Assembly (NCBI RefSeq): GCF_022968135.1
Contig: NZ_JALJRA010000011.1
Span: forward strand, 1-64,000
Direction of reading: 5' to 3'
Length of the DNA stretch: 64,000 nt
From: Pseudorhizobium tarimense
GTDB lineage: Bacteria; Pseudomonadota; Alphaproteobacteria; Rhizobiales; Rhizobiaceae
The notes beneath the pieces are model-generated. The model worked only from the letters and a program-made list of their open reading frames with translations, was not told where the DNA came from and did no database searches. Made by a program: the position numbers and the translations under genes. This document shows positions 1 through 64,000 of the stretch, in pieces (positions within the stretch are counted from its first letter, which is position 1; each line of letters opens with the position of its first letter).

Positions 1-379
1 CGCGCAAATCTTTGCCCGGCACGGGCAGGATGAAGGGCACGGAGCCTGTGGCGATGACAAGCTTGTCGTAGCTTTCGGTAACGCCGTGGTCTGATGTGAC
101 AGTGCGCGCGTTGCGGTCGATCGCGACGATCTTGTGTCCCTTGTAGAGGGTGATCCCGTGATCGACGTACCAGCCGTCACCATGAATGACGATCTGCTCG
201 AAGGTCTTCTCCCCCGAAAGGACAGGCGAGAGCATGATGCGATCGTAGTTCACCCGCGGCTCGGCATTGAAGATGGCCACCTTGTAGCGGCCGGGCGCCT
301 GCTCGAAGAGGTGCTCCAGCATCCGGCCCGGCGCCATGCCATTGCCGATGATGACGAGTTTTTCCATTCTGCTACTCAT
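1..379 (-). CDS. nirB: Nitrite reductase large subunit NirB, N-terminal part (cut by window edge)
   Basis: Assimilatory NAD(P)H nitrite reductase large subunit, which reduces nitrite to ammonium in the cytoplasm. Only about the first 126 residues lie in the window. Just after the start the protein reads KLVIIGNGMAPGRMLEHL, a Rossmann FAD-binding segment, and later VNYDRIMLSPVLSGE and KLVIATGSVPF, all typical of the NirB/NirD-type FAD domain. The ATG at 379 is preferred because GAGGG lies six bases upstream; a second ATG at 367 is less well placed. The leader carries a sigma-54 promoter, ANTAR-type hairpins and a terminator, and nasS-nasT lie directly upstream, which supports nitrate assimilation. 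A related NAD(P)/FAD oxidoreductase cannot be fully excluded from this fragment. Confidence 0.85.
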   Translation of the reverse strand, partial: MSSRMEKLVIIGNGMAPGRMLEHLFEQAPGRYKVAIFNAEPRVNYDRIMLSPVLSGEKTFEQIVIHGDGWYVDHGITLYKGHKIVAIDRNARTVTSDHGVTESYDKLVIATGSVPFILPVPGKDLR

Positions 380-412
380 TGGCTTCCCTCTGTCAGAGGT
401 GTCGGAAAACAT

Positions 413-442
413 AAAAAACGCCGCGTGGAGATCGCGCGTGCG
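413..442 (-). terminator. Intrinsic terminator in the nirB leader (attenuator)
   Basis: On the minus strand CGCACGCG pairs with CGCGGCG (one bulged A) around a nine-base loop and is followed at once by six T. It lies 34 bases before the nirB start and downstream of two ANTAR-type hairpins, so it is placed to act as the attenuator that NasT would override. Confidence 0.75.
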
Positions 443-489
443 GGACGGGCCCGAGCTGCAAAATCCTTGCGACGTCGATGTCTGCTGAT

Positions 490-530
490 GGCGCATCACT
501 TGCGCCTTACGTCCGATCGCCGTTGATCGG
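490..530 (-). promoter_or_regulatory. Tandem ANTAR-type RNA hairpins, probable NasT-binding leader
   Basis: Read on the minus strand, the first hairpin (530-513) is CCGATC / GATCGG with the six-base loop AACGGC, having A at loop position 1 and G at position 4, the hallmark of ANTAR target RNAs. The second (506-490) is GGCGCA / TGCGCC with loop AGTGA, also with A1 and G4 but only five bases. They are six bases apart, just after the predicted transcription start and before the terminator at 413-442. Known ANTAR proteins bind such tandem hairpins to prevent termination; binding by the NasT encoded next door is inferred. Confidence 0.7.
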
Positions 531-544
531 TCTGTAGTTACGAA

Positions 545-560
545 TGCAAAGCGTGTGCCA
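545..560 (-). promoter_or_regulatory. Sigma-54 promoter for nirB
   Basis: Minus-strand TGGCACACGCTTTGCA matches the -24/-12 consensus TGGCAC-N5-TTGCA with the required ten bases between GG and GC. Transcription would start near 535, placing both ANTAR-type hairpins at the very 5' end of the RNA. RpoN control implies nitrogen (NtrC-type) activation in addition to nitrate-dependent antitermination. Confidence 0.8.
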
Positions 561-755
561 GACTACGAGGAGAGTCGGAACCGATTGTTTGCACTGATAA
601 AAAATCTCGCGCCAGCACCACCCGTGCGAGGATGTTCATGGCGCGATGCCTAATCATTCGGCTCGAAGAGGAAGCGTTGAGCTCTCGTCGTGTGCACAAG
701 CGGCTGGCGTTTCTGGCATGGGCGAAGAAGATGGCATAGCCGTGAACCCGTGGAC

Positions 756-2036
756 TTAGGTATCCTCGTCCTGGCGATGAGGTTTGCGCCATGCAACGGG
801 GAAGCTCTCGACATAGTTCGACAGGCTGCCCGGGTCGAAGATATGTCCGTCCATGAAGCGATCGTCCGGCCGTTCGCCCTCTATTCGCAGATCTCCGTCT
901 GCTGGAGCCGCTTCCTCACCCAATGCAGCACGGTAGAGATCCGGTCGGTAAGCGCTGGCCGCAGCCGCAGTGCCGGCTTCCGAATAAGGGACCTGCCCCC
1001 AGCGAACCATTTGGCTGTAGATCCACAGCGCATGGCTGGGGCGGGGATAGCCAGCATGGTCGGAGTGAAAGGTGAAGTAGTTCTGGATGACGCGGCTATT
1101 GCCCTTGGCGTCCAGGCTGAATTTGCCTGAGAGAACGTGGCGAATGATGTCGACAGGCGCGCTGATATGGCGGGAATCGGCCAAGGCCTCCGCGAGGCTG
1201 TCATGATTTTCCGGCTCATCGCACCAGCGTGCCGCCGCATCCAGCGCCACCAGCAGCCGCATGACCGTATCCGGCTTGCTGTCTGCCCATTCCGGCCGCA
1301 TACCGAGTACTTTTTCCGGTGCAGAGGGCCAGATGTCCTGTTTGGCGGCAACGATCCGCCCTACTCCGCGCTCGGACGCCACCATGTTCCAGGGTGCGCC
1401 GACGCAAAAGCCATCGATTGCGCCAGCCGCCAGGGCATCCGAGGTCATAGGAGGCGGCACGACAACAAGGCGGACATCCGTGTCAGGGTCGACACCTCCG
1501 GCGGCCAGCCAGTAGCGGAACTCGTAGTTATGGGAGGAAAAAGGATAGGTCATGCCGAGCGTCAGCGGCGCCTCCCCCCGTTCCTTCATCGAACGGACAA
1601 CCCGTGCCAGTGCTTGGGCATTTTCCAGCGCGCTCGCATCGTCGCGCAAATCAGCTTTGTGTTGCATGCGGGCGAAGAGCCGCGTGGAAAGGGTGATTGC
1701 GTTGCCACCTCGACCGAGAGAAAGCGGCGTGATCGTTGGAGACGGGTTCGACCCGAGCCCCAGCATCGAGGCGACCGGCATCGGCGACAGCATGTGGGCG
1801 ATGTCGAACTGGCGAAAAGCCAGCCGGTCGCGAACGTTCGCCCAGGAAACGTCCCGCACCAGCTCCAGGCTGAGCCCTTCGCGCTGCGCGAAACCGAATT
1901 CGGCCGCGGCAATCAGAACCGAGGCATCGACGAGCGGGATGAAACCGGCCCGCAGCACCCGCGAACCCTCGTGTCTAATGCTGGCGGGGGCAGGCACGCG
2001 CGGTGCCGAGACAATGCTCTTTGTCATCATGTTCAT
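756..2036 (-). CDS. nasS: Nitrate-sensing NrtA/CmpA-like binding protein NasS
   Basis: Cytoplasmic nitrate/nitrite sensor of the NasS type, related to the NrtA/CmpA periplasmic binding proteins. The protein has no secretion signal; after a short polar start it goes directly into the NrtA-like fold (RAGFIPLVDASVLIAAAEFG, then the NVRDRLAFRQFDIAHM and YPFSSHNYEFRYWLAAGG segments). In known systems NasS sequesters NasT without nitrate and releases it when nitrate binds. The gene starts 22 bases after nasT. I use the ATG at 2036, which has AAGGA eight bases upstream, rather than a GTG at 2054. Length is about 426 residues, normal for the family. The absent signal peptide separates it from transporter NrtA proteins. 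Confidence 0.85.
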   Translation of the reverse strand: MNMMTKSIVSAPRVPAPASIRHEGSRVLRAGFIPLVDASVLIAAAEFGFAQREGLSLELVRDVSWANVRDRLAFRQFDIAHMLSPMPVASMLGLGSNPSPTITPLSLGRGGNAITLSTRLFARMQHKADLRDDASALENAQALARVVRSMKERGEAPLTLGMTYPFSSHNYEFRYWLAAGGVDPDTDVRLVVVPPPMTSDALAAGAIDGFCVGAPWNMVASERGVGRIVAAKQDIWPSAPEKVLGMRPEWADSKPDTVMRLLVALDAAARWCDEPENHDSLAEALADSRHISAPVDIIRHVLSGKFSLDAKGNSRVIQNYFTFHSDHAGYPRPSHALWIYSQMVRWGQVPYSEAGTAAAASAYRPDLYRAALGEEAAPADGDLRIEGERPDDRFMDGHIFDPGSLSNYVESFPVAWRKPHRQDEDT

Positions 2037-2058
2037 CCTGGCTTCCTTGAACACGCCG

Positions 2059-2646
2059 TCACAGCAACAGCCGCGCGGCGGTCACGATGCTCTGCGCGAT
2101 ATCAGCCATCTTCTTCTTTTCGTTCATTGCAGACTGGCGAAGAAGCGCGAACGCCTCCTCCTCCGAAAGTCCGCGCATCTTCATCAAGATGCCCTTTGCC
2201 CGTTCGACAACCTTGCGCTCTTCCAAGGCAGAACGAGCCTCCGCCAATTCTCGCTGCAACCGGCTGAAGGCGTTGAAGCGGCTGACGGCCATGTCGAGGA
2301 TGGACTTCACCCGCTCCTTCTTCAAACCGTCGACGATGTAGGCGGAGACGCCCGCCTCCACTGCAGCCTCAATAGAGGCGGTGTCGGAACGGTCAACGAA
2401 CATCGCAATCGGCCGGCTGATGGTGCGGGTCAGCTGAAACAGGTGCTCCATCATGTCACGGTTGGGATTTTCGAGATCGATGATGATAACGTCCGGCTTA
2501 AGGCTCTCGATCATCCGCGCCACGCCGTGCACCTCGTGAATGACCGTAACCTGCGAATGTCCAGCTTCGCGAAGTCCCTCCTCAATGATCGAGGCGCGGA
2601 TCGCATTCTCATCGATGACCAGAATTGTAAGCTCGCCCTGCACCAT
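2059..2646 (-). CDS. nasT: ANTAR-domain antiterminator NasT
   Basis: RNA-binding response-regulator-like antiterminator for nitrate assimilation genes. Residues 1-125 form a receiver-like domain with the acidic pair D12/E13 and a conserved Asp at position 57 (PDVIIIDLENP). Residues about 135-190 form the ANTAR domain, recognisable from LEERKVVERAKGILMKMRG followed by EEAFALLRQSAM. The 195-residue length is typical. It is first in the nasT-nasS pair, and its probable RNA target lies in the nirB leader 1.5 kb downstream. The call is firm; a general AmiR-type ANTAR regulator is the only alternative, and the linked nasS argues against that. Confidence 0.9.
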   Translation of the reverse strand: MVQGELTILVIDENAIRASIIEEGLREAGHSQVTVIHEVHGVARMIESLKPDVIIIDLENPNRDMMEHLFQLTRTISRPIAMFVDRSDTASIEAAVEAGVSAYIVDGLKKERVKSILDMAVSRFNAFSRLQRELAEARSALEERKVVERAKGILMKMRGLSEEEAFALLRQSAMNEKKKMADIAQSIVTAARLLL

Positions 2647-2823
2647 GCGCCATTGATGACGCAGTGCAGCAGAATTGTCTACTAATTATGCTCTAGATGG
2701 GCTCGCTTAGAAAATGTGCAGATCTCGGTGTCGCTCCGGCTGGTCAAAGGTCTTGTCATAGGTGATCGCTCGTGATCGCCGGGACTCTCGTAGCGATCGT
2801 TTTTTCGTATTGGGACGTCCAGT

Positions 2824-3648
2824 TCAAATCATCAGCCGCGCGACCAGAGGGTGGTTCGAGTCGAGCAGGCCGTCTAGGACGTTGAAGTGGTGGCGGTCGG
2901 GCTCTTCCACGACCTCGGTTTCAGCGCCCAAGCCCTTCCAGATGTTGGCGAGGAGGGTGTTCTGGCGCAGGAACTCCGATCGCTCTGCCGCTCCGGCCCA
3001 GCAGGTGATGCGCGTTCCGGGTAAGGGATGGAGAAGGGCGGAACTTTCACGCCGGGCTTCCTCCTCGTCTATGTTCAGTTGGTTGTTCATCGCAGTCTTC
3101 ATCAGGGGACGGAGATCGTGCAGGCCTGAGACGGAGATGGTGTGAGCGATCCGCTCTCGGACGTGTGGGGGAAGTGGTGAGGTTTCGGTGACCATGCGGC
3201 TTGCAAGGTGGCCGCCCGCCGAGTGGCCGATTAGCCTGATCGGCCCTTGGACGAGATCGGCAGCTCTCTCGATCGCGGCTCCAATTTCTCTGGTGATCCC
3301 GCTGATGCGGTTGGCGGGGCACAGCGTGTAGGAAGGTATGGCCACTGCATAGCCGCAGCTTACGGCGCCATAGGCGAGATGCGACCAGTAGGACTTGTCC
3401 AATCGCAACCAGAACCCCCCATGAACGAAGACGACGAGTCCACTGGGCGCGCCTCTTGGAAGGAAGAGGTCGAGACGGTTCCGATCACCATCAGCGTAGG
3501 GGATGTCCGGGCGAGCCAGGCCCGCTGCCAACTGCGCCTCACGGAATCGCCGCGCAGGCTCTACCCAAAGACTCGGCCACCGTTCGCCTCTAGGGATGTT
3601 GGGTCCGTTTGCATAAGCGTCGTCCCAATCGATGATCTGATGCCGCAT
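2824..3648 (-). CDS. Alpha/beta hydrolase, kynurenine formamidase-like
   Basis: A 274-residue cytoplasmic alpha/beta hydrolase. VVFVHGGFW is the HGG oxyanion motif and RLIGHSAGGHLAS contains the nucleophile elbow G-H-S-A-G-G; RHHFNVLDGL near the C-terminus supplies the probable catalytic His. HGG(F/Y)W plus GHSAGGH is the pattern of arylformamidases/kynurenine formamidases, which release formate from N-formylkynurenine or related anilides. The gene is divergent from an aminobenzoate-CoA ligase, so a role in making anthranilate-type substrates (for example removing an N-formyl group) is plausible but inferred. A general carboxylesterase is the alternative. The divergent region holds two CTTAAAATT repeats that may control both genes. 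Confidence 0.65.
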   Translation of the reverse strand: MRHQIIDWDDAYANGPNIPRGERWPSLWVEPARRFREAQLAAGLARPDIPYADGDRNRLDLFLPRGAPSGLVVFVHGGFWLRLDKSYWSHLAYGAVSCGYAVAIPSYTLCPANRISGITREIGAAIERAADLVQGPIRLIGHSAGGHLASRMVTETSPLPPHVRERIAHTISVSGLHDLRPLMKTAMNNQLNIDEEEARRESSALLHPLPGTRITCWAGAAERSEFLRQNTLLANIWKGLGAETEVVEEPDRHHFNVLDGLLDSNHPLVARLMI

Positions 3649-3724
3649 TCGTTGTACCGTCCTGGTGCGAGTCTACCTCTAGTCTTGCATCCAACGTCAC
3701 CCGAAGGAAGGGGGAGGGCCGGAT

Positions 3725-3750
3725 CTTAAAATTATTACAAACTTAAAATT
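3725..3750. promoter_or_regulatory. AT-rich direct repeat, candidate MarR operator of the aminobenzoate genes
   Basis: CTTAAAATT occurs twice (3725-3733 and 3742-3750), 17 bases apart start to start, in the divergent region between the hydrolase and the CoA ligase. The second copy is part of AAACTTAAAAT (3739-3749), found again base for base in the promoter region of the monooxygenase/reductase operon (18098-18108, opposite strand). In a GC-rich genome this sharing suggests a common operator, probably for the MarR protein at 18237. Confidence 0.45.
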
Positions 3751-3866
3751 TCTCTCTTGCCACCCGCTCGGACAGGTGCTTTTCTGGAGAAAAGGCAAAA
3801 ATGCCGCGGCCGCTGCACCGGAGAAATTCCGAGCGGCGGACCAGAAGAACGCATGGGAACTCGACG

Positions 3867-5495
3867 ATGAAACTGGGACCGACAGGCCATCTGGATTCGT
3901 TTGCGCGCGACAATCTTCCGCCGCCGGATCAATGGCCGGAGCTTCTTCTCGACAGCTTCGATTACCCTGAGTGGCTGAATGCCGGCGTGGAACTGACCGA
4001 CCGCATGGTGGAGCGGGGCTTCGGCGATCACACCGCGCTAATCGGCAACGGTCGGCGCCGGACCTACAAGGAATTGTCCGACTGGACGAACCGGATTGCC
4101 CGAGCATTGACGGAGGACTACGGCCTCAAGCCCGGCAACCGGGTGCTGATCCGCTCCGCAAATAATCCGGCGATGGTGGCCTGCTGGCTGGCGGCGACGA
4201 AGGCGGGCGCCGTGGTGGTCAATACGATGCCGATGCTGCGCGCCGGTGAACTTGCCAAGGTGGTGGACAAGGCAGAGGTGTCGATTGCCCTCTGCGATAC
4301 TCGCCTGATGGATGAGTTGGTGGCGGTGGCGAAGGAAAGCCGGTTCCTGGAAAAGGTGATCGGCTTCGACGGGACGGCCAATCACGATGCGGAACTGGAT
4401 CGCGCAGCACTCGACAAGCTGGTGAAGTTCGATGCGGTAAAGACAGGAAGCGATGACGTAGCCCTACTGGGTTTCACCTCCGGATCGACGGGGGTGCCGA
4501 AGGCGACCATGCACTTCCATCGGGACATCCTCATCATTGCGGATGCCTATGCGAAGGAAGTCCTGAACGTCACGCCCGATGATGTCTTCGTGGGGTCGCC
4601 GCCGCTCGCCTTTACCTTCGGCCTCGGCGGCCTGGCGGTCTTTCCGCTGCGTTTTGGAGCGGCGGCAACGCTTCTGGAGCAGGCGACACCACCGAAGATG
4701 ATCGAGATCATCGAGACCTACAAGGCGACCATCTGCTTTACCGCGCCGACGGCTTACCGCGCCATGCTGGCCGCCATGGATGAGGGTGCTGATCTGTCAT
4801 CGCTGCGTGTCGCAGTCTCGGCCGGAGAAACGCTGCCGGCGCCTGTCTATGAGCAATGGGTCAGAAAGACCGGCAAGCCAATCGTGGATGGCATCGGCTC
4901 GACCGAAATGCTCCACATCTTCATCTCCAATCGACTGGATGACTCAAAGCCCGCCAGCACCGGCAAGCCCCTGGCCGGCTATGAGGCGATCGTCGTGGAT
5001 GACGACATGCGTGAAGTACCCGCGGGGACGGTCGGCAAGCTTGCGGTGAAAGGCCCCATCGGATGCCGCTATCTCGCCGATGATAGACAAGGCGACTACG
5101 TCCGCGACGGCTGGAACCTCACCGGCGATTCCTTCGTCCGGGACGAAGAGGGGTACTTCCACTTCGCGGCACGTTCGGACGACATGATCGTTTCCGCCGG
5201 CTACAACATCGCTGGCCCGGAAGTCGAGGCGGCACTTCTCAAGCATGAGGCGGTTGCCGAATGCGCCGTGATCGGCGTGCCTGATTCAGAGCGCGGCCAT
5301 ATCGTCGAGGCGCACGTCGTGCTTGTAGATCGCAACACCGCGTGTGATGCCATGGCCAAGCTCCTGCAGGAGCACGTCAAGAAGGTTATCGCGCCTTACA
5401 AGTATCCGCGATCGATCGTCTTTACCGATGCACTGCCGAAAACGGAATCAGGCAAGATCCAGAGATTCAGGCTGAAGCAAGCGAGGGCGGCATGA
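3867..5495 (+). CDS. 2-Aminobenzoate-CoA ligase (benzoate-CoA ligase family)
   Basis: ATP-dependent acyl-CoA synthetase that would activate an aromatic acid, probably 2-aminobenzoate, as its CoA thioester via an acyl adenylate. The AMP-binding P-loop GFTSGSTGVPKATMHFH, the DGIGSTEMLHIFIS motif, the GDSFVRDEEGYFHFAARSDD hinge region and a C-terminal PKTESGKIQR lysine motif are all present. I chose the ATG at 3867, giving 542 residues, close to benzoate-CoA ligases; an upstream in-frame start at 3801 would add an Arg-rich stretch unlike the family. It is first in a plus-strand run with a branched-chain-type ABC importer, opposite a 2-aminobenzoyl-CoA monooxygenase/reductase operon. The exact aromatic substrate is inferred from that context. 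Confidence 0.8.
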   Translation: MKLGPTGHLDSFARDNLPPPDQWPELLLDSFDYPEWLNAGVELTDRMVERGFGDHTALIGNGRRRTYKELSDWTNRIARALTEDYGLKPGNRVLIRSANNPAMVACWLAATKAGAVVVNTMPMLRAGELAKVVDKAEVSIALCDTRLMDELVAVAKESRFLEKVIGFDGTANHDAELDRAALDKLVKFDAVKTGSDDVALLGFTSGSTGVPKATMHFHRDILIIADAYAKEVLNVTPDDVFVGSPPLAFTFGLGGLAVFPLRFGAAATLLEQATPPKMIEIIETYKATICFTAPTAYRAMLAAMDEGADLSSLRVAVSAGETLPAPVYEQWVRKTGKPIVDGIGSTEMLHIFISNRLDDSKPASTGKPLAGYEAIVVDDDMREVPAGTVGKLAVKGPIGCRYLADDRQGDYVRDGWNLTGDSFVRDEEGYFHFAARSDDMIVSAGYNIAGPEVEAALLKHEAVAECAVIGVPDSERGHIVEAHVVLVDRNTACDAMAKLLQEHVKKVIAPYKYPRSIVFTDALPKTESGKIQRFRLKQARAA

Positions 5496-5669
5496 GGCGG
5501 CGCATGTCGGGAAATCTGGTGTCCCGCAGCTTGGGCTGTGGACGTTCTTTTGCAAGTGTGGAAGGTATCAGCAATACCGAACGGTGATGATCCGAGCGGA
5601 AATCCGGCAGCGAGATCGAGGGGTCCGCGCCCGGGGATGGGACAATAAGAACAACTGGGAGTTCGAAAA

Positions 5670-6806
5670 ATGAAGAAACTGATTTCTGCCGCCACTCTGG
5701 CGCTCAGCATGAGCGTATCCGGCCTCGCCGTCGCCGAACCTCTGAAGATCGGCATGATCACGACCCTTTCCGGCGGCGGTGCCGGCCTTGGCATCGATAC
5801 GCGAGATGGCTTCATGCTGGCCATCAAGCAGGCCGGCAACGATGAGATCGAGGTTATCACCGAAGACGATGGACAGAAGCCGGAACTGGCTGTCCAGATC
5901 GCCGACAAGATGGTCCAGAGCGACCAGGTCGACATCCTGACTGGCATCGTCTGGTCGAACCTCCTGATGGCGGTCGCCCCAAGTGCCGTCGCCCAGGGTA
6001 AGTTCTACGTCTCCACGAACGCCGCCCCGGCGGCACTTGCGGGCGAGAACTGCAATCCGCTCTACTTCAATGCCGCCTACCAGAACGACAATCTTCATGA
6101 GGCCATGGGCGAATACGCCAACAAGGACTACAAGAAGATGTTCATCATGGCGCCGAACTATCCGGCGGGGAAGGACTCGCTGACTGGATTCAAGCGTTTC
6201 TACAAGGGCGAGGTTACCTCTGAAGTCTACACCCAGGTCGGACAGACCGATTACGCGGCTGAAATCGCGCAGATCCGCGCTTCCGGCGCCGACGGCGTCT
6301 TCGCCTTCCTCCCGGGCGGCATGGGCATCGCCTTCATGAAGCAGTATGCGCAGTCGGGCGTCAAAATCTCGATCATGGGCCCGGGCTTCTCCTTCAGCCA
6401 GGACGTGCTGGGTGCAATCGGTGATGCGGCCCTCGGTGTGAAGAACTCCGGCCATTGGGCAAAGGACCTGGACAACGAGGCGAACAAGAAGTTCGTCGAG
6501 GCTTTCCAGGCTGAATACGGGCGTCTGCCGTCGATCTACGCCGTGCAGGCCTACGATGCAGGCCAGCTGATCGCATCTGCAGCCGCCAAGGCGGACGTAA
6601 AGGACACGGAAGCTTTCCGCGCGGAGCTTCTGAAAGCTGACATCCAATCGCCACGCGGCAAGTTCAAGTTCAACATCAACCAGCACCCGATCCAGGATAT
6701 CTACGTCCGCGAAGTGGTGAAGGATGGCGACGTGCTGACGAACAAAATCATCGCGCCGGTCTTCACCGATCACGAGGATGCCTACGCCAAAGACTGCAAG
6801 ATGTAA
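5670..6806 (+). CDS. Branched-chain-type ABC importer, substrate-binding protein (probably aromatic acid)
   Basis: Periplasmic binding protein of the LivJ/LivK family (378 residues). Residues 1-22 are a Sec signal peptide ending AVA before EPLKIGMITTLSGG, the canonical type I binding-fold start. Later segments (MFIMAPNYPAGKDSLTGFKRFY, VGQTDYAAEIAQIRASGADGVFAFL, PSIYAVQAYDAGQLI) are characteristic of Liv-type proteins often found with aromatic-acid pathways. GGGAG lies a few bases before the ATG. It follows the CoA ligase by 174 bases and precedes livHMGF-type genes. Given the neighbours, an aromatic acid such as anthranilate is more likely than an amino acid, but the specificity is inferred. 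Confidence 0.85.
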   Translation: MKKLISAATLALSMSVSGLAVAEPLKIGMITTLSGGGAGLGIDTRDGFMLAIKQAGNDEIEVITEDDGQKPELAVQIADKMVQSDQVDILTGIVWSNLLMAVAPSAVAQGKFYVSTNAAPAALAGENCNPLYFNAAYQNDNLHEAMGEYANKDYKKMFIMAPNYPAGKDSLTGFKRFYKGEVTSEVYTQVGQTDYAAEIAQIRASGADGVFAFLPGGMGIAFMKQYAQSGVKISIMGPGFSFSQDVLGAIGDAALGVKNSGHWAKDLDNEANKKFVEAFQAEYGRLPSIYAVQAYDAGQLIASAAAKADVKDTEAFRAELLKADIQSPRGKFKFNINQHPIQDIYVREVVKDGDVLTNKIIAPVFTDHEDAYAKDCKM

Positions 6807-6815
6807 GGCTGCGCG

Positions 6816-7739
6816 GTGACTCTCGCACTTGCTCTTGAGCAGCTGCTCAATGGCCTTCAGCTCGGCGTCATGTTGTTTCTCATGGCCGCCGGGCTGACGC
6901 TGATCTTCGGCGTCATGGGCCTCATCAATCTCGCGCATGGCTCTCTCTACATGGTCGGCGCCTTCGCCTGCGCCGCGGTGGCATCGGCGACTGGTTCCTT
7001 TTGGATCGGACTGATCGCCAGCTTCGCCTGCGCGGCGGCTGCCGGCGCCATAGTCGAGCTTCTCGTCATTCGGCGGCTCTATGACCGCGACCATCTGGAT
7101 CAGGTTCTGGCGACGTTTGCGCTGATCCTGATCTTCTCTGAAGGAACGCGCTGGTTGTTCGGCTCCTTTCCGCTTTACCTCGATATTCCCCGGCTTCTTC
7201 AGGGTGCCGTAGCGCTCCCTGGCGGCGCGCAATATCCGGTCTATCGCCTGGCGATCATTGCTGCCGGGGCGCTCGTTGCCCTCGGCCTCTACCTGCTGAT
7301 CGGCAAAACACGGCTGGGCATGCGTATTCGGGCGGGTGAAAGCGACCGCGAGATGATCGGCGCACTCGGCGTCGATATCCGCACCCTCTACACAGTAGTC
7401 TTCGCGCTGGGTGCCGCCCTTGCGGGCTTTGCCGGGGCCATGGTCGGTGCGCTGCAGTCGGTGCAGGTGGGAATGGGTGAACCGGTTCTGATCCTCGCTT
7501 TCGTGGTCATCGTCATCGGCGGCATCGGGTCGATCAAGGGTGCGCTCCTCGGCGCGCTGCTGGTCGGCGTTGTCGACACCATGGGGCGCTTCCTGCTGCC
7601 GCAGGTGCTGGCATTGTTCGTGCCGCCTTCCCAGGCGGGGCTGATCGGCGGGGCGGCGGCTTCCATGCTGATCTACGTCATGATGGCGCTCATCCTTGCG
7701 GTGAAGCCGCGCGGGCTCTTCGCCGCTGCCCATGCGTGA
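6816..7739 (+). CDS. Branched-chain-type ABC importer permease (LivH family)
   Basis: Inner-membrane permease of 307 residues. The start AAGLTLIFGVMGLINLAHG is the standard LivH signature, followed by several hydrophobic segments and a central cytoplasmic loop TRLGMRIRAGESDREMIGALG that contacts the ATPase. It begins with GTG nine bases after the binding-protein stop and runs into the next permease gene, so the five transport genes form one transcription unit. Confidence 0.9.
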   Translation: MTLALALEQLLNGLQLGVMLFLMAAGLTLIFGVMGLINLAHGSLYMVGAFACAAVASATGSFWIGLIASFACAAAAGAIVELLVIRRLYDRDHLDQVLATFALILIFSEGTRWLFGSFPLYLDIPRLLQGAVALPGGAQYPVYRLAIIAAGALVALGLYLLIGKTRLGMRIRAGESDREMIGALGVDIRTLYTVVFALGAALAGFAGAMVGALQSVQVGMGEPVLILAFVVIVIGGIGSIKGALLGALLVGVVDTMGRFLLPQVLALFVPPSQAGLIGGAAASMLIYVMMALILAVKPRGLFAAAHA

Positions 7740-7746
7740 GGGCGTG

Positions 7747-8721
7747 ATGCTGACCCGCGAAACCATCGTCAACATTGTCCTGGCTGCGCTGCTGCTGGCA
7801 GTCCCGCTCGCTGCCAATGCTTCCGGGCAGCCGTTCTACGTCACGATTGCGACGCGCGTTGCCATCTTGGCGCTTGCGGCAACCGGCCTCAACCTTGCTC
7901 TTGGCCTCGGGGGACTCGTGTCCTTCGGCCATGCAGCCTTCTTCGGGATCGGCGGCTATGCTGCCGGCATCCTGGCCAGCCATTCCTTTTCCGGCGAGCC
8001 GCTGCTCTTCGGCCTGTCCGGCACGAAGCAGATGCCGCTGATCTGGGTGGTGGCCATGCTCGTCGCGGGGCTGGTTGGGCTCTTGATCGGCACGATCAGT
8101 CTGCGGACGTCAGGCGTCTACTTCATCATGATCACGCTGGCCTTCGCGCAGATGGTCTACTACTTCGCCATTTCCTGGCCAGCCTATGGCGGCGAGGACG
8201 GCCTTTCGATCCTGGTGCGCAACCAGTTCGCAGGCGTGAACACGATGAAGCCGGTGAGCTTCTTTCTGATCTGCTATGTGCTGCTGATGCTCGCCCTTGG
8301 CCTCTTCGTGCTGGTCCGTGGATCCCGTTTCGGCTCCGCCTTGCAGGCGGCCCGCCAGAACGAGGTCCGGGTCGCGACGGTCGGGATCGCGCCTTACCGC
8401 ATCCGCCTGACGGCCTTTGCCATCTCCGCCGCGATGACGGGTTTGGCTGGCGCTTTATATGCCGATCTCAACCGCTTCGTCAGTCCGTCCATGCTGTCCT
8501 GGCATATGTCGGGCGAACTCATCGTGCTGATCATCCTCGGTGGTACCGGGCGGTTGTTTGGGCCTCTCGCGGGTGCCGCGCTGTTCGTCATCTTCGAATA
8601 TCTCCTCGGTGGATTGACGGAGCGGTGGCAGTTTTTCCTCGGGCTCATCCTGCTCGCCACCGTGCTCTTTGCGCGGGGCGGGCTTTTGGGGCTGCTGGCC
8701 GGAAAGGCCCGTCATGGCTGA
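7747..8721 (+). CDS. Branched-chain-type ABC importer permease (LivM family)
   Basis: Second inner-membrane permease, about 324 residues. It shows the LivM core: ATGLNLALGLGGLVSFGHAAFFGIGGY near the start and a later ATPase-contact loop ALQAARQNEVRVATVGI. The ATG at 7747 is preferred because GAGG lies six bases upstream; an alternative ATG at 7732 would overlap livH by eight bases but lacks a ribosome site. It partners the LivH-type protein to form the channel. Confidence 0.9.
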   Translation: MLTRETIVNIVLAALLLAVPLAANASGQPFYVTIATRVAILALAATGLNLALGLGGLVSFGHAAFFGIGGYAAGILASHSFSGEPLLFGLSGTKQMPLIWVVAMLVAGLVGLLIGTISLRTSGVYFIMITLAFAQMVYYFAISWPAYGGEDGLSILVRNQFAGVNTMKPVSFFLICYVLLMLALGLFVLVRGSRFGSALQAARQNEVRVATVGIAPYRIRLTAFAISAAMTGLAGALYADLNRFVSPSMLSWHMSGELIVLIILGGTGRLFGPLAGAALFVIFEYLLGGLTERWQFFLGLILLATVLFARGGLLGLLAGKARHG

Positions 8722-9463
8722 GCCGGTTCTTGAACTCTCCGATCTCGTGAAGAACTTCGGCGCGCTGAGGGCGACGGATCATGTTTCGATCGACCTGAAG
8801 CCGGGCGAGATCCACGCGTTGATTGGGCCGAACGGCGCGGGGAAGTCCACGCTGATCCACCAGATATGTGGCACGGTCAGGCAAGATTCCGGGACGATCC
8901 GCTTTGCAGGTCAGGACATCGGCCATCTCGGCGTAGCAGAGCGTTCGCGCCTTGGGCTTGGCCGCACCTTCCAGGTGTCCTCGCTTGCGCCGGAGTTTTC
9001 GGCTTTGCGCAACGTGATGCTGGCCGTCCAGGCGCAGCAGGGAACGAGCTTTGGTTTCTTCAAGCCGGTGATGCGCGACGCTTCCTTGATCGATCGCTCC
9101 ATGGCTATGCTCAAACGGGTTGGCCTGCAGGACCGGGCGCGTCTTGCGGCCGCCGAGCTCTCCCACGGCGAGCGCCGGCAGTTGGAGATTGCAATCGCTC
9201 TTGCATTGAACTCGAAGGCCTTCCTGCTCGACGAGCCGATGGCCGGCATGGGGCCGGAAGGATCGAAGTCCCTGACAGGGTTTCTCGACACCCTTCGGCA
9301 GGAAGCGCCAATCCTGCTCGTGGAGCACGACATGGATGCGGTTTTCGCACTGGCGGATCGGATTTCGGTGCTCGTCTACGGCCGCATCATCGCCACCGGG
9401 ACAGTAGAAGAGATTCGGCGTGATCCCGCCGTAAGGGCCGCTTATCTGGGAGATCACGCCTGA
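8714..9463 (+). CDS. Branched-chain-type ABC importer ATPase (LivG family)
   Basis: ATP-binding subunit of 249 residues. Walker A is GPNGAGKST, the signature region reads LSHGERRQLEIAIAL, Walker B is AFLLDEPMAGM and the H-loop is VEHDMD, all as in LivG. The ATG at 8714 overlaps the end of livM by eight bases; an in-frame upstream start at 8669 lies inside livM and was not used. It would work as a heterodimer with the following LivF-type protein. Confidence 0.92.
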   Translation: MAEPVLELSDLVKNFGALRATDHVSIDLKPGEIHALIGPNGAGKSTLIHQICGTVRQDSGTIRFAGQDIGHLGVAERSRLGLGRTFQVSSLAPEFSALRNVMLAVQAQQGTSFGFFKPVMRDASLIDRSMAMLKRVGLQDRARLAAAELSHGERRQLEIAIALALNSKAFLLDEPMAGMGPEGSKSLTGFLDTLRQEAPILLVEHDMDAVFALADRISVLVYGRIIATGTVEEIRRDPAVRAAYLGDHA

Positions 9464-10146
9464 TGTTGCTCGACGTCTCGAAGATCGAAGCGTCCTATGG
9501 TGCAAGCCAAGCGCTGTTCGGGGTGGACCTCGCGGTTGCGGAAGGCGAGGCTGTCGCACTGATGGGCCGCAACGGCATGGGCAAGACGACCACCATCAGG
9601 GCGATCTGCAACCTTAATCCGCCACGCGCTGGGTCCGTCCGGCTGGCGGGTACGGACCTGAAGGGAAAACCGTCCCATCGCGTCGCAAAGCTTGGAATCG
9701 GGCTGGTGCCTGAGGGGCGTCGCTGCTTCCCCAATCTGACGGTGCACGAGAACCTGGTTGCAGCCGCGCGACCGGGAGCCTGGACGCTCGACCGCGTGAA
9801 TGTACTTTTCCCGCGTCTCGCGGAGCGCCATGCCCAAATGGCGCGGTCGCTTTCGGGCGGTGAACAGCAGATGCTGGCAATCGGGCGGGCGCTGATGACA
9901 AACCCGCGTCTGCTGATCCTCGACGAAGCCACCGAAGGTCTCGCGCCCGTCATCCGGCAGGCTATCTGGGCAGCGATCCGCAAGCTGAAGGCAGAGGGGC
10001 TTTCAATCCTGGTGGTCGACAAGACGCTGTCCGAACTTCTACCAGTCGCAGACCGCTGCGTGATCCTCGAGAACGGCAGGAGCGTCTGGCAGGGCCCGCC
10101 GGCCGCATTGACCGCTGATCTGCAGGACCGCTATCTGGGTGTCTGA
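9463..10146 (+). CDS. Branched-chain-type ABC importer ATPase (LivF family)
   Basis: ATP-binding subunit of 227 residues with Walker A GRNGMGKTT, signature LSGGEQQMLAIGRAL and Walker B LLILDEATEGLAP, typical of LivF. The H-loop position reads VVDKTL instead of the usual E-H/Q-x, that is Lys where His or Gln is expected, a variation worth noting. Its start overlaps the livG stop (TGATG). The gene ends inside the 3' end of the convergent hydroxyacyl-CoA dehydrogenase gene, overlapping it by 16 bases. Confidence 0.9.
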   Translation: MLLDVSKIEASYGASQALFGVDLAVAEGEAVALMGRNGMGKTTTIRAICNLNPPRAGSVRLAGTDLKGKPSHRVAKLGIGLVPEGRRCFPNLTVHENLVAAARPGAWTLDRVNVLFPRLAERHAQMARSLSGGEQQMLAIGRALMTNPRLLILDEATEGLAPVIRQAIWAAIRKLKAEGLSILVVDKTLSELLPVADRCVILENGRSVWQGPPAALTADLQDRYLGV

Positions 10147-12116
10147 GCCGTAGCGAACATCGGCCCGCCCTTGAAGGCCGGGAAACCGTAGCCGTTGATC
10201 ATCACCAGATCGATGTCGCTGTCGCGAGCAGCGATTCCTTGCTCAAGGAGATTTTTGCCTTCTTCCGCCATGGCGGCAAGCAGGCGGTCGATAATCTCGC
10301 TGGCGGTGAAGCTGCGGGGAGTGATGCCCTTCTTCGCACGACACTGCGCGATGATCTCGGTCACGTCCGGATCAACCTGCCGCGTGCCTTCTGGATAAAC
10401 GTACCAGCCTCGCCCGGCCTTCTGGCCGAGACGCCCGGCCTCGCAAAGACGGTCAGCGATTTCCACATAGCGCTCCCCCGGATCGCGCGTCGCCGCCTGA
10501 CGCTTCCGACGCGCCCAGGCAATCTCCAGACCTGCCATGTCGTAGACGGCGAAGAGGCCCATTGGAAAGCCATAGTCCTCCAGCGCCGCGTCGATCTCAT
10601 GCGGCAGGGCGCCATCCTCCAGCATGCATTCGGCCTCACGTCGATAGGCGGAAAAGATGCGGTTGCCGATGAAGCCTTCCGTGACACCGGTGACGATCGC
10701 TAGCTTGCGAAGCTTCTTGGCAAAGGCAAGTCCGGTAGCGAGAACATCGCGCGCGGTACGGGCGCAGCGGACAACTTCCAGGAGCCGCATGACATGTGCG
10801 GGCGAGAAAAAATGTAGGCCGAGGACCCGCTCCGGATGGGCCGTCGCTGCGGCGATTTCGTCCGGGTTGAGGTAGCTCGTGTTGGTGGCCAGGATGGCGT
10901 CCGGCGGGACGACCTTGTCCAGCCGGCGGAAGAGGTCGATCTTTACGTCCAGATCATCGAAGACGGCTTCGACAACCAGGTCGCAGGGTTCCAGATCTGC
11001 GTCCGATGAGGTTACCGCCAAGCAGTCGCGCTGCGCATCGAACGTCTCTTGATCGATACGGCCAGCGGCGAGATTGCGCTGCAGGAGCTCGATAATCCGC
11101 TCGTGACCCTTTGCCGCCGCCTCTGTCGTCTGGTCGAGACCGATCACACGATATCCGGCACCCAGTGCGGCTACGGCGATGCCACTTCCCATCAGCCCGA
11201 GGCCGGCAATGCCAACCGTGTCGACAGGACGTGGGTTGATACCTTCCAGTCCGTCGACCTTGGAGGCTATCCGTTCGGCGAAGAAGACATGTCGCAGCGC
11301 TGCGGCCTCTGCACTATGCCGCAGGCTGAGGAAAGTTGCGCGTTCGTCGGCGAGGCCTTCCGTCAACGGTCGAACGGCGGCTTCCACCAGGCAGACGGCC
11401 TCGATGGCAGCTCTTTGCCCGCGAGCCTTTGCCAGGATCTTGGTCTTCGCGGACTCGATCGCTGAAGGATCTGATGGCGGCAGCTGCAGCTCGCCAGTCC
11501 GGCGGAAGTCTGTTTCGGCAAGACGGTGAGCAGCGGCCACGGCCGTGTGCAGCAGGTCAGCCTCTGCGATCTCGTCCACGAGACCCAGAGAACTAGCTTC
11601 CGTCGCTTCCACACTGCGGCCGCTTCCGATGATATCGATCGCGGCCGGAACGCCGATCAAGCGCGGCAGACGCTGTGTGCCACCGGCACCCGGCACGAGG
11701 CCAAGCTTTACCTCCGGGAGGCCAAGTTGCACGCCGGGAGAGGCAACGCGGAAGTGGCATCCAAGCGCCACCTCCAGTCCGCCTCCGAGAGCCGCACCGT
11801 TGATCGCGGCGACGACCGGTTTCTCAAGCCGTTCGATATGCTCAATCACCGACGGCAGGAGCGGCTCTTGAGGCGGCTGGCCCAATTCCCTGATGTCGGC
11901 GCCACCGATGAAGGTCTTGCTGGCGCCCGTGATTACGATGCCTGCGATGTCAGGGGCGGCTTCACCATGAGAGAGTGCCCTCTCAAGCCCGCTACGCACA
12001 TCCGCCGACAGTGCGTTGACAGGCGCGTTGTCGATCGTGACGAGCAGTATTCCGCTTCCGCCCTCATCGACGAGTCCGGCTGAAACGGTTGCGGAAAATT
12101 GTGTCACTTCGGCCAT
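10131..12116 (-). CDS. Enoyl-CoA hydratase / 3-hydroxyacyl-CoA dehydrogenase fusion (FadJ/FadB-like), short C-terminus
   Basis: Bifunctional beta-oxidation protein of 661 residues. The N-terminal crotonase part has NAPVNALSADVRSGL, the oxyanion-hole segment GADIRELG and GAALGGGLEVALGCH. The 3-hydroxyacyl-CoA dehydrogenase part begins about residue 300 with VGIAGLGLMGSGIAVAALGAG (NAD fold), then LGLHFFSPAHVMRLLEVV. I use the ATG at 12116, four bases after ridA; the upstream in-frame extension lies inside ridA. The protein stops after GFPAFKGGPMFATAQTPR, where family members usually continue for several tens of residues, so the extreme C-terminus looks cut off at the convergent livF junction. 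It is the last gene of the operon and probably completes ring-derived acyl-CoA oxidation. Confidence 0.85.
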   Translation of the reverse strand: MAEVTQFSATVSAGLVDEGGSGILLVTIDNAPVNALSADVRSGLERALSHGEAAPDIAGIVITGASKTFIGGADIRELGQPPQEPLLPSVIEHIERLEKPVVAAINGAALGGGLEVALGCHFRVASPGVQLGLPEVKLGLVPGAGGTQRLPRLIGVPAAIDIIGSGRSVEATEASSLGLVDEIAEADLLHTAVAAAHRLAETDFRRTGELQLPPSDPSAIESAKTKILAKARGQRAAIEAVCLVEAAVRPLTEGLADERATFLSLRHSAEAAALRHVFFAERIASKVDGLEGINPRPVDTVGIAGLGLMGSGIAVAALGAGYRVIGLDQTTEAAAKGHERIIELLQRNLAAGRIDQETFDAQRDCLAVTSSDADLEPCDLVVEAVFDDLDVKIDLFRRLDKVVPPDAILATNTSYLNPDEIAAATAHPERVLGLHFFSPAHVMRLLEVVRCARTARDVLATGLAFAKKLRKLAIVTGVTEGFIGNRIFSAYRREAECMLEDGALPHEIDAALEDYGFPMGLFAVYDMAGLEIAWARRKRQAATRDPGERYVEIADRLCEAGRLGQKAGRGWYVYPEGTRQVDPDVTEIIAQCRAKKGITPRSFTASEIIDRLLAAMAEEGKNLLEQGIAARDSDIDLVMINGYGFPAFKGGPMFATAQTPR

Positions 12117-12120
12117 TGTT

Positions 12121-12516
12121 CTATTCCGGAATGACGGCTGTCGCCTGGATCTCGATCTTCGCTCGGTCTTCGACCAGTGCCACAACCTGCATCGCGGCCA
12201 TGGCCGGGAAGTGCCGACCGACGACTTCTCTATACACCCGGCCAATGCCCTTCAGGTTGCCGAGATATTCAGCCTTGTCGATGAAGTACCAGGTCATGGT
12301 CGTAATGTGCTCTGGCTTGGCACCGGCCTCGGCCAGCACGGCAACCACGTTCTCCAGCGCTTGCTTGACCTGGCCGATGAAATCGTCGGTTTCGAATTGG
12401 CATTGACCGTTCCAGCCGATCTGACCGCCGACGAAAACCTGGCGGCCGCTGGCGGCGATGCCGTTGGAATAGCCGATAGGCTTGGCCCAGCCCTCAGGCT
12501 GAAGGATCGTGTGCAT
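12121..12516 (-). CDS. RidA/YjgF family enamine-imine deaminase
   Basis: A 131-residue RidA-family protein. RidA proteins form trimers and hydrolyse reactive enamines/imines to ketone plus ammonia. The family pattern is clear: early QPEGWAKPIGYSNGIAASGRQVFVGGQIGWN, then QVKQALENVVAVLAEAGA and a C-terminal VEDRAKIEIQATAVI with the acidic residue near the end. The Arg typical of the active site is not obvious by eye in the usual CxxxR form, so deaminase chemistry is inferred. Its start lies inside the end of the thioesterase gene (23-base overlap). In this operon it could deaminate the amino-enone product of the monooxygenase/reductase. Confidence 0.8.
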   Translation of the reverse strand: MHTILQPEGWAKPIGYSNGIAASGRQVFVGGQIGWNGQCQFETDDFIGQVKQALENVVAVLAEAGAKPEHITTMTWYFIDKAEYLGNLKGIGRVYREVVGRHFPAMAAMQVVALVEDRAKIEIQATAVIPE

Positions 12517-12925
12517 TGCTTGTCTCCAGATGCAGTGTCAGCGCTTCGCGTATGTCGTCGGGCCAGGGGATGGCTTTCGTGGTGTCGTGCGATGTCAGAA
12601 CCAGCCGTTGTTGTGCCAACCAGAGCGTGCGTCCTTCAGCCTTGACGACATGATCGAGATCGACGGAGGTGCGTCCAAGCCGAACAACCGTCACTTCGAA
12701 CTCCATTAGGTCTCCATGGAGACCTGGATTGTTGAAGGTGAGGTGCAGCGTCACCGTCGGCAGGCCAAGCCGGCGCTGCTTGATGAGCTCGGGCCATGGA
12801 AAGCCAATGACGCCAAAGAACTCTTCGTAGACCCCGACTAGGATATTCAGGTAGGATGGGAAATACGCGATGCCGGAAGGATCGCAGTCGCCGAAGTTCA
12901 GCCGGCGCGTCGTGGTGAAAGCCAT
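12494..12925 (-). CDS. Acyl-CoA thioesterase, 4-hydroxybenzoyl-CoA thioesterase family
   Basis: A 143-residue hot-dog-fold thioesterase. The signature NFGDCDPSGIAYFPSYLNILVG near residue 11 holds the catalytic Asp of the 4-hydroxybenzoyl-CoA thioesterase group (D-x-D-x-x-G). It would release aromatic or ring-derived acids from CoA, possibly as a safety valve for trapped CoA. It sits between the acyl-CoA dehydrogenase and ridA, seven bases from the former and overlapping the latter, so translation is probably coupled. Confidence 0.85.
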   Translation of the reverse strand: MAFTTTRRLNFGDCDPSGIAYFPSYLNILVGVYEEFFGVIGFPWPELIKQRRLGLPTVTLHLTFNNPGLHGDLMEFEVTVVRLGRTSVDLDHVVKAEGRTLWLAQQRLVLTSHDTTKAIPWPDDIREALTLHLETSNAHDPSA

Positions 12926-12932
12926 CCCCGCC

Positions 12933-14108
12933 TCACGCCTTCAAGAGTTCACGAGCGATGATGAGCTTCTGGACTTCGGTCGCGCCCTCGTAGATCCGCA
13001 ATGCTCGGATCTCGCGATACAGGCTCTCGACCATCTCGCCGCTCTTTACTCCGCGTCCACCAAACATCTGAACGGCCCGATCGATCACTTGCTGGGCATT
13101 CTCGGTCGCGACCATCTTGGCCATAGCAGCTTCCTTGGTGGTAGGCAGTCCCTGAACGTCGCGACGCCAGGCGGCGCGGTAGGTGAGGAGGGCGGCTGCA
13201 TCGATCTGCGCTGCCATGTCACCGAAGGCGGCTTGTGTCAGTTGCAGGTCGGCGAGAGACGATCCGAACATTGGGCGGTTCTTGGCGTGGGCCAGCGCCT
13301 CGTGCACTGCCCGGCGCGCGAATCCGATCGCTGCTGCCGCAACCGAGGCGCGGAAGATATCGAGGGTGCGCATGGCGATCTTAAATCCTTCGCCCGGGCT
13401 GCCGAGAAGGCGCTCGGCCGGGATACGGCAGTTTGCGAAGCGAATCGTTGCCAGCGGATGCGGGGCAATGACGTCGATTCGTTCAGCCATTGAGAAGCCA
13501 GGATCGTCGGCATAAACGACGAAGGCGGAGATGCCATGGGTGCCGGGTGCCTCGCCGGTACGGGCGAAGACGGTGTAGACATCGGCGATCCCGCCATTGG
13601 AGATCCAAGTCTTTTCGCCGTCGAGGATATAGTGGTCGCTTTCCTTGCGCGCGGCACAGGCCATGGCGGCGACATCGGAGCCTGCGTCCTTCTCCGACAA
13701 GGCGAAAGCGGCGATCCAATCGCCAGAGCGCGCCTTCGGAAGCACCGTTCGACGCAACTCGTGCGAGCCGGAAAGACATATCGCGCCCGTGCCGAGGCCC
13801 TGCATGGCGAAGGCGAAGTCCGCCAGGCCATCGTGCCAAGCGAGCGTTTCCCGGGTGAGGCAGGCTTCGCGTGAGTCGACGGGCCGCTGTCCGCCTGCTC
13901 CGGTCGCCGCGTCCAACAAACCCGCTTCGCCGAGTGAGCGAACGAGGCCGCGGCAGGCGCGATCGGTGTCGGCATGGTCGATGCCGGAAAGCGCGCCGGA
14001 AGCGGCGTAGCCGTCCAGCTTGGCCGCCAATACTTTGTGGCGGTTGTCGAAGAAGGGCCAATCGAGATGCTCGCGCGTGGGGCCGGCAAGCGATGTCGGT
14101 GCCGCCAT
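12933..14108 (-). CDS. Acyl-CoA dehydrogenase
   Basis: FAD-dependent acyl-CoA dehydrogenase of 391 residues. Family motifs are present in order: ALSEKDAGSDVAAMACAA (substrate/FAD loop), GEKTWISNGGIADVYTVFARTG, and the C-terminal QMFGGRGVKSGEMVESLYREIRALRIYEGATEVQKLIIAREL with the catalytic Glu in YEGATE. I use the ATG at 14108, which overlaps the hydratase stop; the in-frame extension to 14162 lies inside that gene. Expected to oxidise a ring-derived or ring-opened acyl-CoA in the aminobenzoate pathway. Confidence 0.9.
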   Translation of the reverse strand: MAAPTSLAGPTREHLDWPFFDNRHKVLAAKLDGYAASGALSGIDHADTDRACRGLVRSLGEAGLLDAATGAGGQRPVDSREACLTRETLAWHDGLADFAFAMQGLGTGAICLSGSHELRRTVLPKARSGDWIAAFALSEKDAGSDVAAMACAARKESDHYILDGEKTWISNGGIADVYTVFARTGEAPGTHGISAFVVYADDPGFSMAERIDVIAPHPLATIRFANCRIPAERLLGSPGEGFKIAMRTLDIFRASVAAAAIGFARRAVHEALAHAKNRPMFGSSLADLQLTQAAFGDMAAQIDAAALLTYRAAWRRDVQGLPTTKEAAMAKMVATENAQQVIDRAVQMFGGRGVKSGEMVESLYREIRALRIYEGATEVQKLIIARELLKA

Positions 14109-14109
14109 C

Positions 14110-14955
14110 TCAATTCCCCTCGAACACCGGCCTGCGCTTTTGCGCAAAGGCTTCGAAGGCACGGCGGAAGTCCTTGGTGGCCATGCAAACAGCCTGCGCC
14201 TGGGCTTCCGACTCGATCATCTCATCGATACCCATGGCCCATTCCTGGTTCAGCATCGTCTTGGTCATCGTGTGGGCGAACCATGGCCCGTCCGCAAGCG
14301 ACTGCGCCAGCTTCAGCGCCTCCGCCTCAACCGTCTCATGCGCATGAAGGGCGTTATAGAAGCCCCAGGCGTGTCCCTCCGATGCGCTCATGGAGCGACC
14401 GGTAAACAAGAGTTCGGCAGCACGGCCTTGTCCGATGATGCGCGGCAGTATCCCGCAGGCGCCCATGTCGGCACCCGCAAGACCGACGCGGGTGAAGAGA
14501 AAGGCCGTCTTCGCTTCCGGCGTCGCCAAACGCATATCCGAAGCCATGGCGAGAATGGCGCCGGCACCGGCGCAGATCCCATCGACCGCAGCAATGATCG
14601 GCTGAGGGCACTTGCGCATTGCCTTGACGAGATCGCCGGTCATACGGGTAAAGGCAAGGAGATCGGGCATCGGCATCTGTGTCAGCGGCTCGATGATCTC
14701 GAAGACGTCGCCCCCAGAAGAGAAATTTCCTCCCGCGCCCGTCAACACCACTGCGCGAACATCGGAAGCGTAGGCTAGATCCCGGAACAGATCCCGTAGC
14801 TCGGCATAGCTCTCGAACGTAAGTGGGTTCTTGCGGTCTGCCCTATTCAAACGAACTGTGGCGACACGTCCGTCCTCGCTGACATCCCAGAGGAAATGCC
14901 GTGCTTCGTAATCCTTGAACGGGCGCAGGTGCCCTGCCATGGAAACCGTGCTCAT
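14110..14955 (-). CDS. Enoyl-CoA hydratase/isomerase family protein
   Basis: Crotonase-fold protein of 281 residues. [18 protein letters not shown] gives the first oxyanion-hole segment and [23 protein letters not shown] the second; [21 protein letters not shown] is the usual trimer-helix region. The ATG at 14955 overlaps the SDR stop (ATGA), so the pair is translationally coupled. It would hydrate, or hydrolytically open, a cyclic enoyl-CoA intermediate; the precise reaction is inferred from its position between an SDR and an acyl-CoA dehydrogenase. Confidence 0.85.
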
Positions 14956-15743
14956 CCTGCCAATACCTCCCCACCGGCGATGGCGATCGCCTGACCGTTG
15001 ATCGAACCTGCAGCGGGCAATGCCAGCCACAGAACGGCGTCTGCGACTTCCTCCGGCTTGATTAGCCGCCCCTGCGGGTTGCTTCTCGTGAATTCCTTCA
15101 GCGCGTCTTCCCGGCTGCGGCCGGTTTTCGCCATGATCGTCTCGATCGCCTGGGCGATCAGCGGCGTGTCGGTGAAGCCAGGGCAGACTGCGTTGACTGT
15201 GATGCCCTTCTGGGCAAGCTCCAGCGCGAGCGATCGGGTGAGGCCGATAACGCCATGTTTTGCTGCCGTGTAGGCGGAGACATAGGCGTAGCCGGTAAGG
15301 CCGGCAGTCGAGGCGATGTTGATGATACGGGCACCTTCGCCACGCAGCTTCAGGTCCGGCAGCACCGCTTGCGTGACCTGGAAGACACCAGTCAGGTCGA
15401 CGGCCATGACCCGGCTCCACATTTCAAGCGAAGTCTTCTCGAAGGGCGCGCTGGGGGCCTCTCCGGCGTTGTTGACGAGGATGTCGATGGGGCCGAAGGC
15501 AGCGCGAGCGGCTTGCAGCCCCCCCGCGATCGCGTCTGCACGGGTGACATCGAAGCCATGAGCGGCTTGAACTTGCGAGGTGCCGATCTGCTCTGCCAGA
15601 GCCTGTAGCGGTTCGGCGCGACGCCCGGCCAAGGTGACGCGGGCACCTGCGGCAGCGAGAGCTGTCGCGATCGCGGCGCCGATACCACTGCCGGCGCCGG
15701 TTACCAGGACATGGCGCCCTTCCAGCTTTCGGGTTGCCTCCAT
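14952..15743 (-). CDS. Short-chain dehydrogenase/reductase (3-hydroxyacyl-CoA/ketoacyl type)
   Basis: Classical SDR of 263 residues. The NAD(P)-binding [19 protein letters not shown], the NNAG motif ([12 protein letters not shown]) and the catalytic Ser...Y-x-x-x-K ([22 protein letters not shown]) are all in place. The ATG at 15743 has GAGGA seven bases upstream and directly follows the monooxygenase/reductase stop; an earlier in-frame start at 15773 would lie inside that gene. Probable role: reduction or oxidation of the alicyclic keto/hydroxy acyl-CoA formed from 2-aminobenzoyl-CoA. Confidence 0.88.
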
Positions 15744-15753
15744 CAGCCGATCC

Positions 15754-18066
15754 TCATTTCGCTGCCGCGGCACGCGCGAGATTGCTCTCGTATTGCTGCT
15801 TGCCAGAGTAATACTGCTTCGGCCAGGCGACGTCGGTCATTCCTATGCGGGCGGCCTCGTGCAGCACCCAGGCTGGATCAGCAAGATGCGGGCGGGCCAC
15901 GGCACAAAGATCAGCGCGGCCTGCTGCAATCACCGAATTGGCATGATCCGCCTCGGAAATGGCGCCGACGGCAATAGTCGGGATGCCGACCTCGTTGCGG
16001 ATCTTGTCGGAGAAGGGTGTCTGGAAAAGGCGCCCGTAGATCGGCTTTTCTTCCTTCCACACCTGGCCCGACGAGCAGTCGATCATGTCGGCGCCGGCGT
16101 CCTTGAACATCCGGGCGAAGATCGCCGCATCGTCCGGCGTGTTGCCGCCCTCGAACCAGTCGTGGCAAGAAAGGCGCACCGAGATCGGTTTATCTTCTGG
16201 CCAGACCGCACGGATTGCATGGAAGATCTCCAGCGGATAACGCGCTCGGTTCTCGTGGCTGCCGCCGTATTCGTCGCTCCTAAGGTTGGTGAGCGGCGAC
16301 AGGCAGCTCGAGAGCAGGTAGCCGTGGGCGCAGTGAAGCTCCAACCAGTCGGCGCCGGTGCCCGCAGCGAGTTGCGTGGCGCGGACGAAATCCGCCCTTA
16401 CCCGATCCATGTCGTCGCGGTCCATCGCCTTCGGGACCTGGCTGTTCTTAAGATAGGGGAGGGCGGAGGCTGAGATCAGCGGCCAGTCGCCCGTCTGAAG
16501 CGGCTGGTCGATCCCTTCCCACGCAAGCTTGGTCGCACCCTTTCGTCCGGCATGGCCAAGCTGGACGCCGACCTTGGCCGCACTGTTGGAATGAACGAAA
16601 TCCACGAACCGCTTCCAACCCGCAGCCTGCTCCTCGTTCCAGAGGCCGAGGCAGCCGCGTGTGATACGGGCATCGGGCGATACACAGGTCATCTCGCCGA
16701 AGACGAGGCCTGCGCCACCGAGCGCGCGGGCGCCGAGATGGACGAGATGGAAGTCATCCAGCACGCCGTCCTTTGCCGAATACATCGCCATAGGCGACAT
16801 CACGATGCGGTTCTTCAGGGTTACGCCGCGTATGGTGTAGGGTGTAAACATCGGCGGTGGCACACGTCCATCGGCAGAGGGTTCGACGCCTGCCTCCCTT
16901 GCAAACCAGCGCTCGTACCCCTCCAGCCATGTCCTGTCGCGCAGCCGTAGGTTCTCGTGGCTGATGCGCTGAGAACGGGTCAGCATAGAATACATGAACT
17001 GCTCGGGCGGCAGCGTGTCAGCATAGCGTTCGCCCACGACCTCGAACCATTCCATTGCGTTGCGCGCCGCATTCTGGATGCGGGCCACGTCGACGCGCCG
17101 GATTTCCTCGTAGGTCTCGAGGACCGACGTGATCTGCTCCTTCGTATGGCCGCGCTTGTTGAACTGGTTGGTGAGCTCGATCGCGTCGTCGATCGCGAGC
17201 TTTGTGCCCGAGCCGATGGCGAAGTGAGCAGTATGGGCGGCATCGCCCATCAGCACGACGTGCGAACGGCCGGTGAAGTGGCTCCACTTGCCGCAGATGA
17301 GGCGGTTGAAGTTCAGCCAGGCCGACCCGCGCAGGTGCCGGGCATTGGTCATCAGTTCGGCGCCTTCGAGAACCTCGGAGAACAAGTCCTGACAGAACTC
17401 GATGGAGGCCTGCTGGTCCATTCTCTCAAGGCCATGCTTCTCGTAGGCCTCTTCCGTCGTCTCCACGATGAAGGTCGAGGTCTTGTCGTCGAACTTGTAG
17501 ATGTGCGCCTGGAACCAGCCGTACTCGGTCTTGCGGAAATCGAAGGTGAAGGCGTCGTAGAGCTTGTTGGTGCCGAGCCAGATGTAGCGGTTCGGCCGTG
17601 TCACGAGATCGGGCTCGAATACCTCTTGATAGCGGTTGCGGATCTTCGAGTTGAAGCCGTCCGAGGCGATGATGAGATCGGCATCCGGATAATCCTGGTC
17701 GCTCGTCACCTCGGTCTGGAAGACGAGCTCCACGCCCAGCGCCTCGCAACGGCGCTGCAGGATGTTGAGGAGCTTTTTTCGGCCAATGCCGACGAAGCCG
17801 TGGCCGGACGTGCGCTGGCGGGTACCCTTGAACGACACCTCAATATCGTCCCAGCGGTTGAAGGCGTCCTCGATCTCCGCCGCGCTCTCGGGATCCCACA
17901 CGCGCATCGCTTCCATCGTCGCATCGGAGAAGACGACGCCCCAGCCAAAAGTGTCGTAGGGACGGTTACGCTCGATCACGGAGATTTCGTGCGAGGGGTT
18001 TTGCTTCTTCATCAAGAGGGCGAAATAGAGCCCCGCCGGGCCGCCGCCGATGCAGACGATGCGCAT
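15754..18066 (-). CDS. Bifunctional 2-aminobenzoyl-CoA monooxygenase/reductase-like (salicylyl-CoA 5-hydroxylase type) flavoprotein
   Basis: A 770-residue fusion of two flavoenzymes. Residues 1-385 are a class A flavin monooxygenase: FAD fold [18 protein letters not shown] at the start and [26 protein letters not shown]. Residues about 395-770 are an old-yellow-enzyme domain: [20 protein letters not shown], then QLGHAGRKG and [17 protein letters not shown]. This architecture is known from 2-aminobenzoyl-CoA monooxygenase/reductase, which hydroxylates and then reduces the ring; databases also label relatives as salicylyl-CoA 5-hydroxylase/oxidoreductase. The ATG at 18066 is preferred to the adjacent TTG. 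It heads the seven-gene operon and has an AT-rich candidate operator 30-50 bases upstream. 2-aminobenzoyl-CoA is favoured because of the ligase and RidA; salicylyl-CoA is the alternative. Confidence 0.85.
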
Positions 18067-18097
18067 CAAGTTATCCCTCCCAAGTTCCCGCTTTGTT

Positions 18098-18113
18098 ATT
18101 TTAAGTTTAAACT
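18098..18113. promoter_or_regulatory. AT-rich palindromic motif, candidate MarR operator
   Basis: AGTTTAAACT (18104-18113) is a perfect ten-base palindrome, and the overlapping 18098-18108 carries, on the minus strand, the AAACTTAAAAT found in front of the CoA ligase (3739-3749). It lies between the start of the monooxygenase/reductase operon and the divergent marR gene, an expected place for a shared operator. Confidence 0.45.
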
Positions 18114-18236
18114 ATATGGTTGAAAGCTCGCTCGTCAAGCCACTCGTGACGCAAACGTGCGGCGGTGCTCGCAGTCTTTGACAACTGCGGAAGCGGTTCG
18201 TAACAGTTCATCGCCATCAAACGAGACGCAACGGAC

Positions 18237-18752
18237 ATGATCGACCACCACGCAGCAAGCCCCGACATGGAGCTGATCGTGCACGGGCCCAGCGGCCGGA
18301 ACAAGCCGGAGACCCGTCTCTGGCTTCGTATGCTGTCGACGACGCGGTTGATCACCAACGAGATCCGCAGGCGCCTTAGATCGCAGTTCGGTGCGACCTT
18401 GCCGCAGTTCGATTTGATGGCCCAGCTGTACCGGGAAGAGGCGGGGCTGCGCCTCGGTGAGCTCTCCCGGCGAACCATGGTGACCAACGGTAATATCACT
18501 GGTCTGGTGGAGCGGCTCGAGGCAGATGGGCTGGTCAAGCGCACCACGCATGACCAGGATCGCCGCGTCACCGTCGCCAAGCTCACCCCGGCCGGCATCG
18601 ACCGTTTCCTGTTGATGGCCGCCGCACACGAAGAGTGGCTGCGCGAGCTCCTGCAGGATGCCGGCGACGAAGCTGTGCAGTCCCTCTGGGTCAACATCGG
18701 GTACCTCAAGGCTTCCGTGTCCGCCCATCTTTCAGGCGAAGAAGCGGAATAG
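18237..18752 (+). CDS. MarR family transcriptional regulator (probable aminobenzoate regulator)
   Basis: A 171-residue winged-helix regulator. LRLGELSRRTMVTNGNITGLVERLEADGLVKR is the recognition-helix region and DQDRRVTVAKLTPAG the wing with the D-x-R motif. MarR proteins commonly repress aromatic catabolic operons and are released by an aromatic acid or its CoA ester. It is divergent from the monooxygenase/reductase operon across 170 bases containing the palindrome at 18104-18113. Ligand and targets are inferred from position and the shared promoter motif. Confidence 0.88.
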   Translation: MIDHHAASPDMELIVHGPSGRNKPETRLWLRMLSTTRLITNEIRRRLRSQFGATLPQFDLMAQLYREEAGLRLGELSRRTMVTNGNITGLVERLEADGLVKRTTHDQDRRVTVAKLTPAGIDRFLLMAAAHEEWLRELLQDAGDEAVQSLWVNIGYLKASVSAHLSGEEAE

Positions 18753-19326
18753 GCATGGGATCGGCCCCTTGACGCTCCTTCCTGTCTGAGCGATCCGCAG
18801 TTGTGGCAGAGAGAGCTCGTCTTTCGCAGCTTCTGTTCCTGAGGCCCCACCTTCTATGTAGCCGCTGGGTCGTAGCCGCCTGACGTAGACCAAATAATCT
18901 TTAGATCGGTGGACAGCTTTCAACTCGCTGTCAGTTGATGAAGTTTCTCATCACAGGCGACCTCGTTGAAGAGAAGTGTGCGCTTGATCAACGCGGAGGC
19001 GATCCGGCGGCGGCGTTCTGATCGCGGAGTAGGGGCAGCCGAACTTGGGCTACGAGTCGAAGGTGCTTCCCTGGACGGGACGCTGAGGTGGAACCGCGGC
19101 GCTCGGGGTTCGAGGCGCTCAGGTGAGCAATCGCTTTCCTCATGAGTCGAAGGCAAGGCAGTTCTTTGACGATAGTCAATAATTTAACAATGACTTAATC
19201 AGTGTGGACAGATATATTCCAAAGTAGTAGGTTGGATTACAGCTCGACGTGGATCTACGGGGGGTCGCAAGTAAGGCAGTGAAAATCGGAGAAAAGCCGT
19301 AACTTCTGATCTTGGAGGGGGAAACT
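18753..19326. other. Gene-poor spacer before the LuxR-type regulator
   Basis: About 570 bases without a convincing gene. Short open frames exist on both strands, but none has a recognisable motif plus a ribosome site. The last 150 bases are AT-rich (around 19170-19230) and may hold the promoter of the following regulator. No repeats, RNA genes or mobile-element ends were seen. Confidence 0.5.
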
Positions 19327-20106
19327 ATGGACACCATCGCGAGTGCATATGGAATAACTCCTTCGCGGGTAATGCGATCTGGCAAGGAGGGGCATGAGAG
19401 CGCAGTTGATGTGGATGGTTTTGTCTCGCCGGAACCCGGCAGAAGCTGTCTGTTGCTTCTAGACAGTCGAACGCTCGACCGCGAATGTCTAGCGAAAGCG
19501 CTGATCGGCCGCGGGCTTGACAAGCAAGTGATCGCCATTGGTTCGATTGACGAGTGGAACAGGGAAAAGGACCTCTATCCTTCGATAGACGCGGTCCTTT
19601 TCAATATCGGCGGACGTCATGCAGACGATCCGTTCATGGGGCGAGACATGGCGTATCTGCAGGCGGAGTTCCCCTCTTTGCCGATCGTTGTCTTGTCAGA
19701 CTCGGACGAGCTGTCGCATGTGCTGAAGATGCTGGAACACGGGGCTCGAGGTTTCATTCCCTCATCCGTGGGCGTCGCGGTATGTATCGAAGCACTTTCC
19801 TTGGCCATGGCAGGCGGTATTTTCATCCCAGCCAGTGCGGTGCAGGCCATGCGTCACCTCGTGGCTGAACCATCTGGGTCTGATGCTCGATGCCTGAACG
19901 GCATGTTTACTCCGCGTCAGGAGGCCGTATTGGATGCCCTTCGAAAGGGGAAGGCAAATAAGATCATTGCCTACGAGCTGAACCTCCGCGAGAGCACCGT
20001 AAAGGTGCACATCCGGAACATAATGAAGAAGCTTAACGCGAGAAATCGTACAGAAGTGGCGTATAAGCTGAACGATCTGTTCTACAAGGCAAATCAGAAG
20101 CACTAG
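19327..20106 (+). CDS. LuxR/NarL-type regulator with degenerate receiver
   Basis: A 259-residue DNA-binding protein. The first about 150 residues resemble a response-regulator receiver (CLLLLDSRTLDRECLAKAL..., LPIVVLSDSDEL, HGARGFIPSS), but the phosphorylation-site position reads AVLFNIGG, with Asn93 where Asp is expected. The C-terminal part is a LuxR helix-turn-helix: FTPRQEAVLDALRKGKANKIIAYEL then ESTVKVHIRNIMKKLNARNRTEVAYKL. The ATG at 19327 follows a strong GGAGGGGG. The nearest plus-strand genes are the glycine-rich protein and the type I secretion genes, so it is a candidate regulator for them, responding to something other than phosphorylation. Low-GC codon choice near its end suggests transfer. 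Confidence 0.8.
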   Translation: MDTIASAYGITPSRVMRSGKEGHESAVDVDGFVSPEPGRSCLLLLDSRTLDRECLAKALIGRGLDKQVIAIGSIDEWNREKDLYPSIDAVLFNIGGRHADDPFMGRDMAYLQAEFPSLPIVVLSDSDELSHVLKMLEHGARGFIPSSVGVAVCIEALSLAMAGGIFIPASAVQAMRHLVAEPSGSDARCLNGMFTPRQEAVLDALRKGKANKIIAYELNLRESTVKVHIRNIMKKLNARNRTEVAYKLNDLFYKANQKH

Positions 20107-20219
20107 CGCTTCAGGCGCGGAATGCTATCAGGTAGTCAGAAGGCCTCTACTGCAGCGAAGCACTACTTACTCCTTGAATAAGATGTGCGCCGAGGCAACC
20201 AGACATCTCCTTGTCTTGA

Positions 20220-20702
20220 CTACTGCGGGAACTTGTACCGATCCGTGATCTCCCAGAAGGTTCGGTTGATATTCGCCAGCGAGGCAATGCTGCTCTTGAT
20301 CCGGTTGATTTCGGTCTCGTCCAAAGCTTCGATCTTTCCGTATTTTATAGCATCCCTGCTCTCAAAAATGCGGAGAGACTGCGTCAGGGCAATCTCGCCG
20401 GCAGGATCGAAAGAGTAGATGCAGTGATTGTACTTGTTACGGAGCTTTGCCTCATCGCCGAGCCGACGGGTGGCATCGAGGATCTCTGCACGGCAGCTCG
20501 GCTCAATCCTTTGCATTTTGGCCAGGCGCTCCACCAGATCCATTCGAGCGCGGGGCGTGTTGAGCGTCAGGAAGATGACGATTGCAGTTTCTTTGTCGAC
20601 GCCGGCGAGACCCGCGATCATGTGGATCAATAAGCTCTCTGTATTTGTCCAAGTATAGTTCAGCTGACCGATCAGGAGGAGGAGATCCTTGAACTTCGAC
20701 AT
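20220..20702 (-). CDS. Hypothetical protein, 160 residues
   Basis: Not recognised as a named family. The ATG at 20702 starts MSKFKDLLLLIGQLNYTWTN and has AAGGAC and GGAGG upstream; a long in-frame extension to 20936 is low-complexity and unlikely to be translated. The protein is predicted soluble and mostly helical, with no signal peptide or membrane segment, a central TLNTPRARMDLVERLAKM and a Lys/Arg-rich RRLGDEAKLRNKYNH. It is transcribed away from the secretion genes, and its link to them is unknown. Confidence 0.6.
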   Translation of the reverse strand: MSKFKDLLLLIGQLNYTWTNTESLLIHMIAGLAGVDKETAIVIFLTLNTPRARMDLVERLAKMQRIEPSCRAEILDATRRLGDEAKLRNKYNHCIYSFDPAGEIALTQSLRIFESRDAIKYGKIEALDETEINRIKSSIASLANINRTFWEITDRYKFPQ

Positions 20703-21667
20703 GTCCTTCAGTCCTCCTGCGCACGGCGCTGTGTGGGCAATGTGGTCAGGGCTATCAGAAGCACCGCTACCTCCCTTTGGTGTGGATCCCGAGCTTCGAG
20801 TTCGTGTGGTAGATGCGGACCCGTCCTGCATTTTCTGCCAGTCTCTAGTCGCGGGCAATACGGTTATTTTTTGCATTTCTCCACAAGCCGAGTGCGCGGA
20901 TTTCGGTCCTGAATCGTGGGCTGGCCCAATGCGCAAGGTTGATTGGAGCGGCGACCGTCACAAATGCCTCGCTATCCTCCCTGGTTAGAGGATCTCACGC
21001 TCCGAAATCCGCTTGCGCAGAACCTCCACACATGTCGGCGATGAAGGTTAGGCGGTTCGCGATCGACAACTCGAAGGCGCGTTGCTGATACCGGACGAAG
21101 TTGGCCCTGCCGTGCCGCGCCGGCATTAGCCTGCTTCAGCAGGATCGCTGGCGCCGCGCTAGTGCAAGAGCAGATAATCGGTTAACCCGAAAGAAGCTGT
21201 TGAAAGAGCGCAATAGCCTCGAATCCAACGCCTAAGATCGACTTCTTCAGACAGGCTCCTCCAGCCAAGCGGCTGTTTTTCCGCATATTTTTCTGCCGTT
21301 CCTGAACCTCGCGTCACAGGTCTAGCGGGTAGGGTTCTACCTCCCCCTTCTGACTGAGCCCGCCCATCAAGCGGCGTAACGATCCTCGCTAGAAGGCCAG
21401 TGGCTTACCCGAATAGGGATCTTATCGATCCGAGTGCTCGGGCGCACACTTCGGGCTGTGGTGCGCATACGTCCGGCGAGGAGGCTGGACCACCGACCAC
21501 TTTCGCAACAGCCAAAGGGAGGACCTTTCATAGACAATTCAATGCTGTGTTTCGCCGCGGCGCTGTAAAGGCTCCGCATTATTCACATCATCGCACTCTC
21601 GCAGCAAAGACCCCAAGGAGATGAAGGGTGGTCACGTTGCGGCGATCGAACGAAAAAGGACACGATC
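20703..21667. other. Long gene-free region upstream of the glycine-rich protein gene
   Basis: About 965 bases with only short shadow frames. Seen here: a small inverted repeat GCGCAC/GTGCGC at 21442-21466, a weak stem CAGCC/GGCTG followed by five T at 21262-21280, and an ordinary ribosome site (AAAGGA) at the right end. No RNA gene or transposase was recognised. Such a long leader before a secreted-protein gene could hold distant regulatory sites or a small RNA, but I cannot show one. Confidence 0.45.
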
Positions 21668-23332
21668 ATGTCTGGCAAGAACAACCACCATGGGATGAAT
21701 TTCTACCCGTTCCCGAACGATCAGGAGCAGGATCAGTGGCAAGGCCAGGATCAGTGGCAGGATCAGGATCAGGATCAAGATCAGGACCAGACCAGTACTC
21801 AGACACAAACGAGTAACTCGGCCAACCTTAATGGAAATGCCAACCTAAACGTCGATGCCAATCTCAACGCTAATGCAAACTTCAATGCGAGCAAAAATAT
21901 CAACGAAAACATCAACACGACGACTGTCAACGTTGATGTGAATGTTGACGCGACGATGGAAGAGCAGCTTCCTGACGACAATGACTTCGCCGACATTGAC
22001 GTGTACGGTGGCGGCTCTGTCGATGGTGTCTTCAATGTGAACTTCGAAGACATTCTCAACGGCGCTCTCGGAGGAGAGGGCAATGACGTCGCCAATGTGC
22101 TGAACCAAGTCGCGAACATCCAGGACGACGACCAGCTCGGCTCTGCATCCGTGGCTAACAACAACCCGTTCACCCTAAACCAGACGTCTCACGGCGGCTT
22201 TGCCGTGGCTAGTGACGGCATCAACGCCGGTGGCTCTGGTGGTGACGGTGGGAATGATGCCGATGCAGACGGCGGCGATGGTGACGAAGGGGGTAACTCT
22301 TCCGGCGGCACGGCGTTTGGAGGCATCGGAGCGGGCGGCCAAGCTGGAAGCGCAGCACTCGGTGGCATCAGTGTCGGCGGCCTAGCCGCTGGTGGCTACG
22401 GTGACAGTGGCGACGCCACCGGCGGTGCTGCTGCAGGCGGCACTGGCGAAGGTGGGCAGGGTGCCCGCGGCGGAGACGCCCTCGGCGTAGGGCTTGGGCT
22501 TGGTCTCGGACTTGGTGCGGGGCTTGCTTTCGGTGGCGAAGGTGCCTCCGGTGGCAGCAGCAATGCTGGGGATGGCGGTAACGGCGCCGATGGCGGCGAT
22601 GCCGACGGAGGTAACTCCGCCGATGGGGGCGCCGCTGCGGGCGGGGCTGTCACGCCTCTCGTGGGCTCTCTCGGACTGATCAACCCTATCATGGTCAATG
22701 GCAATGACGGCGGCGAAGCGACCGGCGGCGATAGCGATGGTGGCGATGGCGGCGGTGCTGGCTTCGGTGGCTCCGGAGGCTTCGGCGGTGCCAGTGGTGC
22801 AGCCGGAGCAGGTGGCGACGGTGGTGCTGCAGCTGGAAACGGGACTGGGACCGGCAATGGAAGCGGCAGCGGAGTTGCCAACGGTGGTGCCGGTGGCGAT
22901 GGTCTAGGCGGGGCTGGCGGTGATGCAACCGCCGGCGATGCGGCAACCGGTGCCGCAACAGGTGGAACTGGCTGGGCCGGCGGCGGTGACGGCGGAGCAG
23001 CCCTCAGCGGTGCCTGGGCAGATGGGTTCGGCGGTGATGCCTTCGGCGGTTGGTCGATGGGCGGTGCCGGTGGCGCTGGTGGCGCAGGCGGTACGGCAAC
23101 GACCGGATTCGGCGGAGCTGGCGGTGCCAACGGCTCCTGGGGCTCGGATAATGGTGATGATGGCTATGTAACCGGCACGAGTTCTGCGTCGTCGGATGCA
23201 GGCATCGACACCAGTGCTTTCAACCAGGACATCGTTCTGGGAGCCAACCTGCAGCAGAACGCAATCGACATGACCATCGTCGGCGGCAGCCTGACCAGCA
23301 ACGTCATTGGTGAGGACGACGACGCCGCCTGA
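21668..23332 (+). CDS. Glycine-rich low-complexity protein, probable type I secretion substrate
   Basis: A 554-residue protein of unusual composition with three zones. Residues about 18-45 are a Gln/Asp-rich run (alternating D and Q). Residues about 48-100 alternate Asn with hydrophobic residues (NLNGNANLNVDANLN...). Residues about 185-505 are almost wholly Gly, Ala, Asp, Ser and Asn in GG-rich triplets. The C-terminus, FNQDIVLGANLQQNAIDMTIVGG followed by an acidic tail, is ordered and resembles motifs in the next protein. There is no Sec signal and no canonical GGxGxDxUx RTX repeat. AAAGGA lies eight bases before the ATG. With a T1SS ABC exporter and HlyD adaptor immediately downstream, export by that system is likely; an extracellular matrix or surface role is speculative. 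Confidence 0.7.
   Translation: MSGKNNHHGMNFYPFPNDQEQDQWQGQDQWQDQDQDQDQDQTSTQTQTSNSANLNGNANLNVDANLNANANFNASKNINENINTTTVNVDVNVDATMEEQLPDDNDFADIDVYGGGSVDGVFNVNFEDILNGALGGEGNDVANVLNQVANIQDDDQLGSASVANNNPFTLNQTSHGGFAVASDGINAGGSGGDGGNDADADGGDGDEGGNSSGGTAFGGIGAGGQAGSAALGGISVGGLAAGGYGDSGDATGGAAAGGTGEGGQGARGGDALGVGLGLGLGLGAGLAFGGEGASGGSSNAGDGGNGADGGDADGGNSADGGAAAGGAVTPLVGSLGLINPIMVNGNDGGEATGGDSDGGDGGGAGFGGSGGFGGASGAAGAGGDGGAAAGNGTGTGNGSGSGVANGGAGGDGLGGAGGDATAGDAATGAATGGTGWAGGGDGGAALSGAWADGFGGDAFGGWSMGGAGGAGGAGGTATTGFGGAGGANGSWGSDNGDDGYVTGTSSASSDAGIDTSAFNQDIVLGANLQQNAIDMTIVGGSLTSNVIGEDDDAA
21719..21790 (+). repeat. Tandem CAGGAT hexanucleotide repeat inside the glycine-rich gene
   Basis: Imperfect tandem copies of CAGGAT (with GATCAG and TGGCAG variants) encode the alternating Asp-Gln run near the N-terminus. 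Because the unit is six bases, slippage would change tract length without shifting the frame. Confidence 0.75.
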
Positions 23333-23359
23333 CGCGGATCACCAAACTAACGTCAAATA

Positions 23360-23388
23360 GGATCTGCGCGACCATCTCGCGCAGATCC
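23360..23388 (+). promoter_or_regulatory. Perfect 12-bp stem-loop between the two secretion-locus genes
   Basis: GGATCTGCGCGA pairs perfectly with TCGCGCAGATCC across the loop CCATC. No T-run follows. It lies 28 bases after the glycine-rich gene stop and 50 bases before the next start, a position typical of RNA-stabilising or partial-termination structures that make the upstream, abundant product exceed the rest of the operon. Confidence 0.7.
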
Positions 23389-23437
23389 GTCCATCAGAAC
23401 CTCGCCATCAACGGGATCCTTTCAAGGAGCAATCATC

Positions 23438-25429
23438 GTGATTGGCATGGACAAGATCACCGAAGAGATTTCCCACTTCATCGGGATATTCCAAACCACC
23501 TTGGAAGAGGCGAGACAAAGGGAAAGCTACGATGACTTTGCCTTTTCGCCTCCTCGACAAGACCTTCAGACAAACAGCGGTGAAAGCGAAACCTTCGCGG
23601 CACCGTTCGACTTGCTGGGGTATGAGCCATTCCTTGCCTATCGGTCGATCACACCGGTCTTTCCAGGCGCGCCGTTTTGGGAACTTCCGTCACCTGTGAT
23701 GATCACACAGTCGGTGGTTGAAGGGCGGGAGCTGCGCTCCTCCGATGAACCATTGGTGAAACGCGCGCCAGATACTAAAGTGGCAGCCGAGGTTGAGACG
23801 CCATCAATCGAGCCGGTCGGATCAGTCGCCAACTACATCCAGCAGCACATTATCCTCAGCGACAATGACGTTTTCTCCATTGGAAACCACGGCTTCGTCG
23901 TTGTGGGTACGTCGATGACGCCAAGATCGCTACTTGATAAGGCAGAGATGATCACATCCCTGTCTCCGATCGCCGATGTCCAAGCTCCAGGGTCAGCTGA
24001 CGAGATGATCGCGCTTGTCAAAGCCGTTGCCGAGGCGCTGGATGTCGCGACACCTGAAGGCGACTGCCTTGTCGCGCAGGGCGGCGCTCTTGATGGAAGC
24101 TATGTCAATGGAGAGTTGGTGACGGACGTACCTCAGCTCGAGGATTATCATTCATTTAATGATGAGGAAGACGAAATCGAGGAGGATATTGGCGTTTTCG
24201 GCGATGCCGATGGACCGCTTCTGGTCACGGGTGGACCTCTTGCCGAAGCTTCAGTCACCATCAAGGCGGGTGACAATGTGCTGGTCAACAACGTCATCCT
24301 CGAGACTCTCTGGACCGGTGCCAAGGTCACTGCGGTCGTCGGTGACCACATTGAGGTAAATGCTGTTGTCCAAGTCAATGCAGTCTGGGATGCGGACGAT
24401 CTTGGTGCAGCGGTCTCGGGCTGGCACGGCGGTGATCCCAACCAACTCTTCAACATTGCAAGCTTTGAGCGTGAGATCGCAGTCGTTGAAGGGCAAGGTG
24501 CGGCTTCCGATGCTTCCCCCGCCTTCTGGACAGTTACGCGCATTGACGGTGATCTGATGATCGTCAACTGGATCGAACAATATACCTTCGTCAGCGATCA
24601 GGACGTTGGAGTCATTTCTGCGTCGGGAGGGCACGCCACGGTCGTCAGCGGCGGCAACAACGGCATCAATCACGTGTCGATCTACGAGTTGGGCTTTGGC
24701 TACGACGCAATCATCATTGGCGGGTCGGTGTATGACGCGAGCATCATCCAGCAGTTCAACATACTTTTCGATTCCGACAACGTTGATGGCGTCGGTGGCT
24801 TCGAAACGTCCGCGGCGGGGACCGCGGCATCATCCGCCAACCTCCTTTGGAACCAGGCGACGATATTGAACATCGGTACTGCTGACAGATTCGAGGGACT
24901 GCCCCAAGACTACTTGGACGCGGCGATGTCGGCCGCTGACGGAGAAACAGAACTGTCTTCTGACATTCTACATGATCCAGCATTCTCGGGCCTCGCTGGC
25001 TTGCGCGTGCTTTATATCAGCGGTGACATGATCAACGTACAGATGGTGCGGCAAACCAACATCGTTGGCGACGATGATCAGATCGCCTTGGCCATGGATA
25101 CGATAGCACCGCAGATTGGGGTTAACTTCGTTGTAGAGACTGGAGCCAACACGCTGGTCAACAACGCTGCTATCTTGGACATGGACGCTTTAGGCAAGAC
25201 TTATGTCGGCGGTGAACAGTACTCGCAGGAGACTCTCATCCAGGCGGAGTTCATCTCCACGCGCCCCGAACTCGGGGGGCAGGATCCGACCCTGCTGGCA
25301 AGCGAAGCGGTTCTTTTTCTTGATGACACAATGCTCGAGCCCGATCCCGAGCCTGCTCCGGGCGTCGTGATTGTTGCCGATCATACTCAGAGCCAGGACG
25401 ACGGCTTGCAAACAATGTTGGCTCACTAG
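23438..25429 (+). CDS. Large repeat protein of the type I secretion locus, unknown function
   Basis: A 663-residue protein without signal peptide or membrane segments. From residue about 130 onward it is built of degenerate repeats: a G-x-N-x-L-x-N-x-A/V-x-I half, then a half reading V/I-x-G-G/D-x-h-x-x-N-x-V/I-x-Q-x-N-h-h-x-D-x-D (examples: GDHIEVNAVVQVNAVWDADD, GGSVYDASIIQQFNILFDSD, GDMINVQMVRQTNIVGDDD). This suggests a beta-solenoid with acidic, possibly Ca-binding turns. The N-terminal 120 residues are different and acidic. A GTG start at 23438 is chosen because AAGGAG lies eight bases upstream; the ATG at 23447 is too far from it. It precedes the exporter by 13 bases. Similar rhizobial proteins are, as far as I recall, simply labelled type I secretion protein. 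Confidence 0.7.
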   Translation: MIGMDKITEEISHFIGIFQTTLEEARQRESYDDFAFSPPRQDLQTNSGESETFAAPFDLLGYEPFLAYRSITPVFPGAPFWELPSPVMITQSVVEGRELRSSDEPLVKRAPDTKVAAEVETPSIEPVGSVANYIQQHIILSDNDVFSIGNHGFVVVGTSMTPRSLLDKAEMITSLSPIADVQAPGSADEMIALVKAVAEALDVATPEGDCLVAQGGALDGSYVNGELVTDVPQLEDYHSFNDEEDEIEEDIGVFGDADGPLLVTGGPLAEASVTIKAGDNVLVNNVILETLWTGAKVTAVVGDHIEVNAVVQVNAVWDADDLGAAVSGWHGGDPNQLFNIASFEREIAVVEGQGAASDASPAFWTVTRIDGDLMIVNWIEQYTFVSDQDVGVISASGGHATVVSGGNNGINHVSIYELGFGYDAIIIGGSVYDASIIQQFNILFDSDNVDGVGGFETSAAGTAASSANLLWNQATILNIGTADRFEGLPQDYLDAAMSAADGETELSSDILHDPAFSGLAGLRVLYISGDMINVQMVRQTNIVGDDDQIALAMDTIAPQIGVNFVVETGANTLVNNAAILDMDALGKTYVGGEQYSQETLIQAEFISTRPELGGQDPTLLASEAVLFLDDTMLEPDPEPAPGVVIVADHTQSQDDGLQTMLAH

Positions 25430-25442
25430 GGGGAGTTAAGTC

Positions 25443-27611
25443 TTGAACATCCGATCTGAGAGCGTACCCCCAAGCAGGGCGCCGCTGCCCGGTGGTGGTA
25501 ACTTTATGCTGGCTCCAGCCGACCCAAGGCTCGAGGATTCCTTTGAGAAGATTGATCGGGCAATCCAAGTTTGCTTGCGAGTGGCTGATGAGCCGCCTGC
25601 TGGCAAGGCTTTATCTCCTGATCAACGGGATGCCCGTGAGCAGTCGGAGCATCAAGACGTTCCCGACGGCGAATTCATTTCAGTCGATGAAGTGGCGCCG
25701 GAGGACGTTGGCGTAGAGGCGACTACTGCGCGCGACGATACTCCTCGTGCGAAGACAGCTGAGGGAATGACAACGATAGACGGAGAATGCGGGCCGATCC
25801 TTGCGAAGGGCGGTCGGGAGTCAGGCAAGCCTTTTTCCTCGGGCGGCGGCAAGGGTTCAGGCAATGGAGATGGAACGTTCCACAAACGTCTGGGCCCCAT
25901 TGATTTCGACGCCAGCCTGAAGGCGGCGGTTAAGGCGGTGCGTCACAACCTTGCGATCGTAATGTTGTTCACCGTGATCAGCAACATCCTGGTGCTCGCC
26001 ATTCCGATTTACCTGTTCCAGATCTCGGATCGGGTGCTGACCAGCCGCTCTATCGAAACGCTGGTTATGCTCACGGTTATCATCGTCGGAGCTATTCTGC
26101 TGCAAGCGATGTTCGACGCGTTGCGCCGCTTTATCCTGATGCGAACTGCTGTCGAGGTGGCGGCCAACTTGGGAGCTCCGATCCTTGGTGCAGCAGCGCG
26201 CGCCTCGCTGCAGGGGTCGGGCAAGGAATATCAGACGCTGGGTGACCTGCAGCAAGTACGGTCCTTCCTCGTGTCGCGGACTCTGCTCTCTTTCCTGGAT
26301 GCTCCGATCGCGCCGCTATTCGTGACCGCAGTCTTCCTCATTCACGTCGACCTCGGCATAATCGTGGTTGCAACGGCTATAGTCCTTCTCATTCTGACGC
26401 AGATCAACCAGAAGCTCACGGCCACACCGTTCGCCGAGGCGAACACCGCACAGGTAAAGGCCAATCTTCACGTAGAATCGATGTCTCGCAACTCGCAGAT
26501 CATCAATGCGCTGGCGATGATACCCGAGGCCGTCCGCATTTGGGGAAGAGACACCGCAAGTTCCCTGCGTGCGCAAGTCGTGGCGCAGGATCGCAACATC
26601 ATGATGGCTGCACTCTCCAAGGCGGTTCGCCTACTGACGCAGGTAGCCCTGCTCGGGTGGGGTGCCTTCTTGTCGCTGGAGGGGCAATTGACGGGAGGGA
26701 TGGTCATTGCCGCGTCGATCATCGCAGGGCGAGCTCTGGCTCCGATAGAAGGCGCGATCGAGGGATGGAACCAGTATAGCCAGGCACGTGCTGCATATGG
26801 CCGGATCACGGCGCTCCTTACGTCCTCGCCCCTTGCCTTCGAGCGCTTGAGCCTGCCCAAGCCTGAAGGTCGGCTGGATGTGGAAAGGCTACTTTACGTC
26901 CCACAGGGAACTAAGCGGGTGGTCCTGAACGGCCTGTCTTTTTGCTTGCAGCCAGGCGACTCCCTGGCCGTTATAGGCAATTCGGGTGCCGGCAAGACGA
27001 CGCTAGGGAAGATGCTGGTGGGTTCAATCCTGCCAACATCGGGCAGCGTCCGGCTTGATCTCATGGATCTGCGTAACTGGGACCAACGACAGTTCGGTGA
27101 GAATATCGGCTACCTCCCGCAGGACGTTCAGCTATTCCCCGGAACGATCAAGGCGAACATTGCTCGGATGCGGACTGATATCGACGACGAGGCAATCTAT
27201 CGGGCTGCCGTTCTCGCGGATGTCCATGAGATGATCGCCAATCTACCGCACGGGTACGAGACCATGGTCGCGGCTGATGGCTCACCCTTGTCAGGAGGGC
27301 AGAAGCAGCGGATCGCGCTCGCGCGGGCATTCTTCGGCGATCCGCGTTTCGTTGTTCTCGATGAGCCGAACTCCAATCTCGATGGCGCCGGCGATGCGGC
27401 ACTGAAGCGTGCTCTGACCCACGCCAAGGAGCACGGTATAACCGTGGTGACCATCACGCAACGTCCGGAACTGCTTCAGACGGTCGACAAGATCCTGCTT
27501 TTGGTCAACGGGACGGTCGCTCTGTTCGGCATGCGCCAGGACGTCCTTCAGGCATTGTCCAGCCGCGGCATCAGCGTGGAGTGCGGTTCCTTCGGCCATC
27601 AGCTGCAGTAG
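25443..27611 (+). CDS. Type I secretion ABC transporter (permease-ATPase, PrtD-like) with N-terminal extension
   Basis: Inner-membrane exporter of 722 residues. Residues 1-155 are a hydrophilic, Pro/Gly/Asp-rich extension with no C39 peptidase motif. Residues about 165-440 form the transmembrane domain (for example LAIVMLFTVISNILVLAIPIYLFQ). The ATPase has Walker A GNSGAGKTT, Q-loop GYLPQDVQLF, signature LSGGQKQRIALARA and Walker B FVVLDEPNSNLD. The core matches PrtD/HlyB-type T1SS exporters that lack the C39 domain. The TTG start follows GGGGGAG at seven bases; an internal ATG at 25507 is an alternative. Stop is 10 bases before the HlyD gene. Likely cargo is the two upstream repeat proteins. 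Confidence 0.92.
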   Translation: MNIRSESVPPSRAPLPGGGNFMLAPADPRLEDSFEKIDRAIQVCLRVADEPPAGKALSPDQRDAREQSEHQDVPDGEFISVDEVAPEDVGVEATTARDDTPRAKTAEGMTTIDGECGPILAKGGRESGKPFSSGGGKGSGNGDGTFHKRLGPIDFDASLKAAVKAVRHNLAIVMLFTVISNILVLAIPIYLFQISDRVLTSRSIETLVMLTVIIVGAILLQAMFDALRRFILMRTAVEVAANLGAPILGAAARASLQGSGKEYQTLGDLQQVRSFLVSRTLLSFLDAPIAPLFVTAVFLIHVDLGIIVVATAIVLLILTQINQKLTATPFAEANTAQVKANLHVESMSRNSQIINALAMIPEAVRIWGRDTASSLRAQVVAQDRNIMMAALSKAVRLLTQVALLGWGAFLSLEGQLTGGMVIAASIIAGRALAPIEGAIEGWNQYSQARAAYGRITALLTSSPLAFERLSLPKPEGRLDVERLLYVPQGTKRVVLNGLSFCLQPGDSLAVIGNSGAGKTTLGKMLVGSILPTSGSVRLDLMDLRNWDQRQFGENIGYLPQDVQLFPGTIKANIARMRTDIDDEAIYRAAVLADVHEMIANLPHGYETMVAADGSPLSGGQKQRIALARAFFGDPRFVVLDEPNSNLDGAGDAALKRALTHAKEHGITVVTITQRPELLQTVDKILLLVNGTVALFGMRQDVLQALSSRGISVECGSFGHQLQ

Positions 27612-27621
27612 GGTGGCACTT

Positions 27622-28956
27622 ATGAGTGAAATTGCAAAGGTGCACGACATCGAGTGGTACTCGGAAGTACCACGTTCCATCTGGAAACAAACACTGATTG
27701 GCCTGCTATTGATGGGGGTGTTTCTCGGAGGGTTCGGCACATGGGCCTTGACCGCACCGCTCGCCGCCGCCGTGATCGCGCAGGGAAGCTTCGTCGCCAC
27801 TGGCCGCAATAAGATCGTCCAGCACCTGGAGGGCGGCGTAATCCGCGAGCTTCTGGTCAAGGAAGGCGATCATGTCGTCGAGGGTCAGCCGTTGGTGCTA
27901 CTGGACGAGACAGCAGCTCGCGCCAAAACACGGGAGCTGTTTCTACGCCGTGTAAATCTGGAAGCCACAGCAGCGCGGTTGACGGTGCAATCGCAACAGG
28001 CTGCGCGCTATGTTCCACCGTCGTTCGTGGCCGAGCATCGAAACGATCCTGAAGTGAACTCGATCCTGGTGAGCCAAGAGCTCAATTTCAAGGCGCAGCA
28101 GGTGAAGCTATCCAGTGAGCTCTCCTTGTTGACGCAAAACGTGGAGGCTCTTCAGTATCGCGCCAAGGGATATGCGCGCCAGCGGGATGCCTATGTGCAG
28201 CAGCTGAATCTGCTGACGGCGGAACACGAAAGCAAAAAGGCGCTGCACAAGAAGGGGGTGATACGGGCGAACGACGTTCGGACCCTGGAGCGAGCCATGG
28301 CTGATGCGACGGGGCAGATCGGTCGGCTGGAGGCTGAGGTGGCGGAAACGGAAGCACAGATAATCAAGACAAAGCAGGAAATGGAAAGGGCGCATCAATT
28401 ATACCGCCAGGACGCGCTCGACCGCCTTCAGGACATCCAGAGTGACCGGGATATGGTGCGGGAGCAACTGACACAGGCGGAAAACGTCCTCGCACGGGCG
28501 ACCATCCACTCGCCGGTCACGGGAGTCGTCGTTCGCACTCACTACAATACCACAGGCGGCGTCATCGAGAGCGGGAAGGGGATTCTGGAGATACTGCCCT
28601 CTGGCGTGCCGCTCATCATCGAAGTCCAAATTCCACGTACATCAATCGATCGGGTGAGGGCGGGGCAGACGGCAACCGTTCGTCTTATCTCACTCAACCA
28701 GCGAACAACGCCGGTGCTGAACGGGAAGGTTATCTACGTTTCCGCAGACGCGCTCCAGGACGCCCAGAAGGAACACCAGGACGTTTACGTTGCGCGCGTA
28801 GACGTGCCCTCAGAGGAACTGGCGCGCGTTCATGGATTTAGCCCAACTCCAGGCATGCCAGCGGAGGTGATGGTGCAGACCGAGGCGCGCACGTTCTTCA
28901 ACTATCTCGTCAAGCCGATCAGGGACAGCATGTCGCGAGCGTTCACCGAGCGGTAG
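27622..28956 (+). CDS. HlyD-family membrane fusion protein (T1SS adaptor)
   Basis: Periplasmic adaptor of 444 residues. One N-terminal membrane segment lies at about residues 25-48. The biotinyl-lipoyl halves follow (KIVQHLEGGVIRELLVKEGDHVVEGQPL and later ATIHSPVTGVVVRTHYNTTGGVI), and residues about 150-290 are long Glu/Gln/Lys-rich coiled-coil helices. The C-terminus FSPTPGMPAEVMVQTEARTF is standard for PrtE/HlyD. ATG at 27622 has GGGTGG five bases upstream; a GTG at 27613 is less likely. No TolC gene is nearby, so a housekeeping outer-membrane channel would be used. Confidence 0.92.
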   Translation: MSEIAKVHDIEWYSEVPRSIWKQTLIGLLLMGVFLGGFGTWALTAPLAAAVIAQGSFVATGRNKIVQHLEGGVIRELLVKEGDHVVEGQPLVLLDETAARAKTRELFLRRVNLEATAARLTVQSQQAARYVPPSFVAEHRNDPEVNSILVSQELNFKAQQVKLSSELSLLTQNVEALQYRAKGYARQRDAYVQQLNLLTAEHESKKALHKKGVIRANDVRTLERAMADATGQIGRLEAEVAETEAQIIKTKQEMERAHQLYRQDALDRLQDIQSDRDMVREQLTQAENVLARATIHSPVTGVVVRTHYNTTGGVIESGKGILEILPSGVPLIIEVQIPRTSIDRVRAGQTATVRLISLNQRTTPVLNGKVIYVSADALQDAQKEHQDVYVARVDVPSEELARVHGFSPTPGMPAEVMVQTEARTFFNYLVKPIRDSMSRAFTER

Positions 28957-29365
28957 TGGCGTGAGCAGCGAGGATGTCACTGTAACCGGTTATCCTTCGC
29001 GCCCGGCGTGCCGAAGGAACCTTGAGGCTATCAGCAGAAGACCAAGATCCATTTGATACCTGAATCGAAAGACGAGCGGATCGAAATCAGCTTGCTGGAA
29101 GGAGGCCAACTACGGACTTGGTCGTGAGCCTGATCCTTTTGCGTGCCTCCGTCTACACTTACGTTCGCCTTGAGCATGCAATCGTCCGAAACGAGCCTGC
29201 ATCAGGCTTTGTGCGCAGCGCCCAGGAGAGGGCATGACCTATGCGATGCTGTCGCACTTACACGGCGTCCTACTGAAGCCGACCGTTCCCATTCATCGAG
29301 CTTTCGGGCGCCTCCCCACTGACGAAATGCAAGGCATTGCAGAAAATGTGGGAACGCCGGGTGCG
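28957..29365. other. Spacer after the type I secretion operon
   Basis: About 400 bases with no supported gene. A stem CCTTCG/CGAAGG at 28994-29017, 38 bases after the HlyD stop, could end the transcript but lacks a T-run. Nothing else was recognised. Confidence 0.4.
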
Positions 29366-29638
29366 TTATGCGCCTGACGCTCCACCTCCCGCTTGCAGTT
29401 GGTCCTGGCGGTTGCGATCTACTCCGTCGGAATAGTCGCCGCTGTCAATCGTCTTGGTGTCTGTCATCAGCCGGGGCAAGATAGGGTTGATGCTTCGGTT
29501 CCTGAGGAAGTCGACACCGGGTGTGCGAGCCGTCGCGCCTGCACCGCGATAGTATTCTCCTTCGGCCGCTGATGTGGCTGTTGCAAGGCCTGCGGAGGCG
29601 GCCAATGCGGCCGCGAAGATGATGTGCCGGTTTTTCAT
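29366..29638 (-). CDS. Small exported protein, 90 residues, unknown function
   Basis: Residues 1-24 form a clear Sec signal peptide (MKNRHIIFAAALAASAGLAT, cleavage near TSAAEG). The mature part of about 65 residues is polar, with EYYRGAGATARTPGVDFLR and an Asp-rich SGDYSDGVDRNRQDQ, ending in a Gly/Ala tail. AAAGGA lies eight bases before the ATG at 29638. It has no membrane segment beyond the signal and no Cys lipobox. No family was recognised. It ends facing the HlyD gene across 409 bases. Confidence 0.65.
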   Translation of the reverse strand: MKNRHIIFAAALAASAGLATATSAAEGEYYRGAGATARTPGVDFLRNRSINPILPRLMTDTKTIDSGDYSDGVDRNRQDQLQAGGGASGA

Positions 29639-29786
29639 TGTTCTGTCCTTTCGGTTGATCGCACGGACACTTCCACCGTGCATCAGGGTCTGACGTAGTT
29701 TGGCATCCCGCTGATTAGGGGATCGCCTTCATGTCATCATTGGGCAGTCTGTTGTCTCTAGATGTCGGGGTTCGCGGTGCTGCGCC

Positions 29787-29966
29787 ATGCCGCCATCGCG
29801 TCCCACCGGTGAGCCGGTCGACCTGATGGTACTGCGCGCCTACAACTACATGAACCTGAACAGGCCGCACGATGCGTTGCGGCTGTTTGAGGCCGCCGCT
29901 GCAACCGGCAACCGGGATACAAGCAGGGGCCTTGCCGACGCGAAGGCAGCCGTCGGCTTGAACTGA
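29787..29966 (+). pseudogene. C-terminal fragment of a tetratricopeptide-repeat protein
   Basis: An open frame ending at 29966 encodes PVDLMVLRAYNYMNLNRP followed by DALRLFEAAAATGNRD and RGLADAKAAVG, a typical TPR helix pair and tail. No matching upstream portion of a TPR gene is present, so it appears to be the remaining 3' end of a larger gene. It lies next to another clearly broken gene, consistent with local decay. Confidence 0.5.
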
Positions 29967-30075
29967 TGCCACGAAACGGCCACTGCGATCGGTTTCGCTG
30001 GCGCAGATCGTCTGTTTCGGCAGCTGAAAAGAAAGAAGGCGCACCAGCTCAAGACGCGCGAGACAGGAGGCCCCG

Positions 30076-31077
30076 ATGGAAACCACGCTCATGGCAGAGC
30101 TGCCGCTGGAACTGCGGCGGCTGACGGCGGTGCGGTCTCTGCTCGATCTTCATTTCGGGCCCGACGCCTGAGCTTGCCGCCACTGCCGAGCTTGCGCAGC
30201 GCGTCTTTTCGGTGCTGCGGGCAGGCGTGCATGTGCTCGACGAGAACTGGCTGCGGATCGCCACCCAGGCCGGTCTCGAGATTGCAGAGTGTTCCAGCGA
30301 CATGTCGATCTGCACCCGGGTGGTGCAGATGCGCGACCTCATCATCATTTCCGATCTGCGCGAGCATCCGGAACTGCGTCACCGGCGCACCGGAATTCCG
30401 CTTCTATGCCGGGGTGCCGCTCGAACTGGAGCCCGGTCTGATCGTCGGGACATTTTGTCTGCTGCACGACGAGGCGAAGACGCTGACGGAGGAGGATGTG
30501 GAGACATTGCAGCGCTTCGGCCCTGCTTCGCCTGCAAAGGGGCCAACTGCATGCTGAAGATCAGCGAGGATAATCTGACCGACGCGGCCATGCGCGATCC
30601 GCTGACGCGCTTCTACAATAGGCTGGCGCTCGAAAAGATCGTCGACGCCAACCTGCAGGCAGACGAAGCCCGAAGCGAACTCCTCGGCGTCCTCTACCTC
30701 GACATGGACGGCTTCAAGGCGATCAACGATACCTACGGCCATCGCCGTGAGGTGACGCTGCACGCGGTTGCAGACCGGATCCGACAGATCGTGCGCGGCA
30801 GCGACGTGGTGGTGCGCATGGGCGGCGATGAATTTGCAATCTTCATGCCGGAGCTGGAATCTCGCGATCAGCTGAAGCGCGTGGCAGAGCGGCTGCGGCG
30901 CAGTTCCAGGAGCCGATCGCGCTAGACGGCAAGGTGGTGCAGGCCGGCGCGAGCATCGGCGGCATCGTCGCCGCCAAGGGCGACATCGACCGCAACGTCC
31001 TTCTGGCGACGGTGGACGAGGCGATGTACGAAGCAAAGGCCGCCGGCCGCAACCGCTTTGTGGAGAAAGCGTTTTAG
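30076..31077 (+). pseudogene. Degenerate GAF-GGDEF diguanylate cyclase, several frameshifts
   Basis: The original gene begins at ATG 30076 after AGGAGG and ends at TAG 31077. Frame 1 gives METTLMAELPLELRRLTAVRS then stops. The GAF domain continues in a second frame (VFSVLRAGVHVLDENWLRIA) and a third (EFRFYAGVPLELEPGLIVG). The GGDEF domain returns to the second frame (DPLTRFYNRLALEKIVD, MDGFKAINDTYGH, VRMGGDEFAIFMPE). The tail (QAGASIGGIVAAKGDIDRN, YEAKAAGRNRF) is in the first frame again. At least four indels are needed, so no full-length cyclic-di-GMP synthase can be made. Neighbouring genes are intact, which argues against general sequencing error. The GGDEF motif itself survives. Confidence 0.85.
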
Positions 31078-31266
31078 AGCTGACTTCGGGCGGGAAGCGT
31101 GTCTCCAGCTTTGCATTGGCAATGCCTACTAGCTTGGGTCCAATCGTCCCCCTTAGACAAGCGCCGTTCGACAGCGATGCGTGTGGCTGAATCTCCCAAG
31201 CGTCGGTTTTCTCTGGCGACAGATCATACCGCTTTCCGCGGAAAGAAACGATCCGCGAGATCTGGA

Positions 31267-32349
31267 TTACCGTCGCCGGTCAGCGGCCAAAATCTCCCGG
31301 GCTATCTGCTCGAGGGGGACGATGCGGTTGACGCCGCCGCGGGCGATCGCTTCCTTGGGCATGCCGAATACAACGGAGGTGGCCTCGTCCTGGGCCAGCG
31401 TGAAGGCGCCGGCCTCGTGCATTTCGAACATGCCTCGGGCGCCGTCGTCTCCCATGCCGGTCATGATCACACCCATTGCATTGGCGCCGGCGGAGCGTGC
31501 GGCCGAGCGGAAGAGGACGTCGACGGAGGGCCTGTGGCGGTTCACGAGAGGGCCGCTTCGCACCGAGACCTCGTAGCGGGCGCCGCGGCGTTCCAGCAGC
31601 GTGTGTTTTTCGCCGCCCGGCGCAATCAGCACATGGCCGCGCAAGACTGCATCCCCATCCTCGGCTTCCTTGACCTCGACAGCACACAAGCCGTTTAGGC
31701 GTTTGGCGAAGGCGGCAGTAAACTTCTCCGGCATGTGCTGGACAATGACCATTCCCGGCGCATTGGCAGGCAAGGCCTCCAACATTTCGCGCAAAGCCTC
31801 GGTTCCTCCGGTCGAGGCGCCGACGCAAACGACCATCTCAGTGGTTTTCGCCATGGCGCCCGCCTTCGGCGGCGGAAGGACCGCATCCGCGGTGAGCTTT
31901 GCGTTGGTCGCTTCCGGCGGCTTGTGACGCCGCAGCTTACCAACCTGAGCCCGCGCCGCCGACTTCACGACGGTGCGGATACGTTCAGCCGCTTCCGCCA
32001 GATGATCCGCAGCACCGATCTTCGGCTTGAGGATAACGTCGACGGCGCCGGCTTCAAGCGCCTGCATCAGCGTCTGCGAGCCGGCCTCGGTCAGTGATGA
32101 GCACATCACCACCGGGATCGGGTGCTGGCTCATCAGCTTGCGCAGGAAGGTGATTCCGTCCATCTGCGGCATCTCCACGTCGAGCGTGATGACGTCCGGG
32201 ATATCGTCGCGGATCTTGCGCGCGGCCATGAACGGATCGTTCGCGGCGCCGATCACCTCGATCTCGGGATCGGCCGACAGCACGGCCGTCAGGGTCTGCC
32301 TGACGCTGGCGGAATCGTCGACGATCAGCACCCGGGTCTTCTTCGACAT
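31267..32349 (-). CDS. cheB: Chemotaxis protein-glutamate methylesterase CheB
   Basis: Response-regulator methylesterase of 360 residues that removes methyl groups from chemoreceptors. Receiver domain 1-120 carries the phospho-acceptor Asp57 ([15 protein letters not shown]). The C-terminal CheB_methylest domain has the catalytic Ser in [13 protein letters not shown], His in [10 protein letters not shown] and Asp in [12 protein letters not shown]. It is the last gene of the minus-strand che operon, three bases after cheR. Confidence 0.95.
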
Positions 32350-32352
32350 CGT

Positions 32353-33210
32353 TCAGATCCGCTTGAAGATGGTGTTGGCGACCTGGCGAAGCGGCAGATC
32401 GAAGCCGGACGCGGTCTCGGAATGACCGATGAACAGATAGCCACCGGGTGCGAGGCAGTCGCAGAGGCGGGACAGCACCCGCTGCTGCGTCGGCTTGTCG
32501 AAATAGATCATCACGTTGCGGCAGAAGATGATGTGCATCAGGTCGCCGACGGGATAGGCGGCGTCCATCAGGTTGAGGCGGGCGAAGCCGACGCGCGAAC
32601 GCAAGTCGGGAGAGATGCGAACCTCCGAGCGGCGACGGTTCGACGAACGCATCACGTATTTGCGCATCATGTCGGCAGGCACCGGATCGATGAGGTCGGC
32701 CGTATAGATCCCCTTGTGCGCCTTCTGCAGCACTTCGGTGGAGAGATCGGTGGCGAGAACGAAGTATTCGCGTTCCGGCGCGGACCGCGACAACCAGTCG
32801 TCCAGCACCATCGCGATGGTATAGGGCTCGGCACCGGTAGAGCATGCGGAACTCCAGGTGCGGATGCGTCGTTCGCCGAAGGCGTTCAGGATGTCGGGGA
32901 GCGCCTGTTGCGCAAGATACTCGAAGTGCTTCGGCTCCCGGAAGAAATCGGTCTTGTTAGTGGTGACGGAATCGATGAGGTGAAGCGCCTCCGATTGAAG
33001 GCCACCTTCCTCGAACAGGTAGTCGCAATAGGCGTCGAAGCTTCCGATACCGGTGACTCGCAGCCGTCGGCGCAGCCGGCCTTCCAGCATCGTGACCTTG
33101 CTGATCGGCATCTTGATACCGCTGTAGTCGTAGATGTATTTCGCCAGCCGGTCAAAATTGCGCCGGCTGAGGCGATCGTCGAGCGGTTGGCTCTTCAAGG
33201 CGATGTTCAA
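32353..33210 (-). CDS. cheR: Chemotaxis protein methyltransferase CheR
   Basis: SAM-dependent methyltransferase acting on receptor glutamates. The N-terminal helical CheR_N region (RLSRRNFDRLAKYIYDYSG) is followed by the SAM site IRTWSSACSTGAEPYTIAMVL and later DLMHIIFCRNVMIYFD. I use the TTG at 33210 with GGAGAG five bases upstream, giving 285 residues; a TTG at 33228 overlapping the cheW stop is the alternative. No pentapeptide-binding insertion was judged by eye. Confidence 0.9.
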   Translation of the reverse strand: MNIALKSQPLDDRLSRRNFDRLAKYIYDYSGIKMPISKVTMLEGRLRRRLRVTGIGSFDAYCDYLFEEGGLQSEALHLIDSVTTNKTDFFREPKHFEYLAQQALPDILNAFGERRIRTWSSACSTGAEPYTIAMVLDDWLSRSAPEREYFVLATDLSTEVLQKAHKGIYTADLIDPVPADMMRKYVMRSSNRRRSEVRISPDLRSRVGFARLNLMDAAYPVGDLMHIIFCRNVMIYFDKPTQQRVLSRLCDCLAPGGYLFIGHSETASGFDLPLRQVANTIFKRI

Positions 33211-33224
33211 TGCGGCTCTCCGGC

Positions 33225-33716
33225 TCAAGCGACCCGTGCCGCCGGTGCGACAACAGCAAGGGCGGGGCCGGCATCGGAGAACAGTCGCGAAAGATCGACG
33301 ATGACGACGAACCCCTCGTCGCGCCGCACGACCCCGGCAATATAGTCGGAGCGCCAGCGGACGCCGATATCCGGGGCCGCCTCGATCTGCTCGCGACGGA
33401 ACGGCACGACTTCATAGACGCGGTCGGCGACGAGCCCGAGCGCCAGCACCTTCTCGCCCATCGGCACATCCATCACCAGGATACGGGTATGGGGTGTCTT
33501 GACGGTCGCCCTCATCCCAAGCCGCAGCCTGAGGTCGATCACCGGCACCCCCTGGCCGCGCACGTCGCGCAGGCCGAGGAGGTAATCCGGTCCATGCGGG
33601 ATCTTGAAGGCATCCTCGTGGTCGAGAATTTCCCGGACCACTTCAACCGGGACTGCGAAGAGTTCGTCGCCGAGACTGAAGGTGACGAATTGTGATTCTG
33701 TGCTGACCATGGTCAT
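33225..33716 (-). CDS. cheW: Chemotaxis coupling protein CheW (first copy)
   Basis: Soluble scaffold of 163 residues linking receptors to Che[23 protein letters not shown] and [21 protein letters not shown] are the standard CheW strands, and [13 protein letters not shown] the closing one. Its start overlaps the upstream mcp stop by four bases. A second, diverged cheW lies at 37386-37901, so each could serve a different array position. Confidence 0.93.
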
Positions 33717-35506
33717 GCGGTCTCCCGGAAATCATCGTCTTCGGCATCGGGACCACCCATGGACATGTCGAGTGCGAACCCTTTAACCCGCGACTGCTGC
33801 GCAGCAACGCTGTGCGACGGTCGGGCGGCGGCAGCCTTGGGCGATGTCGTGACCTTCGTCTGAGCCTGTTTTGCCGGAGTGCGGCCTCGCATCGAAGATG
33901 ACTCCACCCGGAAGAAAGAGATTGATGCCTGAAGCTCTTCGGCCTGGGCGGCGAGCTCCTCCGAGGTGCCGGACATCTCTTCCGAGGCCCCGGCATTTTG
34001 CTGGGTGACCTTGTCGAGCTGCTGGATCGCCTCGTTGATCTGCGCGGCACCGATGTCCTGCTCCCGGCAGGCGGCGGAGATCTCCGAGACGAGCTCGGCG
34101 GTCTTCTGGATGTCGGGCACCAGACGGTTCAGCATCTCGCCAGCTTCGGTCGCCACCTGCACGGTTTCCCCAGAGAGGGAGCTGATCTCGGCGGCAGCGG
34201 CTTGCGAGCGCTCGGCAAGCTTGCGCACCTCCGAGGCGACGACGGCAAAGCCCTTACCGTGTTCGCCGGCACGGGCCGCTTCGACCGCCGCATTGAGGGC
34301 GAGAAGGTCGGTCTGGCGGGCGATCTCCTGGACGATCGAGATCTTTTCCGCGATCGTGCGCATGGCGCCGACGGCACGGTTGACGGCTTGGCCCGAGGTT
34401 TCCGCGTCACGCGAGGACTGACGGGCAATCTTCTCCGTCTGCGCTGCGTTGTCGGCGTTCTGCTTGATGTTGGCGGCCATCTGTTCCATCGAAGCGGAAG
34501 CCTCCTCGGCGGCCGAAGCCTGCTCGGTTGCGCCCTGGCTCAGTTGCTCCGACCCTGACGAGAGTTCCTGACTGCCGGAAGAGACGTTGTCCGAGGCGGC
34601 AAGCGCATCGGCAACGACCAGACGCAAGCGCTCCACCATGCTTTGCAGTGAGAGCCCCAGGACGTCCTTTTCCGAAAGGGGTTTTGGCGTAACCGTTAGG
34701 TCGCCGCCGGCAATCTGATCCGCAAGGTTAGCGGTGTTGCGCAGGTTGCCGGTCATGACGTTGATGGTGTCGACGACATCCTTGATCTCGTCGTTGGTCT
34801 TGATCTCGATCGTTTGCTCAAGATCACCGACCGCGATGGCGTCGGCCACGCGGCGGATGTTCGACAGCCCGCGATTTATGCCGAGAGTGATCCAGAAGGC
34901 GGCCACGGTTGCCAGCACTAAGGCGGCCGCCGCGAGTGTAATCAAGAGATAGAAGGCAGAATTGAAGCTCGTATCGGCCGCAAGATCGGATTCTTGGATG
35001 GCCGCCTCCGTCTGTGCCGCGAGGTCTTCCGTAAGAGTATCCAGCTTCTCGCTGGCGGCCGTACCTTCAGTTTGGTTCACCTCCAGCGCCGCATCTCGTA
35101 GGCCTTGATCAACAAGAGAGATCACCCTGTTGTTGATGGTAAGGTAGTCATCCCAGAAGTCGCGAATTGCTTGCCACTTCGGCTTGAACGCCTCCGGTGC
35201 ATCCTTCGCGCCGTCGTTCATCGCCTGTTCAAATGCGTGACGTTCTGCTTCGATCGTCGCCTTAGCCTTCTCCAGCCGTTCCCGCGTGTTGGCTAGGAGG
35301 AGGTCACCTTCGGCAAGACCGAGGCCGTCAAAGGCGGCGGCGATATCATTGGCGTGATCGTCCTGCTGGATCGGGCCTTCGACCAGTTCGTTTCGCAGGG
35401 CATTCATCTGCTGCATCTCGTAAATGCCCAACCCTGCCGATGAGCAGACAACAAGAATGAGAAAGCCGAACGCCAGCGCCAGCTTCAGTTTGATCGTCAA
35501 TCGCAT
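33713..35506 (-). CDS. Methyl-accepting chemotaxis protein (upper copy)
   Basis: Membrane chemoreceptor of 597 residues. Membrane segments lie at about residues 9-29 and 186-207, flanking a four-helix-type periplasmic sensor of about 155 residues; HAMP follows, and the signalling domain has the hairpin tip [20 protein letters not shown]. The C-terminus [23 protein letters not shown] is nearly the same as that of the next receptor but is not an NWETF-type CheR tether. A 443-base segment (34101-34543) is identical to one in the neighbouring mcp. Sensor domains of the two receptors differ, so ligands probably differ. Confidence 0.93.
34101..34543 (-). repeat. 443-bp segment identical to 36082-36524 (mcp signalling domain)
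   Basis: Base-by-base comparison with a constant offset of 1981 shows no difference over the whole segment, including synonymous third positions, while bases on both sides differ. It covers the methylation helix to hairpin-tip region of the receptor. Confidence 0.95.
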
Positions 35507-35681
35507 AGCCTTATTCCTCAGATGAGGGTGTCATTGATGCTTCTTCAGAACTGCCCTCGAAGAAGCGGAACAAGCGAAGAAGACCGATCCATTCACTCTT
35601 CTGCCATTTCCGACGGGGTCGGAGTGCCAAACGCCTACATGCGTTTGGCACCCGGGGCCGATTGGCCCAGGGTCTTCTGTT

Positions 35682-37370
35682 TCAGGCGCTTTCGCGGAAG
35701 TGCATGTCGTCAGCGTCGGGGCCACCCATGGACATGTCGAGCGCGAAACCCTTGGCACGTGCCTGCTGGGCCCTCACCGGATGCTCCTGAGCATTGAAGG
35801 GCGCGGCGCTCGACCTGGCTGGCACCTTGGGCTGTGCCTTCATCGGTGCGGCTGCCTTTGGAGCCTTGACCCCTGCGGCACCGTCCACCCGGAAGAAGGC
35901 GATGGAAGCCTGAAGCTCTTCGGCCTGGGCGGCGAGTTCTTCGGAGGTCGCCGACATCTCTTCCGATGCGCCGGCATTCTGCTGGGTGACCTTGTCGAGC
36001 TGCTGGATCGCCTCGTTGATCTGCGCCGCACCGATGTCCTGCTCCCGGCAGGCGGCGGAGATTTCCGAGACGAGTTCGGCCGTCTTCTGGATGTCGGGCA
36101 CCAGACGGTTCAGCATCTCGCCAGCTTCGGTCGCCACCTGCACGGTTTCCCCAGAGAGGGAGCTGATCTCGGCGGCAGCGGCTTGCGAGCGCTCGGCAAG
36201 CTTGCGCACCTCCGAGGCGACGACGGCAAAGCCCTTACCGTGTTCGCCGGCACGGGCCGCTTCGACCGCCGCATTGAGGGCGAGAAGGTCGGTCTGGCGG
36301 GCGATCTCCTGGACGATCGAGATCTTTTCCGCGATCGTGCGCATGGCGCCGACGGCACGGTTGACGGCTTGGCCCGAGGTTTCCGCGTCACGCGAGGACT
36401 GACGGGCAATCTTCTCCGTCTGCGCTGCGTTGTCGGCGTTCTGCTTGATGTTGGCGGCCATCTGTTCCATCGAAGCGGAAGCCTCCTCGGCGGCCGAAGC
36501 CTGCTCGGTTGCGCCCTGGCTCAGCGTCTCGGAGCTTGCGGAGAGTTCCTGGCTACCGGACGAGACATTATCGGAGGCGGCAAGCGCATCGGCAACGACA
36601 CCCCGCAACCGCTCGATCATCGTGTTGACGTAGCCGAGCATATCACCGATCTCGTCCTTGCTGGTGATCGGGGCGAAGCGTGTGAGGTCGCCTTCCGCGA
36701 CGTTCTGCACGGATTGGATGGCATTGCGCAAGCCGCGGTTGATGCTCATCGCTATCCAGAAGGCGGCAGCGACGGCGATCAGAAGGGCGGTGGCGGCGAC
36801 GATGATCATCACCAGCCGAGTCTGGGCGTAACCCTCGTCCGAGGTGACTTCCGCCTCCTTCAGGCGCGACTGCTCAAGACCGACTACTTCCGCGAGCAGC
36901 GTATCGATCTCGTTCGTGACCGCACGTGCCTCGTTGGCGGAGACCTGCGCGGCGGCTGCACTGTTGCCGGCCAGCATCATTGAACGGATTCGGTCGTCCT
37001 GCTTGCGAAACTCGGCGGTGAAGTCCTGAAGCTTGTTCCAGAACACCATGCCCTGCTCGGTCGCGAGCGCCATCACTGACCGGAACGATTGGTCGAACTT
37101 GCGGCGAGCGTCGTCAGACTTGTCGATATAGCCCTGCATCTCCTGAGTGCTTGTCGCCATGAGGAGGTTTTTCTGCTGACGGATCTGCTGCAGCTGCTCG
37201 GTGCTTAGCTCTTGCGCGAGTCTCAGGCGCTCGGCAGGACCTTGAATAACTGTGTTCAGTGTCTGGTTCAGGTTGCCGAGGCTGAAGATGCCGTATCCGG
37301 CAGTCGCGAGCAGCATGAGGATGACGAAGCCGAAGGCGGCCCCAAGTTTGAATTTAATCGTGGCGCGCAT
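35682..37370 (-). CDS. Methyl-accepting chemotaxis protein (lower copy)
   Basis: Membrane chemoreceptor of 562 residues with membrane segments near residues 7-30 and 189-209, a helical periplasmic domain, HAMP, and a signalling domain with the same hairpin tip [20 protein letters not shown]. Its C-terminal tail is [17 protein letters not shown]. The sensor region ([22 protein letters not shown]) shares little with that of the upper copy. It is separated from that gene by 175 bases and from the second cheW by 15. Confidence 0.93.
36082..36524 (-). repeat. 443-bp segment identical to 34101-34543 (mcp signalling domain)
   Basis: Second copy of the perfect direct repeat shared by the two receptor genes. 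Such a tract in otherwise diverged genes points to recent gene conversion and also offers a site for deletion of about 2 kb by recombination. Confidence 0.95.
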
Positions 37371-37385
37371 GGTAGCCTCTTGAAC

Positions 37386-37901
37386 CTAGGTGGTGCTGGA
37401 GCCAGTTTGGCGTTGAGCGTGATTGGCGGAAAAGATCGCCTGGAGGTTCGGAACGATGATGAAATCGCTTCCGCGCTTGACCAGGCAGTCGATGAAATCG
37501 GGGCGCCAGCGCATGCCGACGCTTGGCGGAGGTTCGCCGGCAGTTCGCGACAGCGTCGTTACCTCGTGAACCTTGTCGGTCCGGATGCCGGTGAGCGTCG
37601 GCTCGCCGTCGATTTCCAATTCGATCACGATAATGCGGCTGTCGATGGTCGGCTGGGTCGCCTCCATGCCGAACGCAAGCCGGATGTCGGCGAGCGGGAT
37701 GACCTTGCCGCGGAAATTGATGACGCTGCCGACGAAGGCCCTGGCCCCGGGAACCGTCGTCTCCGGTAAGAGGTCGAGGATCTCCTGGACGGCCGCCGCC
37801 TGCAGGGCAAAGACTTCCCCCGCGATGTCGAAGGTGACCACCTCGATCTCTTCGCGACCTTCCCAGACTGTATCGGGTATTGCTCTTGCTGCTTCGCTCA
37901 T
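37386..37901 (-). CDS. cheW: Chemotaxis coupling protein CheW (second copy)
   Basis: CheW-domain protein of 171 residues: VVTFDIAGEVFALQAAAVQEIL, then VINFRGKVIPLADIRLAFGM and SDFIIVPNLQAIFS. It carries a 20-residue acidic N-terminal extension absent from the other copy. Its start overlaps the cheA stop by four bases, so it is probably made in step with CheA. Confidence 0.92.
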   Translation of the reverse strand: MSEAARAIPDTVWEGREEIEVVTFDIAGEVFALQAAAVQEILDLLPETTVPGARAFVGSVINFRGKVIPLADIRLAFGMEATQPTIDSRIIVIELEIDGEPTLTGIRTDKVHEVTTLSRTAGEPPPSVGMRWRPDFIDCLVKRGSDFIIVPNLQAIFSANHAQRQTGSSTT

Positions 37902-39892
37902 CCGGCCGCGCGTAGGTGCGCCTCCTGTTGCTGGCCCTCGGCGACCAGGTGTCCGACATCAAGGATCAAGGCGACATCACCATCACCGAGGATGGTGGCG
38001 CCCGAGAACGTGCCGACGTCATGATGGAGCTTGGACATGCTCTTGATCACCGTCTGGTGGTCGCCGATGATCTGATCGACGACGAGGCCGACCCGTTCGG
38101 CACCGGTCGAGATCACGACCACCTTCTGGAAGGGATCGGGCGCTGTGCCGGTGCGGAAGAGATCGCGCAGGCGGATGAAGGGCACGAGGCTGTCGCGTAG
38201 CGAGATGAAGCTGCGGCCGCGCGAGCGCATATCTTCTTCAACCGACAACTCCAGGCATTCCTCGACCGCTGACAGCGGAATGACATACCGGCCGGTGCCG
38301 ACGCGTACGAGCAGTCCGTCGATGATCGCCAGCGTCAACGGAATAGCGAGCGAGATCTCGGAGCCTTCTCCGGGGCGGCTGATCACGTTGATCGCGCCGC
38401 GCAGGGCGTCGATCGTGCGCTTGACGACATCCATGCCCACGCCGCGGCCGGAGAGGTTGGTCACCTCCTGCGCGGTGGAAAAGCCCGGCTGGAAGATCAG
38501 CTGGTAGAGCTCCTGGTCGGTCAGGCTCTGGTTGGCGGCGATCAGGCCGGAGGCCTCGGCCTTGGCGCGGACCCTCTCCTTGTTGATGCCGCGGCCGTCG
38601 TCCTTGATCGTGATGATCACCTCCCCGGCCTGCTGTCGTGCCGAAAGGAAGATGCGCCCCGCCTGCGGCTTTCCGGCAGCAATACGTTCATCAGCAGGCT
38701 CGAGACCATGATCACAGGAATTGCGCACCAGGTGCACCATCGGATCGGCAAGTCGCTCGATGACGCTCTTGTCGACCTCGGTTGTTTCGCCTTCGGTGAC
38801 GAGCTCGATGCTCTTCCCGGTCTCGTGGGCGAGATCGTGTACGAGACGGCGGAAGCGCCCGAACAGTTGCGCCACCGGCACCATGCGCAGCACCATCATC
38901 GTGTCGCGAAGCTCACCGGACAGACGTTCCACGTCCTCGGAAACGGCGCGCAGTTGCAGGTCGCCGCTGCCACCGGCGAGCTGGCTGAGACGCGACTGGG
39001 CGATCACAAGTTCACCGACGCGATCCATCAACTCGTCGAGGCGCTCGGCCGGCACGCGGACATTCTCGGCGGCCTTGGCAGCCTTCGCGTCGACCAATGC
39101 CGGCGTGGCTGCACTTACCGCACGGGTGGCAGCAAAAGCGGGCTGCAAAGGCTCGCCCGCAGCACTTTCTTGCTGGTCCGGGTCTTTCGGTTGCTCGATC
39201 GAAGGTCTCGCTTTCGAGACCTCCAACTGCATCTCGTCCATCACGAAAATGAAGACGTCATCGATTGCCGAGCGCGGCTCCTCGGTCTCCAGTTCGACAG
39301 TCCAGGAAAGGTAGAGGTCGGTCGGCTCCAGCGCATCCAGGGTGGGGATCGCAGAGCGATCGGCAATAACGCGGCAATCGCCGAGTTCCCGCAGCTCGTC
39401 CAGCAGCCCAAGCGGATTGGTCCCGTTCGCCATGGCATTCTGCGGCAGCGAAAAGCGGACCGTGTAGCAGGTCACGGGAGGCGCGCTTGTCGTGGTCGTG
39501 GCGAGGGGAGCGCCGCTCGCCATGACCACGGCAGACCGTAGCTTTGCCAGCAGAGCCTCGCTCACCGCATCGTGGTCTCCCGCCGGTGTTTCTACCAGCG
39601 TGCGCATATGGTCCATTGCTTCGAGAACGGCGGATACGAGTGCTTGCGTCGCAGGCACCTCGCCCTTGCGGACCCGGTCGAAGGCAGTCTCGCAGTGATG
39701 GGTGAAGGCGGCGAGCGCGTCGAAGCCAAACATTGCGCCCGAGCCCTTCAGCGTGTGAAGGCCGCGGAACACCGCGTCGATCTGGTCCTTGTTGCCAAGA
39801 TCGACGTTGAGGTCGAGCAGCCCGCCCTCGATTTGCTCAAGAAGTTCGGCCGCCTCCGTCCTGAAAACCGCGATCGGATCAGGAAAGCTCAT
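37898..39892 (-). CDS. cheA: Chemotaxis histidine kinase CheA
   Basis: Kinase of 664 residues. HPt domain with phospho-accepting His46 (FRGLHTLKGSGAMFGF); linker/P2-like region to about 270; dimerisation domain (VPAERLDELMDRVGELVIAQSRL); HATPase with N-box LVRNSCDHGLEPADE, and G boxes IKDDGRGINKERV and LSGRGVGMDVVKR; C-terminal CheW-like domain (GRYVIPLSAVEECLEL). All catalytic motifs are intact. It overlaps cheY by four bases upstream and cheW by four downstream. Confidence 0.95.
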   Translation of the reverse strand: MSFPDPIAVFRTEAAELLEQIEGGLLDLNVDLGNKDQIDAVFRGLHTLKGSGAMFGFDALAAFTHHCETAFDRVRKGEVPATQALVSAVLEAMDHMRTLVETPAGDHDAVSEALLAKLRSAVVMASGAPLATTTTSAPPVTCYTVRFSLPQNAMANGTNPLGLLDELRELGDCRVIADRSAIPTLDALEPTDLYLSWTVELETEEPRSAIDDVFIFVMDEMQLEVSKARPSIEQPKDPDQQESAAGEPLQPAFAATRAVSAATPALVDAKAAKAAENVRVPAERLDELMDRVGELVIAQSRLSQLAGGSGDLQLRAVSEDVERLSGELRDTMMVLRMVPVAQLFGRFRRLVHDLAHETGKSIELVTEGETTEVDKSVIERLADPMVHLVRNSCDHGLEPADERIAAGKPQAGRIFLSARQQAGEVIITIKDDGRGINKERVRAKAEASGLIAANQSLTDQELYQLIFQPGFSTAQEVTNLSGRGVGMDVVKRTIDALRGAINVISRPGEGSEISLAIPLTLAIIDGLLVRVGTGRYVIPLSAVEECLELSVEEDMRSRGRSFISLRDSLVPFIRLRDLFRTGTAPDPFQKVVVISTGAERVGLVVDQIIGDHQTVIKSMSKLHHDVGTFSGATILGDGDVALILDVGHLVAEGQQQEAHLRAAG

Positions 39893-40257
39893 CGGCCGAG
39901 AACCTTGCGAACGATCTTGACCAGGCTTTCCGGGTCAAACGGCTTCGTCAGCCACCCGGTGGCGCCTGCGGCCTTTGCCTGCTGCTTCATGTCGGCATCG
40001 GATTCAGTGGTCAGGAAGATAACGGGGACGCCGGTATGGGCGGGCAGCTTGCGCAGCTCGCGGATCATCGTCAGGCCATCCATGTTCGGCATGTTGAGAT
40101 CGGTGACGATCATGTCGAACTGGCCGGAGCCCAGCTTCGCCAGGCCATCCTGGCCATCCACGGCTTCCGTGACTGTATAGCCGGCATTGCTTAGCGCCAC
40201 CCGGGTCGTCAGTCGGATACTGGCCGAATCGTCTACTGTCAGGATGCTTGCCGTCAC
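39889..40257 (-). CDS. cheY: Chemotaxis response regulator CheY
   Basis: Single-domain receiver of 122 residues with the acidic pair at VDD (residues 8-10), phospho-acceptor Asp53 (FDMIVTDLNMPNMDG), conserved Thr (IFLTTES) and Lys (WLTKPFDPE). Target (flagellar motor or another output) cannot be read from sequence. Overlaps the STAS gene and cheA by four bases each. Confidence 0.92.
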   Translation of the reverse strand: MTASILTVDDSASIRLTTRVALSNAGYTVTEAVDGQDGLAKLGSGQFDMIVTDLNMPNMDGLTMIRELRKLPAHTGVPVIFLTTESDADMKQQAKAAGATGWLTKPFDPESLVKIVRKVLGR

Positions 40258-40583
40258 TGCGTCTCTCCTTGGTGGAGCCAGAATTGTCTGTCGTTGATGT
40301 TCATGGTGTCGATAATGCCGCCACGCTCGAGCACGGAAAGCAGTGTGCCGGAAGCTGGTTTGGCCAACCTGAGCCCCTTCTCAGCACTCGCGAAAGAGAT
40401 GCGCGCAGCTTCAACGATCTGTACAAAGCTGAGGTCGACCGGCGCCCGCTCCGCAACATCGAGCTCGGTCGCGGCATGACGACCCAGCGAATCGAGCAGG
40501 AGGCTCTTGATCTCGGCGGCACTACGCATCGTCAGGTTTTCCGGCAGTGCGAGATAGTGGACGGCGGGCTCTGGAGAAGGCAT
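40254..40583 (-). CDS. STAS-domain protein heading the che operon
   Basis: A 109-residue protein with a STAS/anti-sigma-factor-antagonist fold: ALPENLTMRSAAEIKSLLLDSL, then PVDLSFVQIVEAARISFASAEKGLRL where family members often carry a phosphorylatable Ser/Thr (here Ser or Val-rich, so uncertain). STAS genes recur at the start of rhizobial-type second chemotaxis clusters. It overlaps cheY by four bases. Its partner is unknown. Confidence 0.75.
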   Translation of the reverse strand: MPSPEPAVHYLALPENLTMRSAAEIKSLLLDSLGRHAATELDVAERAPVDLSFVQIVEAARISFASAEKGLRLAKPASGTLLSVLERGGIIDTMNINDRQFWLHQGETQ

Positions 40584-40903
40584 GTCGGCTTCCGATCGCC
40601 TCAGTGGGCGGAGTGAGATTTCGACCGGAAAAGTCGGCTCTGTACATTAAGCCATCTCTAATTTTGTAGGCTGAGTTTTTAGGAGGGATTATTGGGAAGC
40701 GGGATCTCGCACTGGAAGGCCATCCATTCGTTAACCACTCGTGACGCTTCCCTCGCCGGATTCTCAAGCGGTTAACCTTCGCCGGTAGAGGCTGCTGCTG
40801 GCCTCTGGGACAGGTGGCGCAAAGCCGCAGCTGATCCAGAACGAGACAGGCGGGCGTTGCGCCCGATGATGAAGGCGGCACATGCCGCCGATGCGAGGGA
40901 AAC
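40584..40903. promoter_or_regulatory. Divergent promoter region of the che operon, with a CtrA-like site
   Basis: About 320 bases between two divergent chemotaxis-related genes. TTAA-N7-CTAA at 40647-40661 matches seven of eight positions of the alphaproteobacterial CtrA consensus TTAA-N7-TTAA. GTTAACC occurs twice (40730-40736 and 40771-40777), 41 bases apart. No gene was seen. Confidence 0.35.
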
Positions 40904-42628
40904 GTGGCAGCGACTGCACTCAGAACGCCGATGGCGAACCTCCCGGACCCGGATCTTACGTCGGTGGTCCGGCTCCTTGAAACGGCGCGGGGTAGCATCG
41001 AGGAGCGTTTCCTTGACGGCGGCAATGCCATCCTGGCGATACTCGATGTCCTTAACGGTTTGGTTGGTTCTCTGGACGAACTCACCACGTCGCTGGATGC
41101 GGACACCGCCCAGCAGACGACCGCAGAACTCGAGAAGACGGGGAAGCGACTTACAGAGTTGACCGACGTCGAGCTCGGCCGGCAGGACAGCTTCCGATCG
41201 ATCCTTGCGGCGCAGCAGGCACTGCGGCCACAGGTCGCGCAGATGCAGGAGACCCTTCGTTATCTGCGCACCTTCGCCGTGACTGCCAAGATCACCGGCG
41301 CCGGAATTCCCGAATTTGCAGGCTTTGCCGAAGAAATCCTCCAGCGCATCGGCGACGGTCGGGTGCAGGTGGACGATCTCTCCTGCAAGCTCGGCAAACT
41401 GGGCGCGGGCCTTGCTCCGGTCATCGAAAGAGGCGAAGCAATCCTCGTCACCTACCAGAACTCGATCCCGGCGATCATTTCCAACCTTAGCGAAGGGGGA
41501 GAGAAAATCGCCCACCACCGCAGCCTGCATGCGGCTCACGCGGCAAGCGTCAAGGCGGTGACGGCCCGCATCCAGGCGAAGCTGGGCGCGACGCTGTCGG
41601 CAATGCAGATCGGGGATGCTACGCGGCAGCGGATCGAGCATTGTCAGTCGGCAATCGCGATCCTCGAGGAGGCATCTTATCTCCCTGAAGACGACCGACA
41701 ACTGCTCGACGCGGCGATACGCCAACTGGTATACCTCCAGATTGAACAAACCTCCGCAGACTTCGCCCGCGAAACGCGCAAGATCGTCGAGACCGTCGCA
41801 AGTTTCCGCTCGGATCTGCAGGAGATCGCTTCGCTTCGCGGACTGATGAACGAAGGGGGAGAGACCGATGATGCTACGCCCCTGCGCCTTCTGGAGCAGG
41901 CCATTAGCGAGGCGCGCGCCGCCGTCCGGGAAGTCGAGGCGGTTGCGCAAGAGGCTGCCCAAATCAGTCGCGGCACGGCGGAAACGGTGGCGGAGCTCAC
42001 GCACGGCATCGGCGTCGTGCAGATGGTCCGCACGGACATCCACTACATGGCACTCAACACCAATCTTCGCTGCAGTCGCGTCGGAGAGGATGGAAAGGCG
42101 ATCAACGTCGTCGCTGCCGAACTACGCAACTTCGCCGCTCAACTGGACGAGAGCGCCGAGAAGATCCTCGGTGCGCTGCAGAGCCTAGAAGCTGCGGCCA
42201 CTACGTTGCGGGCGTCGGACGCGGATGCCGATACATCGCTGGACAGCCGTCTGGAAGCGGCACGCGCCGCCATTAGCCACGCGGCAGAGAAGATGGCGGC
42301 AGGCCTTCGGCGCCTGACGCAAGACAGCGCGACGGCCGAAGAGCAGACGATGACCCATCTCGGGCGGCTCGACTTCGATGGCGCGCTCGGAAACATCCTG
42401 CACAGCTGCGCCGAGCAGATGTCAGGTGCATCCGCAGGCCCCATCTTCGTCGGAGATCGCGAGCCGCTGAGGGAAATCGGCAACCGCATCCTTAAGCTCT
42501 ACACCATGGCGCCTGAACGCGAACTGCATGCGCAGATCTTCGGGGCCAGTGTTGCGCAGACAAGTGCACCGCCCGGCAACGCCTCCGGCGTTCAAGATGA
42601 TGACGACCTTCTCGATGCGCTGTTTTAG
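40904..42628 (+). CDS. Soluble MCP-like coiled-coil protein, chemotaxis-associated
   Basis: A 574-residue protein with no membrane segment or signal peptide, predicted almost entirely helical. Residues about 375-420 contain IHYMALNTNLRCSRVGEDG then NVVAAELRNFAAQLDESAEKI, which aligns with the receptor hairpin tip ([19 protein letters not shown] ... [20 protein letters not shown]) but with key receptor residues changed. Upstream are long helices such as MQETLRYLRTFAVTAKI. The C-terminus is acidic and hydrophobic (DDDDLLDALF), like a short binding peptide. GTG at 40904 has GAGGGA just upstream; ATG at 40931 is possible. Divergent from the che operon, it may be an adaptor or decoy receptor; its function is unknown. 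Confidence 0.7.
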   Translation: MAATALRTPMANLPDPDLTSVVRLLETARGSIEERFLDGGNAILAILDVLNGLVGSLDELTTSLDADTAQQTTAELEKTGKRLTELTDVELGRQDSFRSILAAQQALRPQVAQMQETLRYLRTFAVTAKITGAGIPEFAGFAEEILQRIGDGRVQVDDLSCKLGKLGAGLAPVIERGEAILVTYQNSIPAIISNLSEGGEKIAHHRSLHAAHAASVKAVTARIQAKLGATLSAMQIGDATRQRIEHCQSAIAILEEASYLPEDDRQLLDAAIRQLVYLQIEQTSADFARETRKIVETVASFRSDLQEIASLRGLMNEGGETDDATPLRLLEQAISEARAAVREVEAVAQEAAQISRGTAETVAELTHGIGVVQMVRTDIHYMALNTNLRCSRVGEDGKAINVVAAELRNFAAQLDESAEKILGALQSLEAAATTLRASDADADTSLDSRLEAARAAISHAAEKMAAGLRRLTQDSATAEEQTMTHLGRLDFDGALGNILHSCAEQMSGASAGPIFVGDREPLREIGNRILKLYTMAPERELHAQIFGASVAQTSAPPGNASGVQDDDDLLDALF

Positions 42629-42836
42629 CGTCTTGAAGAACGACTAGCCGGCCCTTGCGCTTCTGCAGGATTGGGAAAGCGGCAGAGCAAAGTCGAGGCG
42701 AGCTGGCTGCGTCGCCAAGACTGCGGCCGATCTCGGTTCATGTTCTCAGGTACGAGACGGAGCCATTTTGGCGAGCCCCTGCTCCGGGTTCAACCGAGGA
42801 GCAGGGGCATCATACCGTCATCAAAAGTTCTCAAAT

Positions 42837-42854
42837 CTGTCGCTCGGCTGTCAT
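42837..42854 (+). promoter_or_regulatory. PHO box (PhoB site) before the Ugp-like operon
   Basis: CTGTCGC-TCGG-CTGTCAT matches the two-half PhoB consensus CTGTCAT-N4-CTGTCAT at 12 of 14 half-site positions with the exact 11-base period. A further CCGTCAT lies at 42815-42821, 22 bases (two periods) upstream. It is 40 bases before the first gene, implying induction under phosphate starvation. Confidence 0.65.
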
Positions 42855-42894
42855 CAGCGCGCTCCATTAGCCGCTCCGGTCAAGGAGTAGTGCA

Positions 42895-44037
42895 ATGCAG
42901 CAATCTGTCGAACTCGCCGGTATTGGCAAAGGCTTCGGCGCATTCGATGTGTTGAAGAACATCGATCTGTCCGTGCGGCCGGGCGAGTTCCTGTCGCTCG
43001 TCGGTATGTCGGGCTGCGGCAAGTCCACGCTCCTAAGGATCATTGCCGGGCTGGAGCGGCCGGACCGTGGCAGCGTCGCGATCGGTGGGTCCGATGTGAC
43101 CGAGCTTGACCCCAGCGCGCGAAACCTTGCGATGGTCTTTCAGTCTTACGCCCTCTACCCGCATATGAGCGTGCGCCAGAACATCGCCACGCCGCTTCGC
43201 ATGCGCCGCCTCTCTCTGGCCGGCCGCCTGCCGCTGGTTGGGGCACTGGCAGCGTCTGCAGAGGTTCTTCACGATATCGACAAGAGCGTGGAGCAGGCGG
43301 CGGAGACGTTGCAGATTTCGCATCTGCTCGACCGCAAGCCCGCCCAACTCTCCGGCGGCCAACGCCAGCGTGTGGCGCTTGCCCGTGCTCTGGTGCGCTC
43401 TCCTGCTGCCTTCCTGATGGACGAGCCGCTCTCCAACCTCGACGCCAAGCTCCGGGCTCACATGCGCAACGAGCTGGCGGCACTGCATTGCCGCCTGGGT
43501 GCTACCTTCATCTATGTCACCCACGATCAGATCGAAGCGATGACCATGTCGGACCGCATCGCGCTGATGAACGAGGGGCAGATCGAGCAGCTGGGCACAC
43601 CCAGCCAGCTTTATGAGCATCCGGCGACCCTGACGGTTGCCCGCTTCATCGGCACGCCTTCGATCAATCTTGTGCCGGTCGAGGTCCTGTCCAACGGAAG
43701 CGTGAGCCTTTTCGGTCACGTGCTTGGGCTTGCGGCGGGTGGCCACGATGCCGGGCCGGCGACCCTTGGCGTGCGTGCGGAACACATCAGCATCGGTTCG
43801 GAAGGTCTGCCGCTTCGCGTTCTGCGCACCGAGACCCACGGTGCGGACCGTTTCGTCCATGCGCATCTTCTGGCAGATGAGACACTGCGGGTAACGCTTC
43901 GTCTTACCGCGGGCGAGCCGCTTGCGGCCGATACCGCGGATGTCATCCAGGTTTCGTTTCCGCCGGAGCGGGCCCACCTTTTCGGCCGTGACGGCGTGCG
44001 GCTCGCGGCCTTGCCAACCGACCGGGTGGCGGCATGA
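42895..44037 (+). CDS. ABC importer ATPase, UgpC/MalK type (organophosphate candidate)
   Basis: ATPase of 380 residues with Walker [11 protein letters not shown]-loop [18 protein letters not shown], signature [15 protein letters not shown], Walker [15 protein letters not shown] and H-loop VTHDQIEA, plus a C-terminal TOBE-type regulatory part from about residue 245. AAGGAG lies eight bases before the ATG. An insertion of about 15 residues after [17 protein letters not shown] in the helical domain is longer than in UgpC. First gene of a four-gene importer plus phosphodiesterase operon behind a PHO box, hence probably for a glycerophosphodiester or sn-glycerol 3-phosphate. Confidence 0.9.
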
Positions 44038-44963
44038 CGCTCGCCATGGACCTCGGCCCGGTGTCCGCTTCCGCGGCGGCAAAAGGTCGGTCGAAGATCG
44101 AGCGTCGCATGATGTGGCGCGCACTCCTCTTCGTGGCGCCCGCGGTCCTGCTGCTGGCCGCAATCTACATTATTCCGGTCCTCGTATTGGCCGGTTTTTC
44201 GCTGACCGACTACCAGCTCGGTGCGCTGTCGACGCGGTTCATCGCTTTTGAGAACTTCGTCCAAGCCTTCAATGACCCGGTCTTCCTGCGGTCGCTGACG
44301 AACACGGTTATCTACGCGGTGATCGTCATTCCGCTCGGCGTGTTCCTCGCCCTCGGCCTGGCGCTTCTCGTCTACAACCGCAAGCGCAGCCGTGCCTTCT
44401 GGGAGGCCGCCTATTTTCTGCCGGTCACGGCTACCCTGGTCGCCATGGCGACGGTCTGGCAGTTCCTGCTGCATCCATCGATCGGTCCCGTTAACGCCGC
44501 TATCAAATGGCTGGGCTTTGAGCCGGTTGCGTTCCTGTCCAACCCCACGCTCCTCATTCCGACCATGGCGATGATCGGTGTCTGGCAGATCCTCGGCTTC
44601 AACACGGTTCTCTTTCTTGCCGGGCTGACGGCAATCCCCAAAGATCTTTATGAAGCTGCACGTCTGGACGGAGCGCGCCACCCGTTCGACCGTTTTTTCA
44701 CCGTGACCTGGCCGATGCTTGGGCCGACGACCCTTTTCGTCGTGGTGACCACCTCGATTTCGGCCTTCAAGGTCTTCGAGACCGTCGCCGTGCTGACCAA
44801 GGGCCGCTTTGGCTCCGAAACGCTGCTCTTCGACCTCTACCTTGAGGGGTTCGAGTATTCCAACACAGGCTATGCCGCGGCGCTGACGCTGATCTTCCTC
44901 GTCATCATTCTCGTCCTGTCGATCGGCCAGACGCTCCATCTCGACCGGAAGGTCCATTACTGA
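44034..44963 (+). CDS. ABC importer permease, UgpA/MalF type
   Basis: Inner-membrane permease of 309 residues with six hydrophobic segments. The EAA loop LYEAARLDGARHPFDRFFTVTWPML, which docks on the ATPase, is clear, and LAGFSLTDYQ plus TNTVIYAVIVIPLGVFLALGLAL are typical of the carbohydrate/glycerophosphate class. The ATG overlaps the ATPase stop by four bases. Confidence 0.92.
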   Translation: MTLAMDLGPVSASAAAKGRSKIERRMMWRALLFVAPAVLLLAAIYIIPVLVLAGFSLTDYQLGALSTRFIAFENFVQAFNDPVFLRSLTNTVIYAVIVIPLGVFLALGLALLVYNRKRSRAFWEAAYFLPVTATLVAMATVWQFLLHPSIGPVNAAIKWLGFEPVAFLSNPTLLIPTMAMIGVWQILGFNTVLFLAGLTAIPKDLYEAARLDGARHPFDRFFTVTWPMLGPTTLFVVVTTSISAFKVFETVAVLTKGRFGSETLLFDLYLEGFEYSNTGYAAALTLIFLVIILVLSIGQTLHLDRKVHY

Positions 44964-45784
44964 TGGCCAGAATTCGTCGCTTCCTGCCCCACCTCGTGCT
45001 TGGCGCAGGCGCCTTCATCGTGGTGCTGCCGTTCTACTGGATGTTCCTGACATCGATCCGCTCACCGGCTGAGATTTTCGACGTCTCGCTCTGGCCGATC
45101 CCGAAGCAGTTCGACATGGCCCAGAATTACGGGCGTGCCGCCAGCCAAGTTCCCATGCTGCGCTTCATGCTGAACGGCCTGATTGTCTGCCTCGGCATCC
45201 TTATCGTGCAGGTCGCAACCGCCGTGCCGGCGGCCTATGCGCTGGCCAAGCTGAACTTCCCGGGCCGCAAGCTTCTTCTCACGCTAGTCATCGCAGCGCT
45301 CTGCGTGCCTATCCAGGCACTCGCGCTGCCGCTTTTCGTGGGGCTGGCAAAGCTTGATCTGCTGAACACCTATTTTGCCATGATGGCCCCGTTCTTCCTG
45401 TCGGTCTTCGCCATCTTCCTTTTCCACCAGTCCTTCCGCAGCTACCCGGACGAGATCATCGAGGCTGCGCGCATGGACGGGTTTTCCGAGATGGAGATCT
45501 GTTGGAGCCTGGTGCTGCGCGGCTCGTTGCCGTCGCTCGCGGCCTTCTCCGTGTTCTCCGTTGTCGCCCACTGGAACGATCTCTACTGGCCGATGATCGT
45601 GGTGACGGACATCAACCTCGCTCCGCCGCCGCTCGGCATGTTGTTTTTCTCGGACGTTGAATCCGGCGCGAACTACGGCGCCCTGATGGCCGGTGCTGCC
45701 CTGATCACCGCACCGATGATCGTCTGCTTCCTTCTTGCACGCCGTCACTTCATTGCAGGCATCACCATGACTGGCGTCAAGTAG
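44963..45784 (+). CDS. ABC importer permease, UgpE/MalG type
   Basis: Second permease, 273 residues, with PFYWMFLTSIRSPAEIF near the start, AVPAAYALAKLNFPGRKLL in the middle and the EAA loop IIEAARMDGFSEMEICWSLVLRGSLP. Overlaps the preceding gene by one base (TGATG) and completes the membrane channel. Confidence 0.92.
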   Translation: MARIRRFLPHLVLGAGAFIVVLPFYWMFLTSIRSPAEIFDVSLWPIPKQFDMAQNYGRAASQVPMLRFMLNGLIVCLGILIVQVATAVPAAYALAKLNFPGRKLLLTLVIAALCVPIQALALPLFVGLAKLDLLNTYFAMMAPFFLSVFAIFLFHQSFRSYPDEIIEAARMDGFSEMEICWSLVLRGSLPSLAAFSVFSVVAHWNDLYWPMIVVTDINLAPPPLGMLFFSDVESGANYGALMAGAALITAPMIVCFLLARRHFIAGITMTGVK

Positions 45785-45819
45785 CCCTTTTCACCCTCCC
45801 ACCAATGCTGGAGATCACC

Positions 45820-47112
45820 ATGAAGCTCTACCGTCGTACACTCATGAGCGGGCTTGTCGCCACGCTTGCCTTCTCGGGTCTTGCCAAGCCCGTTTTCGCC
45901 GAGGAGATCACGCTCGAGGTTCTCTACAATCTGCCGGGCTTCACGAAATTCCATCAGCCGCTGGCCGATGAATTCATGAAGAACAACCCGGACATCAAGA
46001 TCAACTTCCTTGCGCCGGCGGCAGGCTACAATGAAGGTCAGCAGCAGGTTCTGCGCGCAGCCGTGACCGGCAATCTTCCTGATGTCTACTTCTCCGGCTA
46101 CAACCTGACGGCAGAACTCGTGCATGCGCTCGCTCCGCGCGACCAGATCACAGACCTCACGCCGTTCATCGAGGCGGAAGGCGGCCAATCCTTCCTCGAC
46201 AAGAACTACTCGCCCAAGATGGTGGCGCTCGGCCAGATCGACGGCAAGCAGTACGGCCTGCCGGTCAATGCCTCTTCGCCGATCATGTACATCAACGCCG
46301 ACCTGGTGAAGAAGGCCGGCGGCGACCCGGACAACATGCCGACGACCTTCCCGGAGCTCATCGAGCTTGCAAAGAAGATCCATGCGCTCGATCCGAAGAT
46401 CGCCGGCATGGGCTACGACATCAATGGCTGGCCGGACGACTGGCTGTGGCAGGCCCTGATCTTCCAGCAGGGCGGCAAGCTGGTCGACGAAAGCACCAAG
46501 ACGGTGGCCTTCGATAACGAGATCGGTCTCAACGCACTGAAGCTGACGCGTCAGTTCGTCACCGAAGGCGGCCAGAGCCTGCTCGACTGGGACCAGTCGC
46601 GCCAGCAGTTCGGAGCGGGGCTTACCGGCTTCATCTTCTCTACTCCCGCCCATGTCCAGACAATCGAGGGCCTCGTCGGCGACCGCTTCCCGCTGAAGAC
46701 GGCGACCTTTCCGCTGGACAACCAGGAATACGGCGGCGTTCCGACCGGCGGCAACTCGGCTGTAATCCTGACCCAGGACAAGGCCAAGCAAGATGCGGCC
46801 TGGAAGTATCTGAAGTGGGTCACCGGCCCGGAAGCGCAGAACACCATCGTTCGCATCACCGGCTATCTGCCGACCAACAAGCTCGCCACCGGTTCCAACT
46901 ATCTCGAGCCCTATTACGCGGAACATCCGAATGTGAAGACGGCCTCGCTGCAGGCGGATCGCTCGCTTCCTTGGGCCGGCTATCCGGGCGGTGACTCCGT
47001 TCGCATCTGGCGCACCCAGCGCGACATCATCGGCACCGTGATGCGCGGGGAGGTGTCACCGGAAGACGGACTCAAGCAGCTGGTCGAGCAGACCAATGCG
47101 CTAATGAAGTAA
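45820..47112 (+). CDS. ABC importer substrate-binding protein, UgpB-like
   Basis: Periplasmic binding protein of 430 residues. The Sec signal is MKLYRRTLMSGLVATLAF...PVFA before EEITLEVLYNLPG. Type II extracellular binding-fold features include LPVNASSPIMYINADLVKKAGGDPDNMPTTFPELIELAKK and PTGGNSAVILTQDKAKQDAAWKYLKWV. I chose the ATG at 45820 (GGAG six bases upstream) over 45805, because it starts with a proper signal peptide. Trp/Tyr-rich segments (WPDDWLWQ) would form the ligand pocket. A phosphodiesterase gene directly downstream suggests phosphodiester ligands. Confidence 0.88.
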   Translation: MKLYRRTLMSGLVATLAFSGLAKPVFAEEITLEVLYNLPGFTKFHQPLADEFMKNNPDIKINFLAPAAGYNEGQQQVLRAAVTGNLPDVYFSGYNLTAELVHALAPRDQITDLTPFIEAEGGQSFLDKNYSPKMVALGQIDGKQYGLPVNASSPIMYINADLVKKAGGDPDNMPTTFPELIELAKKIHALDPKIAGMGYDINGWPDDWLWQALIFQQGGKLVDESTKTVAFDNEIGLNALKLTRQFVTEGGQSLLDWDQSRQQFGAGLTGFIFSTPAHVQTIEGLVGDRFPLKTATFPLDNQEYGGVPTGGNSAVILTQDKAKQDAAWKYLKWVTGPEAQNTIVRITGYLPTNKLATGSNYLEPYYAEHPNVKTASLQADRSLPWAGYPGGDSVRIWRTQRDIIGTVMRGEVSPEDGLKQLVEQTNALMK

Positions 47113-47186
47113 GCCGAGCTCGCAAGGCTTGCGCTGTTGTGGGGCCTGCGTGGCCCCGCAATCCTTTGGACGAAGAGATTGGCTCC

Positions 47187-47987
47187 ATGAAAATCATCCA
47201 GATCACCGACACCCACCTGATGCCCTCAGGCATCGTCGTCAACGGCGTGGATCCAGAAAAGCAGTTGCGCGCCGCGGTGGCCGATATCGTCGAGAAGCAC
47301 GGGGATGCCGATCTGGGGGTCATGACCGGTGACCTTTGCAACTTCGGCGATTCGGAAGCCTATGCGCTGCTGAAGGACATCCTGGCGCCCGTCCCCTTCG
47401 AGATGCGCCTTCTGGTCGGAAATCATGACGACCTGCCAAACTTCCGCTCCGCCTTTTTCGACCATCCGGTGGACGACCTCGGTTTCATCCAGTCGGTGCT
47501 GGACACACCTTATGGGCGGTTGCTGTTTCTGGACAGCCACGAACCGGGGACAATCGGCGGCGTCTATGACGACGATCGCTTGGGTTGGCTGGAGAGCGCT
47601 CTGGAAGGGGCAGGGGAGCAGCCGGTGACGGTCTTCATCCATCATCCGCCGATGGATTGCGGAATTGCGCATTTTCAGCATATCGGGATGCATGACGACG
47701 GACGTCTCATGAAGCGGTTAGCGGCCCATCCGGCTGGGGTACGCCACATCGTCTTCGGCCACATCCATATGCCGCTTGCAGGAACGACCGCGGAGGGCAT
47801 CGCCTTCAGCTCCGGCCAAGCCTGCGCCCACCGCTTCATCACTGATCTCGACGCGCCCGCACCGCTCTGGACTGGCGGTCATCCCTGCTACCGCATCCTT
47901 ACGCTGGATGATTCCGGGTTCCGTGCCTTCGCAGTGGAGGTAGGGGAGGTGTCAACAGCGCAGGCGGCGGTATGCCTTGGGCCATGA
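47187..47987 (+). CDS. Calcineurin-type phosphodiesterase, GpdQ/CpdA-like
   Basis: Binuclear-metal phosphoesterase of 266 residues. Metal ligands appear in order: ITDTHLMP (D-x-H), MTGDLCNFG (GDxx), VGNHDD (GNHD), FIHHPP and FGHIHMPLAG (GHxH). This is the class III cyclic-nucleotide/glycerophosphodiesterase group. ATG at 47187 starts directly with the first strand MKIIQITD; the longer in-frame start at 47139 adds no motif. Following a PHO-box-driven Ugp-like importer and preceding glycerol genes, hydrolysis of glycerophosphodiesters to sn-glycerol 3-phosphate is the best guess; cAMP phosphodiesterase is the alternative. Confidence 0.82.
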   Translation: MKIIQITDTHLMPSGIVVNGVDPEKQLRAAVADIVEKHGDADLGVMTGDLCNFGDSEAYALLKDILAPVPFEMRLLVGNHDDLPNFRSAFFDHPVDDLGFIQSVLDTPYGRLLFLDSHEPGTIGGVYDDDRLGWLESALEGAGEQPVTVFIHHPPMDCGIAHFQHIGMHDDGRLMKRLAAHPAGVRHIVFGHIHMPLAGTTAEGIAFSSGQACAHRFITDLDAPAPLWTGGHPCYRILTLDDSGFRAFAVEVGEVSTAQAAVCLGP

Positions 47988-48240
47988 GCTGATCCATCAT
48001 CGGGCAAGCTGCTGTGGCGGTGGCGCCGGCTGGACATAGCAACCGTTGAAACGCTGCGTCACGCCTGACGACGATACCTCGACCGCTCTTCTGTACAGCT
48101 TCCTGTTTGAAGGCAAGCAGCCATAGCTTTCCCGATCCGATAGCTAATCCTGATTTCACTGGCATTGTGCAAGGATTGTTTGCACCCCTTTGGATGAAGC
48201 AGGTTATAGCTTTCATTCACCTTCTCCTGCATGATGCCTT

Positions 48241-48255
48241 CGAAACGCGTCGAAA
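48241..48255. promoter_or_regulatory. Candidate GlpR autoregulatory site
   Basis: CGAAAC occurs at 48241 and again at 48251, exactly ten bases apart and 20-34 bases before the glpR start. Its complement GTTTCG matches the TTTCGTT unit repeated in front of glpD, so the same repressor may bind both. The rest of the 287-base gap after the phosphodiesterase gene (47988-48274) shows nothing else clear. Confidence 0.4.
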
Positions 48256-48274
48256 CTGAAGTGAAAGGCGACCG

Positions 48275-49054
48275 ATGTTTCTGAGCCCTCGGCAGTCGGA
48301 GATCGTCGAGCTTGCGAAGTCGCAGGGCCGCGTTCTGGTCGAAGAACTGGCGGTGCGTTTTTCCGTCTCACCGCAGACAATTCGCAAGGACCTGAACGAT
48401 CTCTGCGATCAGCGGCATCTCAACCGTATCCACGGCGGCGCGACGTTTCCAAGCAGCACGGAAAACATGCGGTATGAGGCCCGCAGACAGATCGCGGCCC
48501 AGGAAAAACAGGCGATCGGAATTGCCGCCGCAGCCCTCATCCCGAACAACGCCTCGCTCTTCATCAATATCGGCACCACCACCGAAGCCGTGGGCGAGGC
48601 ACTGGTGGACCATCACGAGATGATGGTCATTACCAACAACATAAACGTGGCCAATCGTTTGCGGCTTCTTCCGGCGATGGAGGTGGTCATCACCGGCGGT
48701 GTAGTGCGCGGATCTGACGGAGGAATTGTGGGGGAGGCGGCCGTGGACTTCATTCGGCAGTTCAAGGTCGACTTTGCCGTGATCGGTGCCTCGGCGATCG
48801 ACGCCGATGGGGCGCTACTCGATTTCGACTTTCGCGAAGTGAAGGTCGCGCAAGCGATCATCGCTAACGCCCGCCACGTCATTCTCGTGGCTGATTCCAC
48901 CAAGTTCGAGCGGACGGCGCCGGTGCGGATTGCCCAGATCGAACAGGTCCACAGCTTCATTACCGACCAATGCCCGCTCCCGTCTTTGCGTCGGCTCTGT
49001 ACGGAGAACAACGTGAAGCTGATCGAGACGGCTATCGTGAGTAACCGCTTGTAA
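48275..49054 (+). CDS. glpR: DeoR-family repressor GlpR
   Basis: A 259-residue DeoR regulator. N-terminal helix-turn-helix: LSPRQSEIVELAKSQGRVLVEELAVRFSVSPQTIRKDLNDL followed by the NRIHGGA hinge. The C-terminal sugar-phosphate isomerase-like sensor shows FINIGTTTEAVGEAL, MVITNNINVANRL, ITGGVVRGSDGGIVG and ADSTKFERTAPVRIA. Known GlpR proteins repress glycerol genes and are released by glycerol 3-phosphate. It lies 62 bases before glpD on the same strand, with phased TCGT repeats between. Confidence 0.9.
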   Translation: MFLSPRQSEIVELAKSQGRVLVEELAVRFSVSPQTIRKDLNDLCDQRHLNRIHGGATFPSSTENMRYEARRQIAAQEKQAIGIAAAALIPNNASLFINIGTTTEAVGEALVDHHEMMVITNNINVANRLRLLPAMEVVITGGVVRGSDGGIVGEAAVDFIRQFKVDFAVIGASAIDADGALLDFDFREVKVAQAIIANARHVILVADSTKFERTAPVRIAQIEQVHSFITDQCPLPSLRRLCTENNVKLIETAIVSNRL

Positions 49055-49058
49055 GGTT

Positions 49059-49094
49059 TCGTTTGACATTCGTTTTTTCTTCGTATCAACTCGT
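49059..49094 (+). promoter_or_regulatory. glpD promoter with phased GlpR-type operator repeats
   Basis: TCGT occurs four times at 49059, 49070, 49081 and 49091, spaced 11, 11 and 10 bases, so all face the same side of the helix. Inside this array TTGACA (49063-49068) with a 17-base gap to TCAACT (49086-49091) forms a sigma-70-type promoter. Overlap of repeats and promoter fits repression by the GlpR protein encoded upstream. Confidence 0.55.
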
Positions 49095-49116
49095 TTGAGT
49101 TTCCGGCAGCGGCTGG

Positions 49117-50652
49117 ATGGCAGCATCCGAGGTGAGTGTGACTGAGCCTGACACCGACATCTTCGTCATCGGCGGCGGCATCAACGGATGCGGCATAGCG
49201 CGCGACGCTGCTGGCCGTGGCTATAGCGTCGCACTTGCCGAGATGAGCGATTTTGGCTCGGGCACCTCCTCGGGCTCCACCAAGCTCATTCACGGGGGGC
49301 TCCGCTACCTCGAGCATTACGAGTTCCGCCTCGTGCGTGAAGCGTTGATGGAGCGGGAGGTGCTGTGGGCGATGGCGCCGCACATCATCTGGCCGATGCG
49401 TTTCGTACTGCCCTTCCAAAAGGGCGGGGTGCGTCCCGCATGGCTGATCCGTCTGGGCCTGTTTCTCTACGACCATCTCGGTGGTCGAAAGCTCTTGCCG
49501 CCGACGAAGAGCCTCGACATGCGGCGCGATCCCGCAGGAAAGCCGCTCAAGCCGCTTTTCACCAAGGCCTTTGAGTATTCCGACGGTTGGGTGGATGACG
49601 CACGCCTGGTGGTGCTGAATGCACGAGACGCCGCCCAGCGCGGGGCTCACATCCTTCCGCGCACGAAGGTGACACGGGCAGAGCAGCGCGATGGCGTCTG
49701 GTCGATCGAGTTGGAGGACACCCGCATTGGTGCGCTTCGTCGCATGACCGCGCGCATGCTCGTCAATGCGGCGGGTCCCTGGGTTGATCAGGTGCTGTCC
49801 AAGGCCATGGGGCAGAATGGCCGGCGGAGAGTCCGTCTCGTGCAAGGCAGCCACATCGTCGTGAAGAAGAAGTTCGACGATCCACGCGCCTACTTCTTCC
49901 AGAACCCGGACAACCGGATCATTTTCGCCATCCCCTACCAGCAGGATTACACGCTGATCGGCACCACCGACCGAGATTTCGACGGCGACCCGAAGAAGAT
50001 CGAGATCAGCCAGGAAGAGGTGGGCTACCTGTGCTCGGCCGCCAGTGAGTACTTCCTCGATCCGGTCCAAACGGAAGACATCGTCTGGACCTACTCGGCC
50101 GTGCGCCCGCTCTATGACGATGGTGCATCGAAGGCGCAGGAAGCAACCCGTGATTACGTCCTGAAGATGGACCAAAGTTCAGGCGCTCCGCTGCTGAACG
50201 TCTTCGGCGGCAAGCTCACGACCTACCGGCGGCTCGCCGAGCATGCGCTCGAGAAGATCGGAGAGGCGATTGGTGCGAAGGGCGCACCGTGGACGGCGGG
50301 CAGCCACTTGCCGGGCGGCGAGTTTCCGGCCACCGGCTATGAGGAGCAGGTGCGGCGGCTTCTGCAGTTGTTCCCATTCCTGATCGAATCCCATGCGCGC
50401 CGCCTGATCCGCGCCTATGGCACGGACACGTTCGAAATGCTGGCGGGCGCCAAGTCCCCAAAGGATCTCGGAACGTTGTTCGGCGGTGATCTCTACGCTC
50501 GTGAAGTCGACTGGCTGATCGAGCGCGAATGGGCCTACAGTGCTGATGACATTCTCTGGCGCAGGACGAAACAGGGCCTGCGCCTGACCACAGATCAAGT
50601 GCATACCTTGGAGGAGTACATGGCTGCGGTGCCAGCGAGGTCGGCAGGCTAG
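49117..50652 (+). CDS. glpD: Aerobic glycerol-3-phosphate dehydrogenase GlpD
   Basis: FAD-dependent, membrane-associated dehydrogenase of 511 residues that oxidises sn-glycerol 3-phosphate to dihydroxyacetone phosphate and passes electrons to quinone. FAD motif DIFVIGGGINGCGIARDAAGRG at the N-terminus; SGSTKLIHGGLRYLEHYEF; later NVFGGKLTTYRRLAEHALEKI; and a C-terminal DAO_C domain to RTKQGLRLTTDQV. The ATG at 49117 has only a weak ribosome site; a GTG at 49138 is possible. Starts the glpDSTPQUV run. Confidence 0.95.
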   Translation: MAASEVSVTEPDTDIFVIGGGINGCGIARDAAGRGYSVALAEMSDFGSGTSSGSTKLIHGGLRYLEHYEFRLVREALMEREVLWAMAPHIIWPMRFVLPFQKGGVRPAWLIRLGLFLYDHLGGRKLLPPTKSLDMRRDPAGKPLKPLFTKAFEYSDGWVDDARLVVLNARDAAQRGAHILPRTKVTRAEQRDGVWSIELEDTRIGALRRMTARMLVNAAGPWVDQVLSKAMGQNGRRRVRLVQGSHIVVKKKFDDPRAYFFQNPDNRIIFAIPYQQDYTLIGTTDRDFDGDPKKIEISQEEVGYLCSAASEYFLDPVQTEDIVWTYSAVRPLYDDGASKAQEATRDYVLKMDQSSGAPLLNVFGGKLTTYRRLAEHALEKIGEAIGAKGAPWTAGSHLPGGEFPATGYEEQVRRLLQLFPFLIESHARRLIRAYGTDTFEMLAGAKSPKDLGTLFGGDLYAREVDWLIEREWAYSADDILWRRTKQGLRLTTDQVHTLEEYMAAVPARSAG

Positions 50653-50692
50653 CGCGTGTGATCCCCGCGGAGGAGGAGGCCCGGGAACCGTA

Positions 50693-51772
50693 ATGCTGGA
50701 ATTGCGAAACGTCGAGAAGGTTGTCGGGGAGGAGGTTCACATCCGTCCGACGAACCTTGTTCTGGAACGGGGAACGTTGAACGTCCTGCTGGGGCCGACG
50801 CTCTCTGGCAAGACGTCGCTCATGCGGCTGATGGCCGGGCTCGACGTGCCGACGTCCGGTTCCGTCCATTTCGACGGCAAGGAGGTCACCGGCGTTCGCG
50901 TGCAGGATCGCAACGTTGCGATGGTCTACCAGCAGTTCATCAATTACCCGGCGATGACGGTGTACGAGAACATCGCCTCGCCGATGCGGATTGCCGGCAA
51001 GGACAAGGCAACGATCGAGCGGGAGGTGCGAAAGGCGGCAGGTCTCCTGAAGTTGACGCCCTATCTCGGGCGGACGCCGCTCAACCTCTCCGGTGGTCAG
51101 CAGCAGCGCACGGCGCTTGCTCGCGCGCTGGTCAAGAACGCCAGCCTCGTCCTGCTGGATGAGCCACTCGCCAACCTCGATTACAAACTGCGGGAAGAAC
51201 TGCGCGAAGAGCTTCCCCGCATCTTCGCGCAATCAGGCGCCGTCTTCGTTTACGCGACCACCGAACCGACCGAGGCGCTGCTGCTTGGCGGTAGAACCGC
51301 GACACTGAGTGAGGGGCGGGTAACCCAGTATGGCGAGACGATCGACGTCTACAGACGCCCCGGCGACTTGCTTACGGCAAGGACATTCGCCGATCCGCCC
51401 TTGAACACGGTCGCGATGACAAAGAAGGGACAGGTCCTTCACGTCGACGGTGAGCAGGCCATTCCCCTGCCGCCGCATCTGGGTGCCGTTCCCGATGGCG
51501 AGGTAACCATCGCCTTCCATCCGCACCACCTGTCTGTGCACCCGGTTTCAGATGCCTCAGCCATGATCCCGGTAAAGGTCCTCGTCTCCGAGATCGCAGG
51601 CTCAGAGAGCTTCGTGCATGTCGACTATCGGGGAAATCGCTGGGTGATGCTGCAGCATGGGGTGCACGACGTGGAGGCGGACAGCAGCATGGACGTCTTT
51701 CTCGACAGCCGGCACCTGATGGCCTTCAATGCCGACGGCCACTCCCTTAACATGAGTTCGGGAGGCGTATGA
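50693..51772 (+). CDS. glpS: Glycerol ABC importer ATPase GlpS (H-loop His replaced)
   Basis: ATPase of 359 residues in the rhizobial glycerol importer. Walker A GPTLSGKTS, Q-loop MVYQQFINYPAMTVYENI, signature LSGGQQQRTALARAL and Walker B LVLLDEPLANLDYK are canonical. The switch region reads VYATTEPTEALLLGG where family members have VTHDQ-E-A, so the H-loop His is replaced by Thr. The paired GlpT has the reverse defect (see there). C-terminal TOBE-type part from about residue 230. Its stop overlaps the glpT start. The gene name follows the Rhizobium glycerol locus, not E. coli use. Confidence 0.88.
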   Translation: MLELRNVEKVVGEEVHIRPTNLVLERGTLNVLLGPTLSGKTSLMRLMAGLDVPTSGSVHFDGKEVTGVRVQDRNVAMVYQQFINYPAMTVYENIASPMRIAGKDKATIEREVRKAAGLLKLTPYLGRTPLNLSGGQQQRTALARALVKNASLVLLDEPLANLDYKLREELREELPRIFAQSGAVFVYATTEPTEALLLGGRTATLSEGRVTQYGETIDVYRRPGDLLTARTFADPPLNTVAMTKKGQVLHVDGEQAIPLPPHLGAVPDGEVTIAFHPHHLSVHPVSDASAMIPVKVLVSEIAGSESFVHVDYRGNRWVMLQHGVHDVEADSSMDVFLDSRHLMAFNADGHSLNMSSGGV

Positions 51773-52842
51773 TGGCCCGGATCACGCTCGACCACATCCG
51801 CCACTCCTATGGACCGAAGCCCACGGAGGCGAAGGATTATGCGCTGAAGGAGGTGCATCACGAATGGGAGGACGGCGGCGCCTACGCCCTTCTTGGTCCA
51901 TCCGGCTGCGGCAAGACAACCCTGCTCAACATCATCTCCGGCCTGCTGACGCCGTCTGAGGGGAAGATCCTCTTCGACGGTACCGACGTCACCAACCTGC
52001 CGACCGAGAAGCGCAATATAGCCCAGGTCTTCCAGTTTCCGGTCATCTACGACACGATGACCGTTTACGACAATCTGGCCTTCCCGTTGCGCAACCGCAA
52101 GCTGCCGGAGGCCGATGTCGACCGGCGGGTCAACGAGATCCTGTCGATGATCGACCTTTCGGACTGGGCCAAGCGCAAGGCGCAGGGGCTGACGGCCGAT
52201 CAAAAGCAAAAGATCTCGCTCGGCCGCGGTCTGGTGCGAAGCGACGTTAACGCAATCCTCTTTGACGAGCCGCTGACCGTCATCGATCCACACATGAAGT
52301 GGGTTCTGCGATCGCAGCTGAAGCGGCTGCACCGGCGCTCGGGCTTCACGATGGTCTATGTCACCCACGACCAGACGGAAGCGCTTACATTCGCCGACAA
52401 GGTCGTGGTGATGTACGAGGGCGAGATCGTCCAGATCGGCACGCCGGTCGAACTCTTCGAGCGGCCGCGCCACACCTTCGTTGGCTACTTCATCGGCTCG
52501 CCGGGCATGAACATCATGCCGGCGGCGCTCGAAGGATCAGCCGTTGTCGTCGGCAACCAGCAGATTGCGCTGCCGAAGAGGCCGGCGGTTGCATGTGAAG
52601 CGCGGCTTGAACTCGGTATCCGTCCCGAATTCGTGCAGTTGGCACGGGACGGCATGCCGATTGCGATTTCCAAGGTGGAGGACGTGGGGCGCCAGAAAAT
52701 CGTCCGCGCCAGCTTTGAGGGCCATCCGCTGGCGGCCGTCGTGCCGGAAGACACGGAGATTCCAGCTGATCCACGCGTGACCTTCGACGCTGATGCCCTC
52801 AACCTCTACGCCAATTCCTGGCGTGTCGAGACGGGAGCCTGA
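51772..52842 (+). CDS. glpT: Glycerol ABC importer ATPase GlpT (degenerate signature motif)
   Basis: ATPase of 356 residues, partner of GlpS. Walker A GPSGCGKTT, Q-loop QVFQFPVIYDTMTVYDN, Walker B AILFDEPLTVIDPH and H-loop VTHDQTEA are intact, but the signature, LSGGQ in normal subunits, reads LTADQKQKISLGRGL. Thus the ATP site built from GlpT Walker motifs plus GlpS signature is canonical, and the opposite one lacks both H-loop His and signature. TOBE-type domain from about residue 245. Ends two bases before glpP. Confidence 0.88.
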   Translation: MARITLDHIRHSYGPKPTEAKDYALKEVHHEWEDGGAYALLGPSGCGKTTLLNIISGLLTPSEGKILFDGTDVTNLPTEKRNIAQVFQFPVIYDTMTVYDNLAFPLRNRKLPEADVDRRVNEILSMIDLSDWAKRKAQGLTADQKQKISLGRGLVRSDVNAILFDEPLTVIDPHMKWVLRSQLKRLHRRSGFTMVYVTHDQTEALTFADKVVVMYEGEIVQIGTPVELFERPRHTFVGYFIGSPGMNIMPAALEGSAVVVGNQQIALPKRPAVACEARLELGIRPEFVQLARDGMPIAISKVEDVGRQKIVRASFEGHPLAAVVPEDTEIPADPRVTFDADALNLYANSWRVETGA

Positions 52843-52844
52843 CC

Positions 52845-53711
<867 letters not shown>

Positions 53712-53720
53712 GAGGGCACC

Positions 53721-54539
53721 ATGAGCACGTCAGACGCCAAGAGAAGCTGGTCGTGGGTCATCCCCACGCTCTACATCCTGTTTCTGATCCTGCCGATCTA
53801 CTGGCTGATCAACATGAGCTTCAAGAGCAATTCGGAGATCCTCGGAGACTTCTCGCTCTGGCCGCAGCGGCCGACGATTGCCAACTACATGGTGATCTTC
53901 ACGGACCCGTCGTGGTACAACGGATACATCAATTCGATCATCTACGTGGTGATGAACACAGTGATCTCGGTCGCTGCGGCGCTGCCGGCTGCCTACGCAT
54001 TCTCCCGCTACCGGTTCCTCGGCGACAAGCATCTGTTCTTCTGGCTGCTGACCAACCGTATGGCGCCGCCGGCCGTCTTTGCCCTGCCGTTCTTCCAGCT
54101 CTATTCCGCCTTCGGTCTCATTGACACGCATATTGCGGTTGCGATCGCGCACTGCCTCTTCAACGTGCCTTTGGCGGTCTGGATCCTGGAAGGGTTCATG
54201 TCCGGTGTACCGAAGGAGATCGACGAAACAGCCTATATCGACGGTTACTCCTTCCCGCGCTTCTTCGTGAAGATCTTCATGCCGTTGATCGCCTCAGGCA
54301 TCGGGGTTGCCGCCTTCTTCTGCTTCATGTTTTCCTGGGTGGAACTGCTGATCGCCCGTACCCTGACTACGACGGATGCCAAGCCAATTGCAGCGACCAT
54401 GACGCGTACCGTTTCCGCGTCAGGCATGGATTGGGGCGTGTTGGCGGCAGCCGGCGTGCTGACGATCATTCCCGGCGCGCTGGTGATCTATTTCGTTCGC
54501 AACTACATCGCCAAGGGCTTCGCCCTGGGGAGGGTTTGA
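53721..54539 (+). CDS. glpQ: Glycerol ABC importer permease GlpQ
   Basis: Second permease, 272 residues: LPIYWLINMSFKSNSEILGDF near the start, ALPAAYAFSRYRFLGDKHLFF, and EAA loop EIDETAYIDGYSFPRFFVKIFMPLI. Not related to the E. coli periplasmic phosphodiesterase of the same name. Its stop overlaps the glpU start (TGATG). Confidence 0.9.
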   Translation: MSTSDAKRSWSWVIPTLYILFLILPIYWLINMSFKSNSEILGDFSLWPQRPTIANYMVIFTDPSWYNGYINSIIYVVMNTVISVAAALPAAYAFSRYRFLGDKHLFFWLLTNRMAPPAVFALPFFQLYSAFGLIDTHIAVAIAHCLFNVPLAVWILEGFMSGVPKEIDETAYIDGYSFPRFFVKIFMPLIASGIGVAAFFCFMFSWVELLIARTLTTTDAKPIAATMTRTVSASGMDWGVLAAAGVLTIIPGALVIYFVRNYIAKGFALGRV

Positions 54540-54958
54540 TGGCCGCAGCTTTCAAACGCAGCCGCCGCTGGCCGATTGCTCTCGCGGGCGTCGTCGCCGT
54601 TCACGCCATCGTCGTCGTGGCGTTGATCCTGGCACTGCCGGTAGAGGACGGGGAGCGCGACTGGTTTGCGCCTCTGTCCCCCGGCGGGTGGATGGCCTGG
54701 TCCTTCCCGACGGCGGTGTTCTTTCTAACGATCCTGACGCTCCTCGCGCTGATGGCTGTCTGGGAATATGCGCGGCCCGGGGGACATCCGAGGGTCGGCA
54801 TTCTGCGGTTCGAGACGACCCGCGGCGACCGGCTTTTCATCTCGCTGCTGGGATCGGCCTTCATCAATCTCGCATGGCTGGGGCTAACCGGCGCCAGCCT
54901 GTGGTGGTCTCTTGCGCTCAGCCTGGTCTACACTTTTGCGGTGTTCAGGACCGTCTGA
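54539..54958 (+). CDS. glpU: Small membrane protein GlpU (DUF2160-type)
   Basis: A 139-residue integral membrane protein with three likely helices (about 15-35, 52-72, 103-135) and a Trp-rich periplasmic loop (WFAPLSPGGWMAWSFP). Such proteins recur between the permeases and binding protein of rhizobial glycerol importers; its role is unknown, possibly an accessory channel subunit. The ATG at 54539 is chosen because it couples to glpQ; the longer frame upstream lies inside that gene. Confidence 0.8.
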   Translation: MAAAFKRSRRWPIALAGVVAVHAIVVVALILALPVEDGERDWFAPLSPGGWMAWSFPTAVFFLTILTLLALMAVWEYARPGGHPRVGILRFETTRGDRLFISLLGSAFINLAWLGLTGASLWWSLALSLVYTFAVFRTV

Positions 54959-54967
54959 CGCAAGTGA

Positions 54968-54991
54968 ATGGGATGTCAGGCGACATCCCAT
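54968..54991 (+). promoter_or_regulatory. Stem-loop between glpU and glpV
   Basis: ATGGGATGTC pairs perfectly with GACATCCCAT around the loop AGGC, without a T-run, nine bases after glpU and 31 before glpV. Likely an RNA-stability element raising the amount of the binding-protein message. Confidence 0.65.
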
Positions 54992-55022
54992 AGTATGTGC
55001 AATCGCAACCTGGGAGGATGAT

Positions 55023-56744
55023 ATGCGACGGCATCTTTTGACAACAACGGCAGCGGTGCTGCTCGCCATGACCGGCAATGCCTTTGCCGGGATGGAGGAG
55101 GCAAAGCAGTTTCTCGACGCGGAGATCGGCGACATGTCGGTGCTATCCCGCGCCGAGCAGGAACAGGAAATGCAGTGGTTCATCGATGCGGCACAGCCTT
55201 TCGCCGGGATGGACATCAAGGTCGTTTCGGAAACGATCACGACGCACGAGTATGAATCGAAGGTTCTGGCGCCGGCCTTCACGGCGATCACCGGCATCAA
55301 GATCACCCACGACCTGATCGGCGAGGGTGACGTCGTCGAAAAGCTGCAGACACAGATGCAGTCCGGCGAGAACATCTACGACGCCTATGTCAACGACTCC
55401 GACCTGATCGGTACCCATTGGCGCTACCAGCAGGCCCGCTCGCTGACCGACTGGATGGCGAACGAGGGCAAGGATGTCACAAATCCGATGCTGGATCTGG
55501 ACGACTTCATCGGTCTGAAGTTCACTACGGCACCGGATGGCGATCTCTACCAGTTGCCCGACCAGCAGTTTGCCAACCTCTACTGGTTCCGCTACGACTG
55601 GTTCAACGACGAGAAGAATAAGGCGGACTTCAAGGAAAAGTACGGCTACGATCTCGGCGTGCCGGTCAACTGGTCGGCCTATGAGGACATTGCCGAATTC
55701 TTCACCGGCCGCGAGATCGACGGCAAGAAGGTCTATGGTCACATGGACTACGGCAAGAAGGATCCGTCGCTCGGCTGGCGCTTCACGGACGCCTGGCTTT
55801 CCATGGCCGGCAACGGCGACAAGGGCCTTCCGAACGGTCTGCCCGTGGACGAGTGGGGCATCAAGGTCGACGAGAACTCGCGTCCCGTCGGCTCCTGCGT
55901 TGCCCGCGGCGGTGATACCAACGGGCCAGCGGCGGTCTACTCCATCCAGAAGTATCTCGACTGGATGAAGGCTTATGCGCCGGCAGCCGCACAGGGTATG
56001 ACCTTCTCCGAATCCGGACCCGTGCCGGCTCAGGGCGAGATCGCGCAGCAGATGTTCATGTACACCGCCTTTACCGCCGACATGGTCAAGGACGGACTGC
56101 CGGTGGTCAACGAGGACGGTACGCCGAAGTGGCGCTTCGCCCCGTCGCCGCACGGTGTCTACTGGAAGGAAGGCATGAAGCTCGGCTACCAGGACGTCGG
56201 TTCTTGGACCCTTTTGAAGTCGACGCCAGACGATCGGGCGAAGGCGGCCTGGCTTTATGCCCAGTTCGTCACGTCCAAGACGATCGACGTGAAGAAAAGC
56301 CATGTGGGCCTGACGCTCATTCGCGAAAGCACCATTCAGCATGAGAGCTTCACCGACCGCGCGCCCAAGCTCGGCGGCCTGATCGAGTTCTACCGTTCGC
56401 CGGCCCGCGTTCAGTGGTCGCCGACGGGGACGAACGTTCCGGACTATCCGAAGCTTGCTCAGCTCTGGTGGCAGGCAATCGGTGATGCCTCGTCCGGCGC
56501 CAAGACGCCTCAGGAGGCCATGGACTCGCTTTGCGCCGAGCAGGAAAAGGTCATGGAGCGCCTCGAGCGCGCAGGCGTTCAGGGCGATATCGGTCCGAAG
56601 CTCGCCGAAGAGCATGACCTTGAATACTGGAACGCCGAAGCGGTAAAGGCCGGAAATCTCGCTCCTCAGCTAAAGATAGAGAACGAGAAGGAAAAGCCGA
56701 TCACGGTCAACTACGACGAACTGGTGAAGAGCTGGCAGCAGTAA
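55023..56744 (+). CDS. glpV: Glycerol ABC importer substrate-binding protein GlpV
   Basis: Periplasmic protein of 573 residues, long for this class. The Sec signal MRRHLLTTTAAVLLAMTGNAFA precedes GMEEAKQFLDAEIGD. Binding-fold features include KVVSETITTHEYESKVLAPAF near the start of the mature domain and many Trp/Tyr residues (LTDWMANEG, YQLPDQQFANLYWFRYDWF). GGGAGG lies five bases before the ATG at 55023; an earlier in-frame start inside glpU is rejected. The last gene of the operon, followed by a hairpin. Confidence 0.9.
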   Translation: MRRHLLTTTAAVLLAMTGNAFAGMEEAKQFLDAEIGDMSVLSRAEQEQEMQWFIDAAQPFAGMDIKVVSETITTHEYESKVLAPAFTAITGIKITHDLIGEGDVVEKLQTQMQSGENIYDAYVNDSDLIGTHWRYQQARSLTDWMANEGKDVTNPMLDLDDFIGLKFTTAPDGDLYQLPDQQFANLYWFRYDWFNDEKNKADFKEKYGYDLGVPVNWSAYEDIAEFFTGREIDGKKVYGHMDYGKKDPSLGWRFTDAWLSMAGNGDKGLPNGLPVDEWGIKVDENSRPVGSCVARGGDTNGPAAVYSIQKYLDWMKAYAPAAAQGMTFSESGPVPAQGEIAQQMFMYTAFTADMVKDGLPVVNEDGTPKWRFAPSPHGVYWKEGMKLGYQDVGSWTLLKSTPDDRAKAAWLYAQFVTSKTIDVKKSHVGLTLIRESTIQHESFTDRAPKLGGLIEFYRSPARVQWSPTGTNVPDYPKLAQLWWQAIGDASSGAKTPQEAMDSLCAEQEKVMERLERAGVQGDIGPKLAEEHDLEYWNAEAVKAGNLAPQLKIENEKEKPITVNYDELVKSWQQ

Positions 56745-56756
56745 GACCTTAATGTT

Positions 56757-56788
56757 GGAAGCCGGGGTGGCAAGCTGCCCCGGCTTCC
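56757..56788 (+). terminator. Strong hairpin after glpV, probable bidirectional terminator
   Basis: GGAAGCCGGGG pairs with CCCCGGCTTCC around a ten-base loop, 12 bases after the glpV stop. There is no T-run on either side, so termination efficiency is uncertain. It lies between convergent genes (glpV and the acyltransferase). Confidence 0.55.
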
Positions 56789-56925
56789 AGACGACAAGAT
56801 TGGCGGCCGCGAGACCGGAATCTTGCTCCCGATCGAGCATCCGTCCGTCAAGAACTGCGAGACTCGAGCGAAATTCCATGGTTCCGACGGCGGTGAGCCG
56901 GCACCTCACCTTTGCGCTCCGAGCC

Positions 56926-58002
56926 CTATTTGGCGGTGATCGGTCCCGATGAAGGCCCTCTTGAGCGTTTAGCAGCGCCTGAAAGATGCGCCCAACCCGG
57001 TCGCTCGAACAAGAAAACGCCGATGCCGACCTTCTCTGTGATCCACCATAGCACCAGCGGCGAAGTCAGGGCGACGGCCAGAACGACGAGACTTAGCAGG
57101 TTCGGCTCATCAAGGCCGATCCCGAGCAGCAGCGTGCGCGCGATCCCCATCGGGATGACGAAGGCAACATAGACCACCAGCGACTGCGCGCCCAGCTGCC
57201 GCAGCCAGCCTGTTCCGGGAAGACCGACAAGCAGTGAAGCAGCGATGATGATTGCGATCGCACCGGCGAATGCCGCCAACAGATGCAGGCCGGGCAGGGC
57301 GGCCCAGCCCATCTGGATATGCACCGGATCAAGACGGAAGCCGGGGGTGAATACCAGGGTGGCGTTCACCAGCGCCCAAATCAGCAGGATGCCGGCTGCG
57401 GCGGCGCGATGTGTTTGCGTCCAGCTGGCGAGCTGGAAGAGCAGTGGCGCGAAAACGTAGCCTGCGTAGAAGTAGACGAAATAGGCCGCGAACTGGTCGA
57501 TCAGATAGCTGCCGGTGTGGACGGATGAGATCTGTAGCGCCGCAGCGCACGTCAGCGTTGCCCAATGCGGCGCTTTGAGCTCGTGGAGCAGCTTGCTCGA
57601 GAGGCTGAAAAACGCCAGCATGTAGATGAACCACCACACGCCATAGGGCTCCACGGTCGCCAGGGCCAGAGATGTCAGCGCATCGCTCAGATCGTGTTGC
57701 GCCAGCGCGATCTTCAAGATGATGTGGATGCTGGCCCACAACGCGTAGAAGTAGATGTAGTGCACCGCGCGCCGGTCGGCGTAGTCGCGCCAGGACCGAT
57801 CGATAACCTGGCTGAGGAAAAGCCCGGATATAAGGAAAAACTCCGGCATCCGAAAAGGCATAGCGAATGCGATGGTCCAGTGGAGAAAACCGGTTTTCCC
57901 GGTGTCTTCGCCAATGCTTGCTGCGCAATACATGATGACAACGAGAAAGATGGACAGGCCTTTGGCCATGTCCACCCAATCGAGCCGTTGCTTTGCACTC
58001 AT
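56926..58002 (-). CDS. Integral membrane acyltransferase (acyltransferase-3/OafA-like)
   Basis: A 358-residue protein with about ten hydrophobic segments. The N-terminus MSAKQRLDWVDMAKGLSIFLVV has the R-x-x-W-x-D-x-x-K-G start of the family, and FRMPEFFLISGLFLS carries the catalytic-type region. Members transfer acyl groups (often acetyl) to surface sugars or other exported molecules. Neighbours give no substrate clue: it faces the glycerol operon and follows decayed genes. A predicted cytoplasmic tail with KRSRG ends the protein. Confidence 0.8.
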   Translation of the reverse strand: MSAKQRLDWVDMAKGLSIFLVVIMYCAASIGEDTGKTGFLHWTIAFAMPFRMPEFFLISGLFLSQVIDRSWRDYADRRAVHYIYFYALWASIHIILKIALAQHDLSDALTSLALATVEPYGVWWFIYMLAFFSLSSKLLHELKAPHWATLTCAAALQISSVHTGSYLIDQFAAYFVYFYAGYVFAPLLFQLASWTQTHRAAAAGILLIWALVNATLVFTPGFRLDPVHIQMGWAALPGLHLLAAFAGAIAIIIAASLLVGLPGTGWLRQLGAQSLVVYVAFVIPMGIARTLLLGIGLDEPNLLSLVVLAVALTSPLVLWWITEKVGIGVFLFERPGWAHLSGAAKRSRGPSSGPITAK

Positions 58003-58134
58003 GATCGTTGAACTCCAGCGCCTTGAGATCAGGATAGCGGACGAGAAAGACGGAAGGGTTAAGGCCTCCAGTAGCTTTAGAGTGAATGCGGCCGTCGGCT
58101 ACGAGCGGCTTGATGAAGGTTGGCTGTATGAGCC

Positions 58135-59203
58135 TCAGGATGAAGGGGCGGGGAAACGCGCCCTTCCAAGAGTTTCCTCGCTACGCAGCGTACCTACGCC
58201 CGTGACTGCTCCACCTGCGTCTCTGAACACAAGAACTTCTGCCGCACCCGTCGGGTGTTCGATCAGCAGTCTCTCGCCCTCCGGCAGCTGTGCGAATTCG
58301 GCTGCAACCCTGCTCTCCAGGGCGCAAGCCGTTGCGACGCTGACGGCTGCAAAGACCCCGATTGAGGCACGGCATCGGTGGGGGATAAAGCTTCGAGTGC
58401 TGATCGTTCCACCATTCTGCGGTGGTTAGACGAGCGTCATCTTCGGGACCGGCCTGGCCCTGATGTGGCCGAGGTTCATGAGGGGACCGACGGCTAGGCG
58501 GATCTTCTCGAGTTGAGCCTTCAGCTCCTTGTTGGCATCCAGCACCTCGCGATCCTCTTCACCCGTTAGGCCGAAGTCCTTGGCACCAAGGATGACGATC
58601 GGCATGCCGTTGTCGATCAACGTGCAGTCGAAGCCTTCCACCACGTCTCGCGCTTTGCCGGTTGGCAGAAGAGCGCCACACATGAATCCTTCCATGTTCT
58701 GGAAAAAAAGAGGAATGGCGGCGTGATGTCCCGGCACGCCATCAATGGCCGCGTCGCCCTCGTAAGTGACCTTGCCGCCGGGTGTCGAGACCTGCGCCAG
58801 GGGCACCTCTCCGGTGCTGAGCATGTGGATGCGTACCGGCGTCACGCCATCCTTAGCCTTCACCAGTCCTCGTTCGATCGCAGCTGGGCCAGTCGCTGCA
58901 AGAATGTTGCCGCACCCTTGCGCATCCGTCACCACGGGCTGATCGACGAAGACCTGAAGAAACAAGTAGTCGATATCGGCATCCGCTCGTGTGGACGGCG
59001 AAAGGATCGCCACCTTGGACGTCAGCGGATCGGCGGCGCCGAGGCCATCAATCTGACGGGCATCGGGAGAACCCATCACCCGCAGCAGCAGGTCATCGCG
59101 CTCCTTCGAATCTGCCGGGAGGTCCGAGGCGAGGAAGACGACCGGTTTTCGACGTGCCGCGCATCCACAGACACGGGATGCCGTCGGCATAGGGGTCAGA
59201 CAT
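58135..59203 (-). pseudogene. galD: 4-Oxalomesaconate tautomerase (GalD, PrpF family), broken by frameshift and nonsense codon
   Basis: The original start is ATG 59203 (MSDPYADGIPCLWMRGTSK), with one expected Gly codon of the MRGGTSKG motif missing and a frame change before FLASDLPADSKERDDLLLRVMGSP. The main frame continues with GLGAADPLTSKVAILSPS to GHIRARPVPKMTLV, then meets an in-frame TAA at 58426-58428. The same frame then encodes the normal C-terminus (NGGTISTRSFIPHRC, GERLLIEHPTG, VLVFRDAGGAVTG) to TGA at 58135. Thus the homology is full-length but needs two repairs. The family isomerises 4-oxalomesaconate in gallate and protocatechuate 4,5-cleavage pathways. Confidence 0.85.
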
Positions 59204-59800
59204 ATTTCAGTCCTTTCTCCGCAAGCCGCTCGCGCATCTGATAGATGTCGAGGCCAAGCTCACCGCTCGCCAGCCGCTCGCTTGACCTCCTCGGCCGGAA
59301 TTCGCGTGTCAGCAGCGTCCGCCACCGTCGCGGCCTCGGCACGCTTGACCACCACCACACCGTCATGGTCGGCGACAATTACATCGCCGGCTTCGATGAC
59401 AGCACCTGCCCAGACGATCGGCACGTTGACCGATCCCAATGTCTCCTTGACCGTCGCCTGTGCCGACACGGCGCCCATGGCCGTCAGATCCCGCACGTCG
59501 CGCACGCCGGCATCGACGACAAGGCCACGGCGGCCTCTGACCTGTGCTGAGGTGCCCAGGAGGTCGCCGGAATAGCCGGTGTCGCAAGGGGAGGTCGGGG
59601 CCAGCACCAGGATGTCCCCTTCCTTCAGCTGTTCGATCGCCACATCCACCATCCAGTTCGGGCGCCGGCAGTGGCGTGCCAGCCCGGCTCATCGAATCCG
59701 GCTCTCTGCTGCTTATGCGCGGTCTGCTGAGGGAAAGCGACCACCTCGGCTGCATCTCCCATGTGCAGGCGAGAATTGAGTGCGATCAGGGTCTTCTTGT
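59196..59800 (-). pseudogene. galC: 4-Carboxy-4-hydroxy-2-oxoadipate aldolase (GalC/LigK, RraA-like), frameshifted remnant
   Basis: From 59652 to about 59290 one frame encodes [48 protein letters not shown] and [17 protein letters not shown], the core of this aldolase. The expected C-terminus [21 protein letters not shown] appears in another frame ending at 59196. Upstream of 59652 the N-terminal third is recognisable only as short scraps, with a small deletion in the expected APPGDNWM segment. The gene stop overlaps the galD start, showing that the two were a coupled operon. The left limit is approximate. Confidence 0.75.
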
Positions 59801-59976
59801 TCAGTTGCCGTTCGAGACAAACCAGCATGTTCGACCGATCGGCCTGACCCACAGAACCGGGTGGCGAACGACCCGGCCGCAGCAGAGGATGATGGACATT
59901 CTAGCTCAGGTCAGTTCTCAACTGGGTTAGGCGAAGCCTTTTGACGCGCTTGCCTTGGCTTGGCCTGGAGCTATCT

Positions 59977-60816
59977 CTAGCCCAGTTCCAGCGTAGTGAT
60001 TGCGAAGGTACGAGGGTCGAAGGAGCGCTTGCCGCCCTTGTACATTCTGGCGGTGGTAAAACCTGGCGACATTCCTCGGGTGAGCAGCAAGTGCGAGAAG
60101 GTCGTCTGCGTTTCCGGGACGTCGATGGAAAGGACTTGATCCTTCGTCTCGCGCGCGCAGGCTGCCATCAGTCCCTCGGCGTCGGAGAGACCGTCGGCGA
60201 AGAGGGGGCCGATCTTGAAGCCCTCGTGGCAACGTCTCAGGACGGTATAGCCTGTGATTGCGCCGCCTCGACGTCTCACGAACGCCTTACGTGGCTCCTG
60301 TAACCACGACGGCAGAAAGGCGGTTCTCTTCTTCCCGAAGACGGAGGCGTCATAGGAAAGTAGCTGTGGCAGGATCTCCGGCGAGGCCGCCGCGCACCCG
60401 CCACTTACCGGTTTGGAGGCGACGATCTGGCCGGTCCAGCGCGTGGTGTGGTAGGAGGTCTCGAATCCCATCCGGCGATAGTTGGCCTGCTGCTCCGGCA
60501 CGCCGTCGAGGCCGACAGTACAGCCCCTGAGCCGGTCCATACCGGCCTCCCAAATTGCCTTTCCGAATCCCTTCCCACGATGATCGGGATGGCAGATGTA
60601 GAGGCCGATGAAGCCGTAGGTCTGACAGTAGCGGACGGCGGAGATGCCCGCCACCATGCCTTCTTGGTTGAAGCAGCCTAAGAAGCCGGATGCATCTGCT
60701 GCATGGAACGGTTCGGCGTCGGCCAACCCCGGGTTCCATCCCTCCAGCCTTGCCCACTCAAGCAGAAGGCCCAGCTCGTCCTGCGTCAATTCTCTGATGA
60801 CGGCGGGGCTGGTCAT
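59977..60816 (-). CDS. GNAT-family N-acetyltransferase with C-terminal acetyltransferase-18-type domain
   Basis: A 279-residue protein. The N-terminal GNAT core (about 1-135) has the acetyl-CoA loop HPDHRGKGFGKAIWEAGMDRL; the C-terminal half contains RGGAITGYTVLRRCHEGFKIGPLF and AEGLMAACA, like the second domain of YitH-type enzymes. Its start overlaps the racemase stop by two bases (TGATG-type coupling), so it belongs to the ABC-importer operon. The acceptor is unknown, perhaps an amino-group product of the imported compound. Confidence 0.8.
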   Translation of the reverse strand: MTSPAVIRELTQDELGLLLEWARLEGWNPGLADAEPFHAADASGFLGCFNQEGMVAGISAVRYCQTYGFIGLYICHPDHRGKGFGKAIWEAGMDRLRGCTVGLDGVPEQQANYRRMGFETSYHTTRWTGQIVASKPVSGGCAAASPEILPQLLSYDASVFGKKRTAFLPSWLQEPRKAFVRRRGGAITGYTVLRRCHEGFKIGPLFADGLSDAEGLMAACARETKDQVLSIDVPETQTTFSHLLLTRGMSPGFTTARMYKGGKRSFDPRTFAITTLELG

Positions 60817-61559
60817 GTCGATAGGGCATCACTGGGTGAGAAGCCGGCAAGGATGCCGCTATAGGGCTTGGCCAGCGGGAAGGCATAAGCGCCTTGCTTG
60901 GCGGTGGTGAGACCCAGCGTGACGAGGCACTCTGCCTGTTTGACGGCGGCAGCGACCCCGTCGACGACGGGGATACCGTACTCGACCTGCAATTGCCTTG
61001 GCAGATCCGCCATCCCCGCACAGCCGAGCACGATGGCTTCAGCACGATCCTCGCGCAGGGCGCGCTCGATCTCCCGGCACAGGCGTTCTCGCGCCGACGA
61101 GGTGGGATCTTCCAGGGCGAGCACCGGAACATTAGCCGCACGCACGGTTGCACGGCGACCGACACCATAGCGATCCATGAGCGCTTCCAACGGCAGCCTT
61201 GATCGTTCCATCGTCGTCACCACGGTAAAGCGCTGGGCGATGAAGGAGGCTGTCGCAACGGCGGCCTCGCAGATGCCAATCACCGGGATCGCGGCTGCGC
61301 AGCGCGCTGCGTCAAGTCCTGTGTCGTCGAAGCATGCAATGATCGCGGCCTGAGCCCCCTCTCGCTCACCAGATCGAACTGCCTCTAGAAGTCCGGGGAC
61401 CGCCAGTGCTTCGTCATAATAGCCCTCGATGGAGGCGGGGCCCATAGTCGACGTAACGGGAACGAGTGTGGTTTGGGAGGCCGCGACGGCTTCGGCTGCC
61501 GCCGCAATTCGCTCCGTCATGCTGGCGGTGGTGTTCGGATTAACGATGAGAATGCGCAT
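60813..61559 (-). CDS. Asp/Glu/hydantoin racemase family protein
   Basis: A 248-residue cofactor-independent racemase of the hydantoin/allantoin racemase group. RILIVNPNTTASMTERIA is the family start. The two catalytic Cys are in IIACFDDTGLDAARC and IVLGCAGMADLPRQL. I use the ATG at 61559, which begins right at the conserved strand; the ATG at 61571 overlapping the permease stop is possible. In the operon with a PotBCD-like importer it may racemise imported hydantoins, allantoin or an amino acid derivative. Confidence 0.85.
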   Translation of the reverse strand: MRILIVNPNTTASMTERIAAAAEAVAASQTTLVPVTSTMGPASIEGYYDEALAVPGLLEAVRSGEREGAQAAIIACFDDTGLDAARCAAAIPVIGICEAAVATASFIAQRFTVVTTMERSRLPLEALMDRYGVGRRATVRAANVPVLALEDPTSSARERLCREIERALREDRAEAIVLGCAGMADLPRQLQVEYGIPVVDGVAAAVKQAECLVTLGLTTAKQGAYAFPLAKPYSGILAGFSPSDALST

Positions 61560-61567
61560 GGGGACGA

Positions 61568-62386
61568 TCATCCCTTGAGCCGCCTGCGGTTTAGGCGAAG
61601 GATGAGGAGGACAGCAGCGAGAATGATGAGGAAGGAGAATGCGGTGGTGACGGTGCCGAGTGCATAAAGCACCGGTGTCGTCACATTGGTGGTCATCGCA
61701 TAAATTTCCAGCGGCAGCGTGTTGTACGTCCCCGCCGCAAGAAGGGTGCGGGCAAACTCGTCATAGGAGAGCGTAAAGCCGAACAGGCCGACGCCGATCA
61801 GGCTCGGCGTGATGATGGGAAGCAGCACATGCCGGAAAGTCTGCCATGAGGAGGCGCCGAGGTCCCGGGCCGCTTCTTCGTAAACCGGCGAGAAACGGTT
61901 GAAGACGGCAAGCATGATGAGAACGCCGAAGGGCAGCGTCCAGGTCAGGTGAGCGCCGAAGGCGGAGGAATACCAAGCTGGCTGAAGCCCCAGTTGCTGA
62001 AAAAGAACGCCGATCCCGAGAGAGATGATGATCGAGGGGACCACGAGGCTTGCGACGGCCAGGTAGAAGAGAGCCGAGGCGCCGAAGAAACGGCGTCGGA
62101 AAGCCAGCCCCGCCAGCAGCGAAACCACGACGGTCGCCGCCATTACCATCATGCCCAGCGCAAGGGAGCGACGGAAGGAGCCGCCGAAGTCACCCACTGC
62201 CTGGGTCTCAAACAGGTTGGCAAACCAGCGCAGCGAGACCCCGTTGAGGGGAAAGGTCAAACCGCCATTGGGACCTTGGAAAGACAGGATCAGGATCGCC
62301 GAAAGCGGCCCGTACAGGAAAAGGACGAACAACCCGAAGAACAGCGCCAGGATGTAGAACTCGCGGGAGCGGGCTTCTCTTTGCAT
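61568..62386 (-). CDS. PotC-like ABC importer permease
   Basis: Inner-membrane permease of 272 residues: FLYGPLSAILILSF near the start, SFRRSLALGMMVMAATVVVSLLAGLAF, and the EAA loop VYEEAARDLGASSWQTFRHVLLPII typical of PotC. Starts one base before the stop of the PotB-like gene ends (adjacent genes). Substrate not polyamine by default; the racemase neighbour suggests a cyclic ureide or amino acid derivative. Confidence 0.9.
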   Translation of the reverse strand: MQREARSREFYILALFFGLFVLFLYGPLSAILILSFQGPNGGLTFPLNGVSLRWFANLFETQAVGDFGGSFRRSLALGMMVMAATVVVSLLAGLAFRRRFFGASALFYLAVASLVVPSIIISLGIGVLFQQLGLQPAWYSSAFGAHLTWTLPFGVLIMLAVFNRFSPVYEEAARDLGASSWQTFRHVLLPIITPSLIGVGLFGFTLSYDEFARTLLAAGTYNTLPLEIYAMTTNVTTPVLYALGTVTTAFSFLIILAAVLLILRLNRRRLKG

Positions 62387-63304
62387 CTAGAGCTCCTTGC
62401 GAATGTCGACGATGCGAAGAATGCCGGCCACCATCAGGAGAACAAGGGCGAGCAGCACCACGGCATTCGCGGCGGCTGCAGGGTATTGAAGCAGAGACAT
62501 CTGGTTCTTCATCATCAGGGCGACCGAGGCGCTCTGGCCTCCGGACATGACCTGCACGGTCGAGAAGTCGGCCATCACGAGGGTGACGACAAAGATCGTC
62601 CCGATCGCCATGCCTGGTTTCGCGAGAGGAATTACGACGTTCAACAGCGTCTGCCAGCTGCTGGCGCCTGCATCGCGGGCGGCTTCCAGCAGTGTCCGGT
62701 CGATGCGCATCAGTGTGTTGAAGATGGGGGTTACCATGAACAGCGTGTAGAGATGCACCATGGCGAGCACCACCGCGAAATCCGAGTAGAGAAGCCATTC
62801 GACGGGTTCGTTGACGATGCCTGCCTCCATCAAGGCGGAGTTGATCAGACCGTTCCGGCCGAGGACCGGAATCCAGGAGATCATCCGGATGATGTTCGAG
62901 GTCAGGAAAGGCACTGTGCAAACGAGGAAGAGGACCATCTGCATCGCGGCGCTTCTGACATGGAAGGCGAGGAAGTAGGCGACCCAGAAGCCGAAGAAGA
63001 GGGTGATGGCCCAGACCAGGAAGGCGAATTTCAGGGTGTTGAGGTAGGTCTTCCAGGTCACCCAGGACCCCAGCGTCTCCGTATAGTTGAACGTGACTAA
63101 GTCGGGATACATGGCGGCGAAGTCGTAGTCCCAGAAGCTGACCACGCCGATCATCAGGATTGGAAGCAGGAGAAAGCCGCCGAGGATGAGGACAAGCGGC
63201 GTTGCCTGCAGGTAGGAAACCAGCCTGACACTCGACCCATCCCGGCGTACCGGCTTACGGCCAGCTCTTGCCGAGGCTGCCTGTGATGCGGTGATCGTCG
63301 CCAT
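62387..63304 (-). CDS. PotB-like ABC importer permease
   Basis: Permease of 305 residues with a 25-residue cytoplasmic lead, then hydrophobic segments from PLVLILGGFLLLPILMIGVVSF. CTVPFLTSNIIRMISWIPVLG and the EAA loop TLLEAARDAGASSWQTLLNVVIPLA are characteristic of PotB. It is adjacent to the PotC-like gene and 52 bases after the binding-protein gene. Confidence 0.9.
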   Translation of the reverse strand: MATITASQAASARAGRKPVRRDGSSVRLVSYLQATPLVLILGGFLLLPILMIGVVSFWDYDFAAMYPDLVTFNYTETLGSWVTWKTYLNTLKFAFLVWAITLFFGFWVAYFLAFHVRSAAMQMVLFLVCTVPFLTSNIIRMISWIPVLGRNGLINSALMEAGIVNEPVEWLLYSDFAVVLAMVHLYTLFMVTPIFNTLMRIDRTLLEAARDAGASSWQTLLNVVIPLAKPGMAIGTIFVVTLVMADFSTVQVMSGGQSASVALMMKNQMSLLQYPAAAANAVVLLALVLLMVAGILRIVDIRKEL

Positions 63305-63356
63305 GTGTTGTCCTCGTTAAGGAGGCGGCCGGCGGCTTGCACCGGCCGCGAGGTTA

Positions 63357-64000
63357 TCAGGCTGCGATGAACTCGTTCCAGCGGCGGACCATGTACCGGT
63401 CTTCGTCCATAACCGAGTTCCAGCAGGCGACGTGGCCCATGCGATCTTCGAAGGAACCACCGTCACGGACGGCACCGGCCTTTTCCATGACCTTGCCCTC
63501 CGGAGAGAGGATATCACCTTGAGCCGGCTTGCCCTCGATCCAGTAGCCCCATTCATCGGCCGACATGTATTCCCTGGCGGTATCCATACAGGCGGAATAG
63601 TAGCCCTGGCGGTTGAGGTAGCCGCCGACCCAGCCGGAAGTGTACCAGTTGATGTACTCGTAGGCCGCATCGAGTTGCGCGCCCGACAGGTGCGAGGCGA
63701 GACCGAGGCCGCCGCCCCAAGAGCGATAACCTTCCTTGAGCGGCTGATACTTACAGGCAATCCCCTTGGAGCGGACGGCGGCAACGGCTGGCGACCACAT
63801 GGACTGGATCACCACTTCGCCCGAAGCCATAAGGTTGACCGACTCGTCGAAGGACTTCCAGAAGGCGCGGAACTGGCCGTCCTGCTTGGCCTTGATGAGG
63901 AAATCGATCGTGGCGTCGATCTCTTCCTTGGTCATGTTGCCCTTGTCGGCATATTTGATGTTGCCCATGGCTTCCATGATCATCGCTGCGTCCATGATGC
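63357..64000 (-). CDS. PotD-like ABC importer substrate-binding protein, C-terminal part (cut by window edge)
   Basis: The last about 214 residues of an extracellular binding protein; the frame stays open to the window end. IDFLIKAKQDGQFRAFWKSFDESVNLMASGEVVIQSMWSPAVAAVRS and YEYINWYTSGWVGGYLNRQGYYS resemble PotD/spermidine-type proteins. The start, signal peptide and any ATPase gene lie outside the window. Ligand is unknown. Confidence 0.85.
   Translation of the reverse strand, partial: IMDAAMIMEAMGNIKYADKGNMTKEEIDATIDFLIKAKQDGQFRAFWKSFDESVNLMASGEVVIQSMWSPAVAAVRSKGIACKYQPLKEGYRSWGGGLGLASHLSGAQLDAAYEYINWYTSGWVGGYLNRQGYYSACMDTAREYMSADEWGYWIEGKPAQGDILSPEGKVMEKAGAVRDGGSFEDRMGHVACWNSVMDEDRYMVRRWNEFIAA

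Follow-up and report, generated by a model that had tools for sequence, protein, structure and literature searches.

GlpS and GlpT, two MalK-type ATPases encoded next to each other in Pseudorhizobium tarimense, probably form an obligate heterodimer in which one composite site hydrolyses ATP and the other holds it, and which powers a glycerol importer. On the sequence evidence, we give this reading a probability of about 75%. The sequence, the gene order, their conservation and a predicted MalK fold are established here for a stretch of 64,000 nucleotides (the window) and for related loci of other genomes.

Gene content and layout of the locus

In the window, glpR and glpD are followed by two adjacent ATPase genes, two permease genes, a gene for a DUF2160 protein and one for a binding protein, which is the gene content of GlpSTPQUV (Table 1). 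The GlpT and GlpQ of this system are distinct from the E. coli proteins of the same names. Gene names follow the operon of Rhizobium leguminosarum, where strain VF39 likewise carries glpR and glpD and then glpSTPQUV (PMC7912956; all articles given by PMC number are cited from excerpts). A copy on an R. leguminosarum plasmid (L304) encodes a GlpS and a GlpT that are 68% and 79% identical to those of the window and bear the same motifs. In this copy and in another locus (L303), glpK lies downstream. In the window, glpK is not directly downstream of glpV, the next large ORF being that of an acyltransferase on the opposite strand (56926-58002); a glpK in that place is a trait of the R. leguminosarum locus and does not define the transporter. 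The gene order of C. metallidurans also departs from that of R. leguminosarum (PMC7912956). Just upstream of glpR are found a UgpB-like binding protein (45805-47112, weak NCBIfam match) and a calcineurin-like phosphoesterase (47139-47987).

Table 1 Features of the glp locus and of a comparator ATPase pair in the window
Feature	Position	Strand	Remarks
LivG/LivF-type (urea/branched-chain amino-acid type) ATPase pair, comparator	8618..10143	+	LSHGE + VEHDM / LSGGE + VDKTL
GlpR, DeoR-type regulator	48275..49054	+	Pfam DeoRC, HTH_DeoR
GlpD, glycerol-3-phosphate dehydrogenase	49117..50652	+	Pfam DAO, DAO_C; L303 and L304 have an annotated glpD in this position
GlpS, MalK-type ATPase	50693..51772	+	LSGGQ and Walker B Glu157 intact; Thr190, Leu37, Val11 altered
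GlpS LSGGQ, codons 132-136	51086..51100	+	trans half of the putative complete site; invariant 161/161
GlpS Thr190 codon, H-loop His position	51260..51262	+	putative degenerate site
GlpT, MalK-type ATPase	51769..52842	+	Walker A/B, Q89, His200, Tyr14 intact; LTADQ, D-loop TVID altered
GlpT LTADQ, codons 141-145, for LSGGQ	52189..52203	+	putative degenerate site; SGG in 0/161
GlpT His200 codon, H-loop of the putative complete site	52366..52368	+	His in 161/161
GlpP, permease	52845..53711	+	BPD_transp_1
GlpQ, permease	53721..54539	+	BPD_transp_1
GlpU, small membrane protein DUF2160, operon marker	54539..54958	+	PF09928, E 9.1e-35
GlpV, solute-binding protein	55023..56744	+	SBP_bac_1

The glpS and glpT reading frames lie on the + strand where a preliminary description of this DNA had placed them, and they overlap by ATGA at 51769-51772. 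The same arrangement was seen elsewhere: in all 160 fetched loci, glpT follows directly after glpS and has the same orientation, with a spacing from 17 bases of overlap to a gap of 40 bases. GlpS and GlpT might in principle pair with other MalK-type ATPases or form homodimers in separate transporters, and partners are at hand, as the genome encodes 27 canonical ATPases, counting its UgpC-like protein and those that share at least 38% identity with it. This is extremely unlikely, given the constant adjacency and order of the two genes in an operon with two permeases and the complementary defects found in every pair.

The specificity of the system is assigned by homology, with some help from induction data in Ralstonia, and GlpSTPQUV is a probable glycerol uptake system. 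In R. leguminosarum, the locus has been assigned to glycerol transport (PMC7912956). In a Ralstonia strain growing on glycerol, glpSTPQV and its neighbours were raised at an average ratio of 38:1 (PMC11223650). The transporter was not essential for growth of C. metallidurans on glycerol (PMC7912956), so its role may differ between hosts.

ATPase motifs of GlpS and GlpT

GlpS carries the Walker A motif GPTLSGKT (residues 34-41), Q80, LSGGQ (132-136) and DEPLANLD (156-163). Its H-loop reads VYATTEPTEA, and in an alignment to solved MalK-type ATPases Thr190 falls opposite the H-loop His. Further changes are Val11 for the A-loop aromatic residue and Leu37 for the middle glycine of Walker A. GlpT has GPSGCGKT (43-50), Q89 and an H-loop with His200 (VYVTHDQTEA), together with LTADQ (141-145) and DEPLTVID (166-173), so that its D-loop is altered to TVID (170-173). 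The catalytic Glu and the Walker A Lys are present in both proteins. The preliminary description had reported a GlpS with LSGGQ and Thr in place of the H-loop His, and a GlpT with the His and LTADQ in place of LSGGQ; both are read directly in the ORFs.

In a composite site, Walker A/B and the A-, Q- and H-loops usually come from one subunit and the signature from the other (PMC7756269). In HlyB, the H-loop also touches the opposite D-loop (PMC6222333). By the usual geometry, site 1 (GlpT in cis, GlpS in trans) is predicted to be complete, as Walker A/B, Q-loop and H-loop of GlpT would meet LSGGQ of GlpS. Site 2 (GlpS in cis, GlpT in trans) would bear every departure, i.e., Val11, Leu37, Thr190, LTADQ and TVID. 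The earlier proposal of one site with all motifs and another without the His and the signature thus agrees with the motifs present. A GlpS homodimer would lack both His residues and a GlpT homodimer both LSGGQ motifs, so only the heterodimer would provide a full site.

Conservation among orthologues

DUF2160 served as a marker of the operon. It was present in 85 of 398 genomes drawn from the phylum, the window's own included, and in none of 14 control genomes. A set of 161 glpS-glpT pairs was assembled. It comprised the pair of the window, 80 pairs from the DUF2160-positive genomes of this draw (84 without the window's own) and 80 from the top of a list of 570 loci that a search with GlpT had given (mostly Rhizobiaceae). 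The last four DUF2160-positive genomes of the draw were added later, as were four plasmid-collection records out of 253 that matched DUF2160, for a total of 169.

The complementary pattern was found in 161 of 161 pairs and, with the added records, in 169 of 169. No pair had both motifs intact. Chance, a sequencing error or an oddity of one strain is ruled out by this agreement. All 169 pairs reflect a single inherited state and do not count as independent events. The pattern fits the co-evolution suggested in the preliminary description; no intermediate pair that would tell the order of loss was found.

Median pairwise identity is 56% for GlpS and 60% for GlpT in the 161 pairs. The H-loop His position of GlpS holds Thr in 156 cases and Ser in five. 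In the signature of GlpT, the three central positions in order are Thr 135, Ser 17, Gly 5 and Ala 4; Ala 155 and Pro 6; Asp 160 and Ala 1. The D-loop of GlpT is TVID throughout (161/161). The Walker B Glu and the Walker A Lys of both subunits and the GlpT His were each found in all 161 pairs, and the composite site that lacks His and signature also takes in all changes of Walker A, A-loop and D-loop.

The middle Walker A Gly is missing from GlpS in 156 of the 161 pairs, and the A-loop aromatic residue in 160 (Phe in the other one), GlpT having its Tyr in all. Such gaps would suit a second site that binds no ATP, with GlpS as a structural partner that lends its LSGGQ to GlpT. We consider this quite unlikely: Gly39, Lys40, Thr41, Q80, D156 and E157 of GlpS are invariant (161/161), which is hard to explain without nucleotide binding.

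Removal of near-duplicates left 81 GlpS and 75 GlpT representatives for the analysis of single columns. Among these, GlpS 190 is Thr in 76 and Ser in five, Asp144 of GlpT is kept in 74 of 75, and TVID in 75 of 75. Conservation is above that of the median column at GlpS 190 and at GlpT 143, 144 and 170-173. GlpT 142 is close to the median and GlpT 145 is more variable; that these two positions of the altered signature are no better conserved than the median column counts against the mechanism proposed below. Most altered residues are tightly retained, however, which points to a preserved function, e.g., in binding ATP. It is common for one paralogue of a pair to degenerate, and the variation at GlpT 142 and 145 could be taken as a sign of relaxed decay after duplication, without function. 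This explanation has next to no probability in view of the conserved altered columns, the intact reading frames and Walker motifs, and the same solution in LivFG and RbsA-type importers (see below).

The most distant pair, that of Nonomuraea (Actinomycetota), has Ala at the GlpS His position and LDAGR in GlpT. Since these residues differ, it is the asymmetry that is kept and not the exact residue. This glpST-DUF2160 operon of Nonomuraea gerenzanensis (L301) is the sole case from outside the Pseudomonadota among the pairs examined; its record, 11.85 Mb long and labelled a plasmid, looks like a chromosome. In five other loci (L136, L139, L140, L144 and L157), GlpS has Gly in the middle of Walker A, Ser for the H-loop His and a changed Q-loop, HQFF, and GlpT has LSPDN. 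Here, degenerate-site residues seem to co-vary between the two subunits, perhaps in one lineage.

Complementary losses in other importers

In the same genome, 152 ATPase domains were examined; they are a part of the whole set, as 150 of 234 first-look candidates were scored and C47:146515 and C50:164763 were left out. Four domains had no aligned segment and were dropped, L165 and L224 among them. The remaining 148 comprise 111 canonical domains, 19 with His and no SGG, 18 with SGG and no His, and none lacking both. Of the two dropped domains named, L224 has LSAGQ with the His present, and L165 is one half of an RbsA-type pair counted below.

The domains examined in this genome include 35 fused or adjacent ATPase pairs. 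In 17 of them, signature and His are intact in both partners, which rules out a general drift of any ATPase pair into asymmetry. We take 13 of these intact pairs to be of a type with Opp/Dpp-like Walker A, three to be ABC-F-looking and one to be of another kind. Among Opp/Dpp ATPases, those of M. tuberculosis carry a degenerate site. The other 18 pairs are complementary and fall into only three families: ten fused RbsA-type proteins (10/10 of this type), seven LivG/LivF-type pairs (7/7) and GlpST. The LivF and RbsA labels are supported by two family searches, among whose matches are all seven LivF-type and all ten RbsA-type proteins.

Outside pairs, two losses were noted. One is in L226, a single-ATPase protein of 585 residues with LSAGQ. 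The other is in a PrtD-type type I secretion permease/ATPase of the window (25440-27608; TIGR01842, 702 bits), which has LSGGQ and the Walker B Glu, and Gln in place of the H-loop His (ITQRP). It has no adjacent partner ATPase; in a homodimer, the His would thus be missing from both sites. The LivG/LivF-type pair of the window (Table 1) has UrtD and UrtE as nearest NCBIfam models, below the cut-off. Its LivF-like partner has Lys at the His position and not the common Gln, as do eight relatives from other genomes (L242-L249).

In other genomes, all 27 LivG/F pairs and all 19 RbsA-type proteins examined show complementary losses, i.e., 46 of 46 systems. Two loci repeating the own genome (L241, L271) and ten weaker matches (L291-L300) were kept out of this comparison. 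Two of 29 LivF loci (L261, L269) were not counted as pairs, with no LivG in the DNA examined. For nine LivG proteins, the domain match was split in two, and signature and His were read from the parts.

For bacterial importers that have a separate binding protein, the preliminary description had considered such asymmetry unusual. This contrast fails, as the same loss occurs in 17 of 17 LivG/LivF and RbsA-type systems of this genome and in all 46 elsewhere. A feature unique to the glycerol importer is likewise ruled out by these pairs. For RbsA and NupO importers, one degenerate site is already in print (PMC11466899). No report of asymmetry in GlpS/GlpT or LivF/LivG was found in the literature searched, most subscription journals lying outside it, and none was met in the excerpts of PMC12136057, PMC10433430, PMC11962113, PMC7658222, PMC6703430 and PMC2821768. 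The literature searched offered no biochemical work on the proposed heterodimer either.

The systems agree in the split itself. In LivG/LivF (HAAT) and in RbsA/NupO (CUT2), one domain has SGG and no His and its partner His and no SGG. LivF-type partners keep the Walker B Glu (36/36), like GlpS. The C-terminal domains of RbsA-type proteins have the Glu in only 21 of 29 and have mostly lost the Walker A Lys, whereas GlpS and LivF types keep this Lys. The catalytic Glu of the degenerate site is thus kept in GlpS, in LivF types and in most RbsA types. Other features differ. GlpT has lost both signature glycines in nearly all orthologues, whereas LivG mostly keeps the second. Unlike LivG/LivF and RbsA-type proteins, GlpS and GlpT carry the MalK regulatory domain.

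Place of GlpST among CUT1 ATPases

The predicted models of GlpS and GlpT (pLDDT 90.2 each) are full-length MalK folds with the C-terminal regulatory domain, and the OB_MalK domain was also found by sequence in GlpT. Foldseek matches were re-compared with the models. GlpS matched 2it1 with a Z of 38.7 (351 residues aligned, 2.9 A) and E. coli MalK (2awn) with a Z of 38.7 (357, 2.9 A). The values for GlpT were 39.2 (348, 2.3 A) and 36.7 (348, 2.7 A), respectively. With scores of 247 and 288 bits, GlpS and GlpT miss the cut-off of 432 bits of the NCBIfam UgpC model (NF008653).

A tree of 100 rows was built by a quick method, without an inferred root; signature, H-loop and Walker A columns were excluded, and D-loop and A-loop kept. 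The 12 GlpS rows form one group (SH-aLRT 100), as do the 12 GlpT rows (100). Both groups, which may or may not be each other's closest relatives, lie inside a CUT1 clade of 49 rows (SH-aLRT 98), apart from LivF, LivG and both RbsA-type halves. The 23 CUT1-like rows were chosen partly by their His-bearing H-loop and were not used as a motif count. Such a count comes from the genome itself. With a limit of 38% identity to the UgpC-like protein of the window, 27 of 27 ATPases have both motifs (query included, GlpT excluded); GlpS is below this limit. Judged by these comparisons, GlpST stands out by lying inside the CUT1 clade, where these 27 UgpC-like ATPases are canonical. This position apart from LivF, LivG and RbsA would be explained most simply if the complementary losses arose separately within CUT1.

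Six weaker DUF2160 matches (L305-L310) were checked for intact GlpST orthologues and turned out to be sister CUT1 operons, not orthologues. All six have a diverged DUF2160-like gene and a single canonical MalK-type ATPase, and the operons of L305 and L308 have two permeases and a binding protein. Their neighbours include dehydrogenases, and in L305 (operon at 3280-11238) also an FGGY sugar kinase. They are perhaps polyol transporters.

Proposed mechanism

We infer the heterodimer, its ATP occupancy, single-site hydrolysis and the substrate. The GlpS-GlpT heterodimer would drive the permeases GlpP and GlpQ, with GlpV as the binding protein on which the glycerol importer GlpSTPQUV depends. Walker A/B, Q- and H-loop of GlpT, together with LSGGQ and the D-loop of GlpS, would form the site that binds and hydrolyses ATP. 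At the other site, Walker A/B of GlpS and LTADQ/TVID of GlpT may hold ATP as a structural clamp, with slow or absent hydrolysis. One ATP would then be spent per transport cycle.

That GlpS retains its Glu and Walker A Lys suggests that site 2 binds nucleotide. With the Walker B Glu in place, residual or slow hydrolysis at this site is possible. Both composite sites might even hydrolyse ATP, the one with Glu157 and Thr190 of GlpS and TADQ of GlpT being a slower active site, in a transporter that is kinetically asymmetric and spends two ATP. The invariant Walker A Lys, Q-loop Gln and Walker B Glu of GlpS (161/161) would allow this, and the H-loop His is seemingly non-essential in Pdr5 (PMC6222333). 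We nevertheless hold it to be rather unlikely, as the loss of the signature goes with that of the His in each of the 169 pairs, and MalK H192R has less than 2% of ATPase activity (PMC6222333). Loss of the H-loop His is thus strongly inactivating there, which makes hydrolysis at the GlpS site doubtful. Hydrolysis at a single site of GlpS-GlpT is also not obvious for a CUT1 importer, because mutating a single MalK subunit reportedly impairs transport severely (Davidson and Sharma, in 1997).

MalFGK2 and UgpABCE, CUT1 type I importers with a homodimeric ATPase, have in common with GlpSTPQUV a solute-binding protein, two permeases and MalK-fold ATPases. In contrast to their plan of one gene and two identical sites, GlpST has two ATPase genes and one degenerate site. 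The exporters TM287/288, TAP and ABCC likewise combine one consensus and one degenerate composite site (PMC7756269). As in these exporter-style sites, the non-canonical signature of GlpT would face the degenerate Walker A of GlpS. Loss of the Walker B Glu has been called the hallmark of degenerate sites in exporters (PMC7544095), and other patterns exist, e.g., in ABCG5/G8 (PMC7756269). This hallmark is absent from GlpS (Glu in 161/161), and GlpST imports and does not export.

Significance

The three importer families suggest a rule: His and signature are dropped at one composite site, and never both in one subunit. It is an even bet that this is a recurrent importer-type degenerate site that has arisen at least twice, in GlpST within CUT1 and in LivFG/RbsA elsewhere, and that GlpSTPQUV is a natural one-ATP importer of the MalK type. 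If so, it would work with one ATP in a subfamily where engineered loss of a single site reportedly cripples transport. The number of ATP hydrolysed per cycle by a type I importer is an old question. It is said to have been argued from engineered mixed dimers of MalK and HisP, by Davidson and Sharma in 1997 and Nikaido and Ames in 1999. GlpST, a probable natural heterodimer of the MalK type that is widely conserved, would allow mutation of one site at a time, and the sister operons L305-L310 could serve as symmetric controls.
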